Virus record (IMG/VR): IMGVR_UViG_3300025759_000174
Span: 1-44,651 of that record
Source of the DNA: a virus
DNA length: 44,651 nt
Reading direction: 5' to 3' (one strand)
Below, piece by piece: positions 1 to 44,651 of this stretch. Below the pieces are notes generated by a model, which was not told the origin of the DNA, did not search any database, and was given only the letters and a program-made list of their open reading frames with translations. The position numbers and the translations under genes were made by a program. Numbering within the stretch: the stretch's first letter is position 1; each line of letters opens with the position of its first letter.

Positions 1-2
1 GA

Positions 3-248
3 TTCAGCGCGCCGATGGTGGACCAGGCAGCGCCTGCAAGCTGGCCCACGACGTCAACAGTCACCAGTGATCATAATCAAGACAATTGCCCTGCGTTCAG
101 GACTGACAAGACTGGGACCGTTCACACATTGCAAGCGTTCGATACTATGACAAAAGAAAATAAAAAAGATTTAGATCTGGGCCACTGTGGCAGCTGTAGA
201 CGTTGCTGGGATCCTGAAGTTAAGAATGTAGCATATGGCCAGCACTAA
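3..248 (+). CDS. Gp88-like phage protein, C-terminal part, cut by window edge
   Basis: The reading frame is open from the first bases and ends at 248, so this is the last ~81 residues of a longer gene. The segment MVDQ...WPTTSTV followed by CPAF and a final CGSCRRCW...NVAYGQH matches the C-terminal signature I know from the phage 'gene product 88' family, which ends in a CxxCxxCW motif followed by a Y..H tail. The role of that family is not established. The first ATG in frame (15) lies inside the conserved part and is not the real start. It converges with the leftward nuclease gene across a heptad repeat. Family assignment is fairly sure; function is unknown. Confidence 0.72.
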   Translation, partial: FSAPMVDQAAPASWPTTSTVTSDHNQDNCPAFRTDKTGTVHTLQAFDTMTKENKKDLDLGHCGSCRRCWDPEVKNVAYGQH

Positions 249-320
249 GAAATTTGTGTCCAATAACTTCAGCGTGGATTGCGCAGCACTCCACGCGGAG
301 AATAGTGAAAGGTTTGTCCA

Positions 321-425
321 GAGCGCCAAGCCGCAAGCTACAAGCCACAAGCAGCAAGCCGCGAGCAACAAGCCACAAGCCCTGAGCAACAAGGCTCAAG
401 CAGCAAGCCGCGAGCCACAAGCAAC
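321..425. repeat. 15-unit heptanucleotide tandem repeat, consensus RAGCNNC
   Basis: Fifteen consecutive 7-base units run without a gap from 321 to 425. Each begins AAG or GAG and nearly all end in C, with variable middle bases (for example AAGCCGC, AAGCCAC, GAGCAAC). The block is much richer in G and C than its surroundings. It lies where the rightward Gp88-like gene and the leftward nuclease gene converge and forms the last codons of the nuclease frame. Because 7 is not a multiple of 3, three units make a 7-residue pattern in any frame. It could be a transcription or replication signal or a slipped-strand expansion; nothing here decides which. Confidence 0.9.
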
Positions 426-718
426 CTAATATCTTTTCCTTCGTAAAGTTTCCAGTCGCTAGAAGCGAGGGACTTTACTAGGATAAAAGTATTCTTAGGA
501 TGTGTCACGTGGAACGCAATTTGATGTGGTGAGAACCTTATCTTATTACTTCGTGTTACTTTTAGCTCAACTGTAAAAAAGTGTTGGTGTTTATTATAAC
601 CAAGTACATCAGGAAGCCCAGGAACTGCCAAATTTTCAATACGATTCCAACATATTGTTGGCGTATTTTTCTTCAAATCTAGCCACAATTTTCTTTCAGG
701 TTTCACCGTAACTACCAC
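338..718 (-). CDS. PD-(D/E)XK nuclease (VRR-NUC / Holliday-resolvase-like)
   Basis: The 126-residue product has a compact nuclease core: E28, then GLPD with D37, then ELK (E51, K53), then SPHQ (Q66). This E-PD-ExK-Q spacing is typical of small PD-(D/E)XK enzymes such as VRR-NUC and Hjc-like resolvases, which cut branched or recombining DNA. The phage enzyme may resolve replication intermediates or serve packaging. The start overlaps the end of the upstream 2OG oxygenase gene by 7 bases. The last ~28 residues are encoded by the heptad repeat and are a low-complexity L/A/C/G tail unlike the core, so the natural C-terminus was probably altered by repeat growth. Confidence 0.75.
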   Translation of the reverse strand: MVVTVKPERKLWLDLKKNTPTICWNRIENLAVPGLPDVLGYNKHQHFFTVELKVTRSNKIRFSPHQIAFHVTHPKNTFILVKSLASSDWKLYEGKDIRLLVARGLLLEPCCSGLVACCSRLAACGL

Positions 719-1275
719 CCGTAGTTAAATGCTAATGATATTCTTTCTGAGTCTGTATTTGATAGTTCAACTGAGTGCTTCATCCATGATGGAAACAATA
801 ATAATAAACCTCTTTGAACAGGAATTTTCCAAGTTGTGTGAAAAACAGTTGATAGCTTTCTAACTTGATCTGAATATTCAACCATATCACCATAAGGTGA
901 ATGAAAGAGTATACTACCAGAATCTTTTGGTGCTTTTAAATAAAACACACCAGAAAATACACAACCAGGGTGAACATGTGCAATATTGTAATCACTTGAT
1001 TTATTTATGTTGACCCAAAAACCTTGAAGACGTAGATCATGTTTTATACCATAAGCCTCTTTAAGCAGACCCAAAGGATATTGCATATTTTCCTCGAACA
1101 GATCTATCAAAGCTCCTTTCGGTTGTAAAACAGGACTTTGATATCCACCCCTGTTTGAAATAGTAACTGAATTATATTTTGATTGTATTATTTTAATTTC
1201 TTCTTTGTACTCTTGTGGAATATGTCCTTCAATCTGGCCGTTAAATATTTCTGTTTTAAATAAGTTTTGAATCAT
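712..1275 (-). CDS. 2OG-Fe(II) oxygenase, TIGR02466-like (1 of 7)
   Basis: The 187-residue product has the double-stranded beta-helix signature of the 2OG-FeII_Oxy_5/TIGR02466 family: HVHP with H100 and H102 followed by SGVFYL, a distal KHSV (H167), and ERISLAFNY with R178 for 2-oxoglutarate. Members are taken to be non-haem iron dioxygenases that hydroxylate a substrate with 2-oxoglutarate and oxygen; the substrate is unknown. It begins MIQNLF, as does the oxygenase at 9672-10250, which suggests paralogues. It overlaps the putative glycosyltransferase upstream by 20 bases and the nuclease downstream by 7, so the three are likely co-translated. Confidence 0.85.
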   Translation of the reverse strand: MIQNLFKTEIFNGQIEGHIPQEYKEEIKIIQSKYNSVTISNRGGYQSPVLQPKGALIDLFEENMQYPLGLLKEAYGIKHDLRLQGFWVNINKSSDYNIAHVHPGCVFSGVFYLKAPKDSGSILFHSPYGDMVEYSDQVRKLSTVFHTTWKIPVQRGLLLLFPSWMKHSVELSNTDSERISLAFNYGW

Positions 1276-2164
1276 AATTTATATCCATATAGTTAAATTC
1301 ATTTGGTTGTAAGTAAACAGCTTTCTTTACAAACTCTAGTAATTTAGTAGGGTTTTTACATTTGTTATTCTCATACAATTCTTTTCTGTGAGGCATAACA
1401 CGATTTACTTCTTCATAGCCAAAGCCTGCTTGCCTACCTTCATCAGTTATAAGTCTTTTATTGGCATCACCAACTAAGTATAAAAACTGCCATCCTTTGT
1501 TTGTTGTAAAGGAAGAAGCCCCGTCCATGTCATGATGAGGATGAAACAAAGTTATCTCCAAACCACTTAACATACCTAAATTTTTATTGATTGCGGCGCA
1601 GACATAATAAAATACACTTTCTGTTGCAAAGGACTCAAACACATCAGGCATAAAACTATTATAATACTTTATAAGTTCACCATCATACAAAGCAAAATGA
1701 CAATTAAAACTTTCACCAGGTTTAAATGTATAGTGATTTTTTCTAACAATATCCCTAATGTAGTTATATTTACTATGAAAACTGTCATGAAGAACATATG
1801 CTCCAGTTATACCGTTGTTGTTAGACTTATGAAAGTCAACCATCTTATTAATAATATTTTTTTGATTGTTAGGCTCTACATCAGAAGAACAATACAGATA
1901 ATATTTATATCCAGGATTTAACTTACAATTAAGATTAAATGTTATGTTAACTGGTAGTTTATCTTCTATATAATTAATCTTTATGTCCTTACCCTTAAAA
2001 TGTTCTGTAAACTTTGTCTTGCATTTATCACTAACATTGCAGGCAGATACAGCAATGTCAAAGTCCTTTCTATACTCTAACCACTTGTCAATAATCTCTA
2101 TCCATTTATCTGTATTGTCATTCGCTAAACCACACAGATTGTAAACAAATAATATATCTTTCAT
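1256..2164 (-). CDS. putative glycosyltransferase (GT-A-like)
   Basis: The 302-residue product starts with a beta strand (KDILFVYNL) and carries YLYCSSDVE around residues 89-97, where GT-A glycosyltransferases place the acidic metal and nucleotide-sugar site. The rest is rich in aromatic residues and histidine, as in phage-encoded GT-A enzymes. There is no signal peptide or membrane segment. The stop overlaps the start of the 2OG oxygenase, pairing a possible hydroxylase with a possible sugar transferase. The start overlaps the preceding small gene by one base. The family is an inference from the fold pattern; donor and acceptor cannot be read. Confidence 0.55.
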   Translation of the reverse strand: MKDILFVYNLCGLANDNTDKWIEIIDKWLEYRKDFDIAVSACNVSDKCKTKFTEHFKGKDIKINYIEDKLPVNITFNLNCKLNPGYKYYLYCSSDVEPNNQKNIINKMVDFHKSNNNGITGAYVLHDSFHSKYNYIRDIVRKNHYTFKPGESFNCHFALYDGELIKYYNSFMPDVFESFATESVFYYVCAAINKNLGMLSGLEITLFHPHHDMDGASSFTTNKGWQFLYLVGDANKRLITDEGRQAGFGYEEVNRVMPHRKELYENNKCKNPTKLLEFVKKAVYLQPNEFNYMDINYDSKLI

Positions 2165-2388
2165 TAAAGTTTTTTAATCACTGTTCCCATACCACATTTA
2201 GTTGGTTCTACTGTAATAGCAAGTCTGTGTGTTTCTCTTACACCTAACAATTTATTTTCTAACAATTGAATGCTTTTAACATCATAAAAATCTCCATTAG
2301 GAAAAACAACCTGAACTCTTGCTTCTTGAGATACAGGAGTTGTCATAAATTTATCTAATATCTGTCTAAACAACTTTCCTTTAATCAT
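2164..2388 (-). CDS. small conserved phage protein, unknown
   Basis: The 74-residue product is basic at the N-terminus (MIKGKLFRQILDKF) and then predicted to be mostly beta strand (ARVQVVFPNGDFYDVKSIQLL, HRLAITVEP). It is soluble with no catalytic motif that I recognise. Short proteins of this make-up are common in marine phage genomes. It is the first gene of the leftward unit that runs through the glycosyltransferase, oxygenase and nuclease, since a divergent control region follows on its 5' side. Its stop overlaps the glycosyltransferase start by one base (TAATG). Confidence 0.6.
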   Translation of the reverse strand: MIKGKLFRQILDKFMTTPVSQEARVQVVFPNGDFYDVKSIQLLENKLLGVRETHRLAITVEPTKCGMGTVIKKL

Positions 2389-2464
2389 AATGAATCGGCG
2401 GCATCATCCAGTCTCCCATCCGACACCGCTGTCGACACTTGCTTTATACGGTATATTACCTTAT
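2389..2464. promoter_or_regulatory. divergent intergenic control region
   Basis: This 76-base gap separates leftward and rightward units. It is GC-richer than the genome. It holds the 8-base palindrome TGTCGACA (2430-2437), a small hairpin CGACA/TGTCG (2421-2434), and TATACGGTATATTACC (2445-2460). TATATT at 2452-2457 could be a rightward -10 element, which would put the start of transcription almost on the ATG at 2465 and give a nearly leaderless message. No convincing -35 is seen. The same bases can be read as coding if the oxygenase starts at 2390. Confidence 0.4.
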
Positions 2465-3043
2465 ATGTCAAATATGCAATCGAATACTGATTTACATAAG
2501 TTTGTACAAAGAATTAATTTATTAGATAATAAAAGTTGTACCGACATAATTGAGCACATTAACAAAGCGAGGAAGAGAGAACATAAATTTTATAATGTTT
2601 ACAAAAAAGAAACAGAATTTGAAAACTCACCTAAGATGGTTGTTGATGAATCAAAAGAGTTTGCTGAAATGAGTGGAGTAATTGTAGACATGCAGTACAA
2701 ATTTGTATCAGCATACATAACAGAGTTTATTAAAATGCCTTGGTTTACTACGTGGGCTGGTTACACACCGCCTAAATTTTTAACTTATTCAAAGGGAGAA
2801 GAGATGGAAATGCACTGTGATCATATTCACTCTATCAACACTGAGCCAAGGGGCATACCTATACTAACAATTATTTGTTTGCTAAATGATAACTTTGAGG
2901 GTGGTGAAATACATTTGATTGATAAGAATTACAAACTAAAAACAGGAGAGGCTATAATATTTCCATCTAACTTTTTATATCCTCACAAAATTAATCCTGT
3001 CAAAGAAGGGGTTAGACATTCAATGTCAACATGGGTTTATTAA
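2465..3043 (+). CDS. 2OG-Fe(II) oxygenase, prolyl-4-hydroxylase-like (2 of 7)
   Basis: From the ATG at 2465 the product is 192 residues. It shows the complete facial triad of the P4H/PKHD group: HCD (H117, D119), PHK (H174) and the 2-oxoglutarate arginine R184 in VRHSMSTWVY, with the usual EGGEIHL strand and LKTGEAIIFP loop between. It should be a soluble 2OG and oxygen-dependent hydroxylase of unknown substrate. An ATG at 2390 would add 25 residues, but those codons are GC-rich, proline- and histidine-rich and outside the fold, so I prefer 2465. No clear ribosome-binding site is seen for either. The small terminase starts one base after its stop. Confidence 0.83.
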   Translation: MSNMQSNTDLHKFVQRINLLDNKSCTDIIEHINKARKREHKFYNVYKKETEFENSPKMVVDESKEFAEMSGVIVDMQYKFVSAYITEFIKMPWFTTWAGYTPPKFLTYSKGEEMEMHCDHIHSINTEPRGIPILTIICLLNDNFEGGEIHLIDKNYKLKTGEAIIFPSNFLYPHKINPVKEGVRHSMSTWVY

Positions 3044-3044
3044 T

Positions 3045-3554
3045 ATGGGACTACCAAAAAAATTAACAGAAATGCAAATTAAGTTTGCTCAACTGCTTGT
3101 AACCAATGAAGGTAGAAAGACTCCAACAGAGTGTGCTATCGAAGCTGGTTATGCAAAAGAAAGAGCAACCATCACTGCATCAGAACTACAATCACCAAAA
3201 ACATATCCTTTAGTTGTTAAATACATTGGTGAGATTAGAGATGAATACAACAAAAAGTATGAAGTAGATTATAGTAAACATATAGCTGAACTAGGTAAGA
3301 TTAGACAAGCAGCATTAGCTAAAGGTGCATGGTCGGCTGCAGTAAATGCAGAAGTTGCAAGAGGTAAAGCAGCTGGATTATATATTGAACAAAAAATTAT
3401 TAGAACAGGTAAACTAGAGGATCTAACAGCTGAAGAACTTGAGAGTCGAATGAAGTTAATAATAGATGAGTACTCTCCGATTCTTGAGGGTGTTGATGAA
3501 AAAGAACTAAAAGAACAAGTGCTATTAAAACCAAAATCTCAAAAAGATTCATAA
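3045..3554 (+). CDS. terS: terminase small subunit
   Basis: The 169-residue product opens with a helix-turn-helix region (LTEMQIKFAQLLVTNEG, TECAIEAGYA) followed by an ITASELQSPKTYPLV segment, as in the Terminase_2/TerS family, and then a helical middle and acidic C-terminus for oligomerisation and contact with the large subunit. TerS recognises the packaging site on phage DNA. It is on the + strand, behind a 2OG oxygenase with one base between them, while the head genes run on the opposite strand at the other end of the window. No large terminase is in the window, so the usual terS-terL pair is split. Confidence 0.78.
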   Translation: MGLPKKLTEMQIKFAQLLVTNEGRKTPTECAIEAGYAKERATITASELQSPKTYPLVVKYIGEIRDEYNKKYEVDYSKHIAELGKIRQAALAKGAWSAAVNAEVARGKAAGLYIEQKIIRTGKLEDLTAEELESRMKLIIDEYSPILEGVDEKELKEQVLLKPKSQKDS

Positions 3555-3620
3555 TTATTTTCTAGCCATATATATAATTAAATAGCAGAAACCAATTAAG
3601 ATTAATAAATTTAATATCAT
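3555..3620 (-). CDS. 21-residue single-pass membrane micro-protein (putative)
   Basis: This tiny frame has an ATG preceded by GAGGT at good spacing. Its product is almost entirely hydrophobic (MILNLLILIGFCYLIIY) and ends in MARK, as expected for a single transmembrane helix with a positive cytoplasmic end. It lies two bases beyond the stop of the 2OG oxygenase at 3623 and fills the gap before the convergent terS. The role is unknown; similar tiny hydrophobic frames occur at 10247, 10327 and 14379. Short frames arise by chance in AT-rich DNA, so the ribosome-binding site is the main support. Confidence 0.42.
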   Translation of the reverse strand: MILNLLILIGFCYLIIYMARK

Positions 3621-3622
3621 AA

Positions 3623-4150
3623 TTACCTCATTGTAAATACCAGAACAAACCTACCACCTTTTTTAGGGAAGTTGGCATAGTGTGGCATCTTTGGAAAGAA
3701 AACACCTTTATATTTTTCAGGGAATATTTCTTTCATTTTTTTATTATTATCATCTAACAATACAGTTGATGATTTTTTATCCAAAGGATTATTTAAGTAA
3801 ACCAACAATTGATTATGTTCTATTTCATGATCTACGTGTATGGAAGATACTTTGGCTCCTGTTGGAAAATTAAAATTAATACATATTCTTAATACTTCTT
3901 TGTAAGATAATTTATTCTTGTTACAAAACTCATCTAATATTTTTATAAAATTATGGTAAAAAGGATGTAAAGGCTCATTCATTGTTCTTTCTTCTTTTCT
4001 ACGCAAAACAACGTGAGTAAAATTTTCAGCTCCGTCTGCCATGTTGACAGCATAGTTAGTATAATACATAGGAAACTTACTGCTTAATAACTTATCCTCT
4101 ATGAATAATTTACTTCTTACACTTAAGAAATTGTTATCTTCCTTTATCAC
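3623..4150 (-). CDS. 2OG-Fe(II) oxygenase (3 of 7)
   Basis: The 175-residue product has HVD (H105, D107), then LLVYLNNP, then MPHYANFP (H157) and GGRFVLVFTMR (R167), the order expected for a 2OG-Fe(II) dioxygenase core. The N-terminal half is helical and unlike the other oxygenases here. The start is a GTG at 4150 that overlaps the stop of the 59-residue gene upstream (GTGA), which supports this start by translational coupling. The family call is good; the substrate is unknown. It is leftward and converges with terS. Confidence 0.75.
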   Translation of the reverse strand: MIKEDNNFLSVRSKLFIEDKLLSSKFPMYYTNYAVNMADGAENFTHVVLRRKEERTMNEPLHPFYHNFIKILDEFCNKNKLSYKEVLRICINFNFPTGAKVSSIHVDHEIEHNQLLVYLNNPLDKKSSTVLLDDNNKKMKEIFPEKYKGVFFPKMPHYANFPKKGGRFVLVFTMR

Positions 4151-4326
4151 ACAACCTTATTTTTATTTGGTCCTTCTTTAATTCTATATTTCTGTGTACC
4201 AGTGGCACCAATCTCAACTTCTTGTCTTAAAACTTTATTAAGAAATATTTCATTCCACCCATTTTTGTAGGCTTCATTAGTTGGTCTTGATCTTCCGTCG
4301 TACTTTTTTCCTTTTTCTCTTTTCAT
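4147..4326 (-). CDS. 59-residue basic conserved hypothetical protein
   Basis: The product starts MKREKGKKYDGRSRPTN and is strongly basic and soluble. Its KYDGRSRPTNE..YK segment is of a kind I associate with small proteins of marine phages, but no function is known to me. Its ATG overlaps the stop of the upstream gene by four bases (ATGA), and its stop overlaps the GTG of the oxygenase downstream. These two couplings make it a real gene despite its length. Confidence 0.68.
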   Translation of the reverse strand: MKREKGKKYDGRSRPTNEAYKNGWNEIFLNKVLRQEVEIGATGTQKYRIKEGPNKNKVV

Positions 4327-4607
4327 ATTTTTATCTTCTCCATTTTAGATATTATACATTTTGGAAAAACATTTCTATCTGAAAATACTGCTTGCTCTGA
4401 ATCATAACTTGCGAAAGTCCAAACATGCTTATTGTCTTTAGCAAAAATATAAGCTGATGAAATCATTACAGCAGGTTTTAAATCTTTCATCTCAGACGCA
4501 TCTGCATGACCGCTGTCACCGCACGGATCTGTCCACACGATTTTATAGAAGTAATATTTTTTACCTCCTATCGTTGTATGTTTATATTTTGCCTTCTTTC
4601 GCTTCAT
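4323..4607 (-). CDS. conserved hypothetical protein
   Basis: The 94-residue product has a lysine-rich start (MKRKKAKYKHTTIGGKKYY) and a core with WTDPCGDSGHA, LKPAVMISSAYIFA and a WTFASYD strand. It looks like a small beta-rich soluble domain; the alternating pattern resembles proteins seen in many marine phages, but I cannot assign a function. It is the first gene of the leftward unit that ends with the oxygenase at 3623, and sits just beyond the control region with GTTACAAA repeats. Overlap with the next gene is ATGA. Confidence 0.65.
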   Translation of the reverse strand: MKRKKAKYKHTTIGGKKYYFYKIVWTDPCGDSGHADASEMKDLKPAVMISSAYIFAKDNKHVWTFASYDSEQAVFSDRNVFPKCIISKMEKIKI

Positions 4608-4768
4608 AAAGTTACTTATATAAGAGATATTTTATTATTTATATATTTATATACCCGAAATATCTTAAAATATTTGTAACTTTGTAACTTTTGGTTAAAA
4701 TATCCTTATAATACAATGACTTACGTGGTTACAAATATGCTCAAAAACGGTTACAAAGTTACAAATAT
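4608..4768. promoter_or_regulatory. AT-rich control region with GTTACAAA inverted repeats
   Basis: A 19-base perfect inverted repeat, ATATTTGTAACTTTGTAAC, has arms at 4670-4688 and 4750-4768. Each arm is a tandem pair of the 8-mer TTTGTAAC (GTTACAAA in the other arm). A fifth copy is at 4728-4735. Between the arms is TATAAT (4707-4712). A leftward promoter with TTGTAA (complement of 4729-4734) and TATAAG 18 bases on could serve the gene ending at 4607. 4608-4669 is very AT-rich. The pattern suits a repressor operator or a replication origin with iterons. The right arm also contains the stop codon of the gene at 4759. Confidence 0.6.
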
Positions 4769-4932
4769 GGTCCTTTCTCTTCGCGTATAGGTGGTATATT
4801 TAGCATATTAGCCACTTTTTTGACCTGATTATACCAGTCCCTCGCTGCTCGCTCCCTGTCTCCCTCCGCTAGTTTATAGTATCGGGCGGCGAGAAGATCA
4901 CACTTCCTAATTTCTTCTTTTATAAAATTCAT
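4759..4932 (-). CDS. 57-residue hypothetical protein
   Basis: The ATG at 4932 follows AGAGGG at a suitable distance and lies inside the 3' end of the RecB-like nuclease gene. The product starts MNFIKEEIRKCDLLAARYY and is helical and charged, with a GDRERAARDWY segment encoded by GC-rich heptads related to the repeat at 321-425. It ends in the right arm of the GTTACAAA inverted repeat. No family is recognised. The ribosome-binding site, overlap with the upstream gene and amphipathic composition support it. Confidence 0.55.
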   Translation of the reverse strand: MNFIKEEIRKCDLLAARYYKLAEGDRERAARDWYNQVKKVANMLNIPPIREEKGPYL

Positions 4933-5584
4933 CTACCCTCTTTAACCATTCCCATTTATGTTGCCTAAATTTTGCCCCATTTATGACAAACTTTTGAAAA
5001 AATAAATCAGGCGTACACATCAGTATCACACCCTGTTCAATTTGGGTCCCGTATATTTGGTCATGCGCAGTAGCATAGGCCACCAGCTGCAAATAATAGT
5101 CACCAATATATTCTTCTCTTTTCGGCTTGTTCGATTGTTTGAAATCAATTATACTTTCGCGTCCCTGATAAATCCCACATAGATCCGTAGCACCCGCATA
5201 GAGTCCAGGATAGTGTAGAACGCACTCAGACCCCCAAATTTCTTCCAAGTCAGGTAAACCCTTCTCAATGATTACTTTTGCCATTCTCTCAGCCTCTACG
5301 CCCTCGTCAGTTAGATCTAGGAGGCCTTCTCCAAGGATATACTTCTCTAAATAACTATGTAAAGCCGTACCCCTTGTAGCTGCCTTATTCTTGACACTTT
5401 CTGCTTCAGCAATTCCTACTCGTGCTTTCCACTTAGCAATAGCCGCTCGCTTCTCGTCGCTCTCTGTGCCAGACAAGATCGTCGTTACAGACGGTAGTTT
5501 CTCTTCGCCAACGTCGTAGTGTCTTTTATTATTTATAAGTTCTCTTACCGATTTAGGGTATTTATATTTTTTATTCCACTTCAT
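4907..5584 (-). CDS. RecB/Cas4-like PD-(D/E)XK exonuclease
   Basis: The 225-residue product has the RecB-type nuclease signature in order: RGTALHSYLE (H76, E80), GATD (D134), IIDFKQ (D147, K149) and YYLQLVAYA (Q166). These are the metal and DNA-binding residues of the PDDEXK_1/Cas4 group, which in phages serve as recombination or genome-processing exonucleases. No iron-sulfur cysteines are evident, so it resembles the phage exonuclease group more than Cas4 itself. It overlaps the HNH gene upstream by 14 bases. Residues around 44-50 (EKRAAIA) are encoded by three GC-rich heptads (5442-5462). Confidence 0.82.
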   Translation of the reverse strand: MKWNKKYKYPKSVRELINNKRHYDVGEEKLPSVTTILSGTESDEKRAAIAKWKARVGIAEAESVKNKAATRGTALHSYLEKYILGEGLLDLTDEGVEAERMAKVIIEKGLPDLEEIWGSECVLHYPGLYAGATDLCGIYQGRESIIDFKQSNKPKREEYIGDYYLQLVAYATAHDQIYGTQIEQGVILMCTPDLFFQKFVINGAKFRQHKWEWLKRVDEFYKRRN

Positions 5585-6203
5585 TAAATAAGTCTAACTG
5601 TTGTTTTTTCTTTTTCTTAAAATATGTTTTTGTCATACCAATAGTTTGTTTAGGATCAGAGAACCATGAATTTTGTTTTATATGGTCAAACTTACCATCC
5701 ATGTCTGCCGCTTTTCCACCTATTGAATTCTCTTTCGCAGTTGCCCATCTTAAATTACTAATTAAATAATTAGTCTTATTTTCATCAATATGATCTACGA
5801 TATATTTTTTAGGGTCATCATTTTTTATAAATGATTTAGCTATGATAACATGCATGTTGTTCTCCCACTTAGATACTGTACTATCAATACTAGACTTATA
5901 TAATTTTGCTTTAAAATAACCCTCCGGTGCTATGTAAGGAGATGTATGAGCTATTTGTTTCTCAGTTACAGATGCTATCCAAGGCCAAACAGCTTCTCTA
6001 TATATTTGAGGAAGATCTGTTCGATGTTTAGAAACTTGACAAAAAGGATGCCAACCTCCGTCTTTAAATATATAATATCTATCTTTATGCAAATTAGCAT
6101 TAGGAAAAATGTCTTCCAATTTTATAGCTGATGTCAAATCAATATCCCAATCATTAATAGGATAGGTAAGTAAGATATCTTTATTTTTTTTAGGATGAGC
6201 CAA
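5571..6203 (-). CDS. HNH endonuclease (HNH_3, free-standing)
   Basis: The 210-residue product carries a beta-beta-alpha-metal nuclease near residues 118-160: H118, then VDHIDENKTN (D137, H138, N142), NLRW (N150) and ATAKENS (N159). This is the HNH_3 pattern usual in phage homing-type endonucleases. The N-terminal ~110 residues are unlike the nuclease and may bind DNA. The C-terminus is very lysine-rich and ends in LDLFNEVE. It overlaps the RecB-like gene by 14 bases, so it sits in the operon without interrupting a gene. It may be a mobile endonuclease or serve host DNA breakdown. Confidence 0.8.
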   Translation of the reverse strand: MAHPKKNKDILLTYPINDWDIDLTSAIKLEDIFPNANLHKDRYYIFKDGGWHPFCQVSKHRTDLPQIYREAVWPWIASVTEKQIAHTSPYIAPEGYFKAKLYKSSIDSTVSKWENNMHVIIAKSFIKNDDPKKYIVDHIDENKTNYLISNLRWATAKENSIGGKAADMDGKFDHIKQNSWFSDPKQTIGMTKTYFKKKKKQQLDLFNEVE

Positions 6204-6548
6204 TTATTCACCTTTATAAAACTTTGATAATTTTTTAACATAATCTTTATCGTCAAGGAAGACATCGCGTCCGATACTCTCTTCCTTAACGCCGAGCGTC
6301 GTCGCTACCCTTTCAGGTCGTTGCTTAGGTTCAGAGGAACGCAATACTGCAGGACTTGTACCCCTAGCTCGGTCAATTTTTGAAACTCTTCCATTACCAC
6401 TTCGTTCTAAATCAGGCCATTTACATTGTATGGTATACTTACCACTGTCTGAAGCTATGACAATGTCATGTCCGTAAGGTTTATCATAAACCCAATGTTT
6501 TCTATACGTCGGTATGTCTATTATTGTATCAATGTTTTTGTTTTTCAT
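6204..6548 (-). CDS. conserved hypothetical protein
   Basis: From the ATG at 6548 the product is 114 residues; that start has GGAGAAAG about eight bases ahead. An ATG at 6584 gives 12 more residues but has no such site and lies within another small gene. The chain has a WVYDKPYGHDIVIASDSGKYTIQC strand-rich part and a charged R/E-rich part (RPERVATTLGVKEE) ending KLSKFYKGE. The ORF stops next to the HNH start. No function is recognised; composition and position favour a small regulatory or nuclease-accessory protein, but that is a guess. Confidence 0.6.
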   Translation of the reverse strand: MKNKNIDTIIDIPTYRKHWVYDKPYGHDIVIASDSGKYTIQCKWPDLERSGNGRVSKIDRARGTSPAVLRSSEPKQRPERVATTLGVKEESIGRDVFLDDKDYVKKLSKFYKGE

Positions 6549-6630
6549 ATTTCTTTCTCCCCATATACCAGTCGCCGGGTTCATAGTCCCATCGTTTACC
6601 GTGATGTCCTCTTACATCGGCGTACCACAT
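6529..6630 (-). CDS. 33-residue small protein (putative)
   Basis: The frame starts MWYADVRGHHGKRW and contains DYEPGDWYMGRKKYEK, a W/Y/D/G-rich composition typical of real small phage proteins and not of random AT-rich frames. It overlaps the following gene by 20 bases, the range used by its neighbours. The ribosome-binding site is weak (CTAAGA just upstream). Function unknown. It fills an otherwise empty gap between the glycosyltransferase and the hypothetical gene at 6204. Confidence 0.42.
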   Translation of the reverse strand: MWYADVRGHHGKRWDYEPGDWYMGRKKYEKQKH

Positions 6631-6652
6631 TCTTAGTTTAACTATTATTTTT

Positions 6653-7405
6653 TTAAAATACATCTTTTACCCATGGATATTTTCCGTCAGGAAATCTTTT
6701 AACCATTTCTTCGTGTCCTTGTAAGTACCATTGTTTTGCAAATTCTAGTTGTTCATCATTACCACGATTTAATCTAAAATTTATTGTAAATTCATTTGTA
6801 CAGCCTAGCTTTGGATAATGTTTAGAAAAAACATCAAAGACAAACTTATCGGTTCTTTGATTATTTTCTCTAGAAAATCTAAAACAGTTACCAAGGTGCA
6901 TTAACATTTTTTTGGACACACACCAAGATTGACCATCTATGATGTAATAATTCTCCGTTGACCAAACAGGATAGAAGCCTATTGATTCAAAGATATCTTT
7001 ACAAATAAATTTCTTGTTCTTATCATAAATATTTCTAAATGCAAAAACCCAGTCAACATTATGTTTTTCTAATACAAAATTTATGTTTTGAAAGTGCTGT
7101 CTATCTAACCAGTCACCTGTACCTAAAGGTTGCCAGTAGTCATAGTTTACAAGATGTATCATGCCCGAAGATATGTGCTCCGGTCTGAATTGGCCGTCTT
7201 TACTTATCTTTTCAGGTAATACAAAATGTAGAGTATTTTTAGGTTTAAGCTTGTTTAGAATCGTTCTAACTTGATCATGACCTTTCTCTGTGTCCGTGAC
7301 CAAAGTATGTTTAACATTTGAATAAGATTGAGTTTGCACTGATTCAATCGTGTCTTCTAATCCTTCTTCACCTAATGTTGGTGTATAGACATTATATAAT
7401 TTCAA
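6653..7405 (-). CDS. glycosyltransferase family 2-like protein
   Basis: The 250-residue product begins KLYNVYTPTLG..GLEDTIESVQTQSY, a variant of the GT2 opening (nucleotide-sugar-binding strand followed by 'SV..Q.Y'). GTGDWLD near residues 95-101 replaces the usual acidic metal motif, and SQ/WFAF elements follow as in GT-A folds. It should transfer a sugar from a nucleotide donor; acceptor unknown. It is soluble. It overlaps the coiled-coil gene upstream by four bases. It may modify host surface sugars or a phage protein. Confidence 0.68.
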   Translation of the reverse strand: MKLYNVYTPTLGEEGLEDTIESVQTQSYSNVKHTLVTDTEKGHDQVRTILNKLKPKNTLHFVLPEKISKDGQFRPEHISSGMIHLVNYDYWQPLGTGDWLDRQHFQNINFVLEKHNVDWVFAFRNIYDKNKKFICKDIFESIGFYPVWSTENYYIIDGQSWCVSKKMLMHLGNCFRFSRENNQRTDKFVFDVFSKHYPKLGCTNEFTINFRLNRGNDEQLEFAKQWYLQGHEEMVKRFPDGKYPWVKDVF

Positions 7406-7701
7406 AGAACTCCTTTATTTCTAAATTGTTTAACAGATTGTTGTAATTGTTTTTTTAACGATTTATAATCTTCAGCTATTTTTCTAAGTTCAATAACTTC
7501 TTCTGTTATCTTTTGATTATATTTATGTAAGGTTTCGTTCTTAAATTTTAACCTTTCATTTTGTTCCTCTAAATCATTAGGTCCTCTTCTGTTTGGCAAG
7601 GTTTTGTTTCCTTTCTTATTATGTTTAGGGTGATAGCTTTTATCATCCTGCATTTGAGCAACCATAGCTGCCCATTCTTCTACATCTTTTTGACTCATCA
7701 T
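7402..7701 (-). CDS. coiled-coil hypothetical protein
   Basis: The 99-residue product starts MMSQKDVEEWAAMVAQMQDD, has a basic linker (KHNKKGNKTLPNRRG), and from about residue 43 is one long helix with a heptad pattern (LEEQNERLKFKNETLHKYN, VIELRKIAEDYKSLKKQL). There is no membrane segment. GGAGG sits ahead of the ATG at 7701. The start overlaps the stop of the small lipoprotein gene by four bases, so the pair is coupled. Function unknown; coupling to a lipoprotein recalls spanin pairs, but the missing membrane anchor argues against it. Confidence 0.62.
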   Translation of the reverse strand: MMSQKDVEEWAAMVAQMQDDKSYHPKHNKKGNKTLPNRRGPNDLEEQNERLKFKNETLHKYNQKITEEVIELRKIAEDYKSLKKQLQQSVKQFRNKGVL

Positions 7702-7826
7702 TTTTTACCTCCGCTGAGTATCTGTTTTACTATTGTTGATGTTGGATCTAACAAATCATTTGAATTAAAAGTCTTACTGCAACTTGTTAATGTCAACACC
7801 GCTATAATCATAACTAGGTTCTTCAT
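7698..7826 (-). CDS. 42-residue lipoprotein
   Basis: The frame opens MKNLVMIIAVLTLTSC: positive start, hydrophobic stretch and an LTSC lipobox with the acylated cysteine at residue 16. The mature part is only 27 residues (SKTFNSNDLLDPTS...). AGGAG lies seven bases ahead of the ATG, a strong ribosome-binding site, although the start is inside the 3' end of the zinc-binding gene. It should be exported and anchored in a membrane by lipid. It could serve lysis (Rz1-like, though not proline-rich) or superinfection exclusion; the sequence does not decide. Confidence 0.7.
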   Translation of the reverse strand: MKNLVMIIAVLTLTSCSKTFNSNDLLDPTSTIVKQILSGGKK

Positions 7827-7947
7827 CTATTTCTCCTGCTGATTCACATTTCGTACATTGAATCGTTATTTTTTCACTTTCTGTTTGGTCTTTCCATATC
7901 CTTCGATAGCCATTACCCATACATTTATCACAAATTTTACGCACCAC
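7774..7947 (-). CDS. small zinc-finger protein (DnaJ-type CxxC pairs)
   Basis: The product has CDKCMGNGY followed ~22 residues later by CTKCESAGE, two CxxC pairs that should bind one zinc ion. CxxCxGxGY is the DnaJ zinc-domain signature and recurs in stand-alone small phage proteins. I place the start at a GTG (7947), which gives 57 residues and only a short overlap with the gene upstream. An ATG at 8013 would give 79 residues but overlap it by 77 bases. Function unknown; possibly protein or nucleic-acid binding. The lipoprotein gene begins inside its 3' end. Confidence 0.65.
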   Translation of the reverse strand: MVRKICDKCMGNGYRRIWKDQTESEKITIQCTKCESAGEIDEEPSYDYSGVDINKLQ

Positions 7948-8215
7948 TGGGCACCCACTTGTTGATTTTACCTTTTGCTTTTCTGTAAATATATCTTGGG
8001 TCATAACCTGCATATATACAGACCGTTACAAAGTCTGTGTTACCTACATCAATCCATTCTGAAGCAGATCTCATCTCTCCGTAACTTAAGGGTGTTGCTT
8101 GGCATCTTTCTGAACATGCCTCATAAACACCTTGTGATAAAACCGCTTTCCATAGTCTTTGTTCAGGTGTTAATTTTTGTTCAAAAATGGTTTCGCTATT
8201 TGCTAAGTCTGCCAT
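7937..8215 (-). CDS. conserved hypothetical phage protein
   Basis: The 92-residue product has an LTPEQRLWKAVLSQGVYEAC helix, SASEWID, and DFVTVCIYAGYDPRYIYRKAK. The pattern 'rLW..VL.Q...dA ... W....DF..VC..AG.DP' is one I know from many tailed phages as a conserved family without a firm function. It is soluble. Its start lies 20 bases inside the ribbon-helix-helix gene upstream, and its stop overlaps the zinc-finger gene downstream. Confidence 0.7.
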   Translation of the reverse strand: MADLANSETIFEQKLTPEQRLWKAVLSQGVYEACSERCQATPLSYGEMRSASEWIDVGNTDFVTVCIYAGYDPRYIYRKAKGKINKWVPSGA

Positions 8216-8366
8216 TTAACTTTCTCGCTTTCTCGTTTACTAATGTTTTTACTACTTGACTACGACTTAATTTAACATCTGCTGCTAATTTAGTTTGTAG
8301 TTTTGTTATTGTTTCATATGTGGCATGATCCACTGTTATGTTTTTATACTTGCTAAAGTCAGTCAT
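8196..8366 (-). CDS. ribbon-helix-helix-type DNA-binding protein (putative)
   Basis: The 56-residue product starts MTDFSKYKNITVDHATYETI and continues KLQTKLAADVKLSRSQVVKTLVNEK. One beta strand (KNITVD) followed by two helices with a SRSQVV turn is the pattern of Arc/MetJ/CopG-type repressors, which dimerise and insert the strand pair into the DNA groove. It is the first leftward gene after a divergent gap, where a regulator would be expected. AAAGG lies about eleven bases ahead of the ATG. It could act on the divergent region beside it or on the GTTACAAA sites. Confidence 0.62.
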   Translation of the reverse strand: MTDFSKYKNITVDHATYETITKLQTKLAADVKLSRSQVVKTLVNEKARKLNGRLSK

Positions 8367-8438
8367 TATTTGATAACCTTTCTTTTTATGTTTATATTAT
8401 TTATATAGGACATTAACTCAAAATATACAAGAGGTCAA
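8367..8438. promoter_or_regulatory. AT-rich divergent promoter region (putative)
   Basis: This 72-base gap separates the leftward RHH gene and the rightward exported protein. It is almost all A and T, with TATATT and TATATA runs near 8390-8407 that could act as -10 elements in either direction. No convincing -35 stands out. AGAGG just ahead of 8439 is the ribosome-binding site of the rightward gene. Confidence 0.35.
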
Positions 8439-8648
8439 ATGAAATTTTTATTAATTATGACAATGTGCTCTAGCATATATCAAACCTGCATGCCCCCAGC
8501 AGAAATGCATCCTATGTATGATAAGTATGAAACCTGTGCAACCGCAGGTCATCAAAATAGTTTATATCTTTTAAAAGAAATGGGTCCTAGAGTAGAAGCA
8601 GATCGTATTACTGTTCATTTTGAGTGCAAACAAATGATTGGTGCCTAG
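8439..8648 (+). CDS. small cysteine-containing exported protein
   Basis: The 69-residue product starts MKFLLIMTMCSSIYQTCMPP, a short hydrophobic signal-like stretch, and then has C and aromatic residues (YETCATAGH, HFECKQMIG). Four cysteines fit a small disulfide-bonded periplasmic protein. Proteins of this look are frequent in marine phages, usually without function. AGAGG is five bases ahead of the ATG. It is one of few rightward genes here and converges with the next gene with a 4-base overlap. Confidence 0.62.
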   Translation: MKFLLIMTMCSSIYQTCMPPAEMHPMYDKYETCATAGHQNSLYLLKEMGPRVEADRITVHFECKQMIGA

Positions 8649-8860
8649 ACTCCACCCTCACCATTACACATATAGCCTATAACTCTTTTTTTATCATACA
8701 TGTAGTAGTAATGATTAGTCATAAAAGTCTTTTTTCTTTTTTCATTTTTTACAACATTAGCTTGCCACCAAGAATAACAACTATTTTGCACTTCAAATGT
8801 ATCTAATTTTATATCGCCTCCAAATGTAAGATACATCAGGGTAATCATTATGGGTTTCAC
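8645..8860 (-). CDS. small putatively exported protein
   Basis: The 71-residue product starts at a GTG that touches the stop of the basic 44-residue gene upstream (TAGTG). It opens KPIMITLMYLTFGGD, a weak signal-like stretch, then NSCYSWWQANVV and a lysine- and tyrosine-rich part (KKTFMTNHYYYMYDKK). One cysteine pair could form a disulfide. No family is recognised. Composition resembles its neighbour on the other strand, with which it converges. Confidence 0.55.
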   Translation of the reverse strand: MKPIMITLMYLTFGGDIKLDTFEVQNSCYSWWQANVVKNEKRKKTFMTNHYYYMYDKKRVIGYMCNGEGGV

Positions 8861-8994
8861 TAACGCCCCTGGCCTTTGTACTTCTTTCTGTGAGGTTTTC
8901 TCTTGTTTAAGTTTTTGGTGTGTACACCTGGACGTTTTTTAGGTGTTCTTTTGTGATAGTTATTAACTCCAAATAAAGCTTTTTTCTTAGCCAT
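8860..8994 (-). CDS. 44-residue very basic protein
   Basis: The product starts MAKKKALFGVNNYHKRTPKK, continues with RPGVHTKNLNKRKPHRKK and ends YKGQGR. It is about 40% Lys, Arg or His. I recognise this as a recurring tiny basic protein of marine phages (the RPG.H...LNK motif), probably binding nucleic acid, but no role is established. Its ATG lies inside the last codons of the zinc-ribbon gene upstream and its stop touches the GTG of the next gene. Confidence 0.7.
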   Translation of the reverse strand: MAKKKALFGVNNYHKRTPKKRPGVHTKNLNKRKPHRKKYKGQGR

Positions 8995-9208
8995 CTTTTT
9001 TTTCTTCAGCTTTTCGTTTTACAAACTCTTGTTCTTCGCTATCAAGTTTTAGATATTTAATAGAACCATTTACGTACTGTCTTGTTTCCTGACCGCACAT
9101 TGTGCATTTGTAATAATCTGTAACAATTGCAACTAATAAAGTATCTTCTTTACAGTGTGGGCATTCACCGTGCACAGTATCAATGTATCCAATTTTTATT
9201 GTTCTCAT
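8987..9208 (-). CDS. small zinc-ribbon protein
   Basis: From the ATG at 9208 the product is 73 residues: MRTIKIGYIDTV, then CPHC, a VTDYYKCTMCG second pair and a charged helical end (EEQEFVKRKAEEKK). The two CxxC pairs ~20 residues apart are a zinc ribbon. A TTG at 9217 would add three residues; I prefer the ATG because it overlaps the upstream stop (ATGA). Such proteins may bind nucleic acid or another protein; the partner is unknown. Confidence 0.68.
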   Translation of the reverse strand: MRTIKIGYIDTVHGECPHCKEDTLLVAIVTDYYKCTMCGQETRQYVNGSIKYLKLDSEEQEFVKRKAEEKKDG

Positions 9209-9675
9209 CCTAACCAAGGTAAGTATTTAACTTTACCGTCCTCTCGTCTAGCTTTAAGCCATTGGTTTCTATTATTTTCTGATGAATAACTACAATGAAT
9301 CCATCCTGATGTTGGTTCGCCTTCTTTGTAAAATTCTAAAATCCCTTGATCTATCTCTAAATTATTTTTAATCCAAATTGCTAAATCTAAATTATCTACA
9401 CCAGGTATTTCAAAATCTGCTGCCGCCGCTCCATTGTCAGCTACATGTTGACTGGTAACAGAGCTACCTATTTCTATACACAGCTGGGCACATCGAAATC
9501 CTGATGAAATGATTAATGGTTTATCAAAGTGTGATCTAATTGGTTGTAATACATTTACAGCCAATGCTTTTAAATTTTCTATTTGCGCTGGGTTAGGATT
9601 ATTATTAATACCCTTACGTTCAGCTATTTGGCTTTTGGTAAGTTCGTCTAAAGTTATGTTAGCAGTTAATTTCAT
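9205..9675 (-). CDS. M15-family peptidase, probable endolysin
   Basis: The 156-residue product matches the Peptidase_M15_3 family: IISSGFRC (R61), SQH (H77), AAADF (D87) and GWIH (H127), the three zinc ligands of D,D/L,D-carboxypeptidase-type enzymes. It should cut peptide cross-links of peptidoglycan at the end of infection. There is no signal peptide, so export would depend on a holin or another membrane protein such as those encoded just upstream. It overlaps the 2OG oxygenase upstream by four bases. Confidence 0.82.
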   Translation of the reverse strand: MKLTANITLDELTKSQIAERKGINNNPNPAQIENLKALAVNVLQPIRSHFDKPLIISSGFRCAQLCIEIGSSVTSQHVADNGAAAADFEIPGVDNLDLAIWIKNNLEIDQGILEFYKEGEPTSGWIHCSYSSENNRNQWLKARREDGKVKYLPWLG

Positions 9676-10250
9676 ATTACTTTAAAGTTATAAGCTAAAC
9701 TAATTCTTGTTTCATCTGAATTATTTTTTCCAACAGAGTGTCTTACATCTGATTTAAACATTATTAACTTTCCTGGCTCTGGTGTAAAGTCAAAATTTTG
9801 CCAAGTATAAGGGTTATTTTTATCATACAAAGGAGGCATTGTTCGTATTAATGGACCATTTATTCTTATATCTCCACTATTTTCGTTTGATTTAAGATAA
9901 TAAACAGAAACTAATTGATCTGTAATATGATCATGTTCTTCTTGATAATCTCCAGGTTCATAATAATTAATCCAACTTGAATCACAGTTTATTTGTCTAT
10001 TTTTGAAACCAACTATATCGGCAAAATCACATATACTATTAAATACAAATTTTGTTATTGAGTTAAATTTTTCATTTGTATGTACATTGTAAGTTCCACA
10101 AGTATTAAAAACAGTTGACTGCCAGTTACTTCCACCTTGTTTGTTTTCTTTTTTTATTTTGGTGCATTCATCAACAAGTTCATCTTGAACTTCGTTATGT
10201 TTTTCATTTGTAGTGATTGCTACGGGAACAGAAAAAAGATTTTGAATCAT
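9672..10250 (-). CDS. 2OG-Fe(II) oxygenase, TIGR02466-like (4 of 7)
   Basis: The 192-residue product has EEHDH (H106, H108), LVSVYYL, GKLIMFKSDVRHSV (H171) and ETRISLAYNF (R182), the TIGR02466/2OG-FeII_Oxy_5 layout. It begins MIQNLF like the oxygenase at 712-1275, and the two end in nearly the same strand (RISLA.N), so they look like paralogues. It is unexpected inside a lysis module: its stop overlaps the M15 peptidase start (ATGA) and its start overlaps the tiny membrane gene upstream. Substrate unknown. Confidence 0.85.
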   Translation of the reverse strand: MIQNLFSVPVAITTNEKHNEVQDELVDECTKIKKENKQGGSNWQSTVFNTCGTYNVHTNEKFNSITKFVFNSICDFADIVGFKNRQINCDSSWINYYEPGDYQEEHDHITDQLVSVYYLKSNENSGDIRINGPLIRTMPPLYDKNNPYTWQNFDFTPEPGKLIMFKSDVRHSVGKNNSDETRISLAYNFKVI

Positions 10251-10327
10251 GGTCTAAGTGTATAAATGATCATACAGATTACAACAAGTAAAGCAATAGC
10301 TGTATTCATAGGAAATAAAAATTCCAT
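10247..10327 (-). CDS. 26-residue membrane micro-protein (putative)
   Basis: The product starts MEFLFPMNTAIALLVVIC and has one clear transmembrane helix followed by a short TLRP end. Its ATG overlaps the stop of the 18-residue frame upstream (TAATG), and its stop overlaps the start of the 2OG oxygenase (ATGA). This unbroken chain of overlaps is better evidence than length. In a lysis region it could act as a holin or antiholin-like pinhole peptide, which is inference. Confidence 0.5.
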   Translation of the reverse strand: MEFLFPMNTAIALLVVICMIIYTLRP

Positions 10328-10383
10328 TAGCTGTTAATTCCAACCAACCATAACACAATAAATATATAACAAATGGGTTCCAT
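10327..10383 (-). CDS. 18-residue hydrophobic micro-protein (putative)
   Basis: The frame starts MEPICYIFIVLWLVG and is one short hydrophobic helix. Its ATG overlaps the stop of the gene at 10383-10595 (TAATG), and its stop overlaps the ATG of the 26-residue gene. It is at the limit of what can be called a gene; it may instead be a translational bridge that carries ribosomes to the next start. No ribosome-binding site of its own is needed if coupled. Confidence 0.35.
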   Translation of the reverse strand: MEPICYIFIVLWLVGINS

Positions 10384-10595
10384 TATTGTATGTGAATTTT
10401 TTTGATTGATTTTGAACCATCAATATTTAACTCAATTTCAGCCTCACCGGACCAACATTGATACCTTACATTTTTACTGTACTGTCTCTCCGCCTGGCGC
10501 TTATGCTTCAAACAAGATCCCATCGACTCTTGTATACGTGCTTCTTTAATATCTCCTGATACAAACATTAATAATCCTACAACAGCCTCTATCAT
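10383..10595 (-). CDS. small membrane-anchored protein, lysis region
   Basis: The 70-residue product starts MIEAVVGLLMFVSGD, a short hydrophobic anchor or signal, followed by KEARIQESMGSCLKHKRQAERQ and a C-terminal YQCWSGEAE part. Two cysteines may bond outside the membrane. Small phage proteins with a hydrophobic start and SM..CL..KR.A.R are frequent in marine phages, and their place beside endolysin genes suggests a lysis role, but none is proved. It overlaps both neighbours. Confidence 0.62.
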   Translation of the reverse strand: MIEAVVGLLMFVSGDIKEARIQESMGSCLKHKRQAERQYSKNVRYQCWSGEAEIELNIDGSKSIKKIHIQ

Positions 10596-11002
10596 TGTTT
10601 TGCTCCATTTCCATTGTAATACATATCTCTGTTTTTATCTTTTAGTTCTTCAATATCTTCTAAAACTTTATCCATTTGTTTTCTTAAAAATTCAATATTC
10701 ACTTTGTTTAAAGCCATGTTCTCAATGTGTTTGTTAATCTTTTCAGTGGTAGTGTAAAGATTCTCAATCATCATGAATTGTTCAGAATCGGCGGGCAATG
10801 ATCCCATTTCTCCCCGTGGCCATTTTATTCTAAACTCTGTGTTCTTTTCAAGATCAGACTCCATAAGTTCTAGTCGCGTGTCGTGCTTGTTGAGCTGCTC
10901 AACAATACCGAAGTAGGCCCATACTCCAACAGCAACACCTGTAATGATACCTAAAATTGTTTTAAGATCTGTGCTTACAGCTGTGTTTTCTTTTAACTTC
11001 AT
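10592..11002 (-). CDS. membrane protein with coiled coil, lysis region
   Basis: The 136-residue product has a transmembrane helix at residues 14-33 (LKTILGIITGVAVGVWAYFG) followed by a long helical part with heptad character (EQLNKHDTRLELMESDLEKN, LRKQMDKVLEDIEELKD). One membrane segment plus a coiled coil is the layout of inner-membrane spanin subunits and of some holin-like proteins. A WPRGEMGSLPADS stretch breaks the helix. The gene at 11462-11773 has the same layout. It overlaps both neighbours by four bases. Confidence 0.62.
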   Translation of the reverse strand: MKLKENTAVSTDLKTILGIITGVAVGVWAYFGIVEQLNKHDTRLELMESDLEKNTEFRIKWPRGEMGSLPADSEQFMMIENLYTTTEKINKHIENMALNKVNIEFLRKQMDKVLEDIEELKDKNRDMYYNGNGAKQ

Positions 11003-11487
11003 TTTGGCATTGCTCCTTCAAAGATAACTACATCTGGATTATCTTTTAGATATTGTATCTTTAAATTTTCCCAATGACTACCCTCTGGTTTCTTATCAAT
11101 AAACTTAACAACCCCTAATTTATTACACATATTAAATAACTCTGCAAATTCTAAAGGTGGAGGACTAATATTAGGTATTCTTTTGCACTCTTTTATAAGT
11201 TCAAGTTGGGTTTTTATTTTACTTTTCTTCTGCATTTCTGCAATATACTCATCACTACACACAGCACCTAAAGGCATACGAAATCTAAAACCTAATGTTT
11301 GATCTTGATATTCATTACTTGTACCTGTTTTATATTCGTGTTGTCGAAGTTCTGTATAAGTTTCCCAACTACCTCTTTCACAGGTATTATAATCATTTAG
11401 ATATTCATTTCTTGCTTGAACATAAGTTGCAACGCAAAGAAAGAATGCGATCCAGAGTAAGTTATCTCGTAAGGTCTTTAAGGTCAT
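10999..11487 (-). CDS. exported or membrane-anchored protein, unknown
   Basis: The 162-residue product has a signal or anchor at residues 9-24 (LLWIAFFLCVATYVQA) with a signal-peptidase-like AxA-type end, then a soluble domain with four cysteines (NTCERGSW, GAVCSDEYI, IKECKRIP, FNMCNKLG) that could pair as disulfides. It is therefore likely periplasmic. It lies between two membrane coiled-coil genes, in a region ending in a peptidoglycan peptidase, which fits a lysis or spanin-like role without proving it. Confidence 0.6.
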   Translation of the reverse strand: MTLKTLRDNLLWIAFFLCVATYVQARNEYLNDYNTCERGSWETYTELRQHEYKTGTSNEYQDQTLGFRFRMPLGAVCSDEYIAEMQKKSKIKTQLELIKECKRIPNISPPPLEFAELFNMCNKLGVVKFIDKKPEGSHWENLKIQYLKDNPDVVIFEGAMPK

Positions 11488-11773
11488 AGGTATGATCCCT
11501 CACTGTGTCTGCTAGTTGTCTGTATAAATTTTCTGCCATTGTCCACGTTGCTTCTGCTGCGGACAATCTTTGTTTAAGGTCGTTAATATCTGCTGTGGAG
11601 TTAGTTAGTTTAGACTCCATTTTAATAATGGTTTCTTGGTTAGCTGTAATAGTGTCTGTTAAAGATAATACATATCTTACCGATGTAAATGTTCCTGCTA
11701 TAATTGCTGCAACAACAGGAACAATTACAATATTCTTTTTAAACCACTCTAATTTACTTTTAGGTTTCTTCAT
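11462..11773 (-). CDS. membrane protein with coiled coil (holin/spanin-like)
   Basis: The 103-residue product has a basic start (MKKPKSKLEWFKKN), a transmembrane helix at 15-32 (IVIVPVVAAIIAGTFTSV), and then a helix with heptads (ETIIKMESKLTNSTADINDL, RLSAAEATWTMAENL). Positive-inside placement puts the coiled coil in the periplasm. This resembles an inner-membrane spanin or holin-associated protein. It overlaps the exported protein downstream by 26 bases and the 33-residue gene upstream by one (TAATG). Confidence 0.62.
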   Translation of the reverse strand: MKKPKSKLEWFKKNIVIVPVVAAIIAGTFTSVRYVLSLTDTITANQETIIKMESKLTNSTADINDLKQRLSAAEATWTMAENLYRQLADTVRDHTYDLKDLTR

Positions 11774-11874
11774 TACTTATCTAGACCAGCTGTAAACCAA
11801 TCTATAAATCTGTTCCATAAACTTTTAACTTTGTCCCAAGTTTTGCAACAAATATTTTTACATTTATTAATCAT
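11773..11874 (-). CDS. 33-residue amphipathic tryptophan-rich peptide
   Basis: The product starts MINKCKNICCKTWDKVKSLW and ends FIDWFTAGLDK. Three cysteines come first, then an amphipathic helix with W13, W20 and W26 on one face. GGAG lies eight bases ahead of the ATG, and its stop overlaps the next ATG (TAATG), so it is probably translated. It resembles membrane-active amphipathic peptides. It sits at the head of the chain of membrane and lysis genes, but its action is unknown. Confidence 0.55.
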   Translation of the reverse strand: MINKCKNICCKTWDKVKSLWNRFIDWFTAGLDK

Positions 11875-12517
11875 TTTTTTTCTCCTCAATTTCGTAGAAA
11901 AAGTTATCGGTATCTTCAGTTTTCCAATCACTTGTATTTTCTACATTCCACTCAGATGTCTGCACTTTCCATTTAGGAATATCATCTTTCACTGTGAATG
12001 ATGGTATGTCCCATATACATCTATTGTTAGGTTGTGCTGCATAATTCCCGTCGTCTAGGGCTATGATGTGAGCACATTTATGCTCGTGCGGTATCTCTGA
12101 GTGATCCGTGTCTAATATATTAGGCTCTGGATGAGCAAAGTCAACCGTAAATAAGTATTTACCAGGGTGCCATTTTTTATCTTTTCCGATGTATTTACCG
12201 GCCTGTCCTTCTAAGATATCCCAATTAGTAACAGCAGGATAGTAACTAAAACAATTCCATAACTGTAACTCATCAAGTCTACGTTTAGGAACGTCTTCTG
12301 GCTTAAAGCCTCTTTGAATGAACGCAGATATTGGGAGACGATAGAAGACAGCTCCATTTTCCATAATACAATGAAAAAGTATACTGTGCCCCGTAATACT
12401 CGATAAACCAAAAATAATGCAGTCTTCAACTTCACCATGATGTTTTTTAAGGTCAAATAAATATTCTCTCTTAATTTGTGCATAAGTTACCGGTATGTTT
12501 GCGTTTAGATATGCCAT
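11867..12517 (-). CDS. conserved hypothetical protein next to DNA polymerase
   Basis: The 216-residue product starts MAYLNANIPVTYAQIKREYLFDL and contains ECIIFGLSS-type strands, a VFYRLPISAF segment, NWDILEG and PEPNILDTDHSEIPHEHKCAHII. It is mixed alpha/beta, acidic at the C-terminus and without membrane segments. I know it only as a family recurring beside polymerase genes in marine phages. It is two bases from the polymerase stop, so probably co-transcribed with replication genes. Function unknown. Confidence 0.65.
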   Translation of the reverse strand: MAYLNANIPVTYAQIKREYLFDLKKHHGEVEDCIIFGLSSITGHSILFHCIMENGAVFYRLPISAFIQRGFKPEDVPKRRLDELQLWNCFSYYPAVTNWDILEGQAGKYIGKDKKWHPGKYLFTVDFAHPEPNILDTDHSEIPHEHKCAHIIALDDGNYAAQPNNRCIWDIPSFTVKDDIPKWKVQTSEWNVENTSDWKTEDTDNFFYEIEEKKND

Positions 12518-12519
12518 AA

Positions 12520-14379
12520 TTATCCATTAATTTCACCCCAAGTTTTACCTGATTCATAATCTACTTTATTGGGAACTTCTAAACTAACAGCATTCTCCAT
12601 AATTTCAATAATTTTATTAGACTGTTCTTCTGACTGTATAGAAATATCTAACTCATCATGAATTTGTATGTGTGGCACAATGCCTTCGTTATATAAATCT
12701 ACCATAGCTTTCTTTGTCATGTCTGCTGCTGATCCTTGTATTAATTTATTTAAAGCTTTGTATGTAAATGCTCTTCTGATTCTACCTCTGCCATAAGTTC
12801 TTTCTGCCTCTTCAAAGTCCATAGGTTTATGCATACCAAATTGATTTGGTTCCCATTTATTAAATCTACATCTACGTCCTAGTAGTGTTCCTATAGATCC
12901 GGATGTCTGAGCTGTCTTAGATGTATAATTCATAAGATCTCGAACAAAGGGTACGTTCTGATGATACTGATTAAATAAATCTTCTGCTTCTTCTTTTGTA
13001 TTTAATCCTAATTCAGCTTGTAGCTTTGCTTTACCCATACCATAGAAAAGACCCAAATTGATCGTCTTGGCTTGTGTTCTAGATATGTTGGCCATATCAG
13101 CTACAGTCTGGTGGAAATCTACAGAGTTGTCTTTAAATTTATCTACTATGTTTGTAACTGAATTATCAAAACAGATTGGCTCTGTTGTTGCTGCGTAGTG
13201 CACAACTAATCTTGGTTCTTGTTGACTGTAATCAAAACAACCCCACTTGTGATTTTTTTCTGGAATAAATAAAGATCTAATCATTGGCCCTAGTTCTTTG
13301 TTTCTTGCAGGTATCTGCTGTAAATTTGGATTTGAATAACTAAATCGTCCTGTAACTGTACCACCTTGATCTGATCGTATTGGATTTATGTCTGCGTGTA
13401 TTCTTCCCCTGTGTTCATGTTTTAATATTGTATCTATGAAAGTTGTATGTGCCTTGTTTATTTCTCTAGCTTTTGCTATGCTCTTAACCAACGGGTGTTT
13501 ATGAGTGGAAAGGAAATTTTTTGTAAATGAAGGTGAGCTTGTTTTCTCAGTTGTATGGTAATCTAAGGAAAGTTTGTCGAAAACTTTGGCAATCGATCTT
13601 GCTGCCCATATTTGGACATCTATACCTGTTTCTGCTTTTACTTGGTACATTAATTGCTCTTCTTGTTTACACAACTGTTGTTTCAATTTATGAGCTTGTT
13701 CGACATCGACACACACCCCTTTAAACTTCATATCAATTAAACATGGAAACAACTGTGTTTCTAAATCAAATACGTTTGTTAAGTTTTGTTTTGTAATTTC
13801 TCTAGATAATACTTTAAATAATTCTAATGTAAGTTCAGCATCTTTCTCTGCATAAGAACCTACATACATTGCAGGTAGTTTATACATTTCTTTTTTAGGA
13901 TCTATACCCCAAGACTCCGCAGCTTCTTTCAAAGCTTTCTCATTCTTTACTTCTCCAAGATAATCAAATGATACACTGTTTAGTGAATACCATAATCTAT
14001 TCTCATCAATTAATGAGGCCATAACCATTGTATCTATAATGTGACCATTGATAGGTATACCGTATGATTTAATCCAACATACATCATACATTGCATTGTG
14101 AAATATTTTTACAGCATCTGTTGCACAAACTTTTTTGAACCATTCTAAAACAATTCTTTTATCCATATTACCACCACCTTCGTGTGCAATTGGATAATAA
14201 CCTGACCATCCTTCTACAGCCACAGCAATACCTACAATCTCACCATGACCTTGTATGGCACCAGATCCTCTTGCTTTAAGATCAGGATCTTTTGTTTCTA
14301 AGTCAATTGAAATATATTTTGCATCGGATAAATCCGGAAAGTTTTCGGGGCAATCCCATTCTGTTTGTACTGAAAACAT
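12520..14379 (-). CDS. polA: DNA polymerase I family (family A), replicative
   Basis: From the ATG at 14379 (coupled to the frame upstream, TAATG) the product is 619 residues; an ATG at 14400 would add seven. The N-terminal part is a 3'-5' exonuclease (SIDLETKDP, FHNAMYDVCW, Y..DAELT). The polymerase domain has motif A DYSQQEPRL (D383), motif B RTQAKTINLGLFYGMGK and motif C HDELD (H574, D575). No 5'-3' exonuclease domain is present, as in T7-type enzymes. Motif B has leucine (residue 442) where E. coli Pol I has F762. Motif A reads SQQEPR rather than SQIELR. Confidence 0.95.
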   Translation of the reverse strand: MFSVQTEWDCPENFPDLSDAKYISIDLETKDPDLKARGSGAIQGHGEIVGIAVAVEGWSGYYPIAHEGGGNMDKRIVLEWFKKVCATDAVKIFHNAMYDVCWIKSYGIPINGHIIDTMVMASLIDENRLWYSLNSVSFDYLGEVKNEKALKEAAESWGIDPKKEMYKLPAMYVGSYAEKDAELTLELFKVLSREITKQNLTNVFDLETQLFPCLIDMKFKGVCVDVEQAHKLKQQLCKQEEQLMYQVKAETGIDVQIWAARSIAKVFDKLSLDYHTTEKTSSPSFTKNFLSTHKHPLVKSIAKAREINKAHTTFIDTILKHEHRGRIHADINPIRSDQGGTVTGRFSYSNPNLQQIPARNKELGPMIRSLFIPEKNHKWGCFDYSQQEPRLVVHYAATTEPICFDNSVTNIVDKFKDNSVDFHQTVADMANISRTQAKTINLGLFYGMGKAKLQAELGLNTKEEAEDLFNQYHQNVPFVRDLMNYTSKTAQTSGSIGTLLGRRCRFNKWEPNQFGMHKPMDFEEAERTYGRGRIRRAFTYKALNKLIQGSAADMTKKAMVDLYNEGIVPHIQIHDELDISIQSEEQSNKIIEIMENAVSLEVPNKVDYESGKTWGEING

Positions 14380-14462
14380 TATAAAATAAATTCCATCCAT
14401 TGATAAAAATACAATGCAGTAAACATTGTAATAGTTATCAAATCCATTTTTGCTAATTTCAT
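14379..14462 (-). CDS. 27-residue membrane micro-protein (putative)
   Basis: The frame starts MKLAKMDLITITMFTALYFY and ends QWMEFIL: one hydrophobic helix with a positive N-terminus. Its ATG overlaps the stop of the DUF3310 gene (ATGA), and its stop overlaps the polymerase ATG at 14379 (TAATG). It could be a real membrane peptide or only a coupling frame between two replication genes. Confidence 0.42.
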   Translation of the reverse strand: MKLAKMDLITITMFTALYFYQWMEFIL

Positions 14463-14710
14463 CTTTTCTTCCTTTTCATATCTCTTAATTTCTTAATCTC
14501 TAATTCACAATAATGTATTATCTTTTCTAAATCTTCTACACCATTCTTTTGCAAATATCTACAAACATATTTTACAACACAGCCCTGGAAGAAAGAGAGA
14601 TTATTTTTTGAAATAAACTCGTACGGCTGAATGTGAAAATTTTTATAATGTTTGCCTCCTATTTGTTTTTCTTGTGGTTCTAGATCTTTAAATATACTTT
14701 CGTCTGTCAT
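14459..14710 (-). CDS. DUF3310 protein
   Basis: The 83-residue product has GGKHYKNFHIQPYEFISKNNL, FFQGCVVKYVCRY and a DLEKIIHY ending, the full signature of DUF3310 (the SaV-like domain found in many phages beside replication genes). It is thought to act in nucleotide metabolism or replication, without firm biochemistry. It overlaps the helicase upstream by four bases. The end is very basic (KLRDMKRKKR). Confidence 0.85.
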   Translation of the reverse strand: MTDESIFKDLEPQEKQIGGKHYKNFHIQPYEFISKNNLSFFQGCVVKYVCRYLQKNGVEDLEKIIHYCELEIKKLRDMKRKKR

Positions 14711-16209
14711 ACTATTGGTCCTCCTATGTTATATTGATAGTCTCCCGTTGCTTGCGGGAGATACAGATTTTCTTTTGCTCTTGTTATACCTACAAAAAAC
14801 AATCTATGCTCAGGATCAGGATCTTTTAATGCTGAATCGTATATAATTTTTTCTATGTCTGTATACAAAACAACATTGTCTGCTTCTTCTCCTTTTACAC
14901 CATGTATTGTAGATACTTTTATTCTTGCTGGTTTCATTAGATCATCACCGTTCTTTAGAATCGTTCTAATGTAGTCTTTACTTGCGTCAGGAAAATTTAA
15001 TGTTTCCCAGCTCCCCGTCGCTCGCAACCCGTGTTCAGATTTTAGTTGGTCAAGATCAACACCAGTTATATTTTCTAGTGATTTTCCTCCAGCAAAACCT
15101 CTTTCAACGTGTCCTTGTTTAACAGTTAAATAATCCCATAAATCTTTTATATCTTCTTTATTTACAATGGCTCCTTGATGTAAACGATGCCAGACTCTAT
15201 AAGCATTTAACATATCTTTAGGTAAAAGAGTTTGATTCTTTGCATCAAATCTTAAATGATTATCGTATAAATATTCTTTTATAGGTTCTAACATTTTATT
15301 TGTTCTAGCTAAAATCATCCAGTTACCAGAATTAAAATTTAATTCTTCTAATGTAACATCCTCATAAACATTTCCTTCTGCATCTCTTGGTTCCCATTTC
15401 TTTTCTAATCGTTCAGACATATATGGAAATATAGACTCTGCTAATTTATGTATTTTTTTAGGCACTCTTCTTGATTTAATTTGAGGGTCTTCAATTCCTT
15501 TTAAGTCAATAAATATTTTAGGATTAGCACCTTGAAACGTATAGATAGTTTGATCATCATCCCCTGCAATGTAAGAACGAATGGAAACGCTCTCCAGATA
15601 GAAAAACATATCCCATTGCAGAGGACTTAGATCTTGTGCTTCATCAAGAAACACAACATCGATAGCAGGACATTTACGCTTATCGACAAACTGAGAAATC
15701 ATGTCAGAGTATTCAACCATACCTGTTCCATCTTTAAAATTTATAAGATCTTTGTTTAACTGTTCTACAAAACCAATATCAATTAAATGTATGATATCTA
15801 GATCCATTGCTGCTTGTTGTAAGTCTAGTTTTCTAGATCTTGCATATTGAATTACTTTCATATTTGGGTTCATGTATTCTACATAACCTGCTTCGTTTAC
15901 ATAGGATTCAAAAGACATGTCTCTACATATCTGTGAAAAATTTTTAAAACTATTCCATCTACTTCCTTTCAATAATTGTGTTTTAGTATTTATTTGAAGT
16001 TCTTTAGTTCCTAAAGAATGCATAGTTCCTATGTGATATAAATTATTTTTTATTCTCCTGTTTGCTTCATCAGCTGCAGCATTACTAAAAGATATGTAGA
16101 TAATTTTTTGTGGATCTGTTTTATGTTCTTTAAGTTCTTTATCAAGATACTTTGTTAAAGTAAAAGTTTTACCTGTACCTGGAGGACCTGCTATAAGTGT
16201 TCTATGCAA
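14707..16209 (-). CDS. SF1 helicase, UvrD/Rep-like
   Basis: The 500-residue product opens with Walker A GPPGTGKT (residues 8-15), then an IYISFSNAAADEANRRI motif Ia region, Walker B VVFLDEAQD, motif III AGDDDQTIYTFQGA, and a C-terminal VSTIHGVKGEEADNVVLY with FVGITRAKENLYL. These are the UvrD/PcrA superfamily 1A motifs. It should unwind DNA 3' to 5' in replication or recombination and is a little shorter than bacterial UvrD. GC-rich heptad-like bases occur at 14742-14760 and 15017-15030. It overlaps the primase-like gene by eight bases. Confidence 0.92.
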   Translation of the reverse strand: MHRTLIAGPPGTGKTFTLTKYLDKELKEHKTDPQKIIYISFSNAAADEANRRIKNNLYHIGTMHSLGTKELQINTKTQLLKGSRWNSFKNFSQICRDMSFESYVNEAGYVEYMNPNMKVIQYARSRKLDLQQAAMDLDIIHLIDIGFVEQLNKDLINFKDGTGMVEYSDMISQFVDKRKCPAIDVVFLDEAQDLSPLQWDMFFYLESVSIRSYIAGDDDQTIYTFQGANPKIFIDLKGIEDPQIKSRRVPKKIHKLAESIFPYMSERLEKKWEPRDAEGNVYEDVTLEELNFNSGNWMILARTNKMLEPIKEYLYDNHLRFDAKNQTLLPKDMLNAYRVWHRLHQGAIVNKEDIKDLWDYLTVKQGHVERGFAGGKSLENITGVDLDQLKSEHGLRATGSWETLNFPDASKDYIRTILKNGDDLMKPARIKVSTIHGVKGEEADNVVLYTDIEKIIYDSALKDPDPEHRLFFVGITRAKENLYLPQATGDYQYNIGGPIV

Positions 16210-17725
16210 AAGGCGCCTCTTTTATTTTTGTATTTCTTATAACTGGTTTATCTATCTCAACGTTTTCTACGATAAGATATCTTGTTGATTTGTTATCTAG
16301 TTTAGCAACCTCTTCCTCTGCACCAAAAAGAACTTGTAACATTCTCATAGTAGTTTCATATTTTACATTCCAAGATTTACTTCTAAGTAAAAAATTCCAA
16401 AAACTTTTAAATTTAAAATAACTTTTGCCTTCTTCTGTGTATGCAACACCTTTTCTTATGTCCTCTATCTTTTTACCATTTGCTCTTGTAATAAAGTCAG
16501 TTAATAATTCTTTTAATTGTATGTCTGTCTTAATAGCTTCTGGAGCTTCAATAGGTATAACACTTTGTAATAATTTATTGATTTGTTTTCTCCATATTAA
16601 TTTTGCAACAGGTAACATAGCTTGGTTAATTTGCTCTACACATTTTAGAGAAAATTTATCAGGATCATGTAATTCAACAGCAGAACATTCAACAATGTCT
16701 TCACCTATTGTTACATAAAAGATAGGTGGGTTTGATGTATATTTTTGTATTTCTTTTATTTCTAAACCAGGAGTAAAGTCATCACCTACACCAAATTCTT
16801 GTCTAACACATTTTCTAGAATTACAAAAAGAAACTATTGGTTCATCTTTGCATTTGTATTGATATTCTTTCCCTGTAATTGATTTGATTAATTCATCCAT
16901 CTCTTTTTTATCTAAAGGTGGTTGACAAAACTTTTTATTGTATTCAAAAATTTCTGTATCCCATGTATCAGGAAATCTTTTCTTACAGTAAATACCAAAG
17001 TTATACATAGCATTATTTCTTTTACCGTTAGGTATACCTTCTTTAGCTAACATCTTTAGACATGGTGGTGATCCTTTTAATAAATCATCTTCTTTTACTT
17101 TTTCTTCTTTTACACTTAGTGCAACCAACTGTTCTTCTGTTAATACAATTTTTTCATAATGATTAAAAAATTCATCAAGTGTCATAGCTGTAGCATCTTC
17201 TTTAAATGCATACCTCAATGTTTGATTTGCATCATGATAAGGAAGATTTAAAAAACTACCTACATCTCCTCTTTCTTTTTTTATATGATTTTGTTTTGGA
17301 AATATTTCTGATCTTGCAAAACCTATGCTTGCTGCAATATCTTTTAATTTATTTCTAAATAATGCTGCAGGTGCAAATTCTTTTGTAAATAAAAATACGT
17401 GAGCACCCCCCGATTTAGATCTAAATACAGTTAGTGGTAGTTTCTTTGCAATAATTTTATCTATAAGTTCTTTATGATTTAAAGTGTAAACATCTATATC
17501 TATACATGCCCATTTACATTTACTATCTTCGTTTATGGGTATGATACCTAACGCAGGATCAACACCATTTAAATGATCTACCCACATTTTTTCTGTGACA
17601 GGATATTTTTTTATTGTTGATTTAGTTTTGTGTTTACCTCTGTCATCATACTCATCTGTCTTTCGAGTTTGACCATAAGCATTACTAGATCCTTCAAATA
17701 TTTTTTTAAATTTCTGTATGTCCAT
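16202..17725 (-). CDS. AEP/TOTE-type primase-polymerase-like protein
   Basis: The 507-residue product has the archaeo-eukaryotic primase core: ACIDIDVY (D76, D78), RSKSGGAHVFLF (S105-H109) and RGDVGSFLNLPYH (D154). The SGGAH and N-P-H layout is closest to the TOTE-type primase domain. A cysteine set (YQCKCKDE-like C...C...C near residues 280-305, including SFCNSRKC) follows and may bind zinc. It could prime the family A polymerase. No helicase domain is fused to it; helicases are supplied by the SF1 gene downstream and the SNF2-like gene. Confidence 0.78.
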   Translation of the reverse strand: MDIQKFKKIFEGSSNAYGQTRKTDEYDDRGKHKTKSTIKKYPVTEKMWVDHLNGVDPALGIIPINEDSKCKWACIDIDVYTLNHKELIDKIIAKKLPLTVFRSKSGGAHVFLFTKEFAPAALFRNKLKDIAASIGFARSEIFPKQNHIKKERGDVGSFLNLPYHDANQTLRYAFKEDATAMTLDEFFNHYEKIVLTEEQLVALSVKEEKVKEDDLLKGSPPCLKMLAKEGIPNGKRNNAMYNFGIYCKKRFPDTWDTEIFEYNKKFCQPPLDKKEMDELIKSITGKEYQYKCKDEPIVSFCNSRKCVRQEFGVGDDFTPGLEIKEIQKYTSNPPIFYVTIGEDIVECSAVELHDPDKFSLKCVEQINQAMLPVAKLIWRKQINKLLQSVIPIEAPEAIKTDIQLKELLTDFITRANGKKIEDIRKGVAYTEEGKSYFKFKSFWNFLLRSKSWNVKYETTMRMLQVLFGAEEEVAKLDNKSTRYLIVENVEIDKPVIRNTKIKEAPFA

Positions 17726-17743
17726 TTACTTTCCATTTTAATA

Positions 17744-17765
17744 TGGGCGGCATTACTACCGCCCA
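17744..17765. terminator. GC-rich hairpin between genes
   Basis: TGGGCGG (17744-17750) and CCGCCCA (17759-17765) form a 7-base-pair stem with an 8-base loop in an otherwise AT-rich gap; bases beyond the arms can extend it with a bulge. For leftward transcription the arm is followed by ATATTAAAATGG, only a weak U-rich stretch, so it may slow polymerase or protect mRNA ends more than terminate fully. Confidence 0.45.
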
Positions 17766-17771
17766 ATATAA

Positions 17772-18494
17772 TTAAGCTTTGTTTTTAATGCCTTCGTAGA
17801 ACTTTTTTGCTCGTTCATACATATTAGCATTTTCTAACATTCCAACTTTCTCTACGTTGTAGCCGTACCATTGATTACCTTTACCTGTATTTAATACAGA
17901 AGATAATTTATAAATGTGACTAAACGATGGTGGAGTAAATGAACCATTCTTACCATCTAAACTAATAGACTTCATCATGGAGTTCCATTTTCTGCTGACT
18001 TTACCTTGAGATGAACTCATAGATATCATCGCAGTTTCAGAACCTTTGTCTCCTATAATAATTACAAAGTGTTGACCAACAGTTAAGATGTAATTACCGT
18101 TTTGTAATCTATCTTTACCATCAGGTCCCTTTGTAGTTTTTTCTAGAATATCCGAAGTGTCAGGATAAATCATTTCGGGTCTACCTGAACCTGTTCCATA
18201 ATCTGCCCATTCTTGGTATTCTAGTTTATAATGACATGGAATAACCTGTATTCCTTGATCACCATTGTATAACTGTTTCGTAACAGTGTTTAAGAACATT
18301 CCAGGTTCTGCACCTTCAACATAATTTTGATTACGTTTCTGTGCTTCAGCTGAACCGTTCTGTAAAAGTTTTAAGATAGGTGGAGCCAGACTTTCTGTCT
18401 TCACATTCTCAAAACCAGCTTGTGCATCTGCTTCAAATAATGAAGCTGATGGAAGATTTGCATCTCTCTTTGTCATTTGTTTCGCGTTACTCAT
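17772..18494 (-). CDS. conserved replication-region protein (possible ssDNA-binding role)
   Basis: The 240-residue product has a disordered start (MSNAKQMTKRDANLP), an LAPPILKLLQNGS segment, GIQVIPCHYKLEYQEW, a VGQHFVIIIG strand and a helical end (ANMYERAKKFYEGIKNK). Proteins of this kind recur with exonuclease, primase and polymerase genes of marine phages and are sometimes annotated as single-strand binding. I cannot see an OB-fold or Arg/Lys surface that would prove it. It lies between the coiled-coil gene and the primase. Confidence 0.6.
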   Translation of the reverse strand: MSNAKQMTKRDANLPSASLFEADAQAGFENVKTESLAPPILKLLQNGSAEAQKRNQNYVEGAEPGMFLNTVTKQLYNGDQGIQVIPCHYKLEYQEWADYGTGSGRPEMIYPDTSDILEKTTKGPDGKDRLQNGNYILTVGQHFVIIIGDKGSETAMISMSSSQGKVSRKWNSMMKSISLDGKNGSFTPPSFSHIYKLSSVLNTGKGNQWYGYNVEKVGMLENANMYERAKKFYEGIKNKA

Positions 18495-18512
18495 TTCTCG
18501 TTTCTCCTATAG

Positions 18513-19064
18513 TTAACGTCTTGTTATTTTTGTTTGGTTACCTTCAAACGGTTTAAATAGGTCGGCAGGAACGTCTTGTCCAGATTCAAGTCGTTCCCTG
18601 ACCAGTGCCTTGAGTGTCATTGGGTTTACTCCAATCTTCTGGACAGGTTCAAACCCTTGACCTCGTGCAAGGTTAGCATATGTTGCTGCCTTGTTATCTT
18701 CGCCACGACCAAAGGTAACGGTAATATCATTTTTAATAATATCACCTAGACCGTTGTTACGAAGCCATGTAAAAGCCTCCTCTTGTCTATCTTTAGGAAT
18801 GGACGCACCGTATACTTTTTTTATTTCTACAGCCTCACCGTCCTTTAGCTTTAATTTTGTAATCTGCATTTCATCCATCATAGCTGGAATCTCAATGCTT
18901 GAAATTGCTCTTGCTTTTTCTTTTAATTTTTTTAGAGACTCTTCGGCATTTGCAATTTCATCTTCAAAATCTTTTAGTTCTAATATTTTATCTGATAATC
19001 GTTTAGCAGAATCTATTTGCTCAACAGATTGCATTCTATCATTTTCAAAATCAATTTTTGTCAT
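18513..19064 (-). CDS. conserved coiled-coil protein, replication region
   Basis: The 183-residue product has a helical heptad stretch at about residues 18-52 (AKRLSDKILELKDFEDEI, AEESLKKLKEKARA), then IEIPAMMDEMQITKLKLKDG, an RNNGLGDIIKNDITVTFGRGED strand-rich core and VNPMTLKALVRERLESG. I know the IP..M.E..I.KL.L.DG and LR..G.GD.IK pattern from a conserved phage family placed beside single-strand-binding-like and primase genes, without a function. It is probably part of recombination or replication. Confidence 0.62.
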   Translation of the reverse strand: MTKIDFENDRMQSVEQIDSAKRLSDKILELKDFEDEIANAEESLKKLKEKARAISSIEIPAMMDEMQITKLKLKDGEAVEIKKVYGASIPKDRQEEAFTWLRNNGLGDIIKNDITVTFGRGEDNKAATYANLARGQGFEPVQKIGVNPMTLKALVRERLESGQDVPADLFKPFEGNQTKITRR

Positions 19065-19104
19065 AACTTTCTTACCTTTCTATATACTTATTTTTTTTTA
19101 ATTG

Positions 19105-19443
19105 TCAACCTTTGTTATATAAATCTATTTCAACTGGATAGTATCTCCTCTCCTGTTTGTCCCATTTTAATAATTTATATTTTCCATTTGTAATATCAGA
19201 AACTATTGAACAAGCTACACCAATAATTGCTGGGTCACCTGTTAATAATAAATAATCTTCTTCTGTATAATCTTTTAATTTTTGTTTTAATGTTGTTACC
19301 ACATAAGTTGGACTCAAAATAATTTGAGAGTTTTCAGGTAATAACACTTTAAGTTGTCCAAATTGTGTCGCCCCAATAATATTTATTTTGGGTGCTCCTG
19401 CTTTAGTTCCTGGTATGTCTTGTATAACAAAGACTTTTGACAT
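19105..19443 (-). CDS. conserved hypothetical protein, replication region
   Basis: From the ATG at 19443 (AAGGA about eleven bases ahead) the product is 112 residues and starts MSKVFVIQDIPGTKAGAPK. It contains GATQFGQLKVLLPENSQIIL, LKDYTEEDYLLLTGDPAIIG and KLLKWDKQERRYYP. The LLLTGDPA and KLLKWD.QE..Y segments recur in marine phages next to helicase genes, but no role is known to me. An upstream ATG at 19476 would add 11 residues running into the promoter region. It is the first gene of the leftward replication unit. Confidence 0.68.
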   Translation of the reverse strand: MSKVFVIQDIPGTKAGAPKINIIGATQFGQLKVLLPENSQIILSPTYVVTTLKQKLKDYTEEDYLLLTGDPAIIGVACSIVSDITNGKYKLLKWDKQERRYYPVEIDLYNKG

Positions 19444-19514
19444 TAATAATATATCCTTCTTGACATTTAATAGCACATAATATATATGCTTCCAATAGAA
19501 AGTTAAAATATATT
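19444..19514. promoter_or_regulatory. divergent promoter region
   Basis: Rightward: TTGACA (19460-19465), a 17-base spacer and TATATG (19483-19488), suited to the SNF2-like gene at 19515. Leftward: TTAACT, 16 bases, TATATT on the other strand, suited to the replication operon at 19443. The perfect -35 and two-sided layout make this the best early promoter candidate in the window, consistent with a sigma-70-type host polymerase. Confidence 0.6.
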
Positions 19515-20939
19515 ATGCATTATAAATATAAAAGCAAGCCTTTTGCTCATCAGAAAAAAGCCCTTGAAATGTCATGGGATAAAGAAGTTTTTGCGTACTT
19601 TATGGAGATGGGAACAGGTAAATCAAAGGTATTAATTGATAACATTGCTATGCTTTATAACGCTGGCAAGATAGATGGTGCGTTAATTATTGCACCAAAA
19701 GGTGTTTATAAGAATTGGTTTGACTCTGAAATACCGAGTCATATGCCTGATTATATAGAAAAGAAAGTTGGCTTATGGAGAACTAAACCTGATGCTGCAG
19801 ACCTAAAACCTATGTTTTCTACAGGTGCAGAGCTTCATATATTGATTATGAATGTAGAAGCATTTTCTACAAAAAAAGGTGTAGATTTTGCAAAAAAGTT
19901 TTTAGCTTCTCATAAAACTATAATGGCAATTGATGAATCAACTTCTATAAAAAATCCTCAAGCAAAAAGAACAAGAGCAATTATAGATATTAGTATTAAT
20001 TCTAAATATAGAAGAATACTTACAGGTTCGCCTGTAACTAAATCACCATTAGATTTATTTGCACAATGTTATTTTTTAAGTCCTTTTTTATTAGGACATG
20101 AATCTTACTACACATTTAAAATTAGATATGCGATTACTAAACAAGTAAATGTATCAGGTAGAATGATTCAACTTGTTGTTGGTTATAGAAACTTACCTGA
20201 ACTATCTGATAAAATAAAACCTTTTTCATATCGTGTATTAAAAGATGATTGTTTAGATTTACCAAAGAAAACATATTCAAAACGTACAGTAGAATTAACT
20301 GATGAACAAAAGAAACTTTATAAACAAATGAAACAAGAAGCTATTGCATTTCTAAATGGTAAAGTAGTTTCGTCTACAACTGTAATTACTCAATTAATGA
20401 GATTACATCAAATAACTTGTGGTCATTTCACATCTAATGATGGTGTAGTTCAAGATGTAAAAAGCAATCGTATTAATCAACTAATGGATATTCTTGAAGA
20501 GGTTGAAGGCAAAGCTGTTATATGGGCACATTACAGATATGATATTAAAAAAATTGTAGAATCTATATCAAAAAAATATGGTGAAAATACAGTTGTTACA
20601 TATTATGGTGATACATCAACAGATGATAGACAGAAAGCTATTAAGAAAATACAAGACCCTGAAAGTCCTGTTAGATTTATTGTAGGCACACCTCAAACAG
20701 GAGGTTATGGTATTACACTTACAGGTGCATCAACAATGATTTATTATTCTAATGGTTATGATCTTGAAAAGAGACAACAGTCGGAAGCTAGAATAGATCG
20801 TATTGGTCAAGAAAAACCTATGACATATATTGATCTTATTTGTGAAGATACTATTGATACAAAAATAGTTACTTCTCTTCGTAACAAAGTAAACATTGCT
20901 ACTGAAATAATGGGTGAAGAATTAAAAGATTGGATTTAA
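19515..20939 (+). CDS. SNF2-like DEAD/H helicase
   Basis: The 474-residue product has a Q-like HQKKALEM start, GTGKS (residues 33-37), ALIIAPKGVYKNWF (Ia), AIDESTSIKNPQAKRTR (D140-E-S-T: a DExx box with SNF2-type SIKNP), RILTGSP (III) and a second RecA fold with AVIWAHYRYD, GTPQTGGYGITLTGAS and DRIGQ. These are SNF2-family remodeler-type ATPase motifs, usual for phage double-strand translocases. It probably moves along or remodels DNA. It is the only large rightward gene between 8650 and 32536 and converges with the next gene (4-base overlap). Confidence 0.93.
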   Translation: MHYKYKSKPFAHQKKALEMSWDKEVFAYFMEMGTGKSKVLIDNIAMLYNAGKIDGALIIAPKGVYKNWFDSEIPSHMPDYIEKKVGLWRTKPDAADLKPMFSTGAELHILIMNVEAFSTKKGVDFAKKFLASHKTIMAIDESTSIKNPQAKRTRAIIDISINSKYRRILTGSPVTKSPLDLFAQCYFLSPFLLGHESYYTFKIRYAITKQVNVSGRMIQLVVGYRNLPELSDKIKPFSYRVLKDDCLDLPKKTYSKRTVELTDEQKKLYKQMKQEAIAFLNGKVVSSTTVITQLMRLHQITCGHFTSNDGVVQDVKSNRINQLMDILEEVEGKAVIWAHYRYDIKKIVESISKKYGENTVVTYYGDTSTDDRQKAIKKIQDPESPVRFIVGTPQTGGYGITLTGASTMIYYSNGYDLEKRQQSEARIDRIGQEKPMTYIDLICEDTIDTKIVTSLRNKVNIATEIMGEELKDWI

Positions 20940-21130
20940 AGTTTTTGTAAGAGAACTAAAATAACACCACCCATACCTGTGATGACTGCTCCCATAGATA
21001 CTAATAATATTCTTTCTACTCTAGTAATTTGATTTTCTAATTTTTGAATCTTGTCGTGAGTTTGTTTCTGCATAATTCTGCAAAGTTTTTCGTGTGAGTC
21101 TATTCGTTGTAGTGCGTTGTCTTTAGTCAT
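20936..21130 (-). CDS. XhlA-like coiled-coil plus membrane-anchor protein (putative)
   Basis: The 64-residue product has an N-terminal coiled coil (RIDSHEKLCRIMQKQTHDKI, LENQITRVER) and a C-terminal transmembrane helix (ILLVSMGAVITGMGGVILVLL). That order matches hemolysin XhlA-type proteins and tail-anchored helper proteins of phage lysis. It lies at the end of the virion module and overlaps the giant virion gene by one base. A lysis or membrane-pore role is inference. Confidence 0.6.
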   Translation of the reverse strand: MTKDNALQRIDSHEKLCRIMQKQTHDKIQKLENQITRVERILLVSMGAVITGMGGVILVLLQKL

Positions 21131-24100
21131 TATACAATACCTCTTTGTCTTAATCTTATAGCTTTTTCTTCATCTGAAAGTAAAGCATTTTCTGTTGTGG
21201 TCAACCCTGATTGCATAGGCATTGGTGGTGTTGAAACAATTTGTGGGTTAGGTTGTGGTTGTTCCGGTAATGGTGGTGTTGGTATATCATTAATAGAAGA
21301 ACTTCTTTTTTCACCAGTTAAATAATCTTCTAATCTTATTTGATCTTGATACCTATCTTCTAAAGACATACCTGTCATATCCTGTTTCATTTCATTTAAA
21401 ATTTGCAATACTTCTTCATCTAAAGGTGCTTCAAATGTTAGTTGTTCAAATTGTTCTTCTAATTTTTCTCTTTGTTCTCTAACTTTTTTGCTATAACCTG
21501 GACTAATTTTAAATGGCAAATATTCACCTTCGTTCATAAAATTAAATTCTTTTCTAATTCCTCTATCTACGTAAAGTTTTTTCATAGCATCTTCATCAAC
21601 TTCTAAAATTCTTGCTAACTCATTTATATTTTTTTGTTTTCTCATAGCTTTAAATCTTTGTCGATTAGCTATGTAGTATCTTTCAATAATATCATCTCTA
21701 GATATTTCTCCCCCTTTTGTTGTTGGGGATGTTAATAAACTTCTTGTTCCTGCAACTGATTTTTTAAATTCATATATTTTATATGGCATACTTTTCATTG
21801 GATCTAGTTTTACTCCTCTTAAACCATAAAAACCTGCTATTTCATCATCTACATTAAATTTCTCGCCTCTCGGTCCTGGTTTATCTTGTATGGCAGAACC
21901 TAATCTTTTAAATTGTTTGAAAGAAAAAGGAGCTGTTGCTTCTATTGTATACTCAACTGCTTTTGAAATTTTTTCTCCTTGAGGTGCATCTTCATTCCAT
22001 ATTCTATAACCCTCTTTTGTTTCTCCATCTCTAACTAAAATGTCTAGCATTGTTGCATACCAAATAGATGGTTCAATAAACGGTCTAGCTAATCTTGACA
22101 TACCTCTTGCCAGACCTTCATATAAACCAGGTATTAAAGGTTTTGAAGGATCAATAACTCTTTGTTCTTCAACAGCAGCTAACGCAGCAGTAATTGGGTT
22201 AGTTAAAGTATCATAAACAAATGCACCGGATGCATCTATGTAATTTAGTGAACCATCCTCATCTCGAGTAAGAAATATAATAGATTCTTTTGAATAGTAT
22301 GGAACAAATTCTCTGGCTGCTGCTGCCATATCTTTAGTTATACCATATAAGTTTCTTGTTACTTCACCTATTACTGGTATGGCAATTCCTATCGTTGTTG
22401 CTGCAGATGCTAATCTTTTATAACCAATTGCAGCTGTGATAGGATTTTTTGCTTCTTTAAGAGCGATCTCAATTAAATTTACACCATTTCTTAAAATTTC
22501 AGCAGGCCATGCTAAGAAGTTTCCTAAAGGTAATCTCCGAACAGCTTGAACTAATCTACCTACATAGCCATAGTTTGGCATATAGTTTCTAACTAAATTT
22601 GCAGCTGTCTTCATTAACTCTAAATCTGAAGGCATTTGTTTTATTTTACCTGCATTAAAAGCAGCTGTGTAAGCTTTTTTATAACTATCAAAGTCACCTA
22701 AGAAAGAAAAAATTTTCCAAAGATCATCTTCAGCTACATACAAGTCTCCAGCTTTTGTATATAAATTTTTTAATCCTTGACCAAATCTACCAAAAAATCT
22801 TTGATAAACATCCCCACCTTTTCCAATGTCATCTAATACTCCTGCAATATCTCTTGCTACAGCAGAAGAATTTACTACTTGTTCTTCTAATAAAAATTTA
22901 TACATAGCCTGATCTTTAGGTAAATTACGATAAAGTAATTGAGGTTGAACTGTATTGAAAGCTTGTTTAAAATTTTTAACTACTGTAATTGGATTTTTAA
23001 AAACATTACCAGAAGCCATAGCAAATATACTAGAACCAACAAAGTTTCTTGTATGTGTAAAAGGACCCAATATTGTTTTTGATATTTGAGTTGCACCTTT
23101 TGGTATTAAAATTAAATGTTTATAAAAAGCATTTTTAGCAAATTCATCAAAAGGTATTTTCTCTGCAAATTGTAAAGCGTCAGCAAATTTTTTACTTGTA
23201 AAATATCCATTCAATGGATTTGTGTAAGCACTCTCACCTAAAGGCGATTTTATTTGTAAACCATTTTTACTAGTAATTAATTGTTGGTTAGGTAAATTTT
23301 TTATAGCCTGTAGTCTTGTTGGATACACAACTGCTCGTTTACCTTGTTTAATTAACTCTTCACTATTTTTTAATACATTTGAATACAACTCATCTTTAGC
23401 AACTATCGATGCTAAATCATTTATAGTGTTTATAATTGTGTTTCTGATATCTCTTTTTTGTCCAAATAATCTTTGAAAATCTCGTAAATCATCTTTTGTT
23501 TTTATTAACTTACCAGGTTTGAAAACACCTTTTTTAAAACTATCTGCAATGTTTATAAGCTGTGTTTGTGTATCATCTAAAGCATTTAATTTAGTCATAA
23601 AGAAACGTGGTGTTTTAGTTACTTCATCTATCTGTACGTTTTTTATAATATCATCTACTATTAAATCTAATTCTGTATCAGCTAGTTTAACTCCTTCTGA
23701 TTTACCATATCTATCTATAACAGATTTTACAGCATTTACATTGGCTTCAGCTGGTTTATAATTAGCCCAAGGTAAAATACTTCTGTCTGTTGATATTTTG
23801 TATTCTGATGTAAACATATTTTTCATACGATCAGACATTATTTCGTTAAATTGTTTTGAACCAACATTTAAATTTTTACTTGTAAGCAAAGCATTTTTAA
23901 ATATGTTAAATTCATTTCTAATTTTTATTAAATCGGAGACGATAGCTTTTTGATCATTTGCAGTAATATCAAGTTCGTCTGCAAATTTTTTAAATTCTTT
24001 CATTGTTTTTGAATCAAAACCATTAAATATAATTTTATTATTTTTAACTACATCTTGACCTCCTGTTAAAAGTTCATCTACTCTTCCTATAATTCTTTTA

Positions 24101-25275
24101 AATGCTGGACTACCTTTTGAAATACCGGATCGTTTTGCAATATCAAATAATGTTTTATCTATATCTAATATCAAATCTTTTGATGTAACTTGTCCTGCAT
24201 TAATTTGACCTTCTACTTTTTTAGTTCCTTCAAACAGTTTTTGTTCTTTAAACCCTCTTGGTCTTAAATCTGCTGCAAATCTATCTATCCATCTATCAAT
24301 AGCTTTGTTACTATAAGCAAGTTTATCTCCTTGCTCGATTAATTTATTTGTTACCTTTCCTAAACCATAGCCTACAACAACAGATATCAAACCTGTGTCA
24401 GCTCCAAACTTAAATCTGTTTGTTAAATTTCTAACAGCTTCGTCTTTAGCATCTTCTCTTTTTACTCTATCTAATCGTGTTGGAAAATCAAAACCAATTA
24501 ATTCATTTAATGCTTCTATATCTCCTAACGTACCTATGTCTTCAGTTTCTGCTACAAGACCTGCACCAATTCCACCACCAATACCTATAGCTATGTATTT
24601 ATTTTTACCTGATAATTTATTTAATTCTTTTGCTTTTTCTAAAGCTTTAACCATGTTTTTATTTGGTTTAGCAACTTTTCCTACTTTAGCTGCCTTTATA
24701 TAATTGTTAGCTATTTGTTTAGCTTTATTTCCTAAATATAAAGTTCCAGATGCTCCTGCTCTACCTCCAACATATAATTGAGTAAATGCAGAAGTTAATC
24801 TACCTACAGCATCTTGATATGCAATTTCTTCTGCTCCTCTTTCTAATTTTCCAAAAACAGACTCATCAAAATCTTTTTCTAGTTTAGCAAATAAACCTGC
24901 ATCTTTTTTTATATTCTCTTCACCCAATGCATCAACTATCGCACCAGTTAAAGTATAAGCGTTTTTTGCTATTTTTAGTGAAGCATCAAGCACACCAATA
25001 ACACCTGTTTCTAATATTGTGTATTCATTTGAGGGAACTTCTTCCCCTTTTATTGTTCTGTATAATTTTTCTGCTGCGGTAAATCCTGTAGTAAAAACAG
25101 GCGCTCCTTGTTTATATGATTCTGGTAATTTATCTGAATCAAGATCTCCAGGTTTAAAGGCAGGTTGACTATAATTTTCTGTTTCGATCGCTACTTCATC
25201 AACATCAGGAAGTTCATCCAAGTTAGGAGTTTGTGGTAATTTTTTACTGTTTTCAAGTTCTGTTTTTGAAGACAT
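21130..25275 (-). CDS. giant internal virion / DNA-ejection protein (1381 aa)
   Basis: The largest gene of the window. The product has hydrophobic or glycine-rich segments near residues 226-245 (KYIAIGIGGGIGAGLVAE), 285-305 (GADTGLISVVVGYGLGKV) and in the C-terminal half (AATTIGIAIPVIGEV), interspersed with long helical parts, an RLPLGNFLAWPAEILRNGV stretch and a proline- and glutamine-rich end. This mix of soluble helices and membrane-insertable stretches is typical of internal virion proteins that line the ejection channel in podoviruses. It follows smaller virion genes with short spacing. I see no peptidase or lysozyme motif. Confidence 0.72.
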   Translation of the reverse strand: MSSKTELENSKKLPQTPNLDELPDVDEVAIETENYSQPAFKPGDLDSDKLPESYKQGAPVFTTGFTAAEKLYRTIKGEEVPSNEYTILETGVIGVLDASLKIAKNAYTLTGAIVDALGEENIKKDAGLFAKLEKDFDESVFGKLERGAEEIAYQDAVGRLTSAFTQLYVGGRAGASGTLYLGNKAKQIANNYIKAAKVGKVAKPNKNMVKALEKAKELNKLSGKNKYIAIGIGGGIGAGLVAETEDIGTLGDIEALNELIGFDFPTRLDRVKREDAKDEAVRNLTNRFKFGADTGLISVVVGYGLGKVTNKLIEQGDKLAYSNKAIDRWIDRFAADLRPRGFKEQKLFEGTKKVEGQINAGQVTSKDLILDIDKTLFDIAKRSGISKGSPAFKRIIGRVDELLTGGQDVVKNNKIIFNGFDSKTMKEFKKFADELDITANDQKAIVSDLIKIRNEFNIFKNALLTSKNLNVGSKQFNEIMSDRMKNMFTSEYKISTDRSILPWANYKPAEANVNAVKSVIDRYGKSEGVKLADTELDLIVDDIIKNVQIDEVTKTPRFFMTKLNALDDTQTQLINIADSFKKGVFKPGKLIKTKDDLRDFQRLFGQKRDIRNTIINTINDLASIVAKDELYSNVLKNSEELIKQGKRAVVYPTRLQAIKNLPNQQLITSKNGLQIKSPLGESAYTNPLNGYFTSKKFADALQFAEKIPFDEFAKNAFYKHLILIPKGATQISKTILGPFTHTRNFVGSSIFAMASGNVFKNPITVVKNFKQAFNTVQPQLLYRNLPKDQAMYKFLLEEQVVNSSAVARDIAGVLDDIGKGGDVYQRFFGRFGQGLKNLYTKAGDLYVAEDDLWKIFSFLGDFDSYKKAYTAAFNAGKIKQMPSDLELMKTAANLVRNYMPNYGYVGRLVQAVRRLPLGNFLAWPAEILRNGVNLIEIALKEAKNPITAAIGYKRLASAATTIGIAIPVIGEVTRNLYGITKDMAAAAREFVPYYSKESIIFLTRDEDGSLNYIDASGAFVYDTLTNPITAALAAVEEQRVIDPSKPLIPGLYEGLARGMSRLARPFIEPSIWYATMLDILVRDGETKEGYRIWNEDAPQGEKISKAVEYTIEATAPFSFKQFKRLGSAIQDKPGPRGEKFNVDDEIAGFYGLRGVKLDPMKSMPYKIYEFKKSVAGTRSLLTSPTTKGGEISRDDIIERYYIANRQRFKAMRKQKNINELARILEVDEDAMKKLYVDRGIRKEFNFMNEGEYLPFKISPGYSKKVREQREKLEEQFEQLTFEAPLDEEVLQILNEMKQDMTGMSLEDRYQDQIRLEDYLTGEKRSSSINDIPTPPLPEQPQPNPQIVSTPPMPMQSGLTTTENALLSDEEKAIRLRQRGIV

Positions 25276-25284
25276 TACTTACTC

Positions 25285-26124
25285 CTATTTTAATAATATT
25301 AATGATTTCTGTCCATCGAAATAATATAAGTTACGTGTTACGGGATCTAAATAAACATTGTTTGGTTGTAAAGTACTTGGTGGATTTCTGTCAGGCGCTG
25401 CCCAAACATAATTACCTGTAGTTGTTTCTAATTCAAAATTTCTAGGTATAAGACCTTTTAATCTTCCTCCAACTTTTCTTCTAAAGTCTCCATCATTTGC
25501 TATTTTGTATTGTGTTTCTGCTAAAGCTTTAGCATCAGCATAGTTTAAAGAAGTATCTGTTTGTATTCTTTTTGTAATATCTTCTATCGTTTTTGTTCTT
25601 AAAGCATCTGATTTATCTACACCTTCTAATTCAGTTGTTCTAATTACATATTCAAATGTCTCATCATAACTTTGAAATTGTCTTTGATCTTCTGGTTTTT
25701 GAGATTCAATAGCCCAAAGATCTTTTGCTAATTTTTGATATTTTAAAAGTTTTTGATCGCTTGTTCCTGATAATGTTTTTAAAAATGTTTGTTGTCCAAG
25801 ATCTCTAGCTTTTTGTATTTTAGGTTCAAACATCTTTTGAAAGTTAGCACCTGTTTGTCCTAATGCTCCACCTAAGGTTTGAAACTGACCAGCTGGTGCA
25901 GCACTTGCACCAAACGCTCTTAAAAAATCTCTAACTTGTTCTCCATAAGCAGGCGTTGCTTGTTGTTGAACAGCTTGACCAACTTGTTTTGCAAATGCAG
26001 TTCTTGCAGGATCTAATGATCCTTCGTTATAATTTTTTCTTTTTTCTAAGTTAGCAGTAATACCTGTTCCATAAGGGTTAGGTCTGCCACCTCTAAACAT
26101 TGGTCTACGTAAAATTCTTGACAT
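25285..26124 (-). CDS. putative internal virion protein
   Basis: The 279-residue product starts MSRILRRPMFRGGRPNPYG, a basic glycine-rich opening, then alternates alanine- and glutamine-rich helices (TAFAKQVGQAVQQQATP, QTLGGALGQTGANFQKMF) with charged helices, and ends in strands (NNVYLDPVTRNLYYFDGQ). RRPMFRGG recalls a short opening used by several proteins of this phage group. It is nine bases from the giant virion gene and most likely a small internal or tail-associated protein. Confidence 0.6.
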   Translation of the reverse strand: MSRILRRPMFRGGRPNPYGTGITANLEKRKNYNEGSLDPARTAFAKQVGQAVQQQATPAYGEQVRDFLRAFGASAAPAGQFQTLGGALGQTGANFQKMFEPKIQKARDLGQQTFLKTLSGTSDQKLLKYQKLAKDLWAIESQKPEDQRQFQSYDETFEYVIRTTELEGVDKSDALRTKTIEDITKRIQTDTSLNYADAKALAETQYKIANDGDFRRKVGGRLKGLIPRNFELETTTGNYVWAAPDRNPPSTLQPNNVYLDPVTRNLYYFDGQKSLILLK

Positions 26125-26132
26125 AATAATTA

Positions 26133-27002
26133 CTACCTATACAAACTACCAAGACCACCTTGTGGTGATAGTCCTCCATAAACAGTACCAAAAGCTTGAG
26201 CTGCTGTTAAAGCTGGAGAAGTTACTTGAGGAGGAGAATAAACAGCTCCTGGAGTTCCTTGTGCAATTCCTCCAAATACATTTGTAGCTCCTGTTAATTG
26301 TTGTAATGGAAATTGTTGTGCTATTATATTAGCTTGCTGATTGGCATCTAAAATAGATTGTGAATATTGTTGAGCACCTGTTCCAGCTAAACCTAACTCT
26401 TGAGTAATTCCTCTTCCTAATTGTTGTTGAATTTGTGGAAGTGTTGTTACGTTTCCTAATGCTTGTTGTTGTAAAGCTTGAGCTTGTTGTAAACCTTGTT
26501 GTCTTATTGCAGCTATTTGTGCTGCATCAGAAATATCTCTTTGTCTTTCATATTCAGCTCTTTGTACACCTTCTCTACCACTACCAAAAGCTCCAGCGCC
26601 AATAGCTTCAGCTGCTAGTCTTGTTCTTCCCGCTGCTCGTTGCTCGTCTAATAAAGTTTGTGTCGTGTCGATAACTTCTTGTTGATATGGAGACATGTAA
26701 GATTGATATGCAGATGGATCTAATAAACCTTCTGCTCTATCTAAAAATGGTTCGTATTGTGCAACTCCTGTACCTTGACCAACACCTGTAACAGCTCCGG
26801 TATCTGGTGAAAATTGTAAAGAACCTAATCCAGCTTGTGTTGCACTTCTTTGTTGAGCTGCTTGAATAAGAGGACTGACTTGAGAAATCTGTGGCGTAAT
26901 GCCAGTTACATCATATGCTTGACCTTCTGCAGGTAAAGTTGATGCAAGAACGTCTGAAAGTCTTTCACCTAGTGGTTCTAAAAATGGTTGTGGGTATGCC
27001 AT
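26133..27002 (-). CDS. Gln/Ala-rich virion protein
   Basis: The 289-residue product has two Q/A-rich helical blocks (LIQAAQQRSATQAGLG; IRQQGLQQAQALQQQALG) separated by a conserved-looking DPSAYQSYMSPYQQEVIDTT part and an RTRLAAEAIGAGAFGSGREG turn, with a GGLSPQGGLGSLYR end. DPSAYQSYM...VID is a pattern I associate with internal or tail proteins of marine podoviruses. RAAGRTR is encoded by two GC-rich heptads (26632-26645). The start overlaps the stop of the next gene upstream by one base. Confidence 0.62.
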   Translation of the reverse strand: MAYPQPFLEPLGERLSDVLASTLPAEGQAYDVTGITPQISQVSPLIQAAQQRSATQAGLGSLQFSPDTGAVTGVGQGTGVAQYEPFLDRAEGLLDPSAYQSYMSPYQQEVIDTTQTLLDEQRAAGRTRLAAEAIGAGAFGSGREGVQRAEYERQRDISDAAQIAAIRQQGLQQAQALQQQALGNVTTLPQIQQQLGRGITQELGLAGTGAQQYSQSILDANQQANIIAQQFPLQQLTGATNVFGGIAQGTPGAVYSPPQVTSPALTAAQAFGTVYGGLSPQGGLGSLYR

Positions 27003-28036
27003 TATACTTTGCCTCCTTCTTCTAATTTTTTCATAAGAGCGTACATTCTTTCAGAGCCTTCTTCTACGTCTCCGCCTCCCATACCTCTTACCGCATCTGC
27101 TGTAAAAACAAATTCATTATTTGATAACATTGCTGGAATGTCATCTTCTTTTTCTTTTATTCCAACTGGTGGTATAAATCCACCTGTTTCTCTTAAATCC
27201 ATTTCTGTTACACCTTTAGGGTTTTGTCTAATAGGTAAACCTTCATACATTGATGCTTGCATAGCATTTTCGCTTGCAGTATCTCCCATAGCGTAATTCA
27301 TTCTAGCATTCATAATACCACCATCCATAACTGGTGCTCTTACTACATCTTTTAGTTCATCTGGTGTTTCAACTTCGTATCTAGCTAAGTTAGAAGGATC
27401 TTTATATCGTTCTGTATATTTAGCTACTTCTGCTTTGTATTGATTAAATTCGTTTTCTAATCTATTTTTTAAATCTTGTTGTTCTTTGTAAGTTAAACCA
27501 GCTAATGTTCCTGCTGCAGCTAATGCAATTAAATTTTGATAAGTTTTCATTGTTTCATTTGAAATTCCTAGGATACCCTCACCGCTTCTTCTAGTACTTC
27601 CCATATCAACACCTACTTTCATATCTTCTGGTCTTTCAAATTCAGGGAAAGTACTCATCATAGCTATGTCTTTAATTGTTGGCTGTCCAAATCCAGGTGT
27701 TTGAAATATTGAACCTGATTGTCCCATGTTTCCAGTTGCAAAAGGATTTAATCCATATTGTCCGCCACCTGTTCCTGGAACAAATCCACCTATATCTAAT
27801 CCTTGGTAATCTCCACCAACACCAGAAGCTCTTACACCAGTATATGCTTGTGCGTATGGTTGATAAGGATTTGGAATAACTGCAGCTGCTTGTATAACAG
27901 GGTCTGCAATTTTTGTTATTGATTTAACTGCTTTTTTAAGTGAGCTTCCCAAACCATATTGTTCTCTTGGCATTGCATTCATAATACCACCGCCCATGTA
28001 TAATTGTCTATTCATCTGTCCTCTTGATATTGTCAT
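27002..28036 (-). CDS. putative virion protein with repeated GGGIMNA motif
   Basis: The 344-residue product opens MTISRGQMNRQLYMGGGIMNA followed by MPREQYGLGSS, then hydrophobic and glycine-rich stretches, and near residue 236 has a second VMDGGIMNARMNYAMG. The end carries IPAMLSNNEFVFTADAVRGMGGG. The RGQMNRQL...GGI..PREQYGLGS opening and the L..NEFV.TADAV..MG end recur in uncultured marine phage virion proteins of unknown function. Placed among internal virion genes, it is probably structural. Confidence 0.66.
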   Translation of the reverse strand: MTISRGQMNRQLYMGGGIMNAMPREQYGLGSSLKKAVKSITKIADPVIQAAAVIPNPYQPYAQAYTGVRASGVGGDYQGLDIGGFVPGTGGGQYGLNPFATGNMGQSGSIFQTPGFGQPTIKDIAMMSTFPEFERPEDMKVGVDMGSTRRSGEGILGISNETMKTYQNLIALAAAGTLAGLTYKEQQDLKNRLENEFNQYKAEVAKYTERYKDPSNLARYEVETPDELKDVVRAPVMDGGIMNARMNYAMGDTASENAMQASMYEGLPIRQNPKGVTEMDLRETGGFIPPVGIKEKEDDIPAMLSNNEFVFTADAVRGMGGGDVEEGSERMYALMKKLEEGGKV

Positions 28037-28082
28037 AATTTAGCTAAATATTAGGCAGGCCTTGAATCCTGGAACGTCCACT

Positions 28083-28913
28083 TTACTTAATTTTTTGTTT
28101 GGCGTCAATCTTTTTTAAATCAAGCGTGAGGTCATCTATCAACTTACCCTTAAATTGATACTCTCCTACGTGAGAAATTTCATCTAACACATATAAATGG
28201 CATTTACCACCTATTGCTGTCCATCTTTTACAGAAGCCAAAGTCCTCACCATAATATCTCTTTGTTTCAGGCTCATGATAGGTATCAAAAAAATTGTAAA
28301 AATAAGGTCTTGGAACTTCTGCTCCGTTAATAATCGTAGGTTGTTTAATTTCTAAATTAGGGTAGGCCTTTATCATTCTATGAAATACATTTTTCTTAAT
28401 TAACATACATCCTGTTGGAGCGTGGGATACTTCAGCAACTCCTTCTTTAACTTTTATTTGATTACTACCTTCTATTTTTATAGGCCAAATAAAACCTAAT
28501 CTAGAAAGTTGTTCTCCGGTCATATTGGGTTGTTTTCTCTTTTCTACTTTATTCCAATCAATAGTTTTCATTGGATAAGGAGCAGCAATAACATCTACAT
28601 CTTTTTCTATCATTTTAAATATTGTTTCTGGCTTAAATTCAACATCAGAATCTATAAATAAGAAATGAGTATAAGGATGTTTATCACATTCTTCTAAAAA
28701 ATTAGAAACACAAAGGTTTCTACCTTGAGTAACCAAAGAAGATTTTAACAACGTAAAACTAACTAAAATACCTTGACCAAGACAAACTTGTTGAAACTTT
28801 AAAAGTGATTGAGTGTAGTGAATAGAACATTCTGAATGACAAGGTGTTGCTACAAAAATAGAAACTTTTTTACTGACAGGTTGGTTAATCCATATGGGTG
28901 TATTATTTTGCAT
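28083..28913 (-). CDS. glycosyltransferase, GT-A (DxD)
   Basis: The 276-residue product has VSIFVATPCHSE at the nucleotide-binding edge, THFLFIDSDVEF with a DSD motif (residues 88-90), a PTGCMLIKKNVF segment, and YYGEDFGFCKRW further on. DxD plus GED..FC.R is the GT2/GT-A pattern of phage enzymes. It overlaps the GT-B gene upstream by 11 bases, giving a two-gene sugar unit inside the virion operon. No membrane segment is seen. It may glycosylate a tail or capsid protein, or a host surface sugar. Confidence 0.82.
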   Translation of the reverse strand: MQNNTPIWINQPVSKKVSIFVATPCHSECSIHYTQSLLKFQQVCLGQGILVSFTLLKSSLVTQGRNLCVSNFLEECDKHPYTHFLFIDSDVEFKPETIFKMIEKDVDVIAAPYPMKTIDWNKVEKRKQPNMTGEQLSRLGFIWPIKIEGSNQIKVKEGVAEVSHAPTGCMLIKKNVFHRMIKAYPNLEIKQPTIINGAEVPRPYFYNFFDTYHEPETKRYYGEDFGFCKRWTAIGGKCHLYVLDEISHVGEYQFKGKLIDDLTLDLKKIDAKQKIK

Positions 28914-29832
28914 TTAGTATTCCTTTCAAAAAGTTAGTCCAAGCCATACCTATTTTATTCCAATTATAATATTGATTTGTATATTCTATTTGAAATTTTA
29001 AATGTTTTTGTATTCCAGGATTATTTAAATTAGGTGCTGCATTTTCAACAGCAAAAGCAAAATTAGCTGCTAAACTTAAATGATTATGTTGATAAGGAAC
29101 ATAGGTTGAAAACTCAGCACAAGTTTCATACAAAGCTCCAAAGTCTGTAGTAATAATGTATAAACCAGCTGCCATAGCTTCTACTGCAGATATACAAAAA
29201 GTTTCTTCCCAAATATTAGGATAAACAAACATATCATATTTATGTAAATTTTCTTTTATATATTCATTTGGTTTATATCCAATATAATTAACATTCGGTA
29301 GCTGTTTAGCTTGAGAATATAATTCTTCATAATGTTTATCATTCATTTGTTTAAATGCTGTGCCATATACTTCACAAGAAGAATAAACATCTAATTCTAT
29401 ATTAGGATTTTTTATAAGTTGCATCGTTGCTAACATTACATTTAATCCTCTCCAAGGTGTAGGATGAAAAATTAATTTTACTTTTTTATCTTTTTTTTGA
29501 AGATCTCTAGGTTTAATATTATCTATTCCATTTTTAATTACTAAACATTTTTCTGTTGGTACATCAAACTCTTTTCTAAATTGTTCATAATTCCAATGTG
29601 AGTTAAATACATACCAATCATATTTTTTGTGATTGTTTTTATCTAAAAACCAAGGTCTTAAATTAGGTTGATCATAAGAATTTTTTTGCCAAAGTATGTT
29701 TGGCTTTGTTGGATGTAACGGAATTTTTTCTGGAACTGAAGTTGTTATTTGAACTTTATCTAAAAAACTTTTATCAACATGCTTTTTTAAATATTCAAAC
29801 TGTAATTCAGTACCACCTCGTGGTTCTTGCAT
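28903..29832 (-). CDS. glycosyltransferase, GT-B family 4-like
   Basis: The 309-residue product has RGGTEL near the N-terminus, WYVFNSHWN, a central LIFHPTPWRGLNVMLAT strand-loop, and WEETFCISAVEAMAAGLYII with E210 and E218, the E-x7-E sugar-nucleotide signature of GT4. The chain is a little short for a full GT-B enzyme (usually 350-400), so part of the first domain may be missing. It is tightly linked to the GT-A gene downstream. Confidence 0.82.
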   Translation of the reverse strand: MQEPRGGTELQFEYLKKHVDKSFLDKVQITTSVPEKIPLHPTKPNILWQKNSYDQPNLRPWFLDKNNHKKYDWYVFNSHWNYEQFRKEFDVPTEKCLVIKNGIDNIKPRDLQKKDKKVKLIFHPTPWRGLNVMLATMQLIKNPNIELDVYSSCEVYGTAFKQMNDKHYEELYSQAKQLPNVNYIGYKPNEYIKENLHKYDMFVYPNIWEETFCISAVEAMAAGLYIITTDFGALYETCAEFSTYVPYQHNHLSLAANFAFAVENAAPNLNNPGIQKHLKFQIEYTNQYYNWNKIGMAWTNFLKGILNAK

Positions 29833-29835
29833 AAA

Positions 29836-30027
29836 TTACTTTCTGCCCATTACTTTTTGTAACAAATCTAATCCTTTGTTTGTTACAGTAATAGTAGTGT
29901 CTGTAGCTAAATCTTCGATAGAATGATTTTCTAAAAACAATTCTTTGCTATCATAACATTTATCCGTAGACTTACTTCTAAAAGTTTGTTTTGTTATCGT
30001 TTCTATTTTTGGTATTTCTTTATCCAT
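29836..30027 (-). CDS. small hypothetical protein
   Basis: The 63-residue product is charged and soluble (MDKEIPKIETITKQTFRSKS, KELFLENHSIEDLATD) with TTITVTNKGLDLLQKVMG at the end. It starts eight bases inside the 3' end of the virion gene at 30020. No family is recognised. It could be a chaperone or minor virion protein between structural and glycosyltransferase genes. Confidence 0.55.
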   Translation of the reverse strand: MDKEIPKIETITKQTFRSKSTDKCYDSKELFLENHSIEDLATDTTITVTNKGLDLLQKVMGRK

Positions 30028-30355
30028 TTTCTTGTGATCTATCTATCAGAAGATAGCTTACTTGTCCAGTGATCTGATTAGCAGCATCTGCTTGTGCTTT
30101 TAATACATCACCTTCTTCCATATTTATTATATCTTTAGCTAAATTTATAGAGGATTTGTTTAACTCCGCATGTGATATCTCCACATCAGAACCACCAAAT
30201 TTCTTAAGAAATAGATCTACATCTACATTACTAGCTGTTGCATGACTAGCTTGAACTGCTTTAACTATCGCAACAGATGATGTGTTAATAGTTAACACAG
30301 TTGTCAAATTAGTTGTTGTTAAATTAAAAGTTTCGCTTTTATAAAAATTTGCCAT
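30020..30355 (-). CDS. small beta-rich virion protein (putative)
   Basis: The 111-residue product has alternating Thr/Asn-rich strands (FNLTTTNLTTVLTINTSS, ASNVDVDLFLKKFG) and a VSYLLIDR ending. Its make-up (MANFYKSETFNLTT) is like small head or tail proteins in marine phages. It overlaps the small upstream gene by one base (TAATG), placing it in the tail part of the operon. Function not established. Confidence 0.6.
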   Translation of the reverse strand: MANFYKSETFNLTTTNLTTVLTINTSSVAIVKAVQASHATASNVDVDLFLKKFGGSDVEISHAELNKSSINLAKDIINMEEGDVLKAQADAANQITGQVSYLLIDRSQENG

Positions 30356-30519
30356 TAACTAAGAAACCAGTTTTTCTGGTCCTCCTCATTTCTTATATCT
30401 TGTTTATATCCAAAATTAAGTTGATTTTTTAGAGTATCCAAGGCTTCAATAAGTTGTCTTTGATTATCAACTTTATACTCATCTACTGGATCTGGAAAAA
30501 CTGGTGTTATTGTACCCAT
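30355..30519 (-). CDS. 54-residue conserved small protein
   Basis: The product starts MGTITPVFPDPVDEYKVDN and continues RQLIEALDTLKNQLNFGYKQ with an EEDQKNWFLS end. The helix-forming L..ALD.LK.QLNFG and WFL end recur in small genes behind large tail genes of marine phages. The ATG touches the stop of the 647-residue tail protein, and its stop overlaps the next ATG (TAATG), so it bridges two virion genes. Function unknown. Confidence 0.68.
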   Translation of the reverse strand: MGTITPVFPDPVDEYKVDNQRQLIEALDTLKNQLNFGYKQDIRNEEDQKNWFLS

Positions 30520-32462
30520 TATCTTCTACCTCCTGCGTGAATATCTAATCTTAAAGTGCCATATCTCCACGACTGGTCTTTACCATCATTTTCAATTTTC
30601 AGACTTACTTGTCTTCCTCTAACTCTTGTGCTTTTAAATTCAGTTGTAGTATTAATTGTAAAAGGTCCTGTAACTAAAGGATAATTATTATCAGTTGTTT
30701 CGGATGATGCTGGATAGTTTCTAAATCTTAAAGTGACTTTTGCATTACCTTCTAAATTTTTAAAGTCGGGTATAAATCTAGATACTCTCATAATATTTTC
30801 ACCTGCTCCATTTAAACCTTGTTGCGCGTCTAAATCATAATCACCAGATATTACATAAGAAGTTATAGCAAACGATGTAGTATCAGCAAGAACAGCATTA
30901 GTGCCTGTTTCATGTGCCCAAAATCTCGTTGCTCCGTATGTATTTGATGCACCATTAATAACTGGAAAAGAGGGTACAGTGCTTGCTAAAAATTCAGTAG
31001 CATAAGGCAATGAATAAGTATGATTGTCTTGATAACTTGTTCTGGATAAAGATCCTGTTGACCAAGTATTTTCTACATAGTTATAGGTTACTACTCTATC
31101 AATTTGAGCTGATCCTGCTTTTGGATAAAACCAAAATATTTCATTGTATAAACTGTTGTGTTCACCATAAGCAATTTTACTAGCTTCATAGTTTATACCT
31201 AAATTAGAGTTTCCAGTTGTAAATACAAAATCTTCTACGAGTGATCCTAATTGTGTTACTGTTCCATCAAATTTAAAAAAACCTCCACCGAAACCCATCC
31301 AATATACAGCTCCTTGTGAATATACCAAAGTGTGTTGTGATAAACACCCACAGTTAGAACCAACTTGTCTAAGTGAAAAAGTAAAAGGTGGTCCAACAAA
31401 TTGAATTACATAAGCTGCTTGATCAGTTAAAACCAACACATAATCTTTACCTTGAACAGCGGCTATAATTTCATTTCCTTGATCGAGTAAAAATGTTCCT
31501 GCAGTATTTGTTGCAGTTGGAGTATAAGTATTAAAGTCTTCTTGGTTTGAAAATCGAATAAACATTTTATTTTGTGTATCTGTATTACCTATAGTTTCTT
31601 CTGTTCCTATATGAAACAAATGTCTGTCTCTATCTGACACAAGAGTCATAACTGAAGCTGTAGGTGCATTTGTCATTACAACTGCTCTTGTATCAATTGC
31701 CGATGGGCCATCTTGAGCAATAGTATTCCAAGTAAAAGTTCTGCCGTTGTGAATTGTTGCAACAAGAGTTTGACCAAAAGTGTCCAGTGACCAGTTACCA
31801 GGATCTAATGTTACATTTGAAGATGTTGATGCTTCTCCCCATTTTTCACTACCGTAAGTATCTGTACCCCAACCAAACGCCGAAGTTTGTGCAATGGGTC
31901 CTATGGTTACATATCTATTCTGAGTCGCTGATCCAGCAGAAGATATGCCAGAGCTTGTTTCATTTGAAGGCATTGTAATTGTATATGCATTACTTCCGCT
32001 TAAAGATGTTACTTCAAAAACATTTGTTGTAAAATCTGCTGCAACAAAAGACGTACCACTTCCAGGTAATGTTACACTTTTAAATTTTACATAGTCTCCA
32101 ACAGCAACTTGTGCTGCCGTTACATTTACAGTTACTGTAGCTGATCCGTTTGTGGTTGTAAAAGTTACACCTGATTGATCTGCTTCTACAGGTGTAATAT
32201 CATAAAAAGCAGACTCGTAATAAATTACTAATAACTTAGATGTACCAATGGCAGCATACTTTCTACCATCTAAGTCTGACCAACTAAGTTGATCACGAGC
32301 AGGACCTGCTAAAGTTGCATTAACAAGTTCTGACCAACCCCCTATTTTTTCTGGTTGACCATATCTAAATCTAACATTGTCTCCGTCAGTCCATTGACCT
32401 TCAGCACCTGTTTCAGTATCTTGTTTATTAAAACCTGGTCTAAAATTAATTTTTTGAAGCAT
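30519..32462 (-). CDS. P22 gp10-like tail / DNA-stabilisation protein (putative)
   Basis: The 647-residue product starts MLQKINFRPGFNKQDTETG and has GQWTDGDNVRFRYGQPEKIGGWS, a conserved opening of large virion proteins in marine podoviruses. The rest is beta-rich with WGTDTYGSEKWGEAS, DLDGRKYAAIG and NHTYSLP segments suggesting propeller-like repeats. It resembles the Phage_stabilise (P22 gp10) group that closes the head-tail vertex. It is the first leftward gene after the rightward modification cassette. No enzyme motif is seen. Confidence 0.65.
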   Translation of the reverse strand: MLQKINFRPGFNKQDTETGAEGQWTDGDNVRFRYGQPEKIGGWSELVNATLAGPARDQLSWSDLDGRKYAAIGTSKLLVIYYESAFYDITPVEADQSGVTFTTTNGSATVTVNVTAAQVAVGDYVKFKSVTLPGSGTSFVAADFTTNVFEVTSLSGSNAYTITMPSNETSSGISSAGSATQNRYVTIGPIAQTSAFGWGTDTYGSEKWGEASTSSNVTLDPGNWSLDTFGQTLVATIHNGRTFTWNTIAQDGPSAIDTRAVVMTNAPTASVMTLVSDRDRHLFHIGTEETIGNTDTQNKMFIRFSNQEDFNTYTPTATNTAGTFLLDQGNEIIAAVQGKDYVLVLTDQAAYVIQFVGPPFTFSLRQVGSNCGCLSQHTLVYSQGAVYWMGFGGGFFKFDGTVTQLGSLVEDFVFTTGNSNLGINYEASKIAYGEHNSLYNEIFWFYPKAGSAQIDRVVTYNYVENTWSTGSLSRTSYQDNHTYSLPYATEFLASTVPSFPVINGASNTYGATRFWAHETGTNAVLADTTSFAITSYVISGDYDLDAQQGLNGAGENIMRVSRFIPDFKNLEGNAKVTLRFRNYPASSETTDNNYPLVTGPFTINTTTEFKSTRVRGRQVSLKIENDGKDQSWRYGTLRLDIHAGGRR

Positions 32463-32535
32463 ATCTGTCTATAATACCTAATTTTGTTTATTTGACTAGA
32501 CTATTTTTATATAATAGAGTATAGCCATATCATAA
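32463..32535 (+). promoter_or_regulatory. promoter-like region of the rightward modification cassette
   Basis: This short divergent gap has a perfect -10 TATAAT (32510-32515) ahead of the cassette. TTGACT (32492-32497) is only 12 bases upstream of it, too close for a standard -35, so recognition may rely on the -10 alone. On the other strand TATTAT near 32470 could serve the leftward tail gene. The gap separates a + strand unit from the - strand virion genes. Confidence 0.45.
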
Positions 32536-33042
32536 ATGATGAAAGAAAACGATAAAAAAGATCTAGGCTTTACTATCATAGATAATTTTATGGATAAGAC
32601 CTATTTCAAGCAATTGCAAGATTTGGTTATGGGTGATCAAATGCCTTGGTTTTTTCAAAAGCAAGTAAATAGCTTTGATAAAAATATATATTTTACACAT
32701 ATTCTTTATCAAGACTATTCTCCTTGTTCTAACTTTTGGGGACATTTTCAGAACCTAGCACTGAGACTAGATGCAAAAGCTTTTATAAGAATTAAAATGA
32801 ATTGTTATCCTAGAACAGAAAAAATCATAACACATGCTAGTCATGTGGATGAAGACTTTGAGCATAGAGGTGCTCTCTTTTATTGGAATACCAATAATGG
32901 TAAAACCATTTTAGAAAATGGAACTGAGATAAAATCTGTTGCAAATAGAATGTTACTATTTAATGCAGCAAGGCCTCATCGAAGCACGACGTGCACAGAT
33001 CAACCAGCTAGGTACAATACAAATTTTAATTTTTTTAAATGA
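32536..33042 (+). CDS. 2OG-Fe(II) oxygenase (5 of 7), first gene of cassette
   Basis: The 168-residue product has HASHVDEDF (H103, D105), GALFYWNTNNGKTIL, then FNAARPHRS (H148) and QPARYNTNFNFF (R159), the 2OG-Fe(II) facial triad and oxoglutarate arginine. The core starts with TIIDNFMDKTYF, as in P4H-type enzymes. Either of two adjacent ATGs (32536, 32539) may be used. Its stop overlaps the carbamoyltransferase ATG (ATGA), a coupling that suggests the two act on the same substrate: hydroxyl made by the oxygenase, carbamoyl added by the next enzyme. Confidence 0.82.
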   Translation: MMKENDKKDLGFTIIDNFMDKTYFKQLQDLVMGDQMPWFFQKQVNSFDKNIYFTHILYQDYSPCSNFWGHFQNLALRLDAKAFIRIKMNCYPRTEKIITHASHVDEDFEHRGALFYWNTNNGKTILENGTEIKSVANRMLLFNAARPHRSTTCTDQPARYNTNFNFFK

Positions 33043-34697
33043 GAATATTAGGAATATCTCCTTACCATGACGCTAGTGTTTGCATCTTAGACGATGGAGA
33101 AATTACATATTTTTCAAAACAAGAAAGATTAACACGTAAAAAAAGAGATGAGTTAGGTGAAAATCAACTTACTGTTTTAAATTATGTTTTAGATAATTAT
33201 CAAGATACACCAATTGATAAAATAGTTATATGTTCCCCAACACCAAATTCTCAAGGTGTTGATTGGTTACAAATGTATATGTGGACAAAAATAAAAAACC
33301 CTAAAGGTTGTCAAATTATAAAATATTGTCAGGATCATCATTTAGCTCATGCAACTTTAGCTTTTAACAATAGTGGTTTTAAAGAAGCTTTAACTTTTGT
33401 TATTGATAGAAATGGTGCAATGATGGAAGATAGAATGAGAGAAAGTGAATCCGTATTTACTTGTAAGTATCCTGCTAATTTTAAAACTATATATAAAAAT
33501 TATTTTCTTGTTAATAAAGGACAAGACCATGATGTAGAAAATCATCAGCTTGTTTCTAAAATGAAAAAAATATTTAAAGATGCAGAAGTAAAAGGTGATA
33601 GCACTATGAACATTACCAAAGTCTATGAATCTGCAACAACATTAATTGGTCAACATGTTTTAGAAAATGGAAAAACTATGGGTCTTGCTGGTTACGGAAA
33701 AGATAAAAAATTTCCTGACTTAATGAATGATGATTTATATTTTCATTATCACGGCATGGAAGTAGGTTACAAAGAACATTTTGGTTTACAAAATAAAAAC
33801 TTTGATAAAAGAAAATCTTTATATGCAGACTATGCTTTTCAAGTTCAAAAACAAACTCAGGAAATGGTTCTTAATCTAGTTAAGAAGTTTGTTAAAAAAA
33901 CAGGAATACGTAATGTTTGTTTAACAGGAGGTTATGCATTGAACGTTGTAACAAACGGATATTTAATTGAAAAGCTACCTCACTTAAATTTTTATTTTGA
34001 ACCTTTAGCAGATGATTCTGGAAATAGTCTTGGTGCAGCTATGGACTTACATAGAACATTAAACAAAGACAAAACAATTCGTAAATTAGTTCATACCTTT
34101 TTTAATCATACTAAAGAAAAAATTAAACCTGTTGGAAAAAAATGTAGTGTTGCTGATATAGCAAAAGCTTTATCTAAACAAAAAACAGTTGCAGTATATT
34201 ATGGAAAAGCAGAATCAGGTCCTAGAGCTTTAGGACATAGATCTATTTTATTTGATGCAAGAAATAAAAATGCCAAAGACATAGTAAATAAAATTAAGAA
34301 AAGAGAATGGTACAGACCGTTTGCTTGTTCTGTTTTAGAAGAAGATGCAAATGAGTATTTTAATATGCATGGTTTAAATGAATCTCCTTTTATGACTATT
34401 TCTTTTCCTGTTAGAAAAGAGAAAAAAAATATTATACCGGGTGTAATTCATGTTGACAATTCTTGTCGTATACAAACTGTAAACAACTCTATTCCTCATT
34501 TTTTTGAATTACTTACTGAATTTAAATATTTAACTAATGTTCCTGTTTTATTAAACACATCCTTTAATCTTGCTGGAGAGGCTTTAGTTGAATCTTATGA
34601 AGACGCAATAAAAACATTTAAGAAATCAGATATTGATATATTATGGTTTCCAGAAACAGAGAGGTATATAAATGATAAGTCCAATTTGGCCATTTGA
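33039..34697 (+). CDS. NodU/TobZ-family carbamoyltransferase
   Basis: The 552-residue product has the full two-domain layout. The N-terminal Kae1-like domain has RILGISPYHDASV, DHHLAHA (H100/H101, H104, metal-binding) and VIDRNG (D123). The second domain has TGGYALNVVTNG, EPLADDSGNSLGAA, AESGPRALGHRSIL and YRPFACSVLEED, with NTSFNLAGEALVE near the end. The family moves a carbamoyl group from carbamoyl phosphate, through carbamoyl-adenylate, to a hydroxyl. Known members modify Nod factors and antibiotics. Length is usual for the family. It lies between two 2OG oxygenases, with overlaps on both sides. Confidence 0.93.
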   Translation: MRILGISPYHDASVCILDDGEITYFSKQERLTRKKRDELGENQLTVLNYVLDNYQDTPIDKIVICSPTPNSQGVDWLQMYMWTKIKNPKGCQIIKYCQDHHLAHATLAFNNSGFKEALTFVIDRNGAMMEDRMRESESVFTCKYPANFKTIYKNYFLVNKGQDHDVENHQLVSKMKKIFKDAEVKGDSTMNITKVYESATTLIGQHVLENGKTMGLAGYGKDKKFPDLMNDDLYFHYHGMEVGYKEHFGLQNKNFDKRKSLYADYAFQVQKQTQEMVLNLVKKFVKKTGIRNVCLTGGYALNVVTNGYLIEKLPHLNFYFEPLADDSGNSLGAAMDLHRTLNKDKTIRKLVHTFFNHTKEKIKPVGKKCSVADIAKALSKQKTVAVYYGKAESGPRALGHRSILFDARNKNAKDIVNKIKKREWYRPFACSVLEEDANEYFNMHGLNESPFMTISFPVRKEKKNIIPGVIHVDNSCRIQTVNNSIPHFFELLTEFKYLTNVPVLLNTSFNLAGEALVESYEDAIKTFKKSDIDILWFPETERYINDKSNLAI

Positions 34698-35250
34698 GGC
34701 TGACAAAGTACATCACTATGCATATGCAGATAATGTATTAACAAAAAAAGAATGTGAGGATCTTGTATTCTTTGCAAAATCAATGGATCCTGAAGAAGCT
34801 TTTGTAGGAAAAGATAAAAAATTAAATTATGAAATTAGAAAAAATAAAGTTAGATGGTTAACACCTCATAAGGAGATACAAGATGTATATAGAAAAATTA
34901 CTGATGCAATTGTATCTTTAAACAAAGATTTTTTTAATTTTAAACTTTATGGTATTTATGAAAGTCTACAATTTACTACTTATGGTAAAGATGAAAAGTA
35001 TATTAAACACACTGATAGACTTTTTAGTAGTGTAATTAGAAAACTATCTTTTTCAATTCAACTTACAGATCCTGAAAAATATGAAGGTGGAGATTTAGTT
35101 TTATATGATGCAAACGAAGAAACAAAAATGAATAGAAAACAAGGAACAATAATTGTTTTTCCTTCTTTCCTTCCACACGAAGTTAAACCTGTAATAAAAG
35201 GTGAAAGAGATGCTTTAGTAGGTTGGATAACTGGGCCTAATTTTAATTAA
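34672..35250 (+). CDS. 2OG-Fe(II) oxygenase, PKHD-type (6 of 7), third gene of cassette
   Basis: The 192-residue product has KHTDRLF (H113, D115), SIQLTDPEKYEGGDLVLYD, QGTIIVFPSFLPHEV (H169) and GERDALVGWITGP (R179): a full PKHD/P4H-type hydroxylase. GAGG lies seven bases ahead of its ATG, which is inside the carbamoyltransferase gene (26-base overlap). It shares only the core with the first oxygenase of the cassette, so the two may hydroxylate different positions. It converges with the leftward gene at 35247 (4-base overlap) with no terminator between. Confidence 0.85.
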   Translation: MISPIWPFEADKVHHYAYADNVLTKKECEDLVFFAKSMDPEEAFVGKDKKLNYEIRKNKVRWLTPHKEIQDVYRKITDAIVSLNKDFFNFKLYGIYESLQFTTYGKDEKYIKHTDRLFSSVIRKLSFSIQLTDPEKYEGGDLVLYDANEETKMNRKQGTIIVFPSFLPHEVKPVIKGERDALVGWITGPNFN

Positions 35251-35582
35251 GCAGTTTGCCAAGTATTAGCGTCTTCGTCCCAATATGAATAACCTTCAGG
35301 TTTTCCTGACGGTTCATCCCATTTACCTGTAGAAGTATTGTAAGTAAAAGATTCAGATGGTTTAGGTTCTACAAAAGCATCATTGCTAGAATCATAAGTA
35401 TAACCAATACTTGCCCTAATTTTTCTTGAACCACCATCTAAAAAATATTCTACATATTGATTATTAGAATCAGCTAAAGGTTTAACAGCAGCTGCTTTTT
35501 CTGCTGTAGTAACATCATCTTGAAATACAGTTGTTTCAATGACTTCGTTAGAATTATTTATTTCTGCCCAATATTTAGCCAT
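35247..35582 (-). CDS. fibre-associated small virion protein (putative)
   Basis: From the ATG at 35582, which overlaps the stop of the glycine-rich gene (TAATG), the product is 111 residues: MAKYWAEINNSNEVIETTVF, GGSRKIRASIGYTYD, and W-rich KWDEPSGKPEGYSYWDED. The MAKYWAEI...N.VI start and YD....F.EPKPS.S..Y...T.KWDEP pattern is a small virion protein often found after tail-fibre genes in marine phages. A longer frame to 35762 reads the Gly codons of the neighbour in another frame (R/W-rich) and was rejected. Confidence 0.68.
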   Translation of the reverse strand: MAKYWAEINNSNEVIETTVFQDDVTTAEKAAAVKPLADSNNQYVEYFLDGGSRKIRASIGYTYDSSNDAFVEPKPSESFTYNTSTGKWDEPSGKPEGYSYWDEDANTWQTA

Positions 35583-36439
35583 TAGATAGGGTACCTCACT
35601 ACTACAATTCCACCTGAACCAGATCCACCTGTTCTGTTTTGGCCGCCATTTCCGCCTCCGCCAGAACCAAATCCTGTTCCAGAAGGAGCTGTTCCTTGAC
35701 CGTTTTGTACAGAGCCGTTTCCGCCTCCTCCTTGACCGCCTTGACCAGCAGCCATTTGCCAAGTTCCGCCGCCGCCTCCGCCAGCATAATATTGATCTGA
35801 ACCAGTTTGAAAAGCATTTTGAATTCCTGCGCCACCCGGTCCTCCGGTACTACCCGATCCTCCAGTTCCTGCTTGGCCCGCGCCACCGCCGCCACCAGCG
35901 CCGTGTTGTGGAGATCCTGCTCCGCCGCTTCCGCCTGAAGTACCAAAACTAGATCCTGTCCACGGAGATTGAACTCCTGGTTGGTTAGAAGATCCTCCTG
36001 AGGTAGGTTCGCCACCCCCTCCGCCGCCGCAGCCGCCGCTAGAGCCGCCGCCCTGACGAAATCCGCCACCTCGGCCACCACCTTGGCCTGTTTGACCAAA
36101 TCCAGTTGTGTTTCCTCCAGTTCCAAAAGAACCTGCTCCGCCGCCAATTGAGATTGAATAAGAAGCGGGTCCGCTTGCGTTTTGTGTTAATACGATTGCT
36201 CCTGATGCACCGCCACCTCCGCCGTGATTTTGACCTCCGCCTCCACCGCCGCCGAGTACCATTACATCTAATTCGCTTGTGTCGCCTGCTTCAATTTCAA
36301 AAGTTCCGTTTGAAGTAAAGGTGTGTACTCTAAATCCACCATACTCTGTGATAGTTCCACCTGTAGCTGTAAGTCCACCACCAGCTCCGAAACCGAAACC
36401 TTTTACTGATGCTGAACCTATTGTTGTTAAAATTGGCAT
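35582..36439 (-). CDS. glycine-rich tail fibre / adhesin-like protein
   Basis: The 285-residue product has a strand-forming start (MPILTTIGSASVKGFGFGAG, VHTFTSNGTFEIEAGD) and then ~190 residues dominated by glycine runs with S, N, Q and A, ending GSGSGGIVVVRYPI. Long Gly-rich loops are a hallmark of polyglycine-II-type phage adhesins (T4-like gp38) and of glycine-rich fibres common in marine phages, ending in a short strand. The gene lies next to the hydroxylase-carbamoyltransferase cassette, so it is a possible substrate, though no repeated Pro-Gly motif like collagen is present. Confidence 0.75.
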   Translation of the reverse strand: MPILTTIGSASVKGFGFGAGGGLTATGGTITEYGGFRVHTFTSNGTFEIEAGDTSELDVMVLGGGGGGGQNHGGGGGASGAIVLTQNASGPASYSISIGGGAGSFGTGGNTTGFGQTGQGGGRGGGFRQGGGSSGGCGGGGGGEPTSGGSSNQPGVQSPWTGSSFGTSGGSGGAGSPQHGAGGGGGAGQAGTGGSGSTGGPGGAGIQNAFQTGSDQYYAGGGGGGTWQMAAGQGGQGGGGNGSVQNGQGTAPSGTGFGSGGGGNGGQNRTGGSGSGGIVVVRYPI

Positions 36440-36456
36440 CTTTCTATGTCCTCCTA

Positions 36457-37536
36457 TTATGCAAACTGTGTTTGAGAAGCTAAAACTGTAAACGTAGAAG
36501 CTGCAGTTTTTATTGCCGTCATAGTATATGTATCGTTTGATGTTGCGTTTCCTGCAGTGAATGAAGATCCACCTTGATAAACAATAGTTACGTTTGTTGT
36601 TTTATTGTCTACTACAAAAGAAGTAGCAGCCCACGTGTTGTTATTGTTTTTATTAATATATGCAACAGTAATCGACTCACCTATATCCATTACAGCGTCT
36701 AATGAATTAGATCCGTCTCCTCTTAAATTAATTTTAAAATTACCAGATGCTGCAGCTGTACTTAAAATAACTGCTTGTGTTTGTGTATCAATTACAACGT
36801 TTGTAGAAAATGTACCATCAACGGTTACTTTTTCAGCAAGACCTTGAATCTTACCACTACCATTTAATGTAACTCTTCCTGTTCCTTTTGGAGTTATATT
36901 AAGATCAATGTTTGTGTCACCACCTGTTGCTGATAAATTAGGAGCATTTCCTGTTGCAGCATTTGTAACATCAAATTGATTTACAGCAGATGCTGTTTTT
37001 TGAAATACAATTTGTTCATTACCAGAATCATCATTAATACCATGAGCATCATCAAATTGAATATTTTGTGAATTAGTATCTAAGTCTGCAGATAATTGTG
37101 GTGAGTAGTCTGAAGAAAGATCAGTTAAACCAGTGTCTACAATATTTGTTCCATCTGAGTAAAGAATCTTAGTTGTTTTTTCATTGTCACCAAAAGTTAC
37201 TCCAGATCCTGATGCTGTTTTAACTGTTAAAGATAATGTTCCACCAGTTGAGTTTTTTACTATATAAGTTTTTTCAATTCCGTCAGGAATATTAACTGTA
37301 CAATCACCTGAAGGTGTACCTGTAATATCAATTACAGCATTTTTACCATTTGATAATGCACCATTTGTAAACGCTAAAGTAATAGCGTTTGTAGATGCAA
37401 CAGAAATAGCTTCTCTTCCAGCAATTGCTTGTTGAACAATGTTTAAGTTTGTATTTGTAATGTCACCCCAAAGACCAGCTTTTTCACCAGTGACCATTAA
37501 CTCTAGTTTTAAATCTGTACTATAACTTGATGGCAT
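36457..37536 (-). CDS. tail fibre-like protein
   Basis: The 359-residue product begins MPSSYSTDLKLELMVTGEKA with GLWGDITNTNLNIVQQAIAG, a recurrent opening in marine phage fibres, followed by beta-rich Asn/Thr/Gly repeats (TVNIPDGIEKTYIVKNSTGG, INLRGDGSNSLDAVMD). No enzymatic motif is seen. It is 17 bases upstream of the glycine-rich gene and most likely part of the same fibre or its assembly. Confidence 0.7.
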   Translation of the reverse strand: MPSSYSTDLKLELMVTGEKAGLWGDITNTNLNIVQQAIAGREAISVASTNAITLAFTNGALSNGKNAVIDITGTPSGDCTVNIPDGIEKTYIVKNSTGGTLSLTVKTASGSGVTFGDNEKTTKILYSDGTNIVDTGLTDLSSDYSPQLSADLDTNSQNIQFDDAHGINDDSGNEQIVFQKTASAVNQFDVTNAATGNAPNLSATGGDTNIDLNITPKGTGRVTLNGSGKIQGLAEKVTVDGTFSTNVVIDTQTQAVILSTAAASGNFKINLRGDGSNSLDAVMDIGESITVAYINKNNNNTWAATSFVVDNKTTNVTIVYQGGSSFTAGNATSNDTYTMTAIKTAASTFTVLASQTQFA

Positions 37537-37570
37537 ATTTTAAATTCCTTATTTGTTTAATTTATAAAAT

Positions 37571-38512
37571 TTAAGCGGCGGTGTCAACTTCTATCCAAGA
37601 AGCTTCTGTTCCGGTATCTACTGGTTGCCAAGATTGAACATTTTCATTTCCTAATGAAATAGCCATTGCTGACCCAGTAGGTAAAACAAGTGCAGAAGCA
37701 CCTGCTACAGCATTTCTTAACCCAACTTCTAGTCCTTGTCCAGTTAAATCTACTAAAGTATTTGCATCTAAAACAGCTGTTCCTTGAGCTATTTCTAATC
37801 CATTTCCTGTAGCCTGAATATCAGCGCCTGCTGTAACTGTTCCTATACCAAGACCTACATTTAAACCAATACCTGTAACTGTAGCATCAGGTGAAGGATC
37901 TAATATTCCCTCTTCTATTTCTAATCCAATTCCAGTTAAATTAATTAAAGTATTTGGTGTTGCAACAACAGAACCAAGATTAGCTGTTAACCCAATTCCA
38001 GTAACAGGAGCTTGTGCCCAAATACCTGAAGCACCCCATGCTTCTTCTCCCCATTGAGTTCTACCCCAACCTTCTTCGTTAAATCCATCTGCATTTCCAG
38101 CTGCAACTCCTAAAGTTACACCACTTAATACAACATCAGGACCAGGATCCACTGTTCCTTCTTGAGCTGTTAAACCTAAACCTGTTAAATCAACTTCTGC
38201 TAATCCTTCTGCTGTTATTGTTCCTTGAGCTATATTTAGTTGTTGACCATTGATTGCGTTTTGAACATCAATAACAACTGAGCCTGTTCCAAGGCCAGCT
38301 TCTAAACCAATACCTGTAACTAATAAATCGCCTGAAATACCCCAAGCATTTTCACCAAAAGTTAATCTACCCCAACCTGAATTAATTTCAGTTGATGTAC
38401 CAACATTTCCTTGGGCACTACTTAACTGTTGTCCAGTTAAGGTAACAGAAATATCATTCTGTTGACCCCATGAACCAGTATTCCAACTTAACGTGCCCCA
38501 AGTATTGGCCAT
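37571..38512 (-). CDS. beta-repeat virion protein (LTG.GL repeats)
   Basis: The 313-residue product opens with WGTLSWNTGSWG and carries a WG.W..G.W.. motif three more times. Between these lie about ten imperfect repeats of 18-24 residues built on (V/L)TGxGL....G...., for example VTGIGLEAGLG, LTGLGLTAQEG, LTGIGLEIEEG and VTGIGLNVGLG. They end with ALVLPTGSAMAISLG. Such repeats suit a beta-solenoid fibre. The copies show that the gene has grown by duplication. It lies in the tail part of the operon. Confidence 0.66.
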   Translation of the reverse strand: MANTWGTLSWNTGSWGQQNDISVTLTGQQLSSAQGNVGTSTEINSGWGRLTFGENAWGISGDLLVTGIGLEAGLGTGSVVIDVQNAINGQQLNIAQGTITAEGLAEVDLTGLGLTAQEGTVDPGPDVVLSGVTLGVAAGNADGFNEEGWGRTQWGEEAWGASGIWAQAPVTGIGLTANLGSVVATPNTLINLTGIGLEIEEGILDPSPDATVTGIGLNVGLGIGTVTAGADIQATGNGLEIAQGTAVLDANTLVDLTGQGLEVGLRNAVAGASALVLPTGSAMAISLGNENVQSWQPVDTGTEASWIEVDTAA

Positions 38513-38527
38513 AATAGGTTCCTCCTA

Positions 38528-38986
38528 TTACGCGTTACCAATTCTTAGAATCGCTGCTGCTGTTGTGAAAGCCGGAAATTGAATTGTGAATGTTCCCGAA
38601 GTTGCTGTTTTGTCTGCTCCAAAATCTAAAACTGCAACAGCGTCAGTAGTATTTGAACCACCACCCATTGTTGTGTTGTAGATTAAAGCGCCTCTAGCTG
38701 TAATTGTTACTCCAGTGAAAGACAAATCATTAAAGTCAACAATTGCAACACCTGATGCAACTGAAGTACTTGGATTTGGTTTTACTAGAGTTCCACCACC
38801 TGCAGTATATTGACCTGAGTTACTAACTTCACCTGAAGTAGAATACCCTGTAGTTGATGAATTCAATGTAGCAGTAGAAACAAAAAGAGCAAGTTTGAAA
38901 GTATCACCTCCAGTAAATTGGAATTCGTGATCTCCTTCTAACAGTTCCTTCTTGAATGAATTACAAACCGCTTGTGTTATTGCCAT
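38528..38986 (-). CDS. conserved virion protein
   Basis: The 152-residue product starts MAITQAVCNSFKKELLEGDH and has GGDTFKLALFVSTATLNSST, GEVSNSGQYTAGGGTLV and DFNDLSFTGVTITARGALIYN. This family recurs in marine podoviruses at the same position, ahead of tail genes. Beta-rich with no enzymatic motif, it is probably a head or tail vertex or fibre-base protein. Confidence 0.66.
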   Translation of the reverse strand: MAITQAVCNSFKKELLEGDHEFQFTGGDTFKLALFVSTATLNSSTTGYSTSGEVSNSGQYTAGGGTLVKPNPSTSVASGVAIVDFNDLSFTGVTITARGALIYNTTMGGGSNTTDAVAVLDFGADKTATSGTFTIQFPAFTTAAAILRIGNA

Positions 38987-39006
38987 ATTTTTTACTCCTT
39001 TAACTT

Positions 39007-39675
39007 TTAACCTTGTTTCGAATAACGTGGCGATCCGCTTTGGTATTCATCACGTCTTCTTCTGCCCATTTGTTCTATGTTAAATCCTTGTAACGCATTC
39101 TGATATTTTTGTTCATAAAATTGAATCATATCAGCCGGTCCTTTAAGAAAGCCAAAGGCTTCTACAAGGGATGCATATAAAAGTCCGTTGGGAAAATTCG
39201 TACTTAAATATGTAGTCGTATTAGTAGCCGATAATCCAGTTGGTTTCAAGATATAATTTATCTGCATGGTATAATTTGCATTGGGTGTAGGAGCTATAAC
39301 TATTTCATTATCATCCCAATAACCATAGTATTTTGGTACACCTTGGGCTTCTGTTGGATTAAACTCTGATATAAAGCTTGTATCTCTATATTCTACAAAA
39401 GATCTATTTGTAGACTGCCCTACGCCATCTGAGTTTACGATTTGAATTGATCTAATAACAGCTGTTTCTGTGTTTCCTACGTCAGGAGTATTTACATATC
39501 TTTGACCTGCAACAATTGTAGCTGTAGCATATTTTCTATTATTATCAGAGTCAGAATCTCTAAAAATTCTTTCTTCAGCATCTAAAATAAATCCATCTAA
39601 TATAGAATCTGTAAACACATTAGAATCAACTTCTGTGTAATTTCTTATTTTTGCTAATAGTTCTGCGTATGTCAT
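39007..39675 (-). CDS. SU10-like head-tail adaptor protein
   Basis: The 222-residue product has MTYAELLAKIRNYTEVDSN, a helical ILDGFILDAEERIFRDSDS, TETAVIRSIQIV, and a YGYWDDNEIVIAP strand, followed by helices with FYEQKYQNALQGF. TYAEL..KI.....D.......I..FI..AEERI matches what I know of the SU10-type adaptor, which sits below the portal of some podoviruses. The stop is 20 bases from the next gene and the start overlaps its neighbour by four. Confidence 0.7.
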   Translation of the reverse strand: MTYAELLAKIRNYTEVDSNVFTDSILDGFILDAEERIFRDSDSDNNRKYATATIVAGQRYVNTPDVGNTETAVIRSIQIVNSDGVGQSTNRSFVEYRDTSFISEFNPTEAQGVPKYYGYWDDNEIVIAPTPNANYTMQINYILKPTGLSATNTTTYLSTNFPNGLLYASLVEAFGFLKGPADMIQFYEQKYQNALQGFNIEQMGRRRRDEYQSGSPRYSKQG

Positions 39676-40163
39676 GGTGTTAATGTTACTGGTCCTGCTG
39701 TTACAACCGATCCTCCTGCTTTTTCAGTTATAGCAGTTGTTGTATTTAAATTAAAGGTAAAACTGTTTGTTGTTACTGAAGTAATAATAAAAGAAGTTTC
39801 ATATACCGTAAAAGCTAGTCCTCCTGGTGATCCGTCTACATTTCTAAGTTCTATTATATCATTTAGAGCTCTTCCATTATTAGGTTCCGATATTGATATA
39901 GTTGAAGAATTTGCTGTTGTACTTATTGGATTACTAGGTAGCATACTAGCTACAGCTGGTTCTGTTCTATCAGGTTTTGCATTTTGTAAACCTTCAGGAT
40001 CTGCTCCGTGAGCTCTTGGTTGTAATTGTGGCTGTTTAGGTTCAAATTCTGATACATGAACTCTAGAACCATTCCATTCTCTAACCATTTCAGTATATGG
40101 AAATTCCATACCTGATCTATCAGATATAAATTTTGCATATTTACCTTTTGAAAAATTAGACAT
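39672..40163 (-). CDS. conserved virion protein
   Basis: The 163-residue product starts MSNFSKGKYAKFISDRSGME and has FPYTEMVREWNGSRVHVSEF, PKQPQLQPRAHG, and a C-terminal beta part (DIIELRNVDGSP, FIITSVTTNSFTFNL). The GKYA.FISDRSG...Y.EMV.EWNG opening is a recurring marine phage family, placed between the adaptor and the gp4-like gene. It is probably a head-completion or neck protein. Confidence 0.68.
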   Translation of the reverse strand: MSNFSKGKYAKFISDRSGMEFPYTEMVREWNGSRVHVSEFEPKQPQLQPRAHGADPEGLQNAKPDRTEPAVASMLPSNPISTTANSSTISISEPNNGRALNDIIELRNVDGSPGGLAFTVYETSFIITSVTTNSFTFNLNTTTAITEKAGGSVVTAGPVTLTP

Positions 40164-40884
40164 TTGGATAATAAGTTTTTGGTGTTATGTAAGAACTAGA
40201 TGAAGAACCATCTTCTTGTAAAGCTCTTTGTAATTCATCCTCATATAACAATTTTAATTCTTGTGTTCTTTGTGGTGCTTTCTTTTGAGAAAGATAGTAA
40301 GCTAAACCAGCACACATACATGGAACAAAACGATAAGGTACATCTGTTGCGTTCGTATAATCACCTACATCTTGAATTCTTTTTACATAATAATAATTAA
40401 TTGTATTACCAGCTTCTGTTGAACCTGGAGTTAAATATAAAGTGATTGTAACTTTGTCTATAAATCTTTGTACAAAATATTGTGAAGGTGTTCCTTCAGA
40501 TGTTTTATTAGAAAGACCTTGATATGTTGATCTATTTATTTTTGTAAGAGGTGTATCTACGTTTGAAGAATTTCTGTAAACAGCTTCTAAAACATCATCA
40601 ACTCCATACACAGCTGTAGCATCAGACGTGCCATCACTTGTTGATCTAAACATTGTGTATTCTGCTTGACCATCAACTAATGTAATTGAGTTATTTGCTA
40701 CTTCCCAATAATGAAGTCCTCTATTACTCCACTCTTGAAATAATATGTTAAGAGATCTTCTAGCTGATTTTAAATCATAACCAGCGTTTGGTTCTAAACC
40801 AATTCTTTCATAAGATTCTTCAATGATTTCATCAATTGAAAAATTTTTATCAAATACTGTTGTACCGGAAGTAGTGTTAGCCAT
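40156..40884 (-). CDS. P22 gp4-like head-tail connector / tail tubular-type protein
   Basis: The 242-residue product has FSIDEIIEESYERIGLEPNAGYDLKSARRSLN-like helices (SIDEIIEESYERIG, GYDLKSARRSLNILF) followed by QEWSNRGLHYWEV, the conserved start of gp4-type connector proteins, and then beta strands (TITLVDG, YYYVKRIQDV). A C-terminal LKLLYEDELQRALQEDG helix follows. It should attach below the portal. Overlap with the next gene is eight bases. Confidence 0.72.
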   Translation of the reverse strand: MANTTSGTTVFDKNFSIDEIIEESYERIGLEPNAGYDLKSARRSLNILFQEWSNRGLHYWEVANNSITLVDGQAEYTMFRSTSDGTSDATAVYGVDDVLEAVYRNSSNVDTPLTKINRSTYQGLSNKTSEGTPSQYFVQRFIDKVTITLYLTPGSTEAGNTINYYYVKRIQDVGDYTNATDVPYRFVPCMCAGLAYYLSQKKAPQRTQELKLLYEDELQRALQEDGSSSSSYITPKTYYPNV

Positions 40885-40892
40885 CTACCCTC

Positions 40893-41174
40893 CTATTTAT
40901 CTATTAATACAGTACACTTAGAACTTGCTATTGCGTTACAAGTAATAAATCCTTTAAACAAAATTCCATCAGAAGGAAAGTTGAAAGAAAAAACATCACC
41001 TGGAGGAACTTCAGCTGTAAACTGAACTGCATCCTGATCACTAAAACTTACAGATCCTGTAGTTGTTGTAGTTGTAGTATTAGAAAGAACTAATCCTCTT
41101 AATCTAGTTCTACCACCAAACACAGATCCTACTGTTGTTACTTGTACTGCTTTTACATCACCTTGCATTGACAT
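40893..41174 (-). CDS. small beta-rich virion protein
   Basis: The 93-residue product (MSMQGDVKAVQVTTVGSVFG) has short strands with Gly/Thr turns (RTRLRGLVLSNTTTT, GDVFSFNFPSDGILFKG). Its shape is that of small virion proteins in this position of marine podoviruses. A hairpin lies immediately upstream. Nothing indicates an enzymatic role. Confidence 0.6.
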   Translation of the reverse strand: MSMQGDVKAVQVTTVGSVFGGRTRLRGLVLSNTTTTTTTGSVSFSDQDAVQFTAEVPPGDVFSFNFPSDGILFKGFITCNAIASSKCTVLIDK

Positions 41175-41194
41175 ATTTTTTTCTCCTTATTGGC

Positions 41195-41239
41195 GTGGGT
41201 GAGTATCAAGATCAAAAAGTCTCGAAGTTTCTCACCCAC
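41195..41239. other. hairpin in intergenic leader (9-bp stem, 27-base loop)
   Basis: GTGGGTGAG (41195-41203) pairs perfectly with CTCACCCAC (41231-41239). The hairpin lies between the stop of the MANTTFKGP gene and the start of the 93-residue gene. For leftward transcription it is followed by an AAGGAG ribosome-binding site, not by a run of U, so it is unlikely to be a terminator and may protect or process the mRNA. Confidence 0.6.
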
Positions 41240-41250
41240 ATTATTATTTA

Positions 41251-41529
41251 TTACGAATCAGAAATATTCGCAAGTGTATCAACTCTTTTCCAGTTTGTAC
41301 CATCTGAAAAAGCATACACAGCTGCACCTGCAGCACCATCTTGTACGTAAACTAATACACCTTGGTTATCAGCTGCTTCTAAAGTATTAGTTCCGTCACT
41401 AATAGTATTAGCATCTGTTACAGTGTAAGGAGTTTTTCCACCTTGTTGAGTGTCTCCTGCGTTTACATTTGGGCCACCAATAAATCCGTTAAGGGAAGTT
41501 ACTGGTCCTTTAAATGTAGTGTTTGCCAT
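41251..41529 (-). CDS. small head-decoration-type protein (putative)
   Basis: The 92-residue product starts MANTTFKGPVTSLNGFIGG and is Gly/Asn/Thr-rich with GVLVYVQDGAAGAAVYAFSD. MANTTFKGPV...NGF is a recurring small virion protein of marine phages, thought to coat the head or form a fibre. It has an excellent ribosome-binding site (GGAGGATAAAG-type) and is flanked on both sides by stem-loops, which suits a protein made in large amounts. Confidence 0.62.
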   Translation of the reverse strand: MANTTFKGPVTSLNGFIGGPNVNAGDTQQGGKTPYTVTDANTISDGTNTLEAADNQGVLVYVQDGAAGAAVYAFSDGTNWKRVDTLANISDS

Positions 41530-41552
41530 AATCTTTATCCTCCTAATTTTCC

Positions 41553-41593
41553 GAACATAGTCTCTAGGCCGTCGACTATACGCGTCTATGTTC
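41553..41593. other. leader hairpin (8-bp stem)
   Basis: GAACATAG (41553-41560) pairs with CTATGTTC (41586-41593) around a GC-rich 25-base loop that contains GTCGAC (41571-41576). It sits in the untranslated leader of the small head gene, between a promoter-like sequence and the ribosome-binding site; bases of one arm also form a 7-codon frame (MFGKLGG). No U run follows, so termination is unlikely. Confidence 0.55.
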
Positions 41594-41615
41594 TAATTAA
41601 TTGTATAGTGATTTA

Positions 41616-41644
41616 GATATATAGCAGATTTTAATAGAGTGCAA
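41616..41644 (-). promoter_or_regulatory. leftward promoter candidate for virion genes
   Basis: On the leftward strand TTGCAC (complement of 41639-41644), a 17-base spacer and TATATC (complement of 41616-41621) resemble a sigma-70 promoter. It lies in the 163-base gap 41530-41692, the longest gap in the virion region, which otherwise holds the leader hairpin and no gene. It would drive the small head gene and the tail genes left of it. Confidence 0.5.
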
Positions 41645-41692
41645 GAGAACCTTATAAGAAAGTGCGATTTCAGCGATGTAGCGTTTTTTGTG

Positions 41693-41908
41693 TTACGTAG
41701 CTACAGATACGTCAGGTGCAGCGTCTTCTATCTTATTAGTCTGTTGAGCAACTTGTGCTTCAGCTAATTTGATGTGACTGATGACTTGTCTAATTCTGTC
41801 ATCAATTCTCACCATATCAAGAGTATATCTTTTCTCTTGATTATAGTGCTGCGACCACTCAAGTTCCAGTCCTCTCTTCTTTGTGTAGAGTTCTTGAACG
41901 TGTGTCAT
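41693..41908 (-). CDS. small helical protein
   Basis: The 71-residue product (MTHVQELYTKKRGLELEWSQ) is mostly helix with heptad-like spacing (DDRIRQVISHIKLAEAQVAQQ) and an acidic tail. GGAGG lies six bases ahead of its ATG, a strong site, although the start is 50 bases inside the gene upstream. No function is known; helices of this size between head and tail genes often belong to scaffold or chaperone proteins, which is a guess. Confidence 0.6.
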   Translation of the reverse strand: MTHVQELYTKKRGLELEWSQHYNQEKRYTLDMVRIDDRIRQVISHIKLAEAQVAQQTNKIEDAAPDVSVAT

Positions 41909-42095
41909 TTATAACCTCCTCATAGGTTAACCACATTTTAGATTTACTAATAAATCCATCTTTTTCCCATACAATATCATTTTTTCCTAGCTTGTCAACT
42001 AGTGCATCTTCAAAAGCTTTGTCCTCATCTTCTGACAAAAGATTGAAGTCAGCGTAGTAGCCGTATGCTCTGATTTGTACTCGGAAATTTTTCAT
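41859..42095 (-). CDS. conserved small hypothetical protein
   Basis: The 78-residue product has a strand-rich start (MKNFRVQIRAYGYYADFNLL) and an acidic helix (EDEDKAFEDALVDKLG), then KDGFISKSKMWLTYEEVIND. FRVQI.AYGY.A.F followed by KLG.N.I.WE is a marine phage family without function. No strong ribosome-binding site is seen for this ATG. The last 50 bases overlap the next gene. Confidence 0.58.
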   Translation of the reverse strand: MKNFRVQIRAYGYYADFNLLSEDEDKAFEDALVDKLGKNDIVWEKDGFISKSKMWLTYEEVINDTRSRTLHKEERTGT

Positions 42096-42122
42096 GGGTT
42101 TGTATGGTATATCAAAATTTAA

Positions 42123-42641
42123 TTAGTATTGAAAGACCTCATTAAAATTAAATGCTATGGCATATTTTACTTTTTCTGTAATATTTCTGTCACAACTATG
42201 CTTTAATTCTGAAGAAAACATAACAATTTTACCTTCTTCCGGTGTAATTTTTTCGTTTATATCAGGAAATATTAAATCTTGGTGATGATCATTTAAATAC
42301 AAAACTCCTGAAATTACAGATGGTGTGTGAGCGTGTTCTATTGTTCTACCACCAAAGCCTTCTGCTATACCCCAAGCAAGACTTAATTCATAAGGTCTTA
42401 TAAATTTATGTTTATCAACTTTATCTAAAACAGGATAAATTATTTTCATAAATTCTTTGTCAGAACAAAAATATCGCCAATCAGTCATAAGACCAACAAC
42501 ATTTGTAGCGTAGTTATTTTTAGAAGATTTAATATCTTCTTTTATTTTATCTATAAAATATTCAGCATTTATTTTTACTTTACCAACCAAAAATAAATAG
42601 TCTTTTTGTATTTTTCCTATTACTTCTTTCTCTATTTTCAT
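42123..42641 (-). CDS. 2OG-Fe(II) oxygenase, TIGR02466-like (7 of 7)
   Basis: The 172-residue product has EHAHTPSVISGVLYL (H103, H105), EGKIVMFSSELKHSC (H148) and KVKYAIAFNF, in which lysine 157 occupies the place where the other two TIGR02466-like copies have the oxoglutarate arginine. The fold pattern (SGV.YL, I.MF.S...H) is intact. It lies on the far side of the terminator behind the capsid gene, so it is transcribed by read-through or from its own promoter. Activity is uncertain because of the lysine. Confidence 0.75.
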   Translation of the reverse strand: MKIEKEVIGKIQKDYLFLVGKVKINAEYFIDKIKEDIKSSKNNYATNVVGLMTDWRYFCSDKEFMKIIYPVLDKVDKHKFIRPYELSLAWGIAEGFGGRTIEHAHTPSVISGVLYLNDHHQDLIFPDINEKITPEEGKIVMFSSELKHSCDRNITEKVKYAIAFNFNEVFQY

Positions 42642-42659
42642 TCTATTTCTTTATACCAT

Positions 42660-42689
42660 AAAAAAAGGGCGGCTACAAGAGCCGCCCTT
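42660..42689 (-). terminator. rho-independent terminator after the capsid gene
   Basis: In the leftward direction AAGGGCGGCT and AGCCGCCCTT (42665-42674 and 42680-42689) form a perfect 10-base-pair, GC-rich stem with a 5-base loop, followed by seven U residues (complement of 42660-42666). It lies 23 bases beyond the stop of the major capsid gene. It should end or reduce transcription after the capsid gene, keeping capsid mRNA in excess. Confidence 0.93.
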
Positions 42690-42711
42690 AATTATTCAGT
42701 TAATCTAGTGA

Positions 42712-43617
42712 TTACGCACCAGGTGAACCGAAGATACCTCTAGGGTCTGAGAATCCGAAAGAATATCTCTCTCTAGCTTTGTATCTAACGTTACCAGTAT
42801 CGAAGTCACCTTCCATAGCTGTCTTGATTGGACTTCTAACAAACATTTTCATACCGTTAGGTACGTCTGTTTTGATGAAGAACGCATCAGTGTCAGTTAA
42901 GTAGTTGTTCACTACATAACCTTGAGGAACCATCCCCATTGATACTACTGCGTTAATATCATTGTCAGCTGTTCCAACTCTACCTACAGATTTCATCAAT
43001 CTTTCAGCAGTAAATTGAAGCTCAGAAGGAATAATCATTTTTACTCCTCTTGCTGCAATTTTAAGACCTCTCTCATCAGTGAACGCTGCGATATCAATTA
43101 AAGACTGCTCTAACGATGTTTCGTTAAGATCAGCTGATGTCGCTAATTCATTTGAGAAAGTTCCAGCTATCGTTGGGTGGTCAGTAGCACAAAGCTCCTT
43201 ACCATCACCACCAGCAAATGCAGAATCAAACGCATTGTTTAATACGTTTGCAGCTTTTACTTGCTTAGTGTTTGCCATCGATCTAGCTAATGCTTTTGTA
43301 TATCTAGACGCAAGTCTGTCATACAAATTGTCCTCAATCGCTTCTTCAGTGATTGCGAACGCAAGAGCTACTGTCTCGTGCGTGTATCTAGCAGTGAAAG
43401 TTTCTTGTGCGTTGTCAAAAGTTACGCCAGATCCTTCTGGTTTTACTTGAGCATTCGCGAAACCAGATAACATTACTTCTTCTTCAAAAGCTCTGTCACT
43501 GTTTTCTGTGTCGAAAATTTCAGCATGCTGATTTTCATATCTTTTATATTCCAAGCCGAATAATGCATTCAAACCTGGTTCTAGTTCTTTAACTAGTTGT
43601 CCTCTACTTATTGCCAT
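42712..43617 (-). CDS. major capsid protein (HK97-fold)
   Basis: The 301-residue product has GQLVKELEPGLNALFGLEYK, an E-loop-like FANAQVKPEGSGVTFDNAQETF, a helix EEAIEDNLYDRLASRYTKALARSM, KMIIPSELQFTAERLMKS and a VRYKARERYSFGFSDPRG P-domain end. This layout and its location before a strong terminator make it the major capsid protein, of the Mu gpT-like/HK97-fold group. Its mRNA is ended by the hairpin at 42660-42689. The gene upstream is probably its decoration or stabilising partner. Confidence 0.85.
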   Translation of the reverse strand: MAISRGQLVKELEPGLNALFGLEYKRYENQHAEIFDTENSDRAFEEEVMLSGFANAQVKPEGSGVTFDNAQETFTARYTHETVALAFAITEEAIEDNLYDRLASRYTKALARSMANTKQVKAANVLNNAFDSAFAGGDGKELCATDHPTIAGTFSNELATSADLNETSLEQSLIDIAAFTDERGLKIAARGVKMIIPSELQFTAERLMKSVGRVGTADNDINAVVSMGMVPQGYVVNNYLTDTDAFFIKTDVPNGMKMFVRSPIKTAMEGDFDTGNVRYKARERYSFGFSDPRGIFGSPGA

Positions 43618-43629
43618 AGTTATCCTCCA

Positions 43630-44211
43630 TTATACTCCGGTTGTACCCTTAAGTTGGTGCTCGTTGATAACTCCAACAACATTTACGTTAGCTGAATATA
43701 TAGTCGAGCTATCTTTATTGTTGTTTTCAATATCTTTAGTCACACCAATGACTCTTATTTGGGCTGTTGATGTTGTTACTGTAGCGTTGTTCAACTCCAC
43801 TTTTGAAATGTAGTTTGGCGTAGCTCCAGCTGCGTATACAATGTCTCCGTTTAAGAAAGTTGAAGTTACAGCAAACGTACTGTTTACTTGTATTTCAAAT
43901 CTTTCGTAAGGGTCATCGGCTACGAAGCCAACAATATCAGTAGCTGTGTTAGAAGCTTCTAAATGGTTAGCGAACGTAGGCTTGCTTGTTGATGCATCAG
44001 TATAGAAAACACCGTTTAATGAACCTAATAAAGCATCACCTGCTGCTGCGACACCAATCGTTCCAGTATTTAACATTTCTACTGGATCGTTTTGGTAAAT
44101 TGCAGTTGCACTTGCTGCGATATTATATTCACTTAAACCTTGGTTGTCTCTATTCTGACCCACTTTTCCAATAGCTCTCAATCCGAAAGCTGCGTCTTGG
44201 TTAGTTGCCAT
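43630..44211 (-). CDS. head protein next to capsid (decoration-like)
   Basis: The 193-residue product (MATNQDAAFGLRAIGKVGQN) is beta-rich with SATAIYQNDPVEMLNTGTIG, GSLNGVFYTDAST and VVGVINEHQLKG near the end. ATNQD..FGLR.I...G....G..EY.I is a family usually found just ahead of the capsid gene in marine phages. It has no enzyme motif. A decoration or capsid-stabilising role is inferred from position. Confidence 0.65.
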   Translation of the reverse strand: MATNQDAAFGLRAIGKVGQNRDNQGLSEYNIAASATAIYQNDPVEMLNTGTIGVAAAGDALLGSLNGVFYTDASTSKPTFANHLEASNTATDIVGFVADDPYERFEIQVNSTFAVTSTFLNGDIVYAAGATPNYISKVELNNATVTTSTAQIRVIGVTKDIENNNKDSSTIYSANVNVVGVINEHQLKGTTGV

Positions 44212-44266
44212 AATGGTTCTCCTTAGTTTTAGTTATTAATATCGCGAACTTGATATCACAAAGAAA

Positions 44267-44650
44267 TTATTTCTTTGTACCACCAAAAGTTACACGACTC
44301 TGCCTCTCACTATTGATCGGCATACTTGAGTGTTGCTCCTTCATAAGATCGTTGTTTATTGCTTCGTCTCGTGCTTCAGTTTGTTGTCTGAAATATTGTT
44401 CACGAGATTTTGCGATCTCTTCTGGTATCCTTGCCAACACAAGGCCTCCAACTCCGATCACTCCTGCGTATTTGCCGTCTTTCAGTTGTGGATACTCTGA
44501 GTCTGGATATTCATCGGCTCTCACCAATTCCCATCCGGATCTCATTTTACCTGACATGTTTTTAGTATCGTCAAATCCTAAAACTTCAGTTCGTATCCAT
44601 CTGTGCCTGAATCCGTTTGGCGCAGGTGGTGCATCTAAGCTAGATGGTGG
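44267..44650 (-). CDS. head-region protein, 5' end beyond the window
   Basis: The frame is open to the right edge. Before the internal ATG at 44557 it reads PNGFRHRWIRTEVLGFDDTK, clearly coding, so the gene starts outside the window. The visible part continues MRSGWELVRADEYPDSEYP, ILARIPEEIAKSREQYF and ends RVTFGGTKK. WIR.E.LG.DD..N and GW..V.AD..PD recur between portal and capsid genes in marine phages; function unknown. A small palindrome (44258-44278) overlaps its stop. Confidence 0.72.
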   Translation of the reverse strand, partial: PPSSLDAPPAPNGFRHRWIRTEVLGFDDTKNMSGKMRSGWELVRADEYPDSEYPQLKDGKYAGVIGVGGLVLARIPEEIAKSREQYFRQQTEARDEAINNDLMKEQHSSMPINSERQSRVTFGGTKK

Positions 44651-44651
44651 A

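Follow-up and report, generated by a model that had tools for sequence, protein, structure and literature searches.

Introduction

T4-like cyanophages encode carbamoyltransferases that have been listed as sporadic genes (PMC3037559). In HTVC023P-type pelagiphages, clusters of genes for 2OG-Fe(II) oxygenases and 'ferrochelatases' were presented as auxiliary metabolic genes, and the main text of that report mentions neither carbamoyl groups, halogenases, tail fibres nor receptors (PMC9599517). The metaviromic islands of pelagiphages represent a fast-varying host-recognition region, and, in the excerpts of the study considered here, Fe(II) oxygenases are counted under 'host recognition' (PMC3909814). 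In T2-type phages, Gly-rich gp38 tips bind the receptor (PMC12892980). Marine phages commonly encode 2OG oxygenases (a query with ox2, described below, by itself matched 373 phage records), and the literature accounts considered here give these enzymes tentative metabolic or DNA-repair roles. Here, we analyzed a 44,651-nucleotide stretch of viral DNA (IMG/VR record IMGVR_UViG_3300025759_000174; hereafter, the window), which comes from a marine relative of the HTVC023P-type pelagiphages, kin to phages infecting SAR11 bacteria.

Layout of the Cassette

As the original prediction had it, the window contains three rightward, overlapping genes that run against the surrounding virion genes: ox1, a PHROG 274-family 2OG-Fe(II) oxygenase (32536-33042, + strand); CT, a NodU/TobZ-type O-carbamoyltransferase with both domains, assigned by Pfam and PHROG 1601 (33039-34697, + strand); and ox2, a prolyl-4-hydroxylase-like 2OG-Fe(II) oxygenase, assigned by Pfam and predicted fold (34672-35250, + strand). 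The overlaps are 4 bases (33039-33042) and 26 bases (34672-34697), respectively. The flanking genes from 30519 to 37536 are all on the minus strand. On the left is a conserved virion structural gene of PHROG 3287 (30519-32462); on the right are a gene for a small, 111-aa tail-tip-locus protein (35247-35582; called as 35247-35762, with the true start probably at 35582), homologues of which adjoin the same islands in relatives, a glycine-rich tail-tip gene (35582-36439; 39% Gly, Pfam Gly_rich_2), and a tail gene (36457-37536). The identical arrangement is found in five more IMG/VR contigs, with CT identity of 98-100%; thus, the cassette is not an assembly accident. It should be noted that a single-protein scan of viral contigs with CT returned only five near-identical copies, and that an alignment query reached further homologues.

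The 73-bp gap 5' of ox1 (32463-32535) contains TATAAT at 32510-32515, which the original prediction had pointed out as part of a gap belonging to the cassette. Promoter-like matches in the cassette region are at chance level (21 observed versus 19.1 +/- 3.6 in shuffles), and the gap was therefore dropped as evidence. The dN/dS values for the window compared to L008 are 0.07 for CT, 0.24 for ox1, 0.58 for ox2 and 0.24 for the tip, and do not show positive selection.

The Enzymes

The carbamoyltransferase is complete. Pfam matches above the cut-off were obtained for Carbam_trans_N (PF02543, 4.4e-26) and Carbam_trans_C (PF16861, 4e-58), the match to PHROG 1601 is 1.7e-130, and the combination of an N-terminal Kae1-like domain with a C-terminal YrdC-like domain places the protein in the NodU/TobZ family. 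Residues H10, H100, H104, D123 and D326 are invariant among the homologues, which also conserve the motifs GPRALG, RPFA and NTSFN; the PDB homologues are TobZ, GdmN and NovN-type proteins, and the metal-site residues and motifs align with the GdmN, NovN-type and 7xb6 structures. We take the equivalents of H100, H104, D123 and D326 to be the metal ligands of TobZ (H, H, D, D). Judging from its sequence, CT is predicted to transfer carbamoyl from carbamoyl phosphate/ATP to a hydroxyl. An auxiliary metabolic role has been suggested for cyanophages (PMC3037559; PMC9146016): the oxygenases would use up 2-oxoglutarate or act on small molecules, tuning host metabolism, and CT would feed nucleotide synthesis. 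We consider this role very unlikely, because CT belongs to the NodU family and not to the aspartate/ornithine carbamoyltransferases of nucleotide or amino-acid synthesis, and because the genes are placed in a tail-tip island where the oxygenase type depends on the tip type.

Both oxygenases retain the complete HxD...H...R set of residues, as anticipated, and have a predicted prolyl-hydroxylase-like fold. In ox1, H103, D105 and H148 are invariant among 24 relatives and R159 is nearly so (at least 90%); the match to PHROG 274 is 2e-43. This PHROG family bears the database label 'DNA endonuclease V'. The ox1 score against Pfam 2OG-FeII_Oxy_3 is 17.1 bits, under the curated cut-off of 27, which is a detection threshold and not a defining trait of 2OG-Fe(II) oxygenases. 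A sequence search with ox1 against PDB gave no match; therefore, we used structural comparison, and the best PDB match of the AlphaFold2 model (pLDDT 91.7) is the P. putida prolyl-4-hydroxylase 4j25 (E 2.6e-8, TMq 0.62). For ox2, the match to 2OG-FeII_Oxy_3 is 4e-15, and the facial triad together with the 2-oxoglutarate-binding arginine (H113, D115, H169, R179) is invariant among 35 relatives. The ox2 AlphaFold2 model (pLDDT 89.9) has a double-stranded beta-helix, and the nearest structure is the EF-Tu-bound prolyl-4-hydroxylase 4iw3 (E 1.6e-12, TMq 0.76), followed by PHD2 and the viral collagen prolyl hydroxylase (vCPH). The predicted fold of ox2 is that of protein prolyl hydroxylases, and this fold, along with an indirect correlation with proline motifs described below, suggests that ox2 may hydroxylate proline in a protein. 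Many enzymes with the prolyl-hydroxylase fold have substrates other than proline in protein.

The targets originally proposed were a virion protein, a phage DNA base or a host glycan. DNA hypermodification would involve a hydroxymethyl base, made by an oxygenase or another enzyme and then carbamoylated by CT, similar to 5-carbamoyloxymethylcytosine. A NodU-type 5-hydroxymethylcytosine carbamoyltransferase is known from environmental phage DNA (PMC8670742), and some cyanophage CTs adjoin thyX or are located in replication/purM regions. Nevertheless, this is the most improbable of the explanations considered: the ox1 and ox2 models resemble protein hydroxylases, the cassette is in the tail-tip locus, away from the polymerase, and no match to thymidylate synthase, dCMP hydroxymethylase or the Tet/JBP family was obtained among the 37 proteins scanned in the window, which is possibly a partial genome. 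A virion protein is the favored target, because of the location of the cassette and the linkage between oxygenase type and tip type.

An Exchange Island between the Tail Tip and a Conserved Virion Gene

The cassette occupies a recurrent exchange island located between the tail-tip gene and the conserved virion gene. We performed a census of this site in 72 relatives with upstream sequence, using the PHROG 3287 gene as the anchor and left border and the tail gene as the right border. Between 1 and 10 2OG oxygenases are present at the site in 65 of the 72 relatives, CT in seven and a tryptophan-halogenase homologue in three; as in metaviromic host-recognition islands, conserved tail genes enclose a gene content that varies from one close relative to another. 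The content consists almost wholly of group-modifying enzymes, turns over fast, and most subsets occur. At the same site, HTVC027P has three 2OG genes in reverse orientation, HTVC023P and 023Pt_psg01 have a forward 2OG cluster, and L024, L025, L033, L035, L041 and L042 have CT-bearing cassettes. The nearest CT (69% identity, L024) is accompanied by other oxygenases, and the trio is reordered in L025 (ox2-fech-CT-ox1), so that the partners differ among L024, L025 and the window within one CT clade.

The turnover, the changing partners of CT and the occurrence of oxygenases mostly without CT would be expected if the three genes were unrelated passengers with separate substrates and nothing in common but a spot in the virion operon that tolerates insertions. 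Across many contigs, however, the density of 2OG genes within 1 kb of CT is ~4 times that beyond 4 kb, and a 2OG gene directly adjoins CT in 28 of 92 CT loci, an adjacency that requires at least nine changes on the CT tree. Together with the overlaps of 4-26 bases and an island content that is not random but nearly all group-modifying, this makes the passenger explanation unlikely. The association thus recurs, including in the L025 trio, and it is not the case that the genes never co-occur elsewhere.

The original prediction further held that CT caps a hydroxyl produced by one of the oxygenases. Two such steps on a single site are possible but have no specific support: CT is present in only 7 of the 72 islands, and the nearest CT is paired with other oxygenases. 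A fixed three-enzyme pathway was rejected because the partners vary in L024, in L025 and across the census; in 023Pt_psg01, ox1 and ox2 overlap directly, with no CT between them. What stands of that prediction are the real, intact-looking enzymes, the recurrent association of oxygenases with CT and the preference for a virion target.

Tail-Tip Type and Oxygenase Type

The type of oxygenase in the island is linked to the type of tip next to it. Collar-type tips are accompanied by the oxygenase family x14581 in 24 of 24 cases and by ox2 in none of the 24; for Gly-rich tips, the numbers are 4 of 33 and 19 of 33, respectively (Fisher test, 2.7e-12 for x14581 and 1.6e-6 for ox2). Among phylogenetically independent pairs, x14581 tracks the tip in nearly all of the 8 (sign test, median p 0.008); for ox2, the split is about 5:0 (p 0.06). 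Because the tip and the island are neighbors, joint recombination rather than function may explain the linkage. Tip phylogeny being uncorrected, the proline content of Gly-rich tips is 6.3% with ox2 versus 3.2% without (p 1e-4), and the motif PPxxP(P/S/A)QG is present in 9 of 20 ox2-associated Gly-rich tips versus 0 of 15 others (p 0.004). The tip of the window lacks the PP motif and contains just 3.2% proline. An example peptide from the HTVC023P Gly-rich tip is GNTPPVSPPQGN. Residue enrichment in tips tied to CT or the halogenase gave no clear signal.

Judging by position and composition, the Gly-rich protein (35582-36439) is probably a receptor-binding adhesin. In the T4-like cyanophages S-CAM8, P-RSM4, S-SSM5 and S-MS29 and in three contigs, ox2, 'ferrochelatase' and CT also abut a Gly-rich gene (~390 aa, 30-34% Gly; Gly_rich_2 tested in one), and ox2 and 'ferrochelatase' adjoin Gly-rich genes in HTVC033P. 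A general rule that ox2 always lies by a Gly-rich gene failed when tested on nine annotated phages: only HTVC033P fits, ox2 homologues adjoin tail genes that are not Gly-rich in S-PRM1, S-8S55 and P-SSM7, and they are located in replication regions distant from tail genes in CRP-810 and HTVC008M.

We tentatively prefer to view the island as a swappable unit for modification of the tail tip, with the cassette as one of its alleles. The adjacent Gly-rich adhesin, or a glycan that it carries, would be altered post-translationally. Hydroxylation of side chains, possibly of proline, would fall to ox2 and, with less certainty, to ox1, by prolyl-4-hydroxylase-type chemistry with O2, 2-oxoglutarate and Fe(II); CT would move carbamoyl from carbamoyl phosphate/ATP onto a hydroxyl of the adhesin or of its glycan. 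The receptor-binding surface would thereby become chemically different, and tip and enzymes would therefore be swapped together, as a matching set.

The main competing explanation is that the cassette acts on glycans, either those of the host surface or a precursor of a virion glycan, with CT carbamoylating a sugar, as NodU and TobZ do, and the oxygenases targeting that glycan or the molecule that carries it, so that superinfection or receptor access is altered. In S-SSM7/S-CAM3-type cyanophages, CT comes after a GT9-like (heptosyltransferase-like) gene and ahead of heptose/nucleotide-sugar genes; a GT9-like gene is found near CT in 37 loci, and the CT of HTVC008M is located among glycosyltransferase and UDP-glucose dehydrogenase genes. 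In the window, two glycosyltransferase-like genes (28083-28913 and 28903-29832, - strand), conserved in HTVC023P and HTVC027P, are 3 kb from the cassette and might build a glycan of the virion or the host. Conversely, no sugar genes adjoin CT in the clade of the window (L024, L025, L027), the exception being L026, with sugar-type genes 4-7 kb away; the predicted fold of ox2 is that of a protein hydroxylase, and tracking of tip type by oxygenase type is unexpected under host-glycan editing. This explanation is, on balance, less probable than modification of the tip or its glycan but deserves more weight than the other alternatives.

Significance and Comparison with Known Systems

These results suggest, short of proof, that chemical decoration of the host-recognizing part of the particle may be frequent among ocean phages. 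A broader proposal, which we put forward with considerable reservation, is a post-translational tailoring system for virions in at least two families of marine phages. In this system, swappable prolyl-hydroxylase-like oxygenases matched to the tip type, in some cases joined by an O-carbamoyltransferase or a homologue of tryptophan halogenases, would write hydroxyl, carbamate or halogen onto the receptor-binding tip as non-genetic chemistry. The link between oxygenase type and tip type thus offers a specific, testable answer as to what these oxygenases do, namely, that they decorate receptor-binding proteins. If true, phage host recognition would include a layer of covalent chemistry that is missed by sequence-based host prediction and by structure prediction, and the islands would supply new peptide-hydroxylating, carbamoylating and halogenating catalysts, each with a candidate substrate adjacent.

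The Nol/NodU-like carbamoyltransferases of T4-like cyanophages (PHROG 1601, T4-GC 303) are full-length homologues of CT, with 33-39% identity. In S-CAM8, P-RSM4, S-SSM5 and S-MS29, the enzyme adjoins an ox2 homologue and the tail-fibre region, like the cassette; however, it diverges from ox2 in a T4-like myovirus genome, whereas in the window CT is sandwiched by ox1 and ox2 in a relative of HTVC023P-type pelagiphages. In the CefF/CmcH (cephamycin) and PolO/PolL (polyoxin) pairs, a 2OG oxygenase and a carbamoyltransferase share one molecule, which provides a chemical precedent for the idea that CT caps a hydroxyl made by an oxygenase. These are antibiotic pathways of actinomycetes, likened to the cassette by chemistry; when we searched the literature for antibiotic precedents that combine a hydroxylase with a carbamoyltransferase, none came up. 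The 5-hydroxymethylcytosine carbamoyltransferase is, like CT, a NodU/TobZ-type enzyme of environmental phages that caps a hydroxyl, but its partner is a thymidylate-synthase homologue (PMC8670742), none of which was found among the 37 window proteins scanned. In the excerpts considered here, the metaviromic islands come with no mechanism, tip matching or carbamoyltransferase (PMC3909814). The 2OG-Fe(II) oxygenase/'ferrochelatase' clusters of HTVC023P and HTVC027P (PMC9599517) belong to the same phage group and occupy the same site as the cassette; relative to that description, the borders of the island and the linkage between tip and oxygenase are new here.

Cassette genes and the phage

The cassette consists of two 2-oxoglutarate (2OG)-Fe(II) oxygenase genes, ox1 (32536-33042, +) and ox2 (34672-35250, +), and a carbamoyltransferase gene, CT (33039-34697, +), between them. 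The original prediction was right in the positions and strand of these ORFs, in the overlaps (4 bases for ox1/CT and 26 bases for CT/ox2) and in their course against the surrounding virion genes, the enclosing ORFs at 30519-32462 and 35247-36439 being leftward (-); a promoter of its own, placed in a TATAAT-bearing gap, is unsupported. CT is, as predicted, complete: Pfam and PHROGs assign a full NodU/TobZ-type enzyme, the expected His/Asp positions are invariant, and the solved relatives are TobZ, GdmN and decarbamoylnovobiocin carbamoyltransferase. Both oxygenases were confirmed by conservation of HxD...H...R and by AlphaFold2 models searched with Foldseek. The ox2 product is plainly a 2OG oxygenase; the ox1 product falls below the Pfam cut-off, yet is a member of PHROG 274 (database label 'DNA endonuclease V'). 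The structures nearest to the ox2 model are protein-acting prolyl-4-hydroxylases (4iw3, PHD2, vCPH), and the same group is nearest to the ox1 model, at a greater distance. Because near-identical cassettes occur in five other contigs, an assembly artefact is excluded. The adjacent small ORF as listed (35247-35762, -) begins at a TTG within the glycine-rich gene; its true start is probably 35582 (MAKYWAE...), converging on ox2 with a 4-base overlap.

In this 44,651-base virus contig, the capsid protein is 80-84% identical to those of HTVC027P, HTVC023P and 023Pt_psg01, and the DNA polymerase 52-61%; the phage is therefore a relative of the HTVC023P-type pelagiphages, and by this kinship SAR11 is its likely host. 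Five further 2OG-Fe(II) oxygenase genes, at 712-1275 (-), 2390-3043 (+), 3623-4150 (-), 9672-10250 (-) and 42123-42641 (-, adjoining the capsid gene), bring the number to seven in 44.6 kb.

A fixed site with changing genes

Mapping the window proteins onto relatives, we found that the cassette occupies an island bordered by tail-tip genes (36457-37536, the glycine-rich 35582-36439, and 35247-35582) and the structural gene 30519-32462, filled in all mapped relatives with different enzymes. HTVC027P carries three oxygenases, reversed as in the window; in 023Pt_psg01, the ox1 and ox2 homologues point forward and share 4 bases, no CT lying between them; L024 combines a 69% identical CT with oxygenases of other kinds; the order in L025 is ox2-'ferrochelatase'-CT-ox1-tryptophan halogenase; and in L041, CT and a halogenase homologue are accompanied by eight or more oxygenases. 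A census of 72 loci with upstream sequence was anchored on the structural gene and is therefore not biased towards CT: 65 of the 72 loci carry 2OG oxygenases (1-10 each), 7 carry CT and 3 a halogenase homologue. Island genes are all forward in 36 loci, all reversed in 29, mixed in 1 and absent in 6.

Tryptophan-halogenase homologues lie in or beside such islands at L025:4375-5799, L026:3504-4982, L027:5987-7450 and L041:2240-3844, and also in L158, L160, L174 and S-SSM7 (L004:9912-11399), the assignment by PF04820 covering L025-L027.

Tip type and oxygenase type

The probable tail-tip (receptor-binding) proteins were scored as glycine-rich or as 'collar' type, as in HTVC027P gp70. Collar tips are accompanied by the oxygenase family x14581 (a 2OG family typified by L012:14581-15174) in 24/24 cases and by ox2 in 0/24, and glycine-rich tips by ox2 in 19/33 and by x14581 in 4/33; wherever both borders of a collar-type island can be seen, the island is reversed. 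The structural-gene tree shows many switches of tip type, with 8 independent pairs on supported branches. The x14581 family tracks the change in nearly all of these (median sign test p 0.008), and ox2 in about five, with none contrary (p 0.06). Simple descent fails to account for the pattern, because island content turns over between close relatives (e.g., L035 and L110). The main caveat is joint recombination of neighbouring genes, which can explain the linkage. The association recurs in T4-like cyanophages, a distant family, where a glycine-rich gene likewise has ox2, 'ferrochelatase' and CT genes beside it, and in a further pelagiphage, HTVC033P, where ox2 and 'ferrochelatase' directly follow the glycine-rich genes.

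With kinship of the tips ignored, glycine-rich tips contain 6.3% proline with ox2 versus 3.2% without, and the motif PPxxP(P/S/A)QG, also present in HTVC033P, occurs in 9/20 versus 0/15. We treat this signal as a lead, because tip phylogeny is uncorrected and the motif is absent from the window's own tip. A longer form, GN(T/S/D)PPxxPPQGN, is common to L013, L014, L033, L035, L110, L118, L136 and L184 (HTVC033P) and occurs only alongside ox2 and 'ferrochelatase' genes; the same position reads P-N or P-S in L024, L133 and L158, all without ox2.

Neighbourhoods of the carbamoyltransferase

Across 92 CT loci, 2OG genes number 2.5 per 10 kb in the kilobase nearest CT and about 0.6 per 10 kb at distances above 4 kb. 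The predicted co-occurrence is recurrent, with direct adjacency in 28/92 loci and at least 9 state changes on the CT tree, but the partner varies (families ox1, ox2, 'phx', 'x3623' and 'fech'). Across a second large part of this tree, the gene just before CT is GT9-like (heptosyltransferase-like) and those after it are heptose or nucleotide-sugar genes (L004, L016, L019-L021 and about 30 IMG/VR loci), so that CT could act on a sugar; these loci still lie between tail-fibre genes, and a glycosylated tip as target would reconcile both settings. In L005 (S-RIM44; 5406-7661), a carbamoyltransferase annotated in two pieces directly after thyX is a candidate nucleic-acid-modifying or decayed enzyme. 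The genes labelled 'ferrochelatase' (L025:1347-1982 and about 50 relatives, HTVC023P gp67, cyanophage T4-GC 615) accompany 2OG oxygenases and have an invariant HxD and a later invariant His; the label is probably wrong, even if these genes lack conservation at the usual 2OG-binding Arg position.

Proposed function and known systems

The catalytic residues are intact, the folds are predicted, and the site and the linkage are observed. We propose that the oxygenases would hydroxylate the tip, ox2 probably at proline, and that CT would carbamoylate a hydroxyl on the tip or on its glycan. The tip or virion as overall target is the favoured reading but a tentative one, slightly less likely than not. 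The predicted two-step reaction, hydroxyl and then carbamate on one residue, is chemically reasonable, and the cephamycin and polyoxin enzymes are precedents for it; no result singles it out, and we consider it unlikely. The original prediction stands in part: what it took for a dedicated pathway is better read as a single allele of a modification island linked to the tip.

A 5hmC carbamoyltransferase provides a precedent for a carbamate on a hydroxyl (PMC8670742). Cyanophage carbamoyltransferases and oxygenases have been annotated (PMC3037559), and pelagiphage oxygenase/'ferrochelatase' partners were presented as auxiliary metabolic genes in a paper whose main text lacks the words carbamoyl, halogenase, tail fiber and receptor (PMC9599517). 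Fe(II) oxygenases are noted in host-recognition metaviromic islands (PMC3909814). No exchange island combining tip-matched oxygenases with, in some cases, a carbamoyltransferase or halogenase came up in the literature covered, which took in little from subscription journals. In T2-type phages, receptor binding is a function of glycine-rich gp38 tips, which have a polyglycine sandwich (PMC12892980); the window's tip is likewise glycine-rich, a likeness of composition.
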